Made by a program: the position numbers and the translations under genes. 64,000 nucleotides of DNA, taken from assembly GCA_026419785.1 (NCBI GenBank), contig JAODTK010005561.1, positions 124,001 through 188,000 of the forward strand, read 5' to 3'. This document shows, piece after piece, positions 1 through 64,000 of this stretch (within the stretch, counting starts at the first letter, position 1; the number at the start of each line of letters is the position of its first letter). This DNA is from Sclerodactyla briareus (Eukaryota > Echinodermata > Holothuroidea > Dendrochirotida > Sclerodactylidae). A model generated the notes under the pieces. That model was not told the DNA's origin and made no database searches. It saw nothing but the letters and a program-made list of their open reading frames with translations.

Positions 1-1150
1 TCCCACACTCGGCTCTGCCATTGACCATATTGCAAACTGCATTGTTGACCTATCCCACACTTCCCTTGACCGTATCCCCACACTTTATTTTTTGGGTATA
101 CTTGCCGCAAGGATCGACTCCTATTCAAGTCCCAGCAAGGTTGCGGACCTGGATAACTGCATCTATATTGGTCAGCCTGGCAAATCCCTCACCAACAACA
201 CGGAATAAGCTATGCCTCTTTGGCAGTACTTTAATGTTGAGGTGGGGGTACTCACACGCAGACGGCAACTGCACTTGCCCTACCCCTCGTTTGTCCCTGC
301 TCCAATCCCTTGTGGCTAACACCCACAAGAAGGCACAGGTACCTTTTTTTAGTCTCTTTGGTACGACCCGACGGGGAATCGAACCCCCGTCTCTGGCATT
401 CTCAGGTGGAAGGCCGACGCTCTACCACTGTGCCAACCACCATTGACATATTCCATTCCACACAGCCGTTGACCATTCCCCACACTGCCCTTGAACGCAT
501 CATACCACACTGTCATTATCATATTCCACACTGCCATTGATCCTCTCCCCCATGCCATTGATCATACCCACACTGCCATTGATCATAGCCCCCTACACGG
601 CCATTGATCATATCCCACACTGCCATTGACCATAATCCTCCCCATGCATTGATCACTCCCACCTGCCATTTGAAAAAATCTCTCCCACATGCCATTGAGC
701 ATCTCCCACACTGCTGCCATCGACCATATCCCACACTGCAGTGAGCAGATCCCAACTGCCATTGATCATCTCCCACATTGCCATTGATCATATCCCACAC
801 TGCTATTTATCAGCCCACACTGCCATTGATCATATCCCACACTGCATTGATCATCGCCCCACGGCCCATTGATCATCTCCACATGCCATTGATCATATCC
901 CACACTGCTATTTTTCATATCCCACACTGCTATTGATCATATCCCACACTGCATTGATCATATCCCACACTGCCATTGCTCATCTCCCACACTGCCATTG
1001 ATCATATCCCACACTGCCATGATCATATCCCACACTGCATTGATCAAGCCCCACACTGCCATTGATCATATCCCACCTGCCATTGATCATATCCCACCTG
1101 CCATTGACCATATCCCACACTGCCATTGATCTCTCCCCCTCCACCTGCCA
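1..1150. repeat. 22-bp minisatellite interrupted by a SINE
   Basis: Degenerate tandem copies of a 22-bp unit (CATATCCCACACTGCCATTGAT) fill roughly 1-90 and 440-1150. Many copies have lost one or two bases. A tRNA-derived SINE at about 134-446 sits inside the array. The array ends about 60 bp before the acceptor of the first visible exon, so it lies in an intron. Confidence 0.9.
134..446 (-). mobile_element. tRNA-derived SINE, family A, copy 1
   Basis: On the minus strand the element begins with a tRNA-like head: an A-box-like TGGCACAGTGGTAGAGC followed by a B box GGTTCGATTCC. A body follows that recurs at 42275-42573. The shared body includes the region ending near 134 (an AGCAAGG..GACCTGGATA stretch). 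It is not a functional tRNA because the cloverleaf body cannot be completed. It interrupts the 22-bp minisatellite. Confidence 0.8.
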
Positions 1151-1212
1151 TTACATATACTACATTGATTGAATATATAATTTTTTCCTTCTTTCTTACC
1201 ATCCATGATCAG

Positions 1213-1792
1213 TTCCACCTAAGTTCGAAGCTTCATTCCTTGAGCCGATCATCGCCAAAGTTGGTGAAACTGTCAGGATAGAGCTGCCCTACACTGGGTT
1301 CCCTGTACCAGAGGCTAAGTGGAGCAGAGATGGTAAACCCTTATCTCGATCAGCAAGGTCCGCTTTGAGACCATGGAACACTTTGTGATCCTCACGCAGG
1401 AATGTCAACCGTGAAGACAGCGGACACTACTCTGTGAAGATCACAAACCAGGCTGGCAGTGACACAGCTACTGTAGAAGTCCCCAGGTGTGACCCAGCCG
1501 TCTCCGCCCCAGGGGCCCCTGGAGATGTCTGACGTCACTGTGTCATCAGTCACATTGTCCTGGCGACCCCCGAAGGACGACGGTGGGAGCCGCATCGTGA
1601 ACTACATCATCGAGAAGAAGGGTGACCTGGATATGAGTGGAAGCCTGTCACAGATGATAACATTGTGAACCTCACATACACGGTAAAAGGGTTAAGGTCA
1701 GCAAGGAGTACTTGTTCAGGATCAGGGCCCAGAACCGTTTGGTGTCAGCGAGCCAAGTGAGGGTCAGGAGATCACCTCCATTGAACAGTTTG
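1213..1792 (+). CDS. Exon: Ig domain followed by FN3 domain
   Basis: The acceptor is at 1211-1212 and the donor GTGAGT at 1793. The first half reads as an I-set Ig: PPKFEASFLEPIIAKVGETV, then a W strand (EAKWSRDGKPL) and the F-strand signature EDSGHYSVKITNQAG. The second half is FN3, with TLSWRPPKDDGGSRIVNYII and YLFRIRAQNR before SEPSE. Several one-base losses break the frame, for example in the F-G-V codons near 1740 and in the DP-G-Y region near 1630. The phase-1 junction to the next exon gives QFDVPGQP. Confidence 0.88.
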
Positions 1793-4700
1793 GTGAGTGA
1801 CAAAAATTGGGCAATATACTGGTGGTTTTGTTTGATGAAATTTGCAGCGGACAATTTATAAGAGTTGTCTGCTATTATAGGAAGAAACTGAGAAGGATCC
1901 AATGTTGTTCTGCTACTCCCTGTATATTCATGTGTCAGGGTGATAGTTTGTCTCAAATTATTGGAATTTTCATTGTTCCTTCATCTGTAATGTATAATAT
2001 TCATCCAGAAGCTAATTGGGGACCTATGAGGAGTTTAACTTTTATTACCTGCTGCCAAGATTGTCGCAAGGTCTACTGGTTCCTATGATCTGCATAGTCT
2101 CTGTGATATTATGGAGTGAAGTTAGGACTACTAGTATCAAACATATATTAGTTAAATTGTTGGAAAATTATTTTTATTTATTTATTGTACCTTTTTATTT
2201 TTATAGAACTGTGCATTTCTTCTCTCAGATGTTCCTGGACAGCCATCAGCCACCAGAGGTCTCCAAGATTACCGCCGAATCCGGCATACATCTCATGGAA
2301 AGCCCCCACCAGGGTTGGATGGGGGTGCCAGGATCATCGGGTACACCATCGAGATGCGTACTGCCACCAGTCCAGCGGGTGAGGCGCCCTCACCCCCAAC
2401 CCGACACCCATACACCCCCCGCTTGTCAACGGGGGCAGAATACGAGTTCAGGGTGATTGCTGTGAACCGTGTAGGGCCAGGAGAGCCCAGTGCACCATCT
2501 CACACCGTCAAAATTGAAGCCTGCTGGTATGTGCAAACGATGCATCATCGAAAATGTATTTATGTGGTTATCTATTCATTAGTTTATTTATTATAGCAAT
2601 ATTGGAAAATCTTGTTAGGACAAATCAGGTTTCTATTTGTTAAATTGAAATTTTGTGTTAATACTGTTCCAAATATTGAGTTCCTGACATGCATATATTC
2701 TGTCTGAAGATGACTTCAGTTGACTAAGACAATATTAATTTTCTCTTTTGTAGTTTGCTCCCAAGTTTGACTTGGACCTCAAATACCTCCGACCAATCAC
2801 CGTCCGTGCTGGTGCCACTTTGAAGGTAGATGCTCCCTACACAGCCACACCCTTACCCACTGTCTCCTGGGAGCGAGACCATACCCCACTGGAGAAATCG
2901 TACCGCATGTCAGCCATTTTGGGGGGGGACACAGACGACTTAGGCTCGACACTGACTGTGATGACTGCGGAACGTGGAGACAGTGGCACTTACACAATAA
3001 CCGCCAAGAACAAAGCTGGCGAAGACAAGTCACTGGTCGAGGTCAAGGTCGTTGATCGACCTGGACCCCCAACGGGACCACTGCACGTAAGTTCAACCCC
3101 CACCCATTTATCCAAATTAACTGTCTGTGTAGTGTGTTAGGCTGCAATAGGATTGATTGAAGAATAGCACATCTGGATCAGTCGACCAAGCGACGAGCTG
3201 CCCATTGCTTTCAGTAGCGTGTCTGGCTCCAACGGGAATGAAAACCTGGAGATATCAAGAAAGTTGCGGACAGTGACAAAGTGAGAGGATGAAGAAAAAA
3301 AAGAAGCAGGGTTTTTCGCTATGCAGCGAATAGAGAACAAAAAAAGATGACATGGCAACTGTGCCTCATGTAGGGATCATGCACCTACCCCTATGGTAGA
3401 AGCATCACTGTGACATGGACAAACAGGTATAATCAGCCAAATAAAATTTCATCTGGAGGGAATGTTATCAAGAGAAACAGGCTTCCCCTTTTCCCTCCCG
3501 AACAGATAAGGATCGATTGATTCAGTGACTTTGTCATGGGTGGTTGTAGGAATACACTATTTCACTTCCGATGATAGTAGAATCCTCATATCTTGGGTCT
3601 TCTTGATATGCGGATTCCCACTCAATCAGGGTCTCCATTGTAATTCATCCAAAGTTAATCATCGTTGATTCTGATTGTGTTAAGTGTCATCACATTGAGG
3701 TTTTTTCACCGAGCATTATCGAAGTCACTCGTTTAAGTTACTCCCCAGTTCGTTACTAATAGCACTAGCTCCATATAGGGTCCAGCTTTGGGATCTTGGA
3801 ATGCATTCTGGGTCTGGAGTTTTCAATTGCATTGACGCCACACATCAGAATTTCCAGACACTGTTTGTCACGGCTGTACCATGCTACCATCCTGCTAGAG
3901 ATGGGTAGTAACCAGATCAAGATATATTAATTATGCTAGCGCTCCAGTTACATCCTAGCTCCCAGTGTGACCATGTTGATCAGTAATTCCGTCCCTATCC
4001 CGGTTTCTGGCTTTGATTTCAACTGACTTCACCCTCTTGTGGTACCATTTAACCCCCTCCTCTGAACATGTACCCTAGTTCAACATTCCAACCATGTTTA
4101 TCATCATCATACTGCTAGATAAACCTTTTCCCTCTCATGGACCCCCTGCCGATGCTGGTAACCAATTTACTTGTTACATCCAGATATGGTAAATATCTAG
4201 TCCATCTATCCTAGTATCCTATGCAACATTCTAACCTGCTGATCAACGTCTCCACTTTCAGGTTTCTGGACTTGGCGTCACAGACGCCACCCTGTCGTGG
4301 TACCCCCCCTGCTGATGATGGCGGTAGCCCCATATCTGGGTACATTCTGGAGGTCCGGGACACGCCGTCTCGGGTCTGGAGCAAGGTTTCCAGTTTCATC
4401 GGTGCGACATCCTATCGTGTCAGCAGCCTCAAGGAGGGCAAAGAGTACCAGTTCAGAGTCAGAGCGGAGAACAAGTATGGTGTCAGTGAACTCTGGAGGG
4501 CGAAAATGTCACACCTAAATCAGACTTTGGTAAGTCAGGGTTTCAATTTTTTTACGAGTACTGCTGAAAGCTTTGGGCCTGATGTACCAAGAAATGATGC
4601 TTTCAGTGAGCAGGCATATGTTGGGGGTCCTCAACCCCCCACCACCATCTCCACCCACTACTACCATTTCCACCACCTACCACCATCTCCACCCACTACT

Positions 4701-7700
4701 ACCATTTCCACCACCTACCACCATCTCCAATGTATCTACCACCAGTATCACAATGACTCTCCAGGGCACTATCTGAAGTTTCAAACAACAACAAGATTTT
4801 TTTTTATAATAGCGCCGAACAAACTATTAACAATAATTCCCGTAGCGCTCAACATACAAGTAAAAACTACAAAGATACGCTCTTGTAAAAGGTAGGTCTT
4901 AAGAGAGGATTTAATGGTGTCCACAGTATTGCATAACTTTACCTGGTCTGGAAGTGAGTTTCACGAATACGGCGCACTGAACGAAAAGGTCCTCGATCCA
5001 TAAGTCTGTGTTTTGAACCGAGGGGTGAGTAGCATTTGAGTGTTATTCGAGCGGAGTGAACGTGCGAGGCCGACTGGAGATGGAGCAAATCGCAGAGGTA
5101 GCTTGGGCTCTTGTAGTGTAGACACCTGAACACCATCAGGAGAGATTTGTAGTCAATTCGTTCATGTATAGGGAGCCAGTGGAATTCAAGACTTCATAGA
5201 TACAATCACAGATGGGCATAGTTTTTTGGATTTTTACAGAAGTTTGAGGAATTTTGAGGTCATCAAAAGTGGAATCATACAAACCAAAGTTTGACATATA
5301 CCCACAAGGGTTATTAAATATGAACTACATTCGGTCAGTGGAAAGAAATGGAGGTCGTTCTGAGGTCACCAGTTGACACATTATGCAATTTGCTGTTTGT
5401 TGTTTTGGTGATGTTATACTGACCCCTTCTCTATATGGTGGTAGGGCTGTGGAGCCATTGCCGTACTTCTCGTGCTAATGAAGGTTCTCTTCAAACTGTC
5501 AACATTCGTTAATCAATGTTTGTTGGTGATTCACTTGTAATGTGAAACTCTATAAATCATTATTTCCTCAATTTTTTAGGTGTCCCAGCTACTCCAGGAC
5601 CCTGACAGTCAAGCCATTCGGTGAAGACCACTTTGAGTTTTCATGGACCCCACCACCAAGCGACAGGGGCGTCCCCATTGAGGGGTACATTATAGAGAAA
5701 CTAGAGCCCCCTCAGACCAGCTGGCAGAGGGCCACACCCACCCCCATCACTGACACCACCATTCAAGTTGCCACGCCCAATAAGGTTGCGACTACCGAGT
5801 TTCCGAGTGATTCCGACAATGAGGTAGCGGTCTGAAGTCGTCCTGTCACTCTGGGTGAGCCCATGAGAGGGCAGGGAAACAGGGTTAGACTTTAAAATAC
5901 CAATTTTTCTTCAAGTATAGTGAAACATAAGAAAAAATGAGTCTGTGGCTGAAATAGTTGAATTTGCTGACACTGTCTTTGCCTGTTACATGAAAGTGCA
6001 AAAATGAGAAATTGTACTGTCTTGCAAATCGAGTACAATGTGTAATGAGAACACGCAGATGTATCGTGAAGTAGGAAGAGGTACTTGAATACATGGGAAT
6101 CCAGGTGTATTATGAAGCATTATCAACCATATTCAGAGGTACTTGAATACATTGAAATTCAGGTGTATTATGAAGCATTATCAACCATATTCAGAGATAC
6201 TTGAATACATGGGAATCCAGGTGTATTATGAAGCATTATCAACCATATTCAGAGGTACTTGAATACATGGGAATCCAGGTGTATTATGAAGCATTATCAA
6301 CCATATTCAGAGGTACTTGAATACATAAAACATTCAGGTGTACTTTGTAGCATGTCAACCATATCAGAGGTACTGACTCGTCTTTAGCCATACACAAAAT
6401 ACTGGGAATGGATTTGAAAAAGAGGATTCATGTTACAGGCCAGACTACAAGTGTGTCATATCGCTTTAAACATTGTTTTAATAATCATAATTTATGGAAG
6501 TACCTATTCATCGAGCATTCAACAGAATATGTCATTACTTACTTTATGTGATATTTTTTGGGTCAATTACAGTGCGCCACCGAAATTGATATTCGACCAA
6601 GTATTCCACATGGACAGTTACAAGTTCCAGCTGGGTCCCGATGAAGGTGGACCTCCCGTACAGGGGGGTCCCTCCGCCTAAAGCTTCATGGTACAAGAAT
6701 GACCCCGCCCGATACTGGATCCCCACACGGAGCCGGCTCCACTTCAGCCCCCATAGCGTGGGCCTCCAATACAGAGACAATCCGTGATGACACAGGATAT
6801 ACAGGGTACACCTAGCCAACGCTTGGAGAAGACAAGACACAATTCAGAGTTGCTATTCTGGGTGAGTTCCCTTTTGCGGGATGAGAGCTTGCCCGGCAAT
6901 TCCATGATAATGCTCCATTCTACAATGGATTGATGCTGTTTTTACTATGTAGAATTGGATTATAATGAGTATGCAAAGTTTTTGTAATTGTGTGATGTCC
7001 AAGTGCGAGGCTACTCAAGGACTGTGCGCATCAGATGTTCAACATGGCCTATGGAAGAAGAAATGCCCCCCCACCCGCACTGTAAGGCAATTGCATTCAT
7101 GGATTGATATCACATGCACAAATAATGGAACTCTTTTGCTCCAGTTGCGCTACTAGGATTTGTCTCCGCCAGCCAGCCTACATTTCCAAGTCCGAGTAAC
7201 AGAAACTGTATGTTGCTGATACAAAGGTCACTCAGCAAATGCAATTGCTCGTCATTGGTTGAACTTGTTGGGCGACATTTTTTCAATTCATATAGTTACA
7301 TGCAATTACCCACCATTGCCTTTCCAATTGATATAACGTTCGTGGATACAGAGCTCTTAAAGGGAAATTCCAGCCTAAAATATTTAAACATGGTCATATG
7401 ATTGTGCATTGAAAATTTCGCCAATCAAACTTTGTTCATGTTCATAGCATGATCCGTTATAAAGTATGATTTTAACAAATAATCACTGCTAATTTGGCCA
7501 ATTTGCAAATTGGCAACATTTGATGTGTCATTTCCTACCCAATTTGAGAGAACATGTTAAGAAATATGTCTTCCCTATGATTGGTAGATATGACGTCACA
7601 TAAAGGTTGCCAGTTTGCCGAAATCAGCAAATTATATGGAAATTTGAGGAAGCCCATATCTTCCACCAACCGAACATGATATGAACCTGGAACAAAGTGA

Positions 7701-10700
7701 TATTTGAATGATTTGTTATTCTCTGCAACATAAGAAGAGTAATAATTTGCCTAGAATTTTCCCTTTCAAACCTTGCACCTACCACTTCTACTCACTTCAT
7801 ACTCCACACAGTCACCCAGTCACATCAGAGAAGACAAGGCAAAGTCCGTCAGTCTCAATCACATGGGACAATATCCTCTCCCTTGCCATCACTCACTCAC
7901 CTCCTCTTCCCTACATTCTCCCACCTCACACTTATTTAAGTCAAGCCGCGGTTGACACGTATGCAAAACATCTAAGTATAGAACACAACACAGAGCTTGA
8001 GGATCGTTTATGGTGTAATAGTTTCAGACAGTTCTACACCAGACAGATTATTCATAAGCCATGGGGGAAAGCTGCAACAAAAAAGCTATGATGCAACCTT
8101 CAACTTGGCACTAAAACACAAACATTGTCTGAGGATTTGCTCAGTAGACTGGAGAAGTACTGGAAAAAATATATAAATGGCCCCTTCCTTCACTATAATA
8201 TATAGCGGCCACTGTCAGTGATATGGTCACTTGTTGTCGCAAATCATAATACTACCCGGCAAAATTTTATTCTAAAGATTATGACAGAGTCACTGTGCCT
8301 GTGTTATGTTCACCTGTTTTCTGGTCCTAAATATTTCAGACAAACCTGGACCACCAGAGGGCCCACTGAAGGAAAAGGCCTCACCAAAGGACTCGTGACC
8401 TATTCATGGCGCTATCCTATCGATGGATGGCGGCAGCCCCGTGACCAATTACATCCTGAGAAGCGGGACCTGGAGCGACTTTCATGCGTCGCCAGTCTCC
8501 TCTACTCAACGGACTGAGGACACTGTTACCGGACTCCGAGAGCACGTCAGATTATGGCTTCAGGTCCGGGCCGCAAAGCAGTATGGAGAGGACGCATGCC
8601 CATTGAAATGATAGAGCCTGGTCCTTGTTACGAGCACCTTCTGTAAGTTACTAATTGTTTTTGTCCAAATTGGGATAAATCTGGAAAGTATGCTGATAGT
8701 TGGTAATGTACTCCATATCAGAAATAATATAAACCAGGCACCATACCCAATTGAGGCTACAGTAAGGCTGCAGCGCCTGAACCCACTGCAGTCAACAAAA
8801 CTGAAAATCTAATCAATGAAGTCCATATTATCTATTTCATGGCATTGTTAGGCATTATTTTCACTAGACCAACACGCATGGTCAGTGGATTGACATCTGA
8901 TGTATGAGGCTGCTGGATTCAACCACACACAGGGGATATAGCATTATCATTAGTGCTGTTACCTGGTGGAGTGTATCTATGGCCTTTATTTGGCTCTTCA
9001 TGAGCAGTCGAGTACAGAAAACAATCCAGTGCAACGCAACTGGAAAACTGATAAATGTACTGTCTCCTTCATCCAATGGTTGATTACCAGAGCATTCATG
9101 TCTCTGATGAAGAGATTTTTTAAAATTTTCTCATTTTCTCCAATCTCATCGCTGTCCCCGATGCCCCAGTACCCAAGAGGTGTTTGGGGTCACTGATGAT
9201 TCAGTGACTCTCTCCTGGATATCACCAAGGAGCGACGGAGGCTCACCCATCACTGGGTATCTGGTGGAGATGAAGGAGTCACGGGGACCCGGTGGATCCG
9301 TGCCACCAGGAAACCCATCCTCAACACCAACGTCACAATCCCCAGCCTCTCACAGGGCAAGGAATACAATTTCCGAGTCATGCGGCACGACATTGGACAG
9401 AGTGAGGCGGGACCTAGCTCCTTGCCAGTCCTAGTCCGAGCGCCTGAAGGTAATTAACTTCAATATTTTGAGCGAAACTAGGAGCCCTGTCCACATGCTT
9501 CTGGATGGACACCAGCGATGAGGTAGAAGCCTGAAAATCACCACTACACATGGTGTGCCGGAATGCTAATCAGGCCCCCCAACCTAATAATCCTAGGCAA
9601 TCCAATTACTCCCAGCAACATACAAGAAAATCCATTTGCAGAGCAGCTTCTCACCCAAAACAGGTGATAAGTCTGATTGAAATGATGAACACAAATACAC
9701 CCCTGTGGGGTAGGCCTAAAGACTCTGGTATACTCTTATACTGTGGTTCGTCCATGATCCTGGATAGAATATTATGCAAATAGAGCTTCCTGATCAAAAA
9801 AACAACATCTTCAAACAGAAATTCGTCGATATTAAGAGACAGTTAAAATAGAAACCAATCTTTAATTATGTGATGTTTTTCTTGGCAAAGATCACGATGT
9901 GTACCATTTGGTCCAGGGGGCAAGAAATGCATTCTGTCATTCATATTCTTTTTTTTTTTTGGACTTCCGTTGAAGCATTTTTATACTCAGATTGTCAAGT
10001 CTCATTCCTCCTCTGGTGCCTATCTATGTTTCATAACACTCCCACTTTGAAGCCTGCATTGGTCTGTACTACAAGTTGCGCTATTCACAACTTGCAACTA
10101 CCAACAAAACAGAGCTCACAGACCACATGGCGCCAATTATAGCCAAACACTTGCTAGAAGCAATCCCAGTATCTGGGAGCTACATGAGCTGCGTGTTTTC
10201 CATCACTGCCTGCTTTATTCACTATCTCACACTTCATACTCCACTTGATTTGGTTCTATCTACGGTTACGAAGCCAACTGAGATTCACACTCAAGGAACC
10301 CTGACCGTATTGATCGTGGATGAGCACCGGCGATAACTCGCCTTCTCTTCTTAACTAAGTGCTCAGATTTATATCGAGGCAGGTGGTGTAACCAATTCCA
10401 ACCTGCCTCCCAGGACCGCCACTTCACTCCCCATTCGAAAGGACTCTCAGTGAACTCCAGGACCCGACCACTTTCTGGGAACATGGAGGAGCGGGAGTTC
10501 AAGTTAAACATGATGACTTCACAGCAGATCGACAAGAACTTATTGCAAATATCCCGTAACAAACCCAGTAACCCCAGTAAAACCATGAAGTGAAGACCAA
10601 GACCTCGCAAATCGCAACTGCGAGTGCAGCCACCTAGAGAAAATTGTCTGATGAATTCGAACCCGGAATATTTTGGTCGTAAAGTGTCACTCATCATCTG

Positions 10701-13700
10701 GGTGATTCGTCAGAAGGAGCGATTACTCTAATTCGTCAGAAGTAACGAATTTAGAAATCGGCCAAGTTTCATTTCACCATGAATATGCATGAGTAGTCTT
10801 ACTACAGCTGGCCTAAATAGTGATAGCATACACTAGTTGCGAATCGTGAGAGGTCCAGGTAATAGCTATTTTAGTAAATACTTGCAAACCACCAGGTGTG
10901 TGGGCTCACGTAATAGTTTCACGATACTCATGTAAAAGTATTAAGTATGAAGGTAATGCTGACACCGTACGCTTCGATATTACGTACGTACTTACGTACG
11001 TTTCTAGAACCAGTATTTACCGGGTGGTATGTAGTAAATTGAAGTGGTTACACTAACATAACATGGAACGTGATACTGACTCATTTCTTTCAGCCATGAA
11101 AAACAGTATGTGGTATTTGCTTGCGCGTTAATATCACGTATGGTAATATTTTTCACATAAGCAACTCAACGTGCGTACGTAAACAATATCTTTTATCGAC
11201 ATACTGTAGAACGGATACGCACCAAATGTTGTATGTGTTATTTTAATGGGGACACGGCAATATGACCACGTAGGTTGCGAGTTACGGATACATAGACGAT
11301 ATATTACGTACGTGCGACATATGTTGTATGTACATACGCTATAACCATTACACTGCTTAGGGCGAGTGGTGTGAATTAGATTTCAGTACTTACCTAACAA
11401 GTATACGCGAACGTTTGTTAGTGTACATAATACTTTTCGTACAATACGTATTGGCCCCGCGTATGGTATACTAATAAATAATACGTACGTGCATGTTTGA
11501 GATACTAATATCGATAGCGTTTCTGGAGAATGGCGTTTCCATTGGGTATTAACTTTTCCCATGATAGGGGGCCTAAGTGAATTTTATACCGCTCACTATT
11601 ATGCTAGCCTACGTCTCTTCAATCATGTATGCTAGCGTTACGTGGGCTACGTTCGGTATAACACATGATAACTACCATACGTAGCAAATGGAACATATAC
11701 CAGACTTTCGTCAATTCTTTCATTTTCCTTCAAGGCTTCATTTCTACCCGCTTCACACGTTCGAACACAACTGTTATTCTGACACAATCGCTCTATAGGA
11801 AACGACTGTGCTGGTTCTATTTCGCATTACAATCGTTTGGATTACCATCAATCTTTCAATATTTAAAAAAAACAGCATGGGGACTCTTCTCTAACAGGAC
11901 AAGGCTTTTCCGTGTGAATATGATGCCATCTCACAAATATTACCTTTCTACGATTTTATACAGACACACACGGAGTGTGAAGAAGGTTTTAAAAGCCACT
12001 CATTGACATTCCACACAAAGTCAGAGGGAATTCCTGGTACTATAGTTTACAAATGGCGGCGCCACGCACAAGTAAGTTGTTAGAAGTAACGAATTATTCG
12101 TTCTTAGTTCGGGATGAATCACCCGACTGCTTATACCACTCTGCCTTTGGTTACGTCAATCCTCACCAGCCTTCCCAGCTACCATGTGCTACCTGACAAC
12201 CAACCTCATTGACCTGCCTAGAATATTACACCCACCCTGCCAACCCCTCAAAACTGTTAACGCATACTCAAACATTGACTATTTCACCCTGAACAGAAGC
12301 TGCCGAACTTCACTCCGGCAGCTGCAGGACACATGCCAAGGCTGATCAACTGTGGTTCTAGAGTGCCGGGTCTCAAACCCCAAGGCAAGAGGTCAAGTGG
12401 TTCAGCAAGAACGGCTTAGCATGTTCTTTCACCTATATGACTCAAGCAAGGTAACCTCCGAGGGCCAACGGAGGGCCTTACCATCAAACAGGTGGAGGCT
12501 AAGACTATGACTGTACACCTGCGATGTGGCAATGCAAAGGACCTCTGCTGAGCTCAGTCCTGGGTAAGTTTTCTTGGTTATGTTGGTCACTTCTACATTC
12601 AGTCATAACAATGAAATTATGCTGTAGGATAGGCAAGATAACCTACAGTTCAACATCAAATCACTTTGGAGAAATGTGCTGCTCGCATGTGCTCTTACCA
12701 CCTACCAACACTTTAAAGATGAGTTACTATTACTGTGCACCATTTTTCATTCCTGCATTCATCATCAGAGACAGTCAAAGTGAAAGGACTGTTTTTTCCG
12801 TTCTATTAAAATGGACCTCCATTGGCATTTGAATTCTGAAGATTGCTGGCTACACAAGTGCGAATTTACAACACAGGACCTTGGAGGGGTTCCAGGCTTT
12901 AGGCACTAGTTCTGACATGAACAGTGCCGTGGGAGTTCATATAAGGTTCCTTCATCTGTGGCTATTTGAATATCAGGAGTTTTCTGAAAAAAAATTATTT
13001 GCTAGTAGTAGTGGATTGTTCAGTTAGGAAGGTATGAAAACAATTGAAGCTTGTTGCATCACCCGTCACCCTATAATGTCCTCAATATTTTCCCGATGGT
13101 TATTTATTCGAGTTGGCAACTGTGTATTGAAAGAAGGACCCCTAGTCACCTTGGCAAGATATTTCACACCCGGGTAATTTGTTCTTGCCTAATATGAAAT
13201 AGCTGTTTATATGATGGTATATGCAATTAGTTGTGATCAATTACCAATAGTTAGCTGTAGGGGTCCATCATGCCTTCCTTTCCATTTTCAGCCGCACCTA
13301 AGATCAATCTAGACGTGCTACGTGACGTCATCACTCTGAAGGCCGGAAGCACACTACTATTCCAGTCGAATTCATGGGATGCCCACCCCATTCGTTGATT
13401 GGTATCACCAGAGTCGACGGATGGCTGACGACACCCGTACGACCATTGAAGACCGTGACGATCGAACCGTGACCGTCACTAATGTCAGACGAGAGGACAC
13501 GGGTGTCTACTCAGGACGTTGTTCAATGCGGCTGCACGTCAACTCTGGAAAATCCGCGTCAATGTCACGGTTAAAGAATGTTTAGGAGATTTTGTTCCTG
13601 AATATCTGTCTAATATTGAAAAATAGTTGTTATAAATATGTGTTTAAAAACAACCAAAAAGAAGCATCTCCCAAGAAACAAGCCACTACATAGCAGCAGC

Positions 13701-16700
13701 CACTGGCTCACTAAGAAAGTTGTTGGTGAAGAGGGTTTTTCAACAGACAGCCCTCCTTTGAGCACAGATGTTCAAAGTTGTTGTTATTCATCAGTAGAAA
13801 TATCAAGGTTCTTCATCTTCGTCCTCTCTGAAGACTCCCTGGAGCACCGCAGTTCCACTTGCGTGACAGACGGTGGAAACTACTTCTGTGAACCTATCTG
13901 GTAAACCAGCCTCGATGATGAAGGTGGTACCAATCTGAGTGCTATGGGGTAGAGAGGCGGAGGAGAGCACCTATAAGGACCTGGACCAGGTAGCATTCAA
14001 TTTGTGCGAGGGACCACATACACTGCGGTGGTTATCAAGCAGGACATCGAGTTTACAAGTTCAGGGTCAGGGCCGAGAATGCCAATGGTACTGGGCCACC
14101 CCTGGAAGGGTCAAGAACTTACTGATCAACGTATCACCTCATGGTGGATGGATATCTATTTAGGATTTAAGCAGATATTTGAATCACAGATGGATAGGTC
14201 AGTCAAATGGGAGAATGATCCCATTCCTACATGTGAAATGATTGGACAGTCCAAAATTCAGCTCTCCGCTAGCGAATTATGACAGCTAATGGGGCCCTCT
14301 GGAGAAAAGATTTGTGGAACTGGGATCGCGGGTTAGAAGGGAAAAAACTACCTAGAGAAGTGAAGAGAAGAAAAAGTCCAATAGCCGCACTAGAAGGAGG
14401 GGCCAGATTGGACAAGAAACTGCATACCGGCCTACACGTAGGGGCATACCAACGATAACAAGAAAATGAATGGAAATAGCATGACAAAGAAAATGGGAAG
14501 GAGATCGAAATAACCACTCTAACCCGAAAGGGAATTTTATCACCTGATAGTGCAGAAATATGGGGACCAATGAGCAATAGTGAATAACAATGAGTAAATG
14601 ATGATGAAAATGATGGCGTTTGTGCGGATGCATACCAAAATGAATAGTGACCAGGCTGGAAACTACTATCTAGATTTACTGGACCGAAAACTCGGTTGAT
14701 CTATTAGGTGTGTTGAAGTGACTAGAGGGCCGAAAAAAACACATTTTTAGTTATGTTCCTGAAGGTAAGTTCCCCCCTCCCCCCCTCCCCTCACCCCCTC
14801 CCCCCCCCCTCCCCCTCCCCACCCCCTCCCCCTCCCCCTCTTCATGGTAGCACTCGCCAGTGACTAGGGGGCCTTATTTGATTTGCATTGACAGTTAATG
14901 GGTTCAGGGACTATCCCGTCAATTTGAGCAATTTATGAGTATTAGAAATATGAACTTGGTAATAATTTTGATGTGAAAATTGATTTTGTTGTAAACCTGT
15001 GATCACGATGAACTAAACTAAGTATCATTGAATCAGATGAAGAATCCAGATCACCCACATGCATTAATCTCAGTTGTTTCAAAGAGGATAAAATTATGAA
15101 GACTTGTAGTTTCAAAGTAACTTCGAGAAATTTCAGGGTTGGGCTTGTTTGGCTAATGCAAAAGATCCGAATAATGTTTTAGATATGGATAGTTCTGTAT
15201 AGGAATCCATATGATTCCTCCAGCCGGACCCAGCGAGCCTGGTGTCCCAGAGGTCCACACCAGGCCGGGGAGGCGAGATGAGCCTGACCTGGACAGTGCC
15301 GCTGCACCATGGGGGTCGTCCCGTAAAGGGTACCAGTGGAGCACCGTGAGGACTTTGACCTACCCTGGACCCGGATCACCACGGAGCCTGTCAAAGACAC
15401 TACCCATCGTGTCAAGGGACTCAAGCCAGGGCAAGAATATGAGTTCCGAATTGTTGCAGTTTCTGATGTCGGTGTTGGAGGCCTAGCGAGCCCTTGTGTC
15501 CGAGATAGGCAGGGAACCGGCAGGTTCAGTCACTCGTTAATATCGACTGATATTATTCATGTCATTTGGCAATGTAATGTCGGTCAGTTACATGAATCAT
15601 TCATTATTTGAGGTTGGCTCTACCATCGCAAATGGAATTATTACTTGTGTTTTTATGATGTGTTCTCACTGGAGTAGATCATTTTAGATCTTGCTGTGTT
15701 AATTGATAACATTTCTGTCTCTTTGATTTGTGTTACTGAACAGGTCAGCCGTCACCACCTGGAATAACACAGATCCTGGAGGTGGACCTCAAGCTAATCG
15801 AGCTGGAGTGGACTCCACCAATGACCGACGGTGGCAGCGCCATCTCCCATTACATCATCGAGAGGAGTAAACAAGGCACTTCATGGACATGGACAGACAA
15901 GACCAAGGTCATCAACACATCCTACGCTTGTCACAAAGCTCACCGAGCACAAGAGTATGGTTCAGGGTACGAGCAGTGAATGAGGGCGGCTTTGAGAGCG
16001 ACCCTAGCAGACCATCTGTGTCTGCTGTAACGAGAAACCCGTCGGTGAGTTTTGTTCAGAGTCTACCCACCCGTTACAGGACCTTATGATTAGGGTCCAT
16101 GCGGTTTTGAACAGGATTACTGCATCCTACCTAGGAGACAACATGCCCAGGGTCAAAGTAGTCATTGGGAGTTTTTTTAAGATACCCATACTAGCAGTCA
16201 TTCCGCACAGCCCCCAGAAAAGTAGTTCAAAAGGGAATACTTTTTTTAACAAGTCATTCAAAGTCATTAACTGCACTGTTGACTTGGAGAATATTTATCA
16301 TGTGGATGGGAGTGTTGTGTGGGTTCTGTTTTTATCATTATTCTATGCCCAGAATGTAATACTCTTAATGTATTTCTATTTTCTAATGTTTTTTTTTTCC
16401 CTCCAAAAAGCTGAGGAGAAAGCCTTCTTTTATTGAGAGGCCACAATGCAGGTTGCTGACATCGGTAGCAAAGCAGAGTTTACTTGCCTGGTGACAGGGT
16501 CACCAAAACCAGAAGTTTCCTGGTAATGTAATCTCGATAGTCACAACTTCATATGCTGCTATGACTTAGAACAGTCTATCTACAATGCATAGTTGAATGA
16601 TCAACAATTGGTTTTTAAAACGTATGCGATTTATCAAACTTAGACCTTATCTTGATATGTATAGATTTAGCTGGTGAGGATCTCTGAAGAGTATCGACTA

Positions 16701-19700
16701 AAAAACTGACTCCGTCTTTCCATTCTTGAGAGTGAATTATGAATTATTTAAATACAACATCATTAGCTTCCTGTGCCACCTAGTTTTCATAGGTTTATTG
16801 AAATACTAAACTGCAACTGCAGGCTCACTGTTCAATAAACAGTTAAGACTATGAAATTAGCTGTATAACTAGGCAATAAAGGTTAAAAAGCGAGGGTTAT
16901 AGTAGTATAATTTACCCCTGTATATGTGGAAGTGACTGCAGATCCATGTGTTAGTGTTACAGTAGTAATAATTTACCCCTGTATATGTTGAAGTGACTGC
17001 AGATCCATGTGTTAGTGTTACAGTAGTAATAATAATTTACCCCTGTATATGTTGAAGTGACTTCAGATCCATGTGTTAGTGTCACAGTAGTAATAATTTA
17101 CCCCTGTATATGTTGAAGTGACTGCAGATCCATGTGTTAGTGTCACAGTAGTAATAATTTACCCCTGTATATGTTGAAGTGACTGCAGATCCATGCGTTG
17201 GTGTCACCGTAGTAATATTTATTCATCAGTCAGTATCCAAAGGAACAGGGAAGAAAGGAGTTTACCTGCAATTTTCACACTCTCACTATATGCAGACTTC
17301 AGTATTTACACCATCAATCCTTATTGCTTTTTCACTAGGAATTCGTAATGGTCAAGGAGATATACAGCGGAGGCCGATACAAGATCATCTCAGACAGTGA
17401 CGGACAGCACAAACTCATCATCCACAACATTGTAGGAGAGGATGTGGGCCTGTACACTATCATAGCCAAGAACAACAGTGGAGAGTCTCGGCTTCTGGGG
17501 AGCTGCTTATCAGACGTATGTATCATAAGCTCCCTCACATCTCCTCATAGGAATATATTGATCGAAGTGACAACAGATTGAAGTATTTGTGACTGATTAA
17601 ACGGTCAAGATCCTATCATTTTCCAGCATACAGTTCCCCCTACCTGGAACAAAACACAAGAACCTTGGTCTATGTTCGTTGGAGTGGTTATTTAAATATG
17701 CAAAAATAAAATGAAATTGCTGGCTCAGTATGCAAGTCAGGGCCATACTAGCACCACTAGGAGATGGCATTTCTCCAGTAGAGAATAATATTAATAATCA
17801 ATCTGAACAGTAATTTGGAATCGGAGAAAGGAATTGACTCCTGCAATCAAGTTGGGTTTTGCCATCATCATCTAAAATCTAGAGAAACACCATCTTCAAA
17901 TTGTCAGTAAAAATATCTCTGTCAAAACGTGTTCTGCTATTTATATGCAAGCATTCTACGTTCATGAGAAATTTTGGACAACAAGATAATTTTCCTCTGC
18001 ACTCAATTGTTTTGGATTCTGGATAATTCCTCTCAGACAAAGATGTCTCAAAAAGAGTCATTTATAGGAAGTTCTCTTATTCTGAATGTGAGAATAATGG
18101 TGACTTTACCGCTGTTGGGAGAATTATTTCATCTGAGAAATATTTAGCATTTGCACAAAACAATGAAACCCAAATGATACTTACCTTTTAGCACTCCTTA
18201 CTTTTTGTCAGAAAACCTACCTACTAGTTGCTGGAATCTGGCATATTCCTTTTAGCTATACGCTGGCCCCCTGTCTTCGGTTCATATGGCCAGCCTTCAC
18301 GTAAACGTCGCAAAAAGAGATCCAAAGTGCTGACAATGTTTTCCCCGACTTTTAGGGATCGTTCTTGTCGAACCTCTGTAGTTGGTAGTTGGTGGTAGTG
18401 TTTTTGGACTGTTTAAGAGACTTTTTAGGACGATCGTGATCCCAGCGGCAAGTAGGTGGGTTAACTGCAAAACTAATACTGAAAGGCCAGGTCATTGCCT
18501 ATAAAATGACATAATTTGGGGGTTCTGGTAAAATATGATGTGTATATTGTGTTTTTCATTCACTGATGCAGGCTCGAACTAATCTAATCCATTGGTTTGT
18601 TTCCCATGTAGGCTCCCCTATTGCCAGACTCCATGATATGCCCCCAGGAGTTCGACCTGCGTATACCATACCCCGCGATACACATCGAGATACCGGTCTA
18701 CGTTGAGGCCACGCCCATGCCAACCCTGAAGTGGAGGAAGGATGATGAGCTCTTGAAACCTAGAGTAAGAGTAATGTGAGTATAACATAAATACTGAGGA
18801 GGAGGGGGAGAAATGGGTCCCCCCCTCCCCCGTCCCCAGACAAGGGGGCCTACTACATTGGTCCTCTTCTTGCATGTTATAAAATATCGTTAGGTAGTGA
18901 AAAAAAGCTCTCATCATTACTTTGGTGGTAAACTTTAATGTGACACACAACATGATCCAGGCCCACCTGTTTACCGAATACTCCCCACAGGCTCATATCA
19001 AGCCGCTAGTTCAGTGAACCCTACCAAATTTAACGAGAGGAAAATGTTTATAGTTAATCATGATATCTTATTAGATGCTTTCAATACAGTCTTTAATTTG
19101 GAATCCATTCCTGTAATCTAGAGGGTCCTCAAAAAACATTTTCTGAATCTAAGAGCCCAATTCATGGAACACTCTCCTCTAACAGTGACCAATGGTATGA
19201 TGGTCCCTCACTATATATGAACCCCAATGCCCCAAAGTGTCCATGCCTCTGCCTTCCTATTCAGTAAGAGAGACAGCTAAACATGTCAATTATTTTATTA
19301 CATCACATTTAATATATATTCGATATGTCTTCCTCTCCAGCAGCTAAAAGCTATTAAATGTTGTATATAAATTGTTCCTTTTATTGTCTCGCCTGAACTT
19401 TGTTAAGGGAGAGACATAGTGGTCACTTTGTTGTAATGTCTGTCGGTCCTGTCCTGTCTGTCTGTCTGTCTTTCCGTCCCGTATGTGCGGTCCGATATCT
19501 TCTGAACCATGAAGCCATCAGCTGGCCCCTTGTTTTGGAGGTGCGTGTTGAAGATTTGTCGATGTGGCATCTACTTTCGTCCCGAAAAACCATACTCATT
19601 TGCATAAATTTGCATATTTAATGAAAATTGGCCCGGGAGCTTGTGTACAAGATATCTCTTGTTCGGTAATATGGGGCATTGGTGATGCTGTTCGGGGTAT

Positions 19701-22700
19701 ATAACAACTATGAAGTGTACACAAACTGATTAGATTCCCGGCATGATATATGCTAATTAAGTAGTCTAATTTGCATAATTTCTGCGTTAATTTTTCAAGT
19801 TTGTTGGATTTAGATGAAACTCGGTGGAAATGGTTTATCTATAGTCCCGATAAATTTTTCAGTAGGGACGAGGTCACCAAAGGTCATTTGATGTTAATAA
19901 TTCGCATTTACCTAGTATAATGGCAAATTTATGCAGATTTTAAAGTTTAGTGAATTCCTCATGAAACTTCGTGGAGATGTTACACCTTTGATCCTGATTA
20001 AATTAACAACAGGTGTAAAGGTACACTTAAGGTTTCATTTATGTGAATAATTTACATAATTTACGCGATTTTTAAATGGCCAATAAACCATGGAATGAGT
20101 GCAGTTAGGGTGCTCGTAGAGATTTGTCATGGTAATTTTGGGGTTCAGTGGATCAAACAACGTCTAAGACGAGGTCAGAAGGTCAAAGGTCAAGTTTCAA
20201 GAAAATGTGCTTATTTTAGGAGTTACAGGGCAAAGAAATAAAAACTGTCCATTTTTGGATATGTGATAGAGCTCTGTGTGCTTCAGAGACGAAACCCAAC
20301 TCCCGCTTCAATCTGACACCGGGTCTTCAAGTTACAAGGGGCCAAAGGTCGATTCGGATACCTTTTGGGCGATAGCATGGGGCATGTGTATCGGCTTACG
20401 TAATGCTTTTGGGGCTTGGTACTCACATCAAGGCAAAAGCTTTTTTCATCAAAACCTTCGTGTCATCAAAGGTCATTTAAGGTCGGAAAGCTGCCAAATA
20501 ATAACTTTCCTTTCCTCTGCCCAACTTCTAGTGACTTGTGTGCGATATGGCTGACTTTTTGGGACGTAATGCATATCATCGAGGGTACATTTTTCATGAA
20601 GAACGTTATGTCATCAAAGGTCATTCAAGGTCACTTATGGACAAAAAACTGCCTAATAATAGCATTTTCTTCAACACCTTCAAAACTTTATGCGATATGG
20701 CTGACATGTTTGACAGGCGTGGTGCTCATTACCAGGAGATATTTTTTTCATGAAAACTGACATTATGTCATAAAGGGTAGTTTAAGGCTAATAATCAGAT
20801 GTTCATTAAACCCTAATAGTTATTCCAAAGATTTCTCTCATCCCTGTACTATGATCCTCCAAGCGGTTCACCTTTCTCTGGCCCTCTGACAAGAAAGGCA
20901 GGCTTGTTTACATAAGAGGAGGGTAAGGAGGTAGACAGTCCATGCTACAGGGGGTCAGGTTCACCTTCAAAGAGCAGCTTATATTGACTGGTATGTGTGG
21001 AGAACAGCGGGAAGTAATTGCCTAAAGTTTGTTTGGCCAATATGATAACTGGAGGGAACTATCAACTCATTAATTGGTTTATAACCAGAGAGTATGGTCG
21101 ACCTTAGTTTAAGACCCCAAAATGTTATCAATGAATCGAGTCACTGGGGGTTATGCAGTGTGTATAATTGCTCCATTCATGCAATGTTCAAGTTTTGTTG
21201 AATTCCCATGAAATGTAGAAGTGTGGTCCTGAGATATGTGGAGTGAGCAAATCGGTCAATAGGAAGTTGAACATTGTGTCTAATTTGCATAATTAGGCTA
21301 ATCTAGTCACATTTCCACAAAGCTCATACTTCTTTACTCTTTAGTATCATTGTCAATAATCAGTCCTTACGAATTTGGAATTGATCACTGATAGTAGGGT
21401 ATAAATGCTAATAACAAAATCTAACAGTAACACTTTGAATGCCCTATAACTGTTTGCATGGTGACTATTGTGGAAACACTGATGGCGCAACCAGGCGAGA
21501 CCCTGGGGGCGTCGCCTTGTTTGGAATATATTGTGACCTGTTAAAATTTCTGTGGTACCAACCAATAATAATCTAAAACCTATGCAGGCAATCACTGACA
21601 GAAGACATTGCCAGACTCCGTATTGAGGGTGCAGAACGTGAAGACTCCGGGAGGTACCATCTGGAAGTGGAGAACCAGTTTGGCGTAGAACGGTGTGTTT
21701 TGCAATGTTCTGGTGCTTGGTGAGTGAAACATTTTACGTAAAATAAGATATAAAGCTAATGTACTTTTGGGTGATTTTATATATGTTCGTCAAACTTCGC
21801 TCGCAGTATGTTTACTTTAGTCGCCATTGAAGATGAACTAATTTATAAGAAGAAAAATGTAGAAAGGTTTTTCAAAAAGCCGTGTTTAACATTTCACTAG
21901 ATGCATGGGATGATAGTTATTGCATTAGAAGTGTTATCTCATTCGTCAGTACTAAAGATTTGAAATCATCACAATCTGTACCTCTAATGTTAGTCATAAT
22001 TATTTTATCGGAAATGTTGAATGCATAATGTATATTGACTATCATCAGGAAATAATAACATTGGCAACAATCAAGACTGGACCACTCCATATGTAGCATC
22101 AGATGTAAGAATTTGTTTTTGTGACCTTATGTCCCTCACTCCTCCATTGGAAGAGTGACACAGTGTGTATTGTTAGGTTGCCTCTTACCCTCTCACCGTT
22201 CTGAATTCTGGTGACCTGTCCATCTCCCCTCTTTTCCTACAGGTCATTGTTCCTCAGCTATGGGTTCAATATTGGTTGGCACCAACCTCCATCACCCTAG
22301 TTCATAAGATCCCCCCAACCCCGATCTACTCTTGTGCACTTCACTTGTACATTAGGGTGCTTTAGATTGCACAACGGCGACGGCAACGGCAACGTATGAC
22401 GTAATGTTTTTCACGTTGTAGACCACGTCGCCGTCCTGCAGTAAGGGCGCTTTAGATTTCTACGACGTGTCAATATGCCAGTTGCCTGATGTAGATGGCG
22501 CGTTTTACGATTGCGCGTTCGAGTATTGATCGTAAAATTCCCGAGTTCCATTGTTTAGCCTGTGAATGATTGACGCGCGCTGGGTCCACGTTCACGTCGT
22601 AGGGACAACGTGAAAAGTGAGTGACTCCCGGCGTTGGGGATTGACGTTTACGGCGTTGGTGAGGTGTCGCAGGCGCAGTAAGTTTTTCATTGCGTCATAC

Positions 22701-25700
22701 GTTGCCGTTGCCGTTGCCGTCGTGAAATCTAAAGCTCCCTAATCTCTACATACCTTTGCAACCATTCTTCAACAGACAAACCTGGACCACCAGAGGGAGA
22801 ATACTTTGTAACCAGGCAGGACACACCCGACTCAATCCACCTCAGGTGGGCTCCACCCAGGGATGACGGCGCGCCACCGTGACGTTGTACCATCGGAGAT
22901 GAAGGCAGCTCGGTAAGGAGCAGTGGTCCAAGGTGGGCACCACCCCCGATACCCACTACACCTTCAGAGGCTGCACCGCGGGTCCCATACATCTTCAGAG
23001 TCTTCGCTGAGAACAAGTACGGGAAGAGCGAGCCGTTGTGAAGTGAGGGATGTGCACCTTCGGCAGAGGGAAGATCGGTGAGCGGCTCGGACACTCATGT
23101 CTTTCTGTCATTCCCTGAAACTGTGCACACAATTGTGCATTGCCTATTGACACACAGCAGTATTTTAAACACTGTTTTTCTTTTCACTGAATCATGTCAA
23201 TAAATTTTTCAATAAACAAGCAATAACAATATCATATGCTTGACATTCCCAGATTCCAAAGCAGCCATATTCAGTGGAAATAACTGTCCAAAGTATGAAT
23301 TAAAAATGCTACAAATGTGTTTAGCAAGACTATTATAAACAAATTGCACGTCATTGGGTACTCCATTGAATCATTAAGATTTTCAACATCACCCTCGAGA
23401 CTTCCATTTCTTACCTCCAAACACCCATGGTCACTGGTCATTTTATGGTTGTTGGAAGGTATATCGAAAAAAAGGCCAGCATATAAACATTGTTACATGA
23501 AACTGTATACCTGCATGGTGAGCATTCCCTAAACACTATGTTTCTATATCTTATCCACACTAGATGTTCCATCGCCTCCATCTAAGCCAATGATCACAGG
23601 ACTCCAGCCACGGTCAGTGGAACTGACTTGGTCCAAGGCCGACTCAGCGGTGGTGGTGCCCGTCATTGGCTACGTCCTGGAGATGAAAGGTCACACGCCA
23701 AGAGATGGAGGCCGTGTCTTCGACGAGCCAATCAGGGACACCAAATGCATAGTCCCCAACCTGTCTGAGGTCTGCGAGTATGAGTTCCGGGTCATGGCAG
23801 TTATGAGCTTGGGCCGCAGCATGCCAGTAGACTCTCAGAGCTGTTGACATGGCCGGAGTTGGAGGTAAGACACCATCAATAGAAAGCTTGGCTGGAGTAT
23901 GCCCAGTAGACTCTTGAGCCTGTCGACATGGCTAGAGTTGGTTGTAAGACATCATGAATGCAAGCTTGGCAGGAGATGCCCAGTGGAATCTCAGAACCTG
24001 TTACATGGCTGGAGTTAGGGGTAGACACCATTTATAATGAGATTGGTCGAAGCATGGCCAGTACACTCAGAGCCTGTCGTCATGGCTAGAGTGATTGTAA
24101 GACACAATCGATAAAAAGCTTGGATGGAGCTTATTCCAGTTAATATTCTCGAATGCCTCGTCTACATAGCTGGAGTTGGTTGTAATTGTTAGCAAGCTTG
24201 GCCAGAGCTTGCCCAGTGAAATCTCAGAGTCTGTTGATATAGCTGGAGTTGGAGTTACTACACCTCAAGAAAGCTTGGCTGGAGTATGCCCAGTAGACTC
24301 TTGAGCCTGTCGACATGGCTCGAGTTGGTCATAGGACACATTGATGAGCTTGGCTGGAGGCTTGCCCAGTATATTCTCATTGCCTGTCTACATGCTTAAG
24401 TCTTTCAAAGACATCATTGACAGCAAGCTTGGTCAGAGCTTGCTCAGTGAAATCTCAGAGCCTGTCTACATAGCGGGAGTTGGAGGTAATACACCATCAA
24501 TGCAAAGCTTGGCTGGAGTATGCCCAGTAGACTCTTGAGCCTGATGACTTGGCTACGAGTTGGGGGTATAGGGACACCATTGATGAGCTTGGCTGGAGCT
24601 TGCCCAGTACATTCTCATGCCTGTTTACATAGCTGGAGTTGATTGTAAGACATCATTGTTAGCAAGCTTGGCCAGAGCTTGCCAGTGAAATCTCAGAGCC
24701 TGTGGACATGGCTTGGGTTGGAGGTAAGACACCATTTATAATGAGATTGGTCGAAGCATGGCCAGTACACTCAGAGCCTGTCGGGGACATGGCTAGAGTT
24801 GGTTGTAAGATACATTGATAAAAGCCCCGTGCACAGTAGATTCTCAGAATTGTCCACATAGTGGAGTAACGTTGATTGTAAGACATCATTGTTAGCAAGC
24901 TTGGCCAGAGTGAAATCTCAAAGCCTGTTGACATAGCTGGAGTTGGAGGTAATACACCATCAATAGAAAGCTTGGCTGGAGAGGCCCAGTAGACTTCTGA
25001 GCCCGGATGAGCATGGCTCGAGTTGGTCATAGGACTCTCTCATTATGATCTGGCTGAGCTTTGGCTGCCCAGTAGATTCTTCATTGCCTGTTACATAGCT
25101 GGAGTTGATTGTAAGACATCATTGTTAGCAAGCTTGGCCAGAGTGAAATCTCAAAGCCTGTTGACATAGCTGGAGTTGGAGGTAAGACACCATTTATAAT
25201 GAAATTGGTCGGAGCATGTCCAGTAGACTCAGAGCCTGTCGACATGGCTAGAGTTGGTTGTAAGATACAATTGATAAAAAGCTTGCCCAGTCTATTTCTC
25301 AAACTTGTCTACATAGCTGGAGTTGATTGTAAGACATCATTGTTAGCAAGCTTGGCCAGAGTGAAATCTCAAAGCCTGTTGACATAGCTGGAGTTGGAGG
25401 TAAGACACCATCAATAGAAAGCTTGGCTGGAGTATGCCCAGTAGACGCTGAGCCTGTCAACATGGCTAGAGCTGGTCTATGACACCATTGATAAGCTTGG
25501 CTGGAGCTTGCCCAGTACATTCTCATTTATACTAGATGGAGTTATTGGAAAGACATCATTATCAGCAATCTTGGTCCAGAGCTGTTCAGTGAAATCTCAG
25601 AGACTGTTGACATAGCTGGAGTTGGTTGTATGACCCGATTGATGAGCTTGGCCAGAGTTTCGCTTAGCAAACCCTTGAAGGCTGTCGACATGGCTGGAAT

Positions 25701-28700
25701 TGGACATAAGGCATCTTAATAACGAGCTTGGCCAGAGCATGCAAGGAACAGTCTCAGAGCTTCTGAACATGGCTGAGGTTGTAGGTAAGACACCCTTGAT
25801 ACTAAAGATCAAATTTTATGCCATTGGTTAATTTGACATGATTCATCACTTGCCTCATGTTCACATTGAACATTCGAAAAATGCCTTCTCATCTAGTGGA
25901 ATGTTTTATAGTTTCATAGTGTCCCTGTATATTCCACCTACTATTTCATTAAAATGTTTTTTTTAGATTCCTATTCTACTTTTCATGGTTTGTGGAGCCC
26001 CTAAAGACCTTGTGGTAGTTTGCATTGTTATGAGAACTCCTTATTATTATGATTGTTCAAGAATGTGATCTGGTGAACTTCCTCCAAGATCAGCCCCCAA
26101 TGGACAAACAACAAATCAATACTATTTGTCCCAATAGTCTTTTCCGTAAATTGCTCGCTCACCAAAATCAACTCTTCAATTCACTGTCCCATAGTCAGGG
26201 AATGCACCGGAACAACACTGTATCAAAAACGGAAGGCGAATAATGGATATATAAGGATATAAATATTGGTCTGAGATGAAGTTTATAACCAATATTTTCC
26301 TTTCTAATTTGTTCTCTCATAGCTGCATTCTGTGGCTTGTAGGAGGTCACTAATAGTAATCACAAGGAGACATAATAATAATGTTATATTCTATAACCAC
26401 TGCATGAATATCTCAATGATCTTCCTGGTTCTAAAGGAAAGGGTAAACCATTCTTTTTGAAGGAGCTTGAGACAGTGTCAGCTGCTGAAGGTACCTCTGC
26501 TTTACTCCAGTGCGAGATCAGCGGAGTACCGCCACCAGTAGTAAAGTGGTACCGCGATGGGCGCGAGCTACAGGCAGGCTCAAAGTACCGAATGGACGCC
26601 CACAATGGCATCTACAAACTGACAATCAACGAGGTGAAGAGGACGGAGCTGGCGGAATAAAAGCGGAGGCTAATACGCCTCTGGCACTGAATATGCAAAG
26701 GCCAGCCTGAATATTCATGGTGAGCAATATATCAGCATATGGAGATTCATAATTGGCATTCATGAAGGAGCTTGCAGCAATACTTCATTCTGTGTATATG
26801 GTACTTTTAGCATCAGAGAATATAATGCCTCGGAGATAAAAAGTCCCCACCCCAACCCCTGCTCTGTTTGACTTACAGTGCTCCTCTTTTCAACAGTAGT
26901 TAGTTATGTTGTGGCATGTACATGGTACTTTCAGCATCAGATAATATAGGGCCCTAGAGATAAAAATGCCTGCAACCCCTGCTCTGTTTAACCCTAGCAT
27001 CCACTCTTCAACAGTAGTCAGTTAGGTTGAATATTCATGACATTATCAATATGCGTTTTGTATGGATGAACCTGATAGTCTTGATAGATAGGTTTCTAAC
27101 AATAACCTAGTCCCTGTTGATTTTTTTTCACAGTTATGATGACTACAGTCAGTTATCTGTGGAATCAATAAATGTAAAAATCAGACACTCAGGCAGAGGA
27201 AATCATATCTGAACGTCAATCCTACTCTCCTCTAACATATCTTGTTTTTGGATATGTATTTCCGTCAATCTGTTAGTTAGATACAGCAGTTGGCTGTTTA
27301 CGTTTTATGCATGCCTTGACCCAGATGCCATCAAATTGAAGAGCAAATCAACCCAGGCAGTCTTTTCAATATTCATGTATTCATTTCTTTTATTCCCTGC
27401 ATCGCAGTTCCTCCGACAGTTGACTTTCCCTCGCACCTGCGAGCCGCACCAATCACACTCATGCCAGGCGAGACCTGAAGCTAGCGCATTGATGCCACTG
27501 GTACCCCCAAGCAAGCCGACTATCAGATGGGAGCACGACGATCGCCCCATCATGCCTGATGGCCGGAGGGAGGTGAAGACCATCGACCGTGATAGCACCC
27601 ATGAGGCCATCCAAATCAAGAGTGACACCAGAGGACGCTGGCAGATACCGTGTCATCGTAGAGAACCAATACGGATCTGGAACAGCCGATAAAAACGTCT
27701 TCGGTCCTTGTAAGGAGTTTATCATTGATGCCGATTATTTACATTTGTTTGGTCTTGGTAATTAACATTAAACATCAGCTGATCCTGTTTCCATATCTAT
27801 CAACTGATATTTCTCATAATAATAGTACAGAATGAAACTGTTTCATACCCATTATAATAGCTGAAATTTTGCATTATTAGTATACCAATGTTGATTTTGT
27901 ACCAAATTTAGTGATTATGTAATGAGATCAATGTGATCGAGTAGATATATATGCTTGCTAATCGTGCTTTGAAACTGGGCCAAATATGCCATAAATCGGA
28001 GATTATCATAGCTGAAATAATATTATTCCTCTTTTTCCCTATCATAGCTGGAATAATATTACCTCATTTAAATTTCTCTGGGAAGATGAATGTTTAGTGC
28101 TGAAAGATTAGAATTTGCTGTTTAAAATATGATTTTAGGTTCTACCAGAAGTGAGCATTTTGATCCTATATGGAATATCTCTTTACAGGTCACCCTGATC
28201 AACCTAGGAGCGTTGAAGTTCTCGATACCACTAGCGACACCGTCAAACTATCCTGGCAACCAAATGCCTCGGAAGTGGCAGCGCGTAACATCCTAGTGGT
28301 CCGAGAAGCGCGAAGGAGCGACTGGTCCATGGGTCAGGGCCCTCACTACACCGAATACCTGGGCTGAATTGACTGGCCTCAAGCCAGAAGAGTACCAGTT
28401 TAGAGTGGCAGCACTGAGCGCCTATGGCACCAGCGCTCCAACCACTGGCACCATACGTGGCTTGACCAAAGGTGAGCAAGTTACTGTTTTGAAAGATACA
28501 TGGTAACAATGTGGGATGATATAAAAATGGCAGGATGATTACTGGACAATATCTGTGACTTGTACTCTTACACAGAGTACTAATCCACTGTGGAAAATAC
28601 CTGTAATGTGAGTACACAATACAGGTATTTTCCAACACAAGAGTACTAATTCATTGTTTTGGCAATATCTATGACCTGTACTCTTACACAGCTGGGGGTA

Positions 28701-31700
28701 CCAATTCACTGTTGGGCAATATCTGTGATTTGTACTCTGTGAAATTGTCTTTACCAGGGTTGGATAATTCCAATTGACTAATACTTTTGACTTGTACTCT
28801 TACATAGGGCACCAATTCTTTGTTGATAATAATATAATAGATTTATATAGCGCCAATTCAGCAAACATCTGGCTGCTCCAGGGGCTTACAAGACCACATC
28901 AAGCAAAAGAAGAATCAAAGTAATGAGTCTTCAGCTTAGTCTCTCATGTAGGAAGTTTGCCACAACGTCTAATCTTGACTGGCAGTTGATTCCACAAGTA
29001 ACGTGCAGCATACACATGCAGGAAATGTAATCAAAAGTATTTTGAGACAGAGTGCCCGTTAAAGTTCATCGAGATGGAGATATTGCAACCACAATTTCTC
29101 TTTCGTTTAGGCAATACGTGCTACAGAGTTCTGTATTTTCTGCAGCTCTCGTTTTGAACAGGCCGAAAAGTACCTGGATGTTACAAAGGCATAAAGAAGG
29201 GATCTCACAAGTTTCACTATCTGGGAAATTGATCATAGACTTATCTTCCTCAGCTGTCAGTTAACAGAGGACAAGAGTGATTTATGTGATAATTGGTAAT
29301 ATAAAAAGGCTCCAAGGTTCCTGACACGAATAGAGTAGAGGCATGAATACTTGTATCACCAGTGAAGTGAAAATAGGCACATCTTGAGCAAACTTACATT
29401 TGTCACAATTCAATTTCAGTTCTTTTGAGGGCAGTATCTGTGACTTGTACTCTTACACAGAGTACCAAATTGTAGTGGCAATCAGGAGTGCCCACAGTCT
29501 GACTCCTAGTGCTGTACCAAATGTGGCTTGCATAGTGTTAGCTGAAAACTGCTACCATATAAAAACAACAGAACAATTGTGGATGACAAGTGATTTCTCA
29601 TTAACTATACACACTACGTGTATTGGGCGTAATAATTGCATTGTGCTCTGTAGCATAGGATACAGGTCAACGGTGTTTGGAATGTCCGCAGCCTATGGTA
29701 CCAGTGTCTCCACATCTCGATCATGCCAGGTCATGAATTCTGTGTACCTTCTGTGTACCTTCTCTATTAACCCACCTGCAAGGTGTAAACCTGTAATATG
29801 TGAAATGTTTCACATTATTTGTGCTCCAAATTCAGTCATACCTAACTCGGTTTACCTTTTAGCTGCACCTGTGGCTGAGGAAAGACCAGAATTTGAGGAT
29901 CTGGAAGGCCGAATGAGACATTATGACACCCAGGTGCCAAGACTGTTCGATGTCCCTAGATACCAGGGTGAAGAACGGATTGGCTCCGTCTATGAATACT
30001 ATGATATTCACGAGGAAATTGGAAGGTTAGTACACTTCTGCGGGAAGGAATTCATGATTTACCTATGGAGAATCATGGCTTATACGACAGAAGAATATTC
30101 ATATGTAGGCTTAGAGGTGTTAACATTCTGGTTCCTGAAACTAGTGGATTAATGACATCTTTGGTGTCTGAGCAAATATAAACATCTCCTGTCTCTACCA
30201 AAAAAAAACCCTGATCCCTCAATACACAGTGGTATCCATAACTCTGCTAACGATCTGCATGATACAACCTCAAAGGTTCGGGATGTATTTCTGAATAATT
30301 ATTGTCGTACTTCTCACTTTTCCTTTTAGAGACTTGATCGATGATGTACTATTTATTTAACTATAATTGAGAAAATAAAATAGTAGTTAAAATAATTTAT
30401 AATTGAAAAAAATTGGAAAATCAATGATCATCATTATTATGATATTATTTTGTATTTTGAACTGATCAAACTGATGTGGCATTCTCTCATTATTTTGCAG
30501 GGGTTCATATGGTGTGGTCTACAGGGCCACAGAGAAGGCAACCAAGAAAACCTGGGCTGCCAAATTCATCAAATGCACTGCCGCAGAGAAAGAACTCATC
30601 AAGAGGGAGATCAACGTCATGAAGCAACTGCACCACCCCAGGATATTGCAGCTCTATGAATACTTTGAGACAGCTGATGAAATCATCATGATTATCGAAT
30701 TGTGAGTCTGGTTTCTTGTGATTTTCTGTTCGGAAAAACCCTCGCAGGCTATGTGTATGTTTGTATGTATGTCTATTTGTTTTTTATCTCTCCACTAGCA
30801 TGTGCGCAACAATAATTTCTTTCGGAAGACATAAAATGTGTCAGGAAGCTTATGCCTCGCTGTCTCATGTCTTATTTCATTTGTTAGTAATATCAGTAAT
30901 GGCTTACTCCTAATGAGCTATACTTGTCATGATTCTGACTGAAATAGAAGAACTTTGAACTAGCTGACGCAATTCTTTGTTGCATTATTCACAAACTGGC
31001 ACAGACAGCATGAACAGATCGCAGAAAGATCTTGAAATACCCTGAAGAAAATAACCCACTAAAACAAACCGTACAAATATTCCCCCACAGTCAAGGTAAG
31101 TTAGTGAAAAATAGGATAGGCTGATTCTAGAAATAGCACAATGGGATTATTCTTGTCCTGTACATGCTGACTGCTGTTCCATTAAGAGGATGACATGAAC
31201 CTATTGGAGATGAGTCAAGACTTCTGCCTATGTCGACTGAAGACCCATATTCACAATTGTTTCCCTCATTTAGTTTGACTGGTGGTGAGCTGTTCGACCG
31301 CATTGTTGATGATAACCACATCTTGACGGAGCCTGAGATCGTTGAGTACATGAGACAGGTCTGCACTGGTGTAAGACACATGCATGAGAAGCATATAATA
31401 CACCTTGACATGAAGGTACGTCTTACACACCATTCTCAGTACAATGAACTTGACTTTACTAAATATGCTATCATTAGCTAGTCTAGGAAGTTAGTTACAG
31501 GGGGCAAATGTGGAAACTAGTTATTCTTACTATTGCATAGTTGCGAGTCACACACACAGATAGACGCAGCAAAAACAGTATGCAGAATAATCTCTGAAAT
31601 ACCCTGGATAAAGTTAAAACTAGTACCGTAACATCACATGTACTACTGCAGAATCTGTCCAAGACAATGCAAAACGTATACTCCTCAGAACCCACTGGTG

Positions 31701-34700
31701 ATCATAAGTGTAAGGTATCTGCAGCCTCATGCGGTCTCCTATCTGGTTCCTAGACATGGATTGATTTGTACTTAAAATCTCCTCAATCAGCCATGGTGAC
31801 TGGAATCTACAGTCATCATTCAGGCAACCTGTGTGTTCAGTGTCAGGTGTAGCTACCTTCACGCTTCCTAGCATTAAAGGCTCTAGATAAGTGTGTGGCT
31901 ATTTTCATGCTCCTGCGGGACTCCTGCATCAACCACAGCACTGAAGAATGATATGGACTGTTTGCAAGCCATGAGGAGGAGGAATAGTTGCAGGATTATG
32001 AAGGAAGATCACCGGACATGCTTGTAGTCATCTTTCAATAGCCTCACCTCATTCGAAATTTTGGCCATCTCGATATGATCCACATAAACAGTTGTGTAGA
32101 GGAGGCAAACCTGTGTCCAACTATTGGGGAAAAGCTGTGGCTGCCTCTATGTGAAAGATTAAGAATTGAACGTGAATCAGATCGATGCTTATCAAAAGTT
32201 TGCAACACCAGGTGTTTCCTGATACCCCAAGACCCATGGAGATAAAATTTTGTTGAGAAATTAAACGCTGTTCTTCTTCCTCCTCAGCCTGAGAACGTGA
32301 TGCTCCGAGACAGGACCTCAGATGACCTCAAGCTGATCGACTTTGGCCTCTCGCGGGAGATTGACCCTGACGAACCAATCAGAGTAATGTTTGGGACGCC
32401 AGAGTTTGTCGCCCCCGAGGTGGTTAACTATGAGGCTGTTGGTCTCCCTACCGATGTGTGGTCCCTTGGTGTGTTGGCTTACATTATGTGAGTATATATT
32501 CTCTTTGTTATATATTCTCTTTGTAAAGACGTGCTCCTTATGCAATGGGCAAAATAAGAATAGTGTCCCTACGATGTGTCAATTATGCATGGAGTTGTGG
32601 GTGGGGTTGCAAAAGCAGCCCAATAAGATGGAGTTACTACGGGCAACTGCTAATTACATGAGCTTAAGAAGGTGAGTTGGGAGAACAGTAAATCAAATTG
32701 TTCCCATATTCATTTATGGAGAGCCTACCAAAGGGTGACGCATTACTTTATTACAAGAGAAACAATAAGTTATACAAAGACTATGCCCCACCATCCTCTG
32801 GTCCTGGCTACATATGTCATATTATATATGTGTAACTATTTAGAAAAAGAATAAAAATCACTTCAATCCCATACTTTTGCCACAATGGAAACTTTCAAAC
32901 TTCTATCTTGCTCCATCAAATTACCATTAAGCTTCTTCCCTTCTTCAACAGGCTGAGCGGTTATTCTCCCTTCATGGGTGACAATGACCAGGAAACGTTG
33001 AAGAATGTTGCCAAGGGAGAGTGGGACTTTGAGGAGGATGCCTTCAATGATATCTCTGATGAGGCCCTGGACTGGATCGAGAAAATACTGGTCGTTGACA
33101 AAGAGTATGTAACTGAATCTTCTCAATCATAGTCAAATGCATAATTCATGCATTTATGTGAAATTGTTGTCAATCATCGTCAAATGCATAATTCATGCAT
33201 TCATGTGAAATTGTTGTCAATCATGGTCAAATGCATAATTCATGCATTTATGTGAAATTGTTGTCAATCATGGTCAAAGGCATAATTCATGCATTTATGT
33301 GAAATTGTTGTCAATCATGGTCAAATGCATAATTCATGCATTCATGTAAAATTTTTGTCAATCATGGTCAAAGGCATAATTCATGCATTCATGTGAAATT
33401 GTTGTCAATCATGGTCAAATGCATAATTCATGCATTTATGTGAAATTGTTGTTAATCATGGTCAAATGCATAATTCATGCATTTATGTGAAATTGTTGTA
33501 AATCATGGTCAAATGCATAACTCATACATTCATGTAAAATTGTTGTCAATCATGGTCAAATGCATAATTCATGCATTTATGTGAAATTGTTGTCAATCAT
33601 GGTCAAATGCATAATTCATGCATTTATGTGGAATTGTTGTCAATCATTGTCAAATGCATAATTCATGCATTTATGTGAATTGTTGTCAATCATGGTCAAA
33701 TGCATAACTCATACATTCATGTAAAATTTTTGTCAATCATGGTCAAAGGCATAATTCATGCATTTATGTGAAATTGTTGTCAATCATGGTCAAATGCATA
33801 ATTCATGCATTTATGTGGAATTGTTGTCAATCATGGTCAAAGGCATAATTCATGCATTCATGTAAAATTTTTGTCAATCATGGTCAAATGCATAATTCAT
33901 GCATTTATGTGAATTGTTGTCAATCATGGTCAAAGGCATAATTCATGCATTTATGTGAAATTGTTGTCAATCATGGTCAAATGCATAATTCATGCATTCA
34001 TGTGAAATTGTTGTCAATCATCGTCAAATGCATAATTCATGCATTCATGTGAAATTGTTGTCAATCATGGTCAAATGCATAATTCATGCATTCATGTGAA
34101 ATTGTTGTTAATCATGGTCAAATGCATAATTCATGCATTTATGTGGAATTGTTGTCAATCATGGTCAAAGGCATAATTCATGCATTCATGTGAAATTGTT
34201 GTAAATCATGGTCAAATGCATAATTCATGCATTTATGTGAAATTGTTGTCAATCATGGTCAAAGGCATAATTCATGCATTTATGTGGAATTGTTGTCAAT
34301 CATGGTCAAAGGCATAATTCATGCATTCATGTAAAATTTTTGTCAATCATGGTCAAATGCATAATTCATGCATTATGTGAAATTGTTGTCAATCATGGTC
34401 AAAGGCATAATTCATGCATTTATGTGAAATTGTGTCAATCATAGTCAAATGCCCGATTCATTGATTAACATTTCAGAGTCTATAATGATTATATTGGCAC
34501 TGTGGGATACATGCTCGCTTGGAAAGTCACACACACACATCAGTGACTCACTGTTGGTGTGTCCAGATTAAACAAATTGAACTGTTTATTCAGCACAGGA
34601 GTAATTTGGAGATCAAGTCATGGTTCGCTCACTGAGTGACTGGCTTGTCAAATAAACTGCCCTGTATAGTACAACATTATTGGTATTACCCCATGGATGA

Positions 34701-37700
34701 CTATTAAGAGCAGGGGATATAATATGAACTTGAATGGGGCCAATTGAAATATTTCATCCAAATTTCCCCATGATCACAAAAAAGTTGGTACTAACCTACT
34801 TTTGGTGTATGTTCACTTTCAGAGAGAGAATGACAATACAGCAGGCTCTAGACCATCCCTGGCTACAGATGATCACCGATGAGGAAGCTAGGAGACACGC
34901 CCGTAGACTGGATACCACCAGACTAGCACAATACTGGAAGCAGTACAAATATGTGGTATGTAGCACCCTTATAGCTCTACTCTGTATGGTAGTAGGTAGG
35001 TATAGAGAGCAATGACCGTAGAGCAACCTCTGAACCATCCCTGGCTACAGATGATCACTGATGAGGAAACTTGGAGACACATATGCCCATAGACTGGATA
35101 CCACCAGACCAGCACACTATTGGGAGCAGTACAAATATGTGGTATGTCGCACTCTTATAGCTCTACTGCATATGGTAGTGGGTAGGTATAGACACAATGA
35201 CCATAGAGCAAGCTCTGAACCATCCCTGGTTACAGATGATCACTGATGAGGAAACTTGGAGACACATATGCCCATAGACTGGATACCACCAGACTAGCAC
35301 AATACTGGAAGCAGTACAAATATATAGCTTGCCTATAGCTTTACTGTATATATAATAGCACCATGTAATAATAATATCTGGGTGCTTCTTTAGTGCTTTT
35401 TCAACGTGATCAAAGCGCTTCACAGATTTACCCCTGATCATCAGTGACTTGTCACACCTATACTATATTTATAGGGTACGCATCTCTTCCTTCATCGTGT
35501 CCCCCAGGGGGGCTCACCAATAGGGTGCAGCCACATACGACGCACGCCTACTAATCACAAGTCACCTCACAAGGTCCCCATTCCAACACGTGGGTAACGC
35601 AAGACAGTTGGAGGAATATGCATTTTCTTAGGGCACTACGGAAAAAGCCTGTAGGCTTTGTGGGATTCGAACTCACAATCTTTGGATCACAAGTCTGGAG
35701 CTCTGCCGACTGAGTTGATCCGCTTCCTCATGTACGATGGTAGGTTGAGAGATACTGTGTAAATCTCTACCTGAGCATCAGTCGACAACAAACATCGGAC
35801 TTCTTGCTATGAAGTATGTTCCCCTAACCAAATCCACCTAACATTTATCTGTTTTTTTTTTCCAGAGTGGCCACACAGTGGTCTCCATTGGTAGAGTGGC
35901 CCATGGTGGCGCCCTTCGTGAGTACCACCAGGTCTACCGCGGATCGCAGCTCTATCAGAGGGTGCTCTTCATGGGTATGTTTTAAATAGGAAGCCAACTC
36001 GATCTACTCGCTTTTCTCAAATTAAACATATCCTAAATATTTAGTTTAGAGGCTGGGGCTAGCATGGGAATAAAATCAGTGTTATTCAGTTTTATCCCAT
36101 GTTCCCTTTGGCAGGTGTGAGATGTCACAACATAAAGACACAATGTTACATTGTATTTTGCATGTGTCATTAGCAATTGGGGTATATGTACAATATTATA
36201 CATATTATATATTATATATATTTAATATATTTATATATTAAAATATGTGAACGTTAATCATTCTTTGGAGGACATGGAACAATTTGCACAGAGTGTGCAC
36301 AATCTTCGTGCATTTTGAGATGAAGTTATGACACCTAAAAATGGTTGGTGAAAATTTGAGCAGAAAATGACTCAAACTTGTGCAAAGAATAAACAAGCGT
36401 TGGGTAGAGGAAAGGCTAAATGCTGGGATCACTGAGTATTGATTGAATGCCACAAATATGTGCAGTTTTATTGTTGATGTGTTTTGTGCATGATAGGGTC
36501 TTAGCAACAATGGGATTGGAATTCTTCCTTGAAATTTCCATTCCCATTGAAAAATGTTTGCCCCTCTCCCCCAAATCGGAGGAAGAAGGAGTGTCCCTCT
36601 ACCTGTGAATGCATGTGAACCTTTGAGAGAGTGAGTCATTGTTGTGTTGTTATTTGCTGTTAAGCATCTGCTCTCCCTCCTCTCATCTTGCATATGTCTC
36701 ACTTCCCCTTATCTTCTGTTATTATTCAGATACCAGAGATGCGCTCCTGTGTTCACTCGTTGCCTTGAAGACGTCATCGCCATAGAGGGCAACGCAGCTC
36801 GCTTTGAGTGTGAGGTGACAGCTTTGTCAGAGCCACTCATAGAGTGGTACAAAGAGAATGCACTACTCATCATCGGGGTCAAGTACAAGATGCTCTACGA
36901 TGATGGGACATACACCCTGGTAGTGAACAATGTCGACATTGACGATGTCGGCGAGTACATCTGCAGAGCAACCAACTCTTATGGACAAGCCACATCATCT
37001 GCTGACTAGAGATTGAATGTGAGTATGCCACATCATCTGCTGACCTAGAGATTGAATGTGAGTGTGCCATGTCATCTGCTGACCTAGAGATTGATGTGAG
37101 TATGCCACATCATCTGCTGACCAAGAGATTGAATGTGAGTATGCCACATCATCTGCTGACTAGAGATTGAATGTGAGGTTGCCACATCATCTGCTGACCT
37201 AGAGAGTGAATGTGAGTGTGCCATGTCATCTGCTGACCTAGAGATTGAATGTGAGTGTGCCACATCATCTGCTGACCTAGAGATTGAATGTGAGTATGCA
37301 CATCATCTGCTGACCTAGAGATGAATGTGAGGTTGCCACATCATCTGCTGACCTAGAGATTGAATGTGAGTATGCAACATCATCTGCTGACTAGAGATTG
37401 AATGTGAGCATGCCACATCGTCTGCTGACCTAGAGATTGAATGTGAGCATGCCACATCATCTGCTGACCTAGAGATGAATGTGAGTATGCCACATCATCT
37501 GCTGACCTAGAGATTGATGTGAGTATGCCACATCATCTGCTGACCTAGAGATTGAATGTGAGCATGCCACATCGTCTGCTGACCTAGAGATGAATGTGAG
37601 TATGCCACATCATCTGCTGACCTAGAGATTGAATGTGAGTATGCCACATCATCTGCTGACCTAGAGATTGAATGTGAGTGTGCCACATCATCTGCTGACC

Positions 37701-40700
37701 TAGAGATTGAATGTGAGCATGCCACATCGTCTGCTGACCTAGAGATTGAATGTGAGCATGCCACATCATCTGCTGACCTGAGATTGAATGTGAGTATGCC
37801 ACATCATCTGCTGACCTGAGATTGAATGTGAGTTTGCCACATCATCTGCTGACCTAGAGATTGAATGTGAGCATGCCACATCGTCTGCTGACCTAGAGAT
37901 TGATGTGAGTATGCCACATCATCTGCTGACCTAGAGATTGAATGTGAGTATGCCACATCATCTGCTGACCTAGAGATGAATGTGAGTATGCCACATCATC
38001 TGCTGACCTGAGATTGAATGTGAGCATGCCACATCGTCTGCTGACCTAGAGATTGATGTGAGTATGCCACATCATCTGCTGACCAAGAGATTGAATGTGA
38101 GTAGTTAATATATGTTTCTGTTGAAACTTAAAGGGGTCTAGTGTGCAACTAGAAATGGTTATGATCTCTAGTACATAAAGAAATTTGAAATGGGCATTAG
38201 TCTATCTTTCTATCCATTCATCTGTTCACAATTGGTGTATGGTCATAATAGGGTATTCATGAATTTGAGGTCAATGGTCAACTTGGGTTTAATTGCAGCC
38301 ATTTTGTTTGAATGGTCATGCAGATTCTACTCCTACAGTATAGATCTGTTTGTCATGAAAGTTTGTCAATATTATCAACAACCAATGTCACATATGGGAT
38401 CTTCATGAATGTCTGATCAAAGGTTTCATCCGTCTTGTTTGAACCGTAAAGCGGCTTCTCTACTCTACAGAATATATAGGATGGTTATGAATGTTGGTCA
38501 TCGTTATTATTGACCAATGTACCTGTCTGGAGTGTAATTAATTTTAGGTCAAAGAACATCTAGGAGTAAATTTTGGCCTTTTTTGTTGAACAGCCAGATG
38601 TTTTTTTCTACAGAATGGATAAAGTGATCATTAAAGTTGTTGGTCAGCACTGACCAATGTTATAGATGGAGTGTTCAGGAATTTAGGGTCGGAGGTCGTG
38701 TAGGGGTCAATTTCAGTCATTTTGTTCGAGCAGTCACGCAAGCCTCAGTCCTATGACGTAGATTGGATGATCATGAACATTGGTCCGTATTATTGTTGAC
38801 CAATAGTAGATGTGAAGTCTAGGAAATTAGAGGTTTTATATATATATATATATGAGTATGGATGCAGATCTTATTAGTAGAACTTGGTATCACTATTTAC
38901 TCCGATGAGATTCAATTTCTTGACATGATGTTGCTGATTCTTGGGATTGTTCTTGTTTTTTAGTACTCGGAGAAGAGGAGCTTGCAAAGCGTGGTGAGAG
39001 GAGGACTCTTGACCTCAAGAGACAGAGGTGAGTTTACTTGAATATCTCTTGAAAAACCATGAAATTCATTTCCAAATGGATTTCATTTCATCAAATGAAT
39101 ATAAACAGTCTCGCCAAAACCATATGATATCCCCATGTGGTAAAGCAGAGAATGTCCACCGTTCTGGCAATTTAAAGGGCAGGCACTTAACAACTTTGAT
39201 GAGTTTGTTGAGAACAGTTAGTACTGAACATCTGGAGCTAATATAACTGGAGAAGCTCTAATTGTAAGAACCAGGCATGCTCACCAACAATCCTGGAGAG
39301 TAATGTTTGGCATATTCACACAAATATCATGTGATATAGAACCTAGGTAGTGAAGGGCAGATGAGAGGGCACAACAAAAACAAGAGGGCAATCCCAAAAG
39401 TTGCAGGATCTCATCGGCAAATGTGGAACTATTAATTTGTTTCTACTTGCTACCTTTTCGCGAGTTGCAAAAGGACAAAATTTATCAAAATATGTCTGAA
39501 AACAGCCATTTTCCCCAAAAATATTCATATTCATGAAATTTCAGTTAATTTACAGCATAAATGTTGGGAAAACCCTTTGTTTTGATACTTTGTACCTTCT
39601 TCTGAAATTTAGAATCATTCAGTCCTCCCAATCTCTAAATATACCAAAAACTGAACAGATTTTCAGAAATTCTCAAATTTGGCCAAAAATCTATTTTCCC
39701 CCTAGAATTGGCATTTTTCGTAATTTTGGGCTGATTGCATGGGAAAAGTTGTTATTGTGCCCTTTTACATTTCTACAAAGTTTTAAATCATGCAACCATT
39801 GGAATAGGGAAATATTTGAAAATAGTGAAAAACTGTAAAAATGAGAAATTGCCCCAAAATTTGCCTTTTGCCTCCTAAATTCCCCAATTTTGATAGTTTC
39901 TGTCTAACTTCGAGAGCAACTATGTGTTTAGTGACTATTTCAGCGTGTGACAAAAAGTCACTTTGTTCAGCCACTCCAAAATGGAGATATTTGCGAAAAA
40001 ATCAAAATCTGACGGCCTAGCGCAAACGCACACACACACGCACACACACAAACGGGCACTTTTGCAAGTGCACCTCATTGCTGGATCACCCGGCACCCAT
40101 GGGTACACCATTCAAGGGTTACCCCTCAGTGGATAGTTTCAAACCACCACTATGGTTACCATAGCAACTGTTGCTATGGCAACCAGCAACAGTAAATATA
40201 GGTGAAATGGCAAAGTGACTACAATATCTCATCTGGTCCTTCGGGACCGATGAGATAATAAAATCACTACACAAATGGCTCCCTGAACTTGTCTGATTTG
40301 TGCCCATCCTAATGTTTCTGTTTATTTTTCCCTGTAGGATTCCCCTTGGTGAGAGGGGCAGAAAGCTCCGAGCTGGACGTGCTGCTATGATTGGAGTCAG
40401 TGAGAAGGCACCAAGCTTGTGTCTGAACTAGAAGACCAGCAGTGTGGACTCGGCTTCATCCTACCACTGACATTCCAAGGCAAGGCTTGATATTTATTTG
40501 TAATTTCATTTCTCATGTAGCCTTCTGTCCCATTTCAGTGTCTGCCTCAGTTTTGCTATACGAGTGGATCTGATGTCAACATTTCAATTGTGTGTACATA
40601 TACCCTCATGAAAATGTTTTCTTTAGCTTAGGTTGCAGCTTGTGCTGTTTGTGCGTAGCAGATCTCATGTTGGTATAGTATGCAGCAGTACCTTAGTATC

Positions 40701-43700
40701 AGTCTATTCTGCAACTATTATTTAGTGTGTGTAAGTTTATTGCCCTTTTTAACACTATATTCTCGATTGGGGACATCTTCCGCCATGCTTCGAAGATTTT
40801 TTCACAACCAAAATATACAACATGAATATGATCTAGACCACAAACTTGTTGCTGTGTTGATAAACATTATCTCATCTTCTGCCATGCTTTGAAGTATTTT
40901 CTAACAACATAAATATGATCTTGACCAAACATGTTGCTGTGTCGATAAATGTTATCTCATCCTAATCTCATCTAGTGCTCCTGCCAGCCCACGTGGACAC
41001 TACCGTGAGGTGGACCAGGAATGACGAACCTCTCAAAGAGACCCCCCACCTGCACCTATTGGAGGAGGATGAGGAAGGCGTGTACACCCTGGAGATTGAG
41101 GAGACAGAGATCACAGACAGCGGCATCTACCAGGCTGAGGTATCTAACCAGTACGGCAGTGTCGCTACCAGGTGCAAGGTAGACGTTGATGGTGAGTCTA
41201 TAAACGAACAATTGCGAGGAACTATATTGATGAGGAGGTCAATGACATGACTGAAATAGTGAGGAAATAGTCAGCTTATTGCATGGAAGGCTTAAACGCA
41301 TTGACCAGGCAAAAAACTGAAGGCTTTTTCCATCTACTAAGCAGATATCGACTCCATAATGAGTATCCTAGAGAAATAATTCACAAAGTTGTTGAATTGT
41401 GCAGTGTTGTTTCCAAGTTCGAATAGTGTAGCACAGAGATTAATGTGTGGGGTATACATTAGTTTAGATAGACCTCATGAAGTTCTACTGTCAGAGTTAG
41501 TAGCCTTGTTTCATCTGTTTTTTATGTTTACCTCTTTTGATGAAATGTTGCAGATTAGTTCAACAGGGACAGTTCTTGGAGTCAACTCTTTCTAGCTTGT
41601 GTGAACCTTTCATAATATGTAAGAATTGAGAATCAATCCAATGAGAGGTAGCATATCTTGAATAAATGAAAGTGCCCGAATTCAGGGCACTGTTACTATT
41701 TAATATAGCTGTACAATATGGCAGATGTTTGATGAAATCATTAACGAGTCCTGATTGCCTAAAAAAATAATGCATGTTAGTCAAAGTTAGCCAATTTTCC
41801 AGTGCTAAAATAATAGCCAACAAATTATGTTTCGTTGCTGAACATTTGAGTTTTAACATTCTTCTAAAGTCGGATCCTATGTCCATAATTTTGATTTTTC
41901 ATTTTGTCACAGAGAAATACATGGACAAGTACTCAAGCTACAGCCGGCCACGGTTCACTCAGGTCCTACGGGACATGATGATAGTAGAGGGCAGTGCAGC
42001 CAGACTAGACTGTAAGATTACTGGCATCCCTGAACCAGAAATACGATGGTATGTGCAGTATAGTATATTTATATTACGCTCCTCCAAACCCCACCCAAAC
42101 ATTTTCTGACACTTAATTGGCAGTCACGACAAACAATGTTTCCTTGCCACCAGTACCCCATAGGCCTTTGAGCTCTAGTTTCTTGTAGATCCCATGGCTG
42201 CTGGTAAGTTTCTTGTATTTAGCTTTCTCGTTCACTGTTTTCTATTGATGAGTTCTCCATATGAGGTTCTGCTCAGCAAGGATGCAGACCTGGATACTGC
42301 GCCTGATGTCCGCGGTGAATCCCTTACGAAGTACATGGAATAAGGCGATGCCTCTTTGGTGGTACCTTAATGTGGGAGTGGGGGTCATCACACAGACGGC
42401 AACTTACGATTGCCTCCCCCTCTTTTGTCCCTGCTCCAATCCCTTGAGCTGAGCGTCCAACGTGAAGACCACAGGTACCATTTTGTCTTTGGTATGACCC
42501 CGACTGGGAATTGAACCCCAGTTTACCGGGTAGGTTAGTAGGCTTTGAAGCTATAATGGTACTGTGCCCAACCAATCAGTGTGACTACCAGTAGTATTAA
42601 AAAAAAAGGTGAAATACAGTACAGTAACTGAGTGGTTAGCACAGCAATTAGAGTGTGAGATTGCCACAAGGGAGATCAGGATTTGGATCCCAGTTGGGTC
42701 AAGCACTTTGGAAATGGTACTTGTTGTCTTCTTGCTGGGTACTCAGCACAGAAAACTGGAGCATGGAAAAAAGAGTTAGACATGTTGCTGTCCTTGTGTG
42801 TGACTACTCAACCTCCATGTTAAGATACCATCAAAAGAAGCATAGCCAGTAGCATAGCCAGTGCAGTATCCCAGTCTGCAGCCTGCGGTCTGCAGTCTGT
42901 AGCCTTGCTGAGCCTTGTATAGAGTCAAGCCCCGGCTCTGCAATACCCGTAGTAAGAAATCATTAATACAAAACAGTCAGCAAGAAAGAATATAGGAGAC
43001 TTACCAGCGGCTATGAGATCCATGAGGAACTGCTACTACTCACAATATTTTCATAAAAGAAATTGTCAAATAATATTCATGAGGGGAAAGACTATTTATG
43101 TTATGTGGCCAACAATTAACCATCCTAACTAGAATACAAAACATGCAATAGTGGGCTGATACATGAATCTTACCAAGTACAAAATTCACAAAGAATTTGC
43201 AGACAATCTCTCTTAATTTGTTCAATAAAGTCTGATATTTTACGAATATGAGTCAAATTATGAGTGCATTGGATATTTATAGTATGTCATGTGACCACCT
43301 ACATGTACAAGGATCACAAGAAAGTTCATGATGTCCAGCAGTACTTGTTCATGTATATTAATATGGAACAACTGTGTACAGTATGATACAATAAATACAG
43401 GCTTATATAATGCTTTTTACACCGGCTTCAAAGCGCTTCACGGATATTACCCCTGATCATTAGTGACTTGTCACACCCGTACTAGATAGCGCGCATTTCT
43501 GGCTACAACTAGACATTTGCAGTGGGTTAAACGCCAACGTGTATATCCCTGCAGAGAAGCCTTTGTGGACCTTGTCTTTTATTTTCGTGTAAAACCTGCA
43601 AAATAGAGGGCAGCAGACATGCAGTGATGCCCAATTTCGAACTCTTCCGAGATTTCACTGGGGCAGACATGTGTACCAAGTTTCAGATCAATGGATGAAT

Positions 43701-46700
43701 GCCGTGAAGAGTAATGCGCTAAAGCCTAAAGTGTCCGCGGCGGAGCCTGCGATGCGGCGGTGGCGACCCACCCAAAATCATAACCTCCCCGAACACTCCC
43801 CGCGCGGATATAATGGAAGATGATATAATATACCAATACTGTAAAGTGTGTTACTTGTTTTGTAGGTACAAAGATCATAAGGAGGTACAGGATGGTCAGC
43901 ACTATTCGTTTGAGTACGGAGATGACAATGAGACATATACACTGGTAGTACAGGAAGCGTTCCTACAGGATGCTGGAACATACACCTGCCAGGCATCCAA
44001 CCTCATGGGACGAATCTCCTGCGACAGCAGCGTCAAGGTCAAGAGTAAGTTATATCTGGGTTCAGTGAGAGCTCACACTCCTGCGAGAAGCACTAAGCCA
44101 TGTTCACTCCTCATTGTGGCAACTGATTGTGGGGGTGGTGGAGTTGGAGGGGGGGGGGGGGGAATTTTCGACTGAATGAAACTTAATCTATTCGTATAAT
44201 GAGTACAGTCAGTGACACAGGTTTAGTTTATGCCTGACATGCTTCATCGGGCCAAGGGGTTACATACTCTCTCCTCGTAAAGTTTACTAGTGAGTCTGGT
44301 CTTGCCTAATAAATAGCATCATTATGCATACATGTCAGTGTATGTATTAATTTTGATAGTTTGCATTATATTTAATTGTATGCATTATCTTTCATTGTTA
44401 GCATTATCTAAAATTTAGAATGATGATTACCCAACGTTGATCGTATGATAAAATCTAACTAATCATTTCTCAAGCTTCGACAAATGAGCTCAGTTTTAAT
44501 TTAAACACACAGTAGCTTGCTTCTTCCTATTTCAATAACCCTCCTTTGATGTCAGTTGAGTAATACTGCAGGGAATACTACAATCGTGGACAGAGACGGC
44601 TCTGCCATAACATGATTCTTGGGTATGGATTAGGGTAATATTAGAAATCTTCAATATCTTATCTAGAATATCAATGTTATTGTTCATTTTTTTTCTTATT
44701 CACAGCTGCTGGAGCTGATAGTGATGTTGAGTAAGTATTCTACATATGTTCTTCTTTTTTATTTGCATATTTTCCCAATTGCCTTTTTTACTCCAAGGCA
44801 CAATTTCCCAACAGTACTCCATGGGATATCATTGAAGTGCACTGCTCACCTGGTGAGAGAGGTGGATAAGGCAGAGGCATTAGGAAGACCCATTGAGTCC
44901 TACAAGCTTGAGAAGCTTTACATAGATTGGATCATCTATCAACAAGGATTTAGACATTGCAATTTTGCCAGAACATTGGAGGCCGTGCATAAAAAAGTAA
45001 CAATACTCAAAACTAGAGCAAATTTTGTGATTTCTCAATATTAGATGGATGGTGACATGACTATGTAATGTTTGTCATATATTGATTGTTGTAGAATTCA
45101 CAATAACAGTATTTGTGAAAGACTATATGGAATTCTTGAGCTATTAAATGTTTTTCAAAGAAAATTCGGTACCTGAGTGCAGTTTAGATCAACCAAATTT
45201 TTCGCTACCTTGATACCATTACTTGAGTGGCATGTATTTATGTCGCAGGAAAGCAAAGAGTATTGGAAGAGAAATAATATCGTAATGAATTACCACCTTG
45301 CATAAAATTTTTAGCTTTTATGTTTGTCAGGATATATGAGTGTATTAGTAACTGTTTTCCTGTTATTCACAATTACAGGACTTGGAGGACAGTACACCAC
45401 GTTTCAGGACCCCCGAGGACATAATCCCTGTGAAACAGCGTATGGTTGCACCCTTCTTCAGCCTTCCTCTCTCTCGAAAGACATTTGAGATCGACATCAC
45501 TGCCAAGATGAGCTGTGCTGTCCAGGGCAACCCAAAGCCCAATGTCAGCTGGACAAAGAATGGGCAACCCCTGACGGCGAGCAGTCGCTGCCTCATCTCC
45601 TACAGGCTAGGCATCTGTACTATCGAGATCATGCGAGCGACCCTGGCTGATACAGGGACGTATGCCTGCGTGGCCAAAAACAGCGAAGGGGATGGTACAA
45701 CTGTGGCTGAACTGGTCATAGTCGAAAGTGAGTGTTGTCTCAACTGTCGTCATAGTGATTAGACATAATCTCAGACAAAGTAACAAATTTATAAATGTGT
45801 AGCTTCATTCCAATTGCTGGGTACCAGCCCCGCTTTGTACTCATTGGAGCAGTTACTAGTTCTTTTTTTTTTTTTTTTGCTCAGGATCAGTCGAGAAATC
45901 ACGAAGTCTTTTGGCTTTCTGGTTTGTTCTCATAAATACTGCATGGTCCAATGATCCAGTCTATACTGACTAATCAATGGAGTTTCTACTACTCTAATAC
46001 TTTACAAAAACATATACCCACAGCTACTCCAAAATATAATTCCTGGGCGATTTGTAGTTTGTAGATGCAGATTCATGACCAATTAATTTTTTTTTCTACA
46101 AAAACCAGGTCTGAGCGAGGACGATGAAACCTACAACTATATTCGTCCATCATTCCCCAAGGGACTGCGAGACATGGAGAGTGAGGGAGGGTCGTGTGGC
46201 CAGGATGAAATCAGAGTCTCTGGCTACCCCGCCCCAGAGGTTACATGGTAAGTGATCCCCATCAGATTCAACTTTTGGTGTGAATGTTTTGGCTGGAGGC
46301 ATTGAGAATGAACAGTTGAACTGCAGCTGCAAATCACACTGTAACAATAATGATTGCTGCCAGGTATCACTGAGTCATGTCGTCTACTGTAAGGTAATGT
46401 CCATCATTATATTGAGATTTATTATGTTAGGATCTTGGCTACAGCTAGGCTGAAGAAGCTGCAGCCTTGCTGCAAATCACTCTGTAACGATAATGATTGC
46501 TGCCAGGTATCACTGAGTCATGTCGTCTACTGTAAGGTAATGTCCATCGTTATATTGAGATTGATTATGTTAGGATCTGGCTACAGCTAGGCTGAAGAAG
46601 CTGCAGCCTTGCTGCAAATCACCCTGTAACAAAAATGATTGCTGCCAGGTATCACTGAGTCATGTCGTCTACTGTAAGGTAATGTCCATCATTATATCGA

Positions 46701-49700
46701 GATTGAGTATGTTAGGATCTTGGCTACAGCTAGGCTGAAGAAGCTGCAGCCTTGCTGCAAATCACTCTGTAACGATAATGATTGCTGCCAGGTATCACTG
46801 AGTCATGTCGTCTACTGTAAGGTAATGTCCATCGTTATATTGAGATTGATTATGTTAGGATCTGGCTACGCTAGGCTGAAGAAGCTGCAGCCTTGCTGCA
46901 AATCACCCTGTAACAAAAATGATTGCTGCCAGGTATCACTGAGTCATGTCGTCTACTGTAAGGTAATGTCCATCATTATATCGAGATTGAGTATGTTAGG
47001 ATCTTGGCTACAGCTAGGCTGAAGAAGCTGCATGCAGCCGGGATGCGAAAAAACAATATAAAGCACTCATGCATGTTGTCCTCTGCAAAATCATCTTCAT
47101 TGTTGAGATTTTCATCATCAAGTTAGCAATTTGAGAATATCTTGCAGTTGCCCACAATTATACAAACCTGTCTGTATCTACCAGGCTCAAGGACGGAGTT
47201 GAGATTGAGGGTGATGACCGTATTTCAGTGGAGCGTGCCCTGGGGGTGTGGAGACCCTGATCATCGCAGGTGTCGCACCCACAGATTCTGGCCGATACCA
47301 GGTCATGGCCAGCTCTGCTGCAGGGAGCCTCCGTTGCAGCTGACCTCATTGTTGTGGACCGGGAGTTATCACAGTACAGGGTATCCCAGGATCGGGGAGG
47401 ACCTACAGTGACATAGCTAGCAGGTGGAAGTGGGTCCTGGCTAATGCTAAACAGTTACCCCCATTCTTCCTCACGATAAACTTGCTGATACAGTAGTTTC
47501 AAATCCAAGAGTTTTTTTGCATTCATTCTGTCTGGTTGATGGTGTCCGACCAGAATGATGAATAATTATTTTTTGTAGCTAGCACTGCTATTGAGGCATT
47601 AGTACATGTAATGGGAGAAGGGAATAGAAATAAAATGCATACTTGCATCCTAAAAATCTTGGATATCTGAACGGAATTATTGTGGTCAGGTCTGAATTCA
47701 TTAAAAATTGTTTGAAAATCATTTCTATGTCACTTTTATCATTGATAACATTTCTTCTCCCCAACAGTTGAGGCTGATGTGGACACGGACGATGAAGGTG
47801 ACGGCAAGCGGCAGAAGAGGCGGAAACGCAAAGCTCCCAAGCACAAGGAAGTCGACTTCGATGAGAGGGAGAAGCCTGCCATCTCTAAGACCCTCTTAGC
47901 CCGTAGACTCGCCAAGAAACCAAGAGATTACTCTCCTTCCCTCACCTCTGAAGGGATTAGTGTGAGCGAACTCCAACAGCATTATCGTACCCGAAAGACA
48001 GGCGAACAATACGTAGAGAGTGACCGCTGGACTGCAAACATCGCAGTCTCTCCAGTCAGGACTGTCGGCAGGAGAAGAGGTCCTTCTCCAATGATAGAGG
48101 GCGCTCTTTCTCCGTTGATCCTTGGCAGGCGTGCCTCCACACCTTCGATATCGTACACACCCACTTCACCATACATGAGGCAGCGATCGGCATCTCTGAT
48201 TCCTTCAGAGGAAGGGAGAGTCACCCCGAGCAAGGTTCCACCTAGCCCTGGATACCGTACACCAACCCCACAGTTGATTGTCTACCGGGCAGGCACGAAG
48301 GGTTACTATGTGCCGAAGAGGGCGCCATCACCTAAGAAGGGTGAACGGAGAGGTCGGTCACCAACAAAGCGTGGAGAGTCCTCTATACCCAGACCAGAGA
48401 GTATGGTGGTCGATACCAAAAGACCAGAGGTCCAACTGGAAACAGAGACTTCATGTTCACAAGACCCCCCCAGGAATGTGGCTGATACAAAGGCCTCCAA
48501 GGCTGCAAACCTTCCTCCCTCCAGTGCTGAAGGTGTGAGGATACCATCTCGGTCCTCAGTGGAACACGACGAATTCCATCGGCCATCATCAAGAGCGATC
48601 AGTCGAGCGCATGCAGAGGCTCACTCCAACCCAACGAGAGAGGCCTTACACCCCAACGAGTCCTTCTCAAAGAAGAACACCAGTGAGTCCGTCTCGCAGA
48701 AGAACACCAACTGATAGGTCTTCCACACCAACGAGCCCTGCACGTAGAGCAGCACCACGTCCGTTCACACCCACCAGCCCTTCACAAAGACAGAGACTCA
48801 CTCCAGTGAGAGGGAGAGACCTTTCACGCCAACCCAGTCCTTCCAGGGTCAGTTCTAGAGAGTTCATGGAGCGAGGATTCGCCAGATCAATTTCCAGAGA
48901 TTCCAAGGACTCCAGTGAAAGGTCTAGGTCAAGAACTCCATCGAAAGGTTCCAGGATAGACCTGGACACCCACTCGAAGACTGTGTCCTTCAAGCGAGAT
49001 GCCAGGTCTCCCCTCCCATTTGATGAAGCCAGAAGCCCAGGGGAAGGGGGTCCAAAGGGAAGCAGCATTGCTCCACTCCCACCAGAGTATGAACGTTAGG
49101 CTAGTGTCAACTTCTCGTGGACATGAGCGGATCTCTCCACTCCCACCTGGGGTCAAGGGCAAAAAGAAACCCAAGTTCCAAAGGAATTTGAGCGCCGGTA
49201 CACAAGCGACACAGAGTCCGATCGAGAGTTCATGCTCTAAGGGGTACAGCACCTTCAGACATCAGAAGGATAGAGGCAAGTCACCTGCCACCATGGGGAG
49301 CACCTCCTCGGTCACCTCCCAGCGTCTCAGATTCTGGAAGATCTAGGCAGTCACCAGCTTCCTATCGGAAAGCGAGGAGGGGAAAGAAATGACTCATGCA
49401 AGATACCTGAAGGAAGCCCAGAGTGACAGAACCAGGATCCATTCATCAGGCTACTCATCCAGACCAGCACCTGAATCTCCCAGTACCAGAACAAGGAGGG
49501 AATCTCCTTCTACCAGAGATTCTATCGACGAGGGATTTATCAGCGGAGGGTCACGGGAGTCTCCAAGTCACCGAATGAGAGAATCTCCCAGCTACAGGAC
49601 ACGCTCGAGAGAAACAGTTCACACCAGGGAATCACCAAGCTATAGGGCTAGCGAGTCGCCGATTCGTCGGTCAAGAGAAACAACAACCTCATCTAGAATG

Positions 49701-52700
49701 AGAGAGACAACAAGTTACACAACAAGGGAATCGCCCAGCTTCAGAACTCGGGAGTCACCAAGCCTGAGAAGGCTGCGAGAGAAAGAACCATGTCTCCAAG
49801 TAACCGAGAATCACCAAGCTACGGTTCTTATGCTTCCTTCAAGGAATCGCTGAGCAGGAGTTCTCCAGCCTCCTTCCGTGAAAGAGAGGTTGCTTCCCAG
49901 AGGAAATCCTCAGCGCCCCCTAGATACAGGACTACAAAGGAACCCCCAATGACAAGCTATGACTCGTATAGGTATAGTAGCTCATATGAGCCATCTGGAC
50001 ACAGACAAGGAAGAGACTCATACAAGTATTCCAAGGAATCAAGCAGATATTCCTCAAGAGGAGGATATGACAGCGACCGACAGAGGCATCCACGAAGAGA
50101 CCATGACGACAGGCACCATCAAAGGAGACACTACGATGATGAACGGTCCTATGACCTCTCCTTCGGCGATTCCATCAGGGAGGAACTGGGAGAGATCGAG
50201 GAACTGCCCAGAGATCCAGTAAGGCGGAAACCTGGCAAGGAAGCAGAGAAGGAGGGACCTCCACTTTTCCTGAAATACCTGAGGGATGTGAGCGTCATGG
50301 AAGGAAGACGTGTCATCCTTGAAGTCGAGGTTGCAGGTGAGAAATGAAAGAGATCAACTAGGTGGTTGATTTGATTTGATTTGATTTGATTGCTACGGGT
50401 TCAGGAAGCCAATTTGACACATCGTGGAACCCTAACCGAATTTTTGATCGTGGATGAGCACCGGCGACAACCGCGCCTTCTCTTCTCGACTAGTGCTCAG
50501 ATGATATCGAGGCAGGAGTGACACCAATCCCTGCTCCCGGGACCGCAATTTACGTCCCCATCCGACGGACGGTCAGTGAACTCCAGGACCTGACCCCACT
50601 TGTAAGAACCTGGAGGAGCGGGAAAGATGTTCGACGCGACTGCTCAAAGCGACCGACGGTACCTATTGCAAGTTTGCCCCCGAAAAACAAACCCCCCGAA
50701 ATTACCAATGCCCACTGCCTCAACAGCCAGGACCAGGAACCTAAGACTAGGAACACGCCAGTCGAACTTCAAATACAGCCACTTCTGGACAAATGCACGG
50801 TGCACTGGCTGCTGGAATTCGAACACAGAGGACTGTTGCACGCCAAAGCAGACACTGATACCGCTCTACTATTCTCCCTCAGCCCCCCACCTTCATCTTC
50901 GGAAGTCTCCTCTGTTCAGAGCGAACTGCCTTGCAGTTTGTGGATTATTTATATTTCAACGGGTAGGTACCACATTTTTCAAAAATGTGGGAGACAGCCT
51001 CTAGGTCTGGAACTACTCATGAACTGAGGGTGGGTTGAACTAGGGCATGCTTCCTGTAGGGATTTGGCCTCCAAAGGTGCTAACCGGTTTGCTGCAAAAA
51101 GTGAGGGGAGTCCCCGCCCTCCGGTTTTGGGAGGACATCCAAGGATTTTAAAACTGAACGAAGGAGAATAAAAAATGAGGAACAATGATAATCATTTCAT
51201 TTTCAGGGTTTATCATAGCTTTATACCTTCATGCAATGGACATAATGTTCAATGCTGTTCAGAAAAAGTCAACCGGTACATGCCTTAATACTATGAATTG
51301 AAGTTCCGTTGTCCTTTCTGTTTACTTGTTATGGATTGATCCAGTAATCAATTATACTGAATCTAAGTCTCTGTATTTTCCACTCCCAGGTACCAGCCGA
51401 TGGATGTAGCCTGGCTGGAAACGTCAAGGACCTCCCTGATTGCGTGATTTTTCCGCTACATCAACCGGGGCAATATCTGCCAGCTGGAGATACAGAAGAC
51501 TCCAGAAGACTTGCAAGTACACCTCGAAGTACTCAACGACCTGGGCGATGCCGACTTCCCTGTGCAACGTCTCAGTTTCAGGTGAGCCCTCCTTAGCTTC
51601 AGAAAGCGTGGAAATGTGTTTCACCGAGTAATTTCACTGGTAAAACCACTTGATCAGTTGTCATGTCTTCGCGATTGAATCACCATAAAAAGATTTGCCA
51701 TATCTCCACGATACTGCCTCTCCTACTGAAAAATGTCCTTTTTGCTCATTTTGGTTTTTTCAGTTTCATAAAATTCAGTAAGATTTACTAGTTCAGCAGT
51801 GAACAGATGACATTGTATGTTCCATTTGGCTAAACAATAACAATGAAAGGTTAGCTATAATATTTAATCTAGGATTCTTTAGATAGAGATCCATATTTTG
51901 ATATATGTAGAAGACAACTTAGAAGGATAGGTTAGTGCAGTCAGCGTTTTAGTTTCACTGTGCCCCAGAGCTCTGTGTAACCTGTATATATATCTTACTG
52001 ATACAGAGGAGCCAAGTGTCAGCATCAGTGTCACTGGGACTCAGGAGGTCAGTTACAGTGCCGGCCAACATGCAGCCATGGACGAAGACCACATACCACC
52101 GGAGTTCTTTGAGGAACCAGAATCTGCCGTCGTCGACGAAGGCCAGACTGCCAGATTCGTCTGTGACGTGGATGGAGAGCCAATCCCAAAAGGTATGATG
52201 GATCATCACGTTCGCATGCATGCGTTGCAACAAGCTGTGCACTATGATTACAAATAAAATCAATTTAATGAATTCAAGGAAAATATTCCTATCTATCAAA
52301 AATAGTTCATGTCACAGAGACAACTGCTTTGATTTGTTGGAGACCATGCTAGTGCAAATGACCAGGGTGATATTACTCTTTTTTCCATTGGAGTGCATGC
52401 CTGGTTTCTATGGCCAGGGCAAAAAAAATTCTCTTTTATTGGAGAGCATGCTAGTTCAAATGACCAGGGTGATATTACTCTCTTTTTTTCGGTTGGAGAG
52501 CATGCCAGGGTGATATTACTCTCTTTTTTTCGGTTGGAGAGCATGCCAGGGTGATATTACTCTTTTTTTTTTTTTCCTACCAGGGTGATAGTATTCTTTT
52601 TTATCAGCGAGCATGCCTAGTTCCTATGGCCAGGACGATATTACACTTTGTTTGGATAAAGAGCATTCCTGGTTCCTATGGCAATATCATACTTGTTCGT

Positions 52701-54633: not shown

Positions 54634-56425
54634 CCAGTTTCCTGACTGACTATTTGCCTATTTTGGTCCATTTCAGCTCATTTGTTCGTCTACCTTTGGT
54701 GGTTCCTGAGCTGTAATTGTACCTATGTATAGTTTTATTGCTTTTTATTTTATTTCCATTTATTTTGAAGACCTAACGTGACTTCCAGATATGTACATAT
54801 TTATTATACCGACTGTGCCATAAGAAACGATATTCCAAATTTACGGTCTGTGTATATGGACTGTATGTATGTACAGGACATACTGTATGCAAACACATGA
54901 CCATATGAGTGAAGACATCGTTGAGTAGAATCTACGTGAATTTTTCAACGAGAGACGGATGAATGAGAACTTTGTATAAATGAAGCTGGACATCAAAGTA
55001 GACACAACTGAGCTGAATTGGGACAAAGTATCCAAATATACGGATCAGTGAAATCTTGCGAGAGTGAACCAAGACAAAGGAGGGAAAGAAGTAAAAAAAA
55101 AATAGCAAAACTTTTGGAAAAATATTGGAGAAAGTTTTTGATGACAAGGTTACTTAGCCTTTGGACATTACTACTCTAGTGATATGACAAAATTGGTGGA
55201 TTATAATGTGGATGATCATATTTAAGACAATAACATTTTTAGCTATTTTAGCCATTAATTTGGCTTCTTCAGAATCTGCCTTCTTAATCTTGGGAAAACT
55301 GGGTCAGTCATGATATTTGTGGTGGTTATTGTGACTTGTCTGTTTTTTTCAGTAACATAGCTTTCACACCTTGCAATTTTGCTTTTAACCTGAAAGGATT
55401 GGGGAATCTAAGAAATGTTGTGGTGGCGTTTTTGAGGTTTCCTTCTATCTTTTGATTGTTCAGTAGTTGTAGATATGTTAGTTTAGAAGTTGAACACACT
55501 TTGGCACTGGTGTATTTGAATCAGACCCATTGGCATGTTGTGGTGGCTTGCCAAAATGGTTGAGTTACGCCAGTCAATTTGTAATTTTGTCAGTGAACAT
55601 TTCAAAAATGCCTTTCGAGTATTCTTCCGCGGAATAAATATTGGAGATGCAACACAAAAGAGGGCGACTCCATCAGAAACAAGTACCGATGAAACACTCC
55701 CGTTCAATTGTTGTGGTGGCAATTTTCTGGGAGTCCATGCCGGCTACCTCTGTTTCACTGAAGGTGCCAAAGAAATTGTGGCTATTTTCTTTACACCTTC
55801 AGTTGCATTCATGCGCAGATGTATGATTGACACATTTCCTTTTTTTGTATGGTGGTTGTTGTTATGAGAATCTGCAGGGGTCACCTGTATTTGAGTTGGG
55901 TCTTTCAAAATTGAAGACGAAGGATGGATATTGTTGTGGTGGCTATATTCACCTCGAAGTTTTAACAAAGTGGAAGCAGTACTCAACCTTTTGAAATGTT
56001 CACTTTCGATAGTCACATGCTCAAATGTAGTTTCAGTTGCACCAAGTTTGAATGGGATTATGCCAGTTCAGCACAATCCTTCTAACAAATGAATAATTAA
56101 CAATTGATTTGAATATTGAATTGCTTGCAGTTAGTTGTCAATTGTTGTTCTAAGTTCAGTTGTCAATAATGTTGACTGCGATATCCCCTAGAATTAAACT
56201 GATCACAGATGGCGGAAGTAAATGGAATCATGTGATCAGAATGAAGCTTTTGAAGAACCATGAGAAGAAATGAATTGAGAACCAAAAAATGTGTCCAATG
56301 ATTTAACAGAAAGTATAATTGTCATGGTATTTTATCATGCCTTCTGCCAATGTTGAATCGTGTTGTAAGTAACGCAATAATAAATCCACAGCAATTATTA
56401 AATAAACCAAATTTTGGTTGCGTGT
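54634..56425 (+). other. Probable 3' UTR with polyadenylation signals
   Basis: AATAAA occurs at 55633-55638, 56379-56384 and 56401-56406. Nothing up to there resembles a dispersed repeat. The region has four copies of TTGTGGTGGC. The open frame at 55535-55867 has no domain features. The transcript end is inferred. Confidence 0.55.
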
Positions 56426-56589
56426 TTCTTGAGGTGTTATACATTATTCTAGGAGCTTCTCCATGATCGTCACTCAGCTGAAAGGATTAATTTATGCACA
56501 CAGGCATGACATTTCTCATGAGTGCAGTTTCTAAAGAACGTAAGCATCAATCAAATAAGTGGACATTGGACATGGAGTTTACAAATTAA

Positions 56590-58720
56590 TCCGGAGGGTT
56601 CTCTGTTCAAGGAGAAGAGACAGAGTGATCACTTTGTTGTGTATCCGTCTGTCCGTACATGCAGTTCGATATTTCCTGACCACGAGAGCCATCATTCCGG
56701 CATTTCGTGTGGAGGTGTGCAAAGAGAAGAGTTGTCGATGAGCATCCACTTTTCTTCCCAAAAGACCACCATACTGATTTGCATATTTCATGAAAATTGG
56801 CCTGAAAACTTTTGTTCGAGATATCCTCTGCATTGGTGATGCAGTTCGATATGAGTGTAATACATGTTTAACTGATTAGATTTCAGGCATAAATGTGCTA
56901 TTCGGCATTTCCAAGTTTGCTGGTTCTTCACGAAACGTGTGGAAAGTGGTCTATTGTCTCAAGAGACTTAGAAGAGACTCCAAAGCAAAAATCACTTCGC
57001 CCCAGGTACTTGTATTTAAGGTGGGTGTGTGTGTCTTGCTTTCCCGTTAGCAGAATTTTCCTCTGAAACGGTAGAACCGATTTTATAAAATTTTGTACGT
57101 AGTATCGTTGGGTGAACACAATCTAATTAGATTTCAGGCACAAAAGTCACTAATTAAGTAGGGAAATTGGCCTATTTTCGCTCATACCATATAACCGGTG
57201 TGCACTGTCCATCTATCTATCCTTCTGTCAACAATTGGTTAATTTTACTCCCTGTCTGCAGGTCTGGGTTGATTCTGTGGTGGTAAGAAGAGTTGGGGTA
57301 ATTTGTCAGCAGTACCATCCACTTGTGATCTAGGGGTCATTTTTGACCCCAAAGGGGTCAAACGGTCAAAATGCTTCTCCTCCTAATTTGATTTAGATAC
57401 TCATTATGTGTGGTCAGTGTCCTCACTGACCACTGGTGCATACAGGGTGTTCAGGAATTTGAGGTCAAGGGTAATCTAGGGGTCAATTCCGTCCATTAGT
57501 AAAAATAATCAAAACGTTTCTATCCCACAGATTGGTTGGATTTTCTTTGTAGTTGTCAGTAGTGCTACTGACTGGTGGTACCTGTAGGGTGTTCAAGGAT
57601 TTTGGGTCAATGGTCATTTAGGAGGCATTTTGAACACAAAGGGTCAGTCATATTCGGGGTCACAGTCAACATACTTGTCCTACAGTATGATTTCGATAAA
57701 CATGATGACCAATAGTACATATGCATATGAAAAATTTGAGGTCAAAGGTCATCTAGGGGTCAAATTCTGTGAAAATATGCAAAATGCTCCTTATCTCACA
57801 GATCAATCTGAGTGTGGTATGAGCTTCTGAACCATTGGTTCTCCATATGTAATTTATTGTTTAAGCTCGTTAGCAGGGATACGGACGAACCGTAGGTACT
57901 ATCATTATTTGGTTTGGCTCATAGGTTTGATTTGGTTTGGTATGAGGCTGATGGAAGGGTTGGATTTTCTGCATAAAATATGCTAATTAAGTCACCTAAT
58001 TTGCATAATTCATGCATAATTCCAAAGTTTGCTGTATTCTCATGAAACTTGGTGGTATGATTAGCCTTCAGTTCCCAACATTTTTAACATAGACCTGGAG
58101 GTCATTCATGTGTCTCCTTTGCATACTTTTATGTCCAAATTCCAAAGTTTTGTTCAATTTTATGTAAGCTTTATGGGTATGGTCCCCCAAATTTAACATA
58201 GATCGAGTGACAATGAAGTGACGTACTGAAATGGTGTGTCCCAAGAGAACAAGCGAGATGTGTGTGTTGTTTAGTACGGTGTGACAAGTCACTAATAATG
58301 ATCAGAGGTAATATCTATGGAGTACTTTGATAATGTCTTTGACCTGGAAAGCGCTATATGAGTTATTAGTTATTATTATTGCTAACATGTGATGATGAGG
58401 TCAGAAGGTAAAAAAATGTGCTTATTAAAATGTGCTAGTTAAAAAGGAGTGTCAATTTTAGGATATGTGAGAGAGCTCTGTGTGCTATATATGTGAGACC
58501 AGCTCCTGCTTCAAGTAAAGATGGGTCAAAGGTTGGTTTTGATACCTTTTCAGCAATAGCATTGGGTGTGTGCATCACATCAAGGCAACTATCGTGTCAT
58601 CAAAGGTGTTCAATAACAGAACCTGCCAAATAATAACATTTTTCTGCAACACCTCTAGTGACTGTATGCGATACGCTGATATTTTGGACATGGTAAACAT
58701 CTTCATACCCAGAGGAAGCC
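56590..58720. mobile_element. Family D-related repeat block, copy 3
   Basis: The left part matches 19405-19735 (GTGATCACTTTGTTGT, CCGTCTGTCCGTA, CCATACTGATTTGCATA, GAAAATTGGCC). The interior has GGTCA-rich degenerate units (57290-57780) like 38180-38870. Later text matches the 20160-20720 region. The block is rearranged, with SINE B tail sequence at 58262-58370. Confidence 0.6.
58262..58375 (+). mobile_element. SINE family B, copy 3 (tail fragment)
   Basis: ACGGTGTGACAAGTCACTAA, TGATCAGAGGTAATATCT and AAAGCGCTATA match the tails at 35395 and 43415 in opposite orientation. Confidence 0.6.
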
Positions 58721-59790
58721 AACAAGCTTAGTCGTATCACAATCATGGACACTACAATACAAAAGCTATTATTGTCCATCACAGTGGTTTATTTGAATCA
58801 TTTTGGTTCTCCATTCAAGGAGGATTGTTTGGGTTAGAATATGAATCTGTGCAATCATAGTGTCTTTGGGTTCTTGTTGTTGTGTAGTTTGATCAAATTT
58901 TAATTGAATCCTGATTCTATAGGATCAATCAAATAGACTTGTTCCACAAAACCTGACAAGCTCTACTTCCTTAAATTTCTTTGGAACAGATGCCAGGTGG
59001 TAAATTGCCACTCAAGCCTGTCAAAACTTGTTCTGGCCCAAATTCATGGCATTTGACCATAATCTATCAACACTGATCCAGAGAAGATTTCCCTACATTT
59101 CTTGTTTCATTCAACTATATTTCGTTTGGGAACCCCTCCTGAAGTAAGGTTAGGATCAGGCGTACAGACAGACAGTGTTGTATGCAGTGTCATGCACCTC
59201 CAGACTTCACAGAACTGTGATTTTCATCAAGAGGATTGGGGAGGTTAGGGGAGGGGATTTCTCAATCAGGTTGAAATAGATCGTGTACCTTTCTTATATA
59301 TACGACAGCCATATTGTTCTGGATACAAGACGTTCACAACAGAACAATCATAGAATCTCCCCTCAACCAACATAAGTTTGTTTACACAATACGCAGACTA
59401 CCAGTGCAGTGGAGACAGAGTGGCATATATATGGCTATATTGTTATCGCATATATTGCTGTATTCTTGTTAAGAGCTGTAGTGGTTATCAGTTGATAAAT
59501 TTATAGAATACATCGGGGGAGGGGGCTTCAACTTTACCCATAAGCTAAAGAAGGTGCTGCGGTGGAGAAGGCTGGAAACACGACATCAATGCACAACCAG
59601 TCGAGACACATATAGCGATCGCCTTGTATTACCAAGTTGAAAGTATCCAATGTCAGGAGCATGATATCTTAGAGTTTGTTCAGGTTGAAGTTAATAGGAA
59701 GAACTCTTCCCTTCTTCCATTCCTATTCAAGGTCAGAAGAGGTTAAATTCAAGGTCCCAGACTGTTTTTAAACCAAGTGAATGATAGTAT
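58720..59790. other. Intergenic stretch, nothing recognised
   Basis: No coding signature, tandem repeat or tRNA-like head was seen in this kilobase between the family D block and the large minisatellite. Confidence 0.5.
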
Positions 59791-59799
59791 ATTGGATAA

Positions 59800-62700
59800 G
59801 TCAATGCCTAGTGGCCTAGTGTCTGTCAGCTCAGAGTTCTTGAATAGCTTGTTGCCTGCTGAGTAGCCCAGTGTCTGTCAGTTCAGGGCAGTTGAATAGC
59901 TATTACCAGCCTAGTAGCCCGGTGTCTGTCAGTTCAGGGCAATTGAATAGCTTGTTGCCTGCCTAGTAGCCCAGTGTCTGTCAGTTCAGGGCAATTGAAT
60001 AGCTTGTTGCCTGCCTAGTAGCCCAGTGTCTGTCAGCTCAAAGCAGTTGAATAGCTTGTTGCCTGCTAGTAGCCCAGTGTCTGTCAGTTCAAAGCAGTTG
60101 AATAGCTTGTTGCCTGCCTAGTAGCCCGGTGTCTGTCAGTTAAGGGCAGTTGAATAGCTAGTTGCCTGCCTAGTAGCCCGGTGTCTGTCAGTTCAGGGCA
60201 ATTGAATAGCTTGTTGGCCTGCCTAGTAGCCCAGTGTCTGTCAGCTCAAAGCAGTTGAATAGCTTGTTGCCTGCCTAGTAGCCCAGTGTCTGTCAGTTCA
60301 GAGCAGTTGAATAGCTTGTGCCTGCCTAGTAGCCCAGTGTCTGTCAGTTCAGGGCAATTGAATAGCTTGTTGCCTGCCTAGTAGCCCGGTGTCTGTCAGT
60401 TCAGGGCAATTGAACAGATTTTTGCCTGCTGAGTAGCCTAGTGTCTGTCAGTTCAGGGCAGTTGAATAGCTTGTTGCCTGCTGAGTAGCCCAGTGTCTGT
60501 CAGTTCAAAGCAGTTGAATAGCTTGTTGCCTGCTGAGTAGCCTAGTGTCTGTCAGTTCAGAGCAGTTGAATAGCTTGTTGCCTGCCTAGTAGCCCAGTGT
60601 CTGTCAGTTCAGGGCAATTGAATAGCTTGTTGCCTGCTGAGTAGCCTAGTGTCTGTCAGTTCAGGGCAGTTGAATAGCTTGTTGCCCGCCTAGTAGCCCG
60701 GTGTCTGTCAGTTCAAAGCAGTTGAATAGCTTGTTGCCTGCTGAGTAGCCTAGTGTCTGTCAGTTCAGGGCAGTTGAATAGCTTGTTGCCTGCTGAGTAG
60801 CCTAGTGTCTGTCAGTTCAGGGCAATTGAACAGATTTTTGCCTGCTGAGTAGCCCAGTGTCTGTCAGTTCAGGGCAATTGAATAGCTTGTTGCCTGCTGA
60901 GTAGCCTAGTGTCTGTCAGTTCAGGGCAATTGAATAGCTTGTTGCCTGCTGAGTAGCCTAGTGTCTGTCAGTTCAAAGCAGTTGAATAGCTTGTTGCCTG
61001 CTGAGTAGCCTAGTGTCTGTCAGTTCAAAGCAGTTGAATAGCTTGTTGCCTGCTGAGTAGCCCAGTGTCTGTCAGTTCAGAGCAGTTGAATAGCTTGTTG
61101 CCTGCTGAGTAGCCCAGTGTCTGTCAGTTCAAAGCAGTTGAATAGCTTGTTGCCCGCCTAGTAGCCCGGTGTCTGTCAGTTCAGGGCAATTGAATAGCTT
61201 GTTGCCCGCCTAGTAGCCCGGTGTCTGTCAGTTCAAAGCAGTTGAATAGCTTGTTGCCTGCCTAGTAGCCCAGTGTCTGTCAGTTAAGGGCAGTTGAATA
61301 GCTAGTTGCCTGCCTAGTAGCCCGGTGTCTGTCAGTTCAGAGCAGTTGAATAGCTTGTTGCCTGCTGAGTAGCCTAGTGTCTGTCAGTTCAAAGCAGTTG
61401 AATAGCTTGTTGCCTGCTGAGTAGCCTAGTGTCTGTCAGTTCAGAGCAGTTGAATAGCTTGTTGCCTGCTGAGTAGCCTAGTGTCTGTCAGTTCAGAGCA
61501 GTTGAATAGCTTGTTGCCTGCTGAGTAGCCTAGTGTCTGTCAGTTCAAAGCAGTTGAATAGCTTGTTGCCTGCTGAGTAGCCCAGTGTCTGTCAGTTCAA
61601 AGCAGTTGAATAGCTTGTTGCCTGCTGAGTAGCCTAGTGTCTGTCAGTTCAGAGCAGTTGAATAGCTTGTTGCCTGCCTAGTAGCCCAGTGTCTGTCAGT
61701 TAAGGGCAGTTGAATAGATTGTTGCCTGCCTAGTAGCCCGGTGTCTGTCAGTTCAGGGCAATTGAATAGCTTGTTGCCTGCTGAGTAGCCTAGTGTCTGT
61801 CAGTTCAAAGCAGTTGAATAGCTTGTTGCCTGCCTAGTAGCCCAGTGTCTGTCAGTTCAGGGCAGTTGAATAGCTTGTTGCCTGCTGAGTAGCCCAGTGT
61901 CTGTCAGTTAAGGGCAGTTGAATAGCTTGTTGCCTGCTGAGTAGCCCAGTGTCTGTCAGTTCAGGGCAGTTGAATAGCTAGTTGCCTGCCTAGTAGCCCA
62001 GTGTCTGTCAGTTCAGGGCAATTGAATAGCTTGTTGCCTGCTGAGTAGCCTAGTGTCTGTCAGTTCAAAGCAGTTGAATAGCTTGTTGCCTGCCTAGTAG
62101 CCCAGTGTCTGTCAGTTCAAAGCAGTTGAATAGCTTGTTGCCTGCTGAGTAGCCTAGTGTCTGTCAGTTCAGGGCAGTTGAATAGATTGTTGCCTGCCTA
62201 GTAGCCCAGTGTCTGTCAGTTCAAAGCAGTTGAATAGCTTGTTGCCTGCTGAGTAGCCTAGTGTCTGTCAGTTCAGAGCAGTTGAATAGCTTGTTGCCTG
62301 CTGAGTAGCCCAGTGTCTGTCAGTTCAAAGCAGTTGAATAGCTTGTTGCCTGCCTAGTAGCCCAGTGTCTGTCAGTTCAAAGCAGTTGAATAGCTAGTTG
62401 CCTGCCTAGTAGCCCAGTGTCTGTCAGTTCAGGGCAATTGAATAGCTTGTTGCCTGCTGAGTAGCCTAGTGTCTGTCAGTTCAGGGCAATTGAATAGCTT
62501 GTTGCCTGCTGAGTAGCCCAGTGTCTGTCAGTTAAGGGCAGTTGAATAGCTTGTTGCCTGCTGAGTAGCCTAGTGTCTGTCAGTTCAAAGCAGTTGAATA
62601 GCTTGTTGCCTGCCTAGTAGCCCAGTGTCTGTCAGTTCAAAGCAGTTGAATAGCTTGTTGCCTGCTGAGTAGCCTAGTGTCTGTCAGTTCAAAGCAGTTG

Positions 62701-62985
62701 AATAGCTTGTTGCCTGCTGAGTAGCCCAGTGTCTGTCAGTTCAGAGCAGTTGAATAGCTTGTTGCCTGCTGAGTAGCCTAGTGTCTGTCAGTTCAAAGCA
62801 GTTGAATAGCTTGTTGCCTGCTGAGTAGCCTAGTGTCTGTCAGTTCAAAGCAGTTGAATAGCTTGTTGCCTGCCTAGTAGCCCAGTGTCTGTCAGTTCAG
62901 GGCAGTTGAATAGCTTGTTGCCTGCCTAGTAGCCCAGTGTCTGTCAGTTCAAAGCAGTTGAATAGCTTGTTGCCTGCTGAGTACA
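59800..62985. repeat. 52-bp minisatellite, about 60 copies (3.2 kb)
   Basis: The unit is GTTGCCTGCTGAGTAGCCCA, GTGTCTGTCAGTTCAAAGCA, GTTGAATAGCTT. Two main forms occur at one site (CTGAGTAGCC and CCTAGTAGCC) and four at another (CAAAGCAG, CAGAGCAG, CAGGGCAA/G, AAGGGCAG). Multiple TAG/TGA codons exclude a coding repeat. Confidence 0.97.
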
Positions 62986-63129
62986 TGGAAGTTATTTCAC
63001 TAAGTATTTCAACTCGGTGACGGATATCATTTGGAAACTGATAAAGGGTTACATATATACTGATGATAACAAGCTCTGAGTATTCCTGGTGAAGCTGCAC
63101 TTTTTCCTATTTAGATTTATTGACAAAGC

Positions 63130-63590
63130 CATCCGTGTCATGGGATCAGGGGCGTTCGTCTTATCTATACTAGACTACGCGCCAATGTCGTTCTTGCCCT
63201 GTGACCTAATAAGTGAATCCTGAGTCTCTTAGACTGAAGGGCACTTGTTACTATATACGTGCCACCATAACCTCGCTTAATTAGCTTCATTGGCAGCCTG
63301 TTGGGAAATGCATTATGTTCAAAGTTTAATATTAGCGTATGTATGACTTGTCATAGTCTTGCTCCATCTTACCTTTGTGAATCCCTTCATTTGTATGTTT
63401 CTCATCAGAGGGGCTTGCAATCTGTTCAGAATTTGTATCAACTCATTCAGACCTTTAAGAAGACAAGGCGATCGCCAGAAACTTTCTCTCCTGGTTGCGC
63501 GATCAGCGATTTCTATTATTCCACTATCACACTACCCCTATCCCACAAACAACTAGTTCATGCAGACCATTGTCATGTCAAACGAACATC
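63130..63590 (+). mobile_element. Decayed 3' end of a non-LTR retrotransposon (LINE)
   Basis: Pieces read LHWQPVGKCIMFKV and then HSLAPSYLCESLHLY, in shifted frames. They match the post-reverse-transcriptase text LHWLPVxxRIxFKxL...HGLAPSYLxxLL common to CR1/L2/Rex1-type LINEs. The copy is 5'-truncated with frame breaks between the two blocks. Confidence 0.6.
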
Positions 63591-63599
63591 ACATATTTT

Positions 63600-64000
63600 C
63601 ACATATAACACATAAAAATTCCTAAAATAATATAATGACCAATAAGTTGGACTCTTATTACAACCGTCCCTTAATTAATCTACATGCCCCCCCCCCCCAC
63701 TCTTCTCTCCATGAATTTGATAATTGAATTTTTTATCCGGAAGACTCAGTCACTCACTCTCTTTGACCCAATATCCAGCTTGAAATGTTCTGAATCGCCT
63801 CATCACCGGCTTCTTTGCCTTTTAAAATCATTTCCTTCATTATTTGCAGCCAGGACATGCAACCCCCTCCCCCTCCTCCCTGCCAGGCAGCAAACACCCT
63901 CCCTCTTCTCCCCCACCACCAACAAACTATCCCCACGCAGCAGTCAAGGATGTCCCAAAATATATCTTTAGGGAACCTCTACATTTGTCCCCAGTCCCAT
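63600..64000. other. Window end, low-complexity C-rich DNA
   Basis: It has a poly-C run at about 63687-63699 and C/T-rich text to the end. No gene was recognised. Confidence 0.55.

What the first reader, a model, noticed from the sequence alone, without database searches (positions are those of the whole stretch)
36975..38105. Exon end and splice donor amplified about 28 times as an in-frame 39-bp array
Seen directly: the last 32 bases of the first post-kinase Ig exon and its GTGAGT donor are the first unit of a tandem array filling the next 1.1 kb. The unit is 39 bp (13 codons), and intact units keep the gene's frame open as CEYATSSADLEIE. Using any downstream donor in place of the first would add a multiple of 13 residues before the basic linker, provided the intervening copies are full length. 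Inference: this may be a ladder of alternative donors giving a variable spacer next to the kinase, or simply slippage tolerated because the first donor wins. I do not know of a described case of this form in this gene family.
Basis: partly seen in the sequence, partly recalled or inferred. Interest (0 to 1): 0.82.

Follow-up and report, generated by a model that had tools for sequence, protein, structure and literature searches.

The report
Minisatellite grown from an exon's end
In a giant muscle-kinase gene of an unidentified animal, the last bases of one exon and its splice donor have been copied about 28 times into the following intron; this is probably a young repeat that splicing tolerates, of a kind already known from human genes, and not a new splicing device.

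Summary
The array is real. From 36989 to 38103 a 39-bp unit (31 bases of exon end plus 8 beginning with the donor) gives 29 GTGAG donors. The exon is the Ig exon after a titin/twitchin-class kinase. The exon's own copy lacks one base and, as assembled, meets an in-frame TAG (37007-37009) before the first donor. Only 15 of the 28 units between donors are 39 bp, so 4 of 28 later donors are in phase with the first. The deletions are probably assembly errors, but two other arrays have far fewer, so this is not settled. The open frame is expected by chance about 30% of the time, since 31 of 39 bases are coding already. Human CBS has a boundary repeat of the same anatomy (24 exon plus 7 intron bases, 16-21 copies), and human UBC splices stochastically through a tandem array of sites. 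Most likely this is a tolerated boundary minisatellite with the first donor used most, though evidence on donor choice is mixed. A ladder of spacers is not excluded but has no positive evidence.

The parts
36737..37018 (+).
   Evidence: Pfam I-set 36746-37003, E 6.3e-21; PDB titin chains lead the sequence matches, best single stretch 53 bits; start chosen by phase, inference
36989..37018 (+). Unit 1: exon end that seeded the array; 30 bases as assembled, 31 in the consensus
37007..37009 (+). In-frame TAG as assembled, at a one-base deletion relative to the array consensus
37019..37024 (+). First splice donor, AAT|GTGAGT
36989..38103 (+). 39-bp minisatellite with 29 GTGAG donors
37404..38096 (+). 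Part of the array where one haplotype (CATCGTC) recurs every fourth unit (units 12, 16, 20, 24, 28)
38097..38102 (+). Last donor of the array; followed by unrelated intron, and TAG follows at once in the array frame
38964..39027 (+). Basic linker exon, TTTTTTAG before it, donor GAG|GTGAGT at 39028
   Evidence: inferred, no transcript
34823..35323 (+). Last kinase exon (34823-34955) with its donor (34956) and about 50 intron bases, in 2.7 tandem copies of 185 bp; copies 2 and 3 carry four extra bases and lose the frame

Best explanation
A young minisatellite seeded on an exon-intron boundary. In a giant titin/twitchin-class muscle kinase gene, the last 31 bases of the first post-kinase Ig exon and the first bases of the intron, donor included, were duplicated (slippage or unequal exchange, inferred) and grew to 29 donors, partly by copying blocks of four units. 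The upstream copy remains the exon end. Splicing most likely uses mainly the first donor, because the exon lies between long introns and the first donor gives the shortest exon; some stochastic use of later donors is likely. The single-base deletions, including the one that puts TAG in the exon, are most likely assembly errors. Shown: the array, its origin from the exon end, the four-unit recurrence. Inferred: donor choice and the errors.
For: Array and origin. Substitutions recur every four units (13 shared at lag 4 against 2.8 expected, no shuffle of 5,000 as high; 12 lags were tried), but deletions show no lag below P 0.178 (lag 4: 2 against 1.0, P 0.28), and units with the same substitutions share no more deletions than shuffled ones (3 against 2.9, P 0.54) (units 2-29). 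Of 15 deletions, 12 fall in the 8 of 39 positions that are two-base runs (P 1.3e-6; class chosen after seeing the data). Other exons look frame-broken: the Ser/Pro/Arg-rich stretch 47690-50960 needs at least 12 frame switches, five within 47769-50344, against 32-45 in six hand-picked, mostly intronic stretches of that length, and domain matches near 1500, 13300 and 47200 are partial in one frame (a domain split by an intron would look alike). Nine tandem arrays of 250 bp or more fill 15.5% of the window, so arrays are common here. Upstream intron 1781 bases, downstream 1945 from the first donor; in human data, near-equal donors between long introns favour the upstream one (PMC9225289, section 6). 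A repeat of the same anatomy occurs in human CBS on control chromosomes (PMC2630376, passages).
Against: The 47-bp and 52-bp arrays have fewer indels (4 per 1330 and 4 per 3174 bases, end gaps left out, against 15 per 1108; P 0.004 and 1.9e-6), so an error rate special to this stretch must be assumed. Of 12 coding stretches checked, 8 need no frame switch, among them four of five kinase pieces and also the 47160 stretch that I read by eye as broken. The first donor is not stronger than the others, and in a local folding model it is third least accessible of 29 (6e-05) while the last is the most accessible (0.031). In the human data, the downstream donor is preferred in about 60% of all events, and where both possible exons exceed 250 bases, as here (282 and more), only 44% prefer the upstream one. 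In CBS, more repeats were reported to lower enzyme activity (PMC5188458, passage), so such arrays need not be neutral. The animal is unknown and no RNA was available.
Confidence: 0.58

Rival explanations
1. A working ladder of alternative donors: splicing at different units adds a multiple of 13 residues (CEYATSSADLEIE) between the Ig domain and the basic linker, tuning the spacing next to the kinase.
For: Unit is 13 codons and the consensus frame is open; 20 of 29 donors have equal predicted U1 pairing; human UBC splices stochastically through a tandem array of sites to give varying numbers of ubiquitins (PMC10809524, abstract).
Against: In-frame openness is expected about 0.3 by chance; no coding constraint seen in the units, at low power; as assembled 4 of 28 later donors are in phase and unit 1 has a stop.
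Confidence: 0.12
2. The deletions are real: this allele of the exon ends in TAG, so transcripts through it stop after the kinase and one Ig domain, making a short kinase form or a null allele, perhaps by conversion of the exon end from deleted units (units 5 and 11 carry the same deletion).
For: TAG at 37007-37009; same deletion in units 1, 5 and 11; the 47-bp and 52-bp arrays have few indels.
Against: Deletions do not follow the inheritance of substitutions, are all one base and mostly in two-base runs, and other exons of the gene look broken too.
Confidence: 0.14
3. The last donor, nearest the acceptor, is used mainly, so the whole array is exon and adds up to 28 x 13 = 364 residues if all units are full length.
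For: The last donor is the most accessible of 29 in the folding model; in human data the downstream donor is preferred in about 60% of all events and slightly where both exons exceed 250 bases.
Against: Would make an exon of 1360 bases as assembled; near-equal donors between long introns favour the upstream one and shorter exons are favoured in general; no coding constraint seen.
Confidence: 0.08

Closest known systems
Human CBS 31-bp VNTR at the exon 13-intron 13 boundary, c.1444_1467+7(16_21)
   Same: By its name the unit is 24 exon bases plus 7 intron bases, in 16-21 copies, and it occurs on control chromosomes (PMC2630376, passages); boundary position also in PMC5188458 and PMC1395315 (passages). 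That RT-PCR showed alternative splicing there is recalled from Lievers 2001, which is not held.
   Different: 31 bp is not a multiple of 3 and units are invariably 31 bp; more repeats were reported to lower CBS activity. Here 39 bp, a multiple of 3, mixed unit lengths as assembled, 29 donors, another gene and an unidentified animal.
Human UBC tandem dual-specific splice sites
   Same: In-frame tandem unit with a splice site in each, giving variable unit numbers by stochastic splicing (PMC10809524, abstract).
   Different: UBC sites are AGGT, act as donor and acceptor and delimit each ubiquitin; here AGGT occurs at two places in the array and the unit is a copy of an exon end.
Internal tandem repeats at exon-intron boundaries in recent human gene duplicates
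   Same: Repeats at boundaries that give alternative splicing (PMC2812944, abstract and passages).
   Different: Reported as formation of novel introns in recent paralogues.

Membership tests
Exon-intron boundary minisatellite (CBS type) | Unit joins the 3' end of an exon with the first intron bases, donor included | tested here: met
   31 exon bases plus 8 beginning GTGAGT; exon end inferred from homology, not RNA
Exon-intron boundary minisatellite (CBS type) | First copy is the functional end of a coding exon | tested here: inconclusive
   I-set domain runs into unit 1, but unit 1 has TAG as assembled
Exon-intron boundary minisatellite (CBS type) | Constant unit length | tested here: inconclusive
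   15 of 28 units are 39 bp, 12 are 38, 1 is 37; deletions look like errors but this is not settled
Exon-intron boundary minisatellite (CBS type) | Copy number varies between individuals; later donors sometimes used | not testable with these tools
   one sequence, no RNA
UBC-type tandem dual-specific splice sites | AGGT at every unit boundary | tested here: not met
   AGGT at 37176 and 37330 only within the array
Titin/twitchin-class giant muscle kinase gene | MLCK-like kinase with Ig and fn3 domains around it | tested here: met
   kinase against PDB, 60 of 806 matches shown: MYLK4 2x4f 1.2e-84, twitchin 1kob 1.3e-83; death-associated kinases follow (from 1e-72), then titin 1tki 4.4e-70, obscurin 8ak2 2.5e-54; fn3 and I-set upstream, I-set downstream (+ strand of 1-50000 only)
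Titin as opposed to twitchin or obscurin | Orthology by phylogeny | not tested
   no animal protein collection at hand beyond PDB chains

The most novel reading that the evidence does not exclude
A length-variable, in-frame ladder of equal splice donors inserts 0 to 28 copies of a 13-residue, cysteine-containing segment (up to 364 residues) between the first post-kinase Ig domain and the basic linker of a giant muscle kinase, so that array length and donor choice set a heritable and tunable spacer beside the kinase.
Probability: 0.08. Interest if true: 0.72.

Novelty: new member of a known kind. Interest (0 to 1): 0.3.

Why it matters
If later donors are used, it would be a natural test of how the spliceosome chooses among 29 nearly identical donors spaced about 39 bases apart, and of whether a muscle kinase tolerates a variable spacer. 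If not, it is another boundary minisatellite that splicing can ignore, and a caution about reading-frame claims from an assembly with single-base deletions.

Tried and rejected
Whole-genome context: no genome is held for this window, so no homologues or other alleles could be compared. The scans of viral, metagenome and prokaryote contig collections were not used.

RNA structure: four units fold with z -4.32 against ordinary shuffles, but against 500 tandem arrays of shuffled units z is -0.98, P 0.17, so the signal is what such a repeat gives; rejected as evidence of function.

Coding constraint on units: 3 of 10 distinct changes synonymous against 27 of 117 possible; no support, low power.

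Copies elsewhere in the window: none at up to 3 mismatches; all 15 matches lie in the array. tRNA scan: none.

Other arrays parsed but not tested further: 58-bp (5 copies; 1 single-base deletion, 4 insertions, mostly at its end), 61-bp (5 copies; 1 deletion, 2 insertions), 41-bp (3 copies; 2 single-base deletions and one 13-base end gap). Arrays at 458-1137 and 23806-25625 were not parsed; the repeat finder gives the first 9-14% indels and the second 9-12% in its long rows (2% in the short row 25228-25427), against 2% here, so they are noisier or older.

Donor energies for three other exons printed were taken at wrong places; one search replaces two of them (the third, near 45726, was not redone), and two of the nine look-ups (kinase exons 1 and 3) found no pattern and gave no value.

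Papers: ten searches ran. The search for titin with minisatellite and splice site gave one unrelated paper (listing only). A statement that this case is not in print for this gene family rests only. Lievers 2001 and Zhuo 2007 are not held. The DOK7 paper PMC5585400 was seen in passages and not relied on.

Reasons: the table note (44% upstream preference where both exons exceed 250 bases), and the recount that 8 of 12 coding stretches need no frame switch.
Full report
What is there. The tandem repeat finder places a 39-bp array at 36989-38103, 29.0 copies, 92% matches. Cutting it at GTGAG gives 29 donors, the first at 37019 and the last at 38097, and 28 units between them: 15 of 39 bp, 12 of 38 bp and 1 of 37 bp. 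The core 36-mer matches 15 places in the window with up to 3 mismatches, all within the array, with a mean of 0.00 in 100 shuffles. The upstream end of the array is the end of an Ig exon: Pfam I-set matches 36746-37003, profile positions 1-86 of 90, and titin chains lead the PDB matches, the best single stretch scoring 53 bits (the E-value of 4.9e-64 sums over several Ig domains of one chain). So the array was seeded from the last 31 bases of the exon plus 8 further bases beginning with the donor.

The gene. Five exon pieces between about 30490 and 34955 form an MLCK-like kinase. Its best solved relatives by sequence are MYLK4 and twitchin, then death-associated kinases, titin and obscurin (60 of 806 matches shown). 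fn3 and I-set domains lie before it and I-set domains after it (three + strand frames of 1-50000 were scanned, not 50000-64000 and not the - strand). It is therefore a giant muscle-kinase gene of the titin/twitchin class in an animal. The species and the exact orthology were not determined, and no genome is held. The linker exon inferred at 38964 is open in two frames.

In the exon's own copy the consensus GACCTAGAG reads GACTAGAG. The Ig frame therefore meets TAG at 37007-37009, nine bases short of the first donor. As assembled, 4 of the 28 later donors are in phase with the first. Fifteen single-base deletions and no insertion were found in the array, unit 1 included, besides an 8-base end gap.

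Are the deletions real? Three results say probably not. The substitutions recur at four units (13 shared at lag 4, mean of shuffles 2.8, none of 5,000 as high, 12 lags tried), while the deletions recur at no lag (lowest P 0.178; lag 4: 2 against 1.0, P 0.28), and units with identical substitutions share deletions no more often than shuffled ones (3 against 2.9, P 0.54). This is, on units 2-29; the period rests mainly on one haplotype and the power is limited. Twelve of 15 deletions lie in two-base runs, which are 8 of 39 positions (P 1.3e-6; the class was chosen after looking). Other exons of the gene look frame-broken: by eye; by partial domain matches in one frame (an intron could also split a domain); and in the Ser/Pro/Arg-rich stretch 47690-50960, which needs at least 12 frame switches, five of them within 47769-50344, while six hand-picked and mostly intronic stretches of the same length need 32-45. 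Two results say the opposite. The 47-bp and 52-bp arrays hold 4 indels per 1330 and 4 per 3174 bases against 15 per 1108 here (P 0.004 and 1.9e-6; end gaps and a 4-base insertion at the end of the 52-bp array left out). And 8 of the 12 coding stretches checked need no switch, among them four of the five kinase pieces and the 47160 stretch that I read by eye as broken; the single switch in the fifth kinase piece lies near its donor. I put assembly error at about 70%.

Is the open frame meaningful? The consensus reads CEYATSSADLEIE. Since 31 of 39 bases come from coding sequence, the frame is open there by descent. The remaining conditions, a length divisible by three and no stop in the few extra codons, have a joint chance of about 0.3 (my arithmetic). 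Distinct substitutions taken singly are 3 synonymous and 7 not; all possible single changes are 27 synonymous, 82 not and 8 stops. Nothing here shows selection on a translated array, at low power.

Which donor? Predicted pairing with U1 is the same (-5.2 kcal/mol) for 20 of 29 donors, the first included; 7 score -4.4 and 2 score -4.9. Six other donors of the gene, one of them in a copied exon, range from -4.6 to -10.5. So the first donor has no advantage in strength. In human data, donors of near-equal strength between long introns favour the upstream one (PMC9225289, section 6), and shorter exons are favoured in general; but over all events the downstream donor is preferred in about 60% (section 5), and where both possible exons exceed 250 bases, as here, 44% prefer the upstream one (table note in section 7). 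Here the flanking introns are 1781 and 1945 bases; the paper's cut-off for a long intron was not seen, I recall about 250. A local folding model makes the first donor the third least accessible and the last the most accessible of 29. The array's folding is no stronger than that of tandem arrays of shuffled units. A caution from CBS itself: where its intron 7/exon 8 junction is duplicated, splicing strongly favours the more distal site (PMC2630376, passage). On balance I think the first donor is used most, with some use of others, but this is the weakest step.

What is known. Human CBS carries a repeat named c.1444_1467+7(16_21): 24 exon bases plus 7 intron bases, 31 bp, 16 to 21 copies, present on control chromosomes (PMC2630376, passages), at the exon 13-intron 13 boundary; more repeats were reported to lower enzyme activity (PMC5188458, passage). 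This is the same anatomy. Human UBC gives variable numbers of in-frame units by stochastic splicing through a tandem array of dual sites (PMC10809524, abstract), and repeats at exon-intron boundaries alter splicing in recent human duplicates (PMC2812944, abstract and passages). The finding is a new member of that kind, in another gene, with a unit that is a multiple of three.

A local habit. The last kinase exon with its donor is itself copied 2.7 times just upstream (34823-35323), its later copies frame-broken by four extra bases, and a 47-bp array begins 18 bases after the previous exon's donor. Nine arrays of 250 bp or more make up 15.5% of the window. Arrays at boundaries are therefore likely to arise and be tolerated here (inference).

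Verdict. A real and pretty structure, best read as a tolerated boundary minisatellite; the ladder of spacers is possible but unsupported, and RNA would settle it.

Noticed in passing
34823-35323: The last kinase exon (34823-34955) plus donor and about 50 intron bases is present in 2.7 tandem copies; copies 2 and 3 have four extra bases and lose the frame, and each is preceded by TATAG.
   Followed up: partly
33105-34452: A 47-bp array of 28 copies begins 18 bases after the donor of the fourth kinase exon, another array at an exon end in this gene.
   Followed up: no
47690-50960: A long Ser/Pro/Arg-rich coding stretch after the Ig domains is open only with several frame switches, pointing to assembly errors.
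   Followed up: partly
46326-47032: A 143-bp array of five copies with a 285-bp higher-order period lies in the intron after the donor at 46248.
   Followed up: no
59810-62983: A 52-bp array of 61 copies with few indels, the largest array of the window.
   Followed up: no
361-440: The - strand looks tRNA-like by eye (GGTTCGATTCCCC box), perhaps a tRNA-derived repeat; ARAGORN called no tRNA.
   Followed up: no
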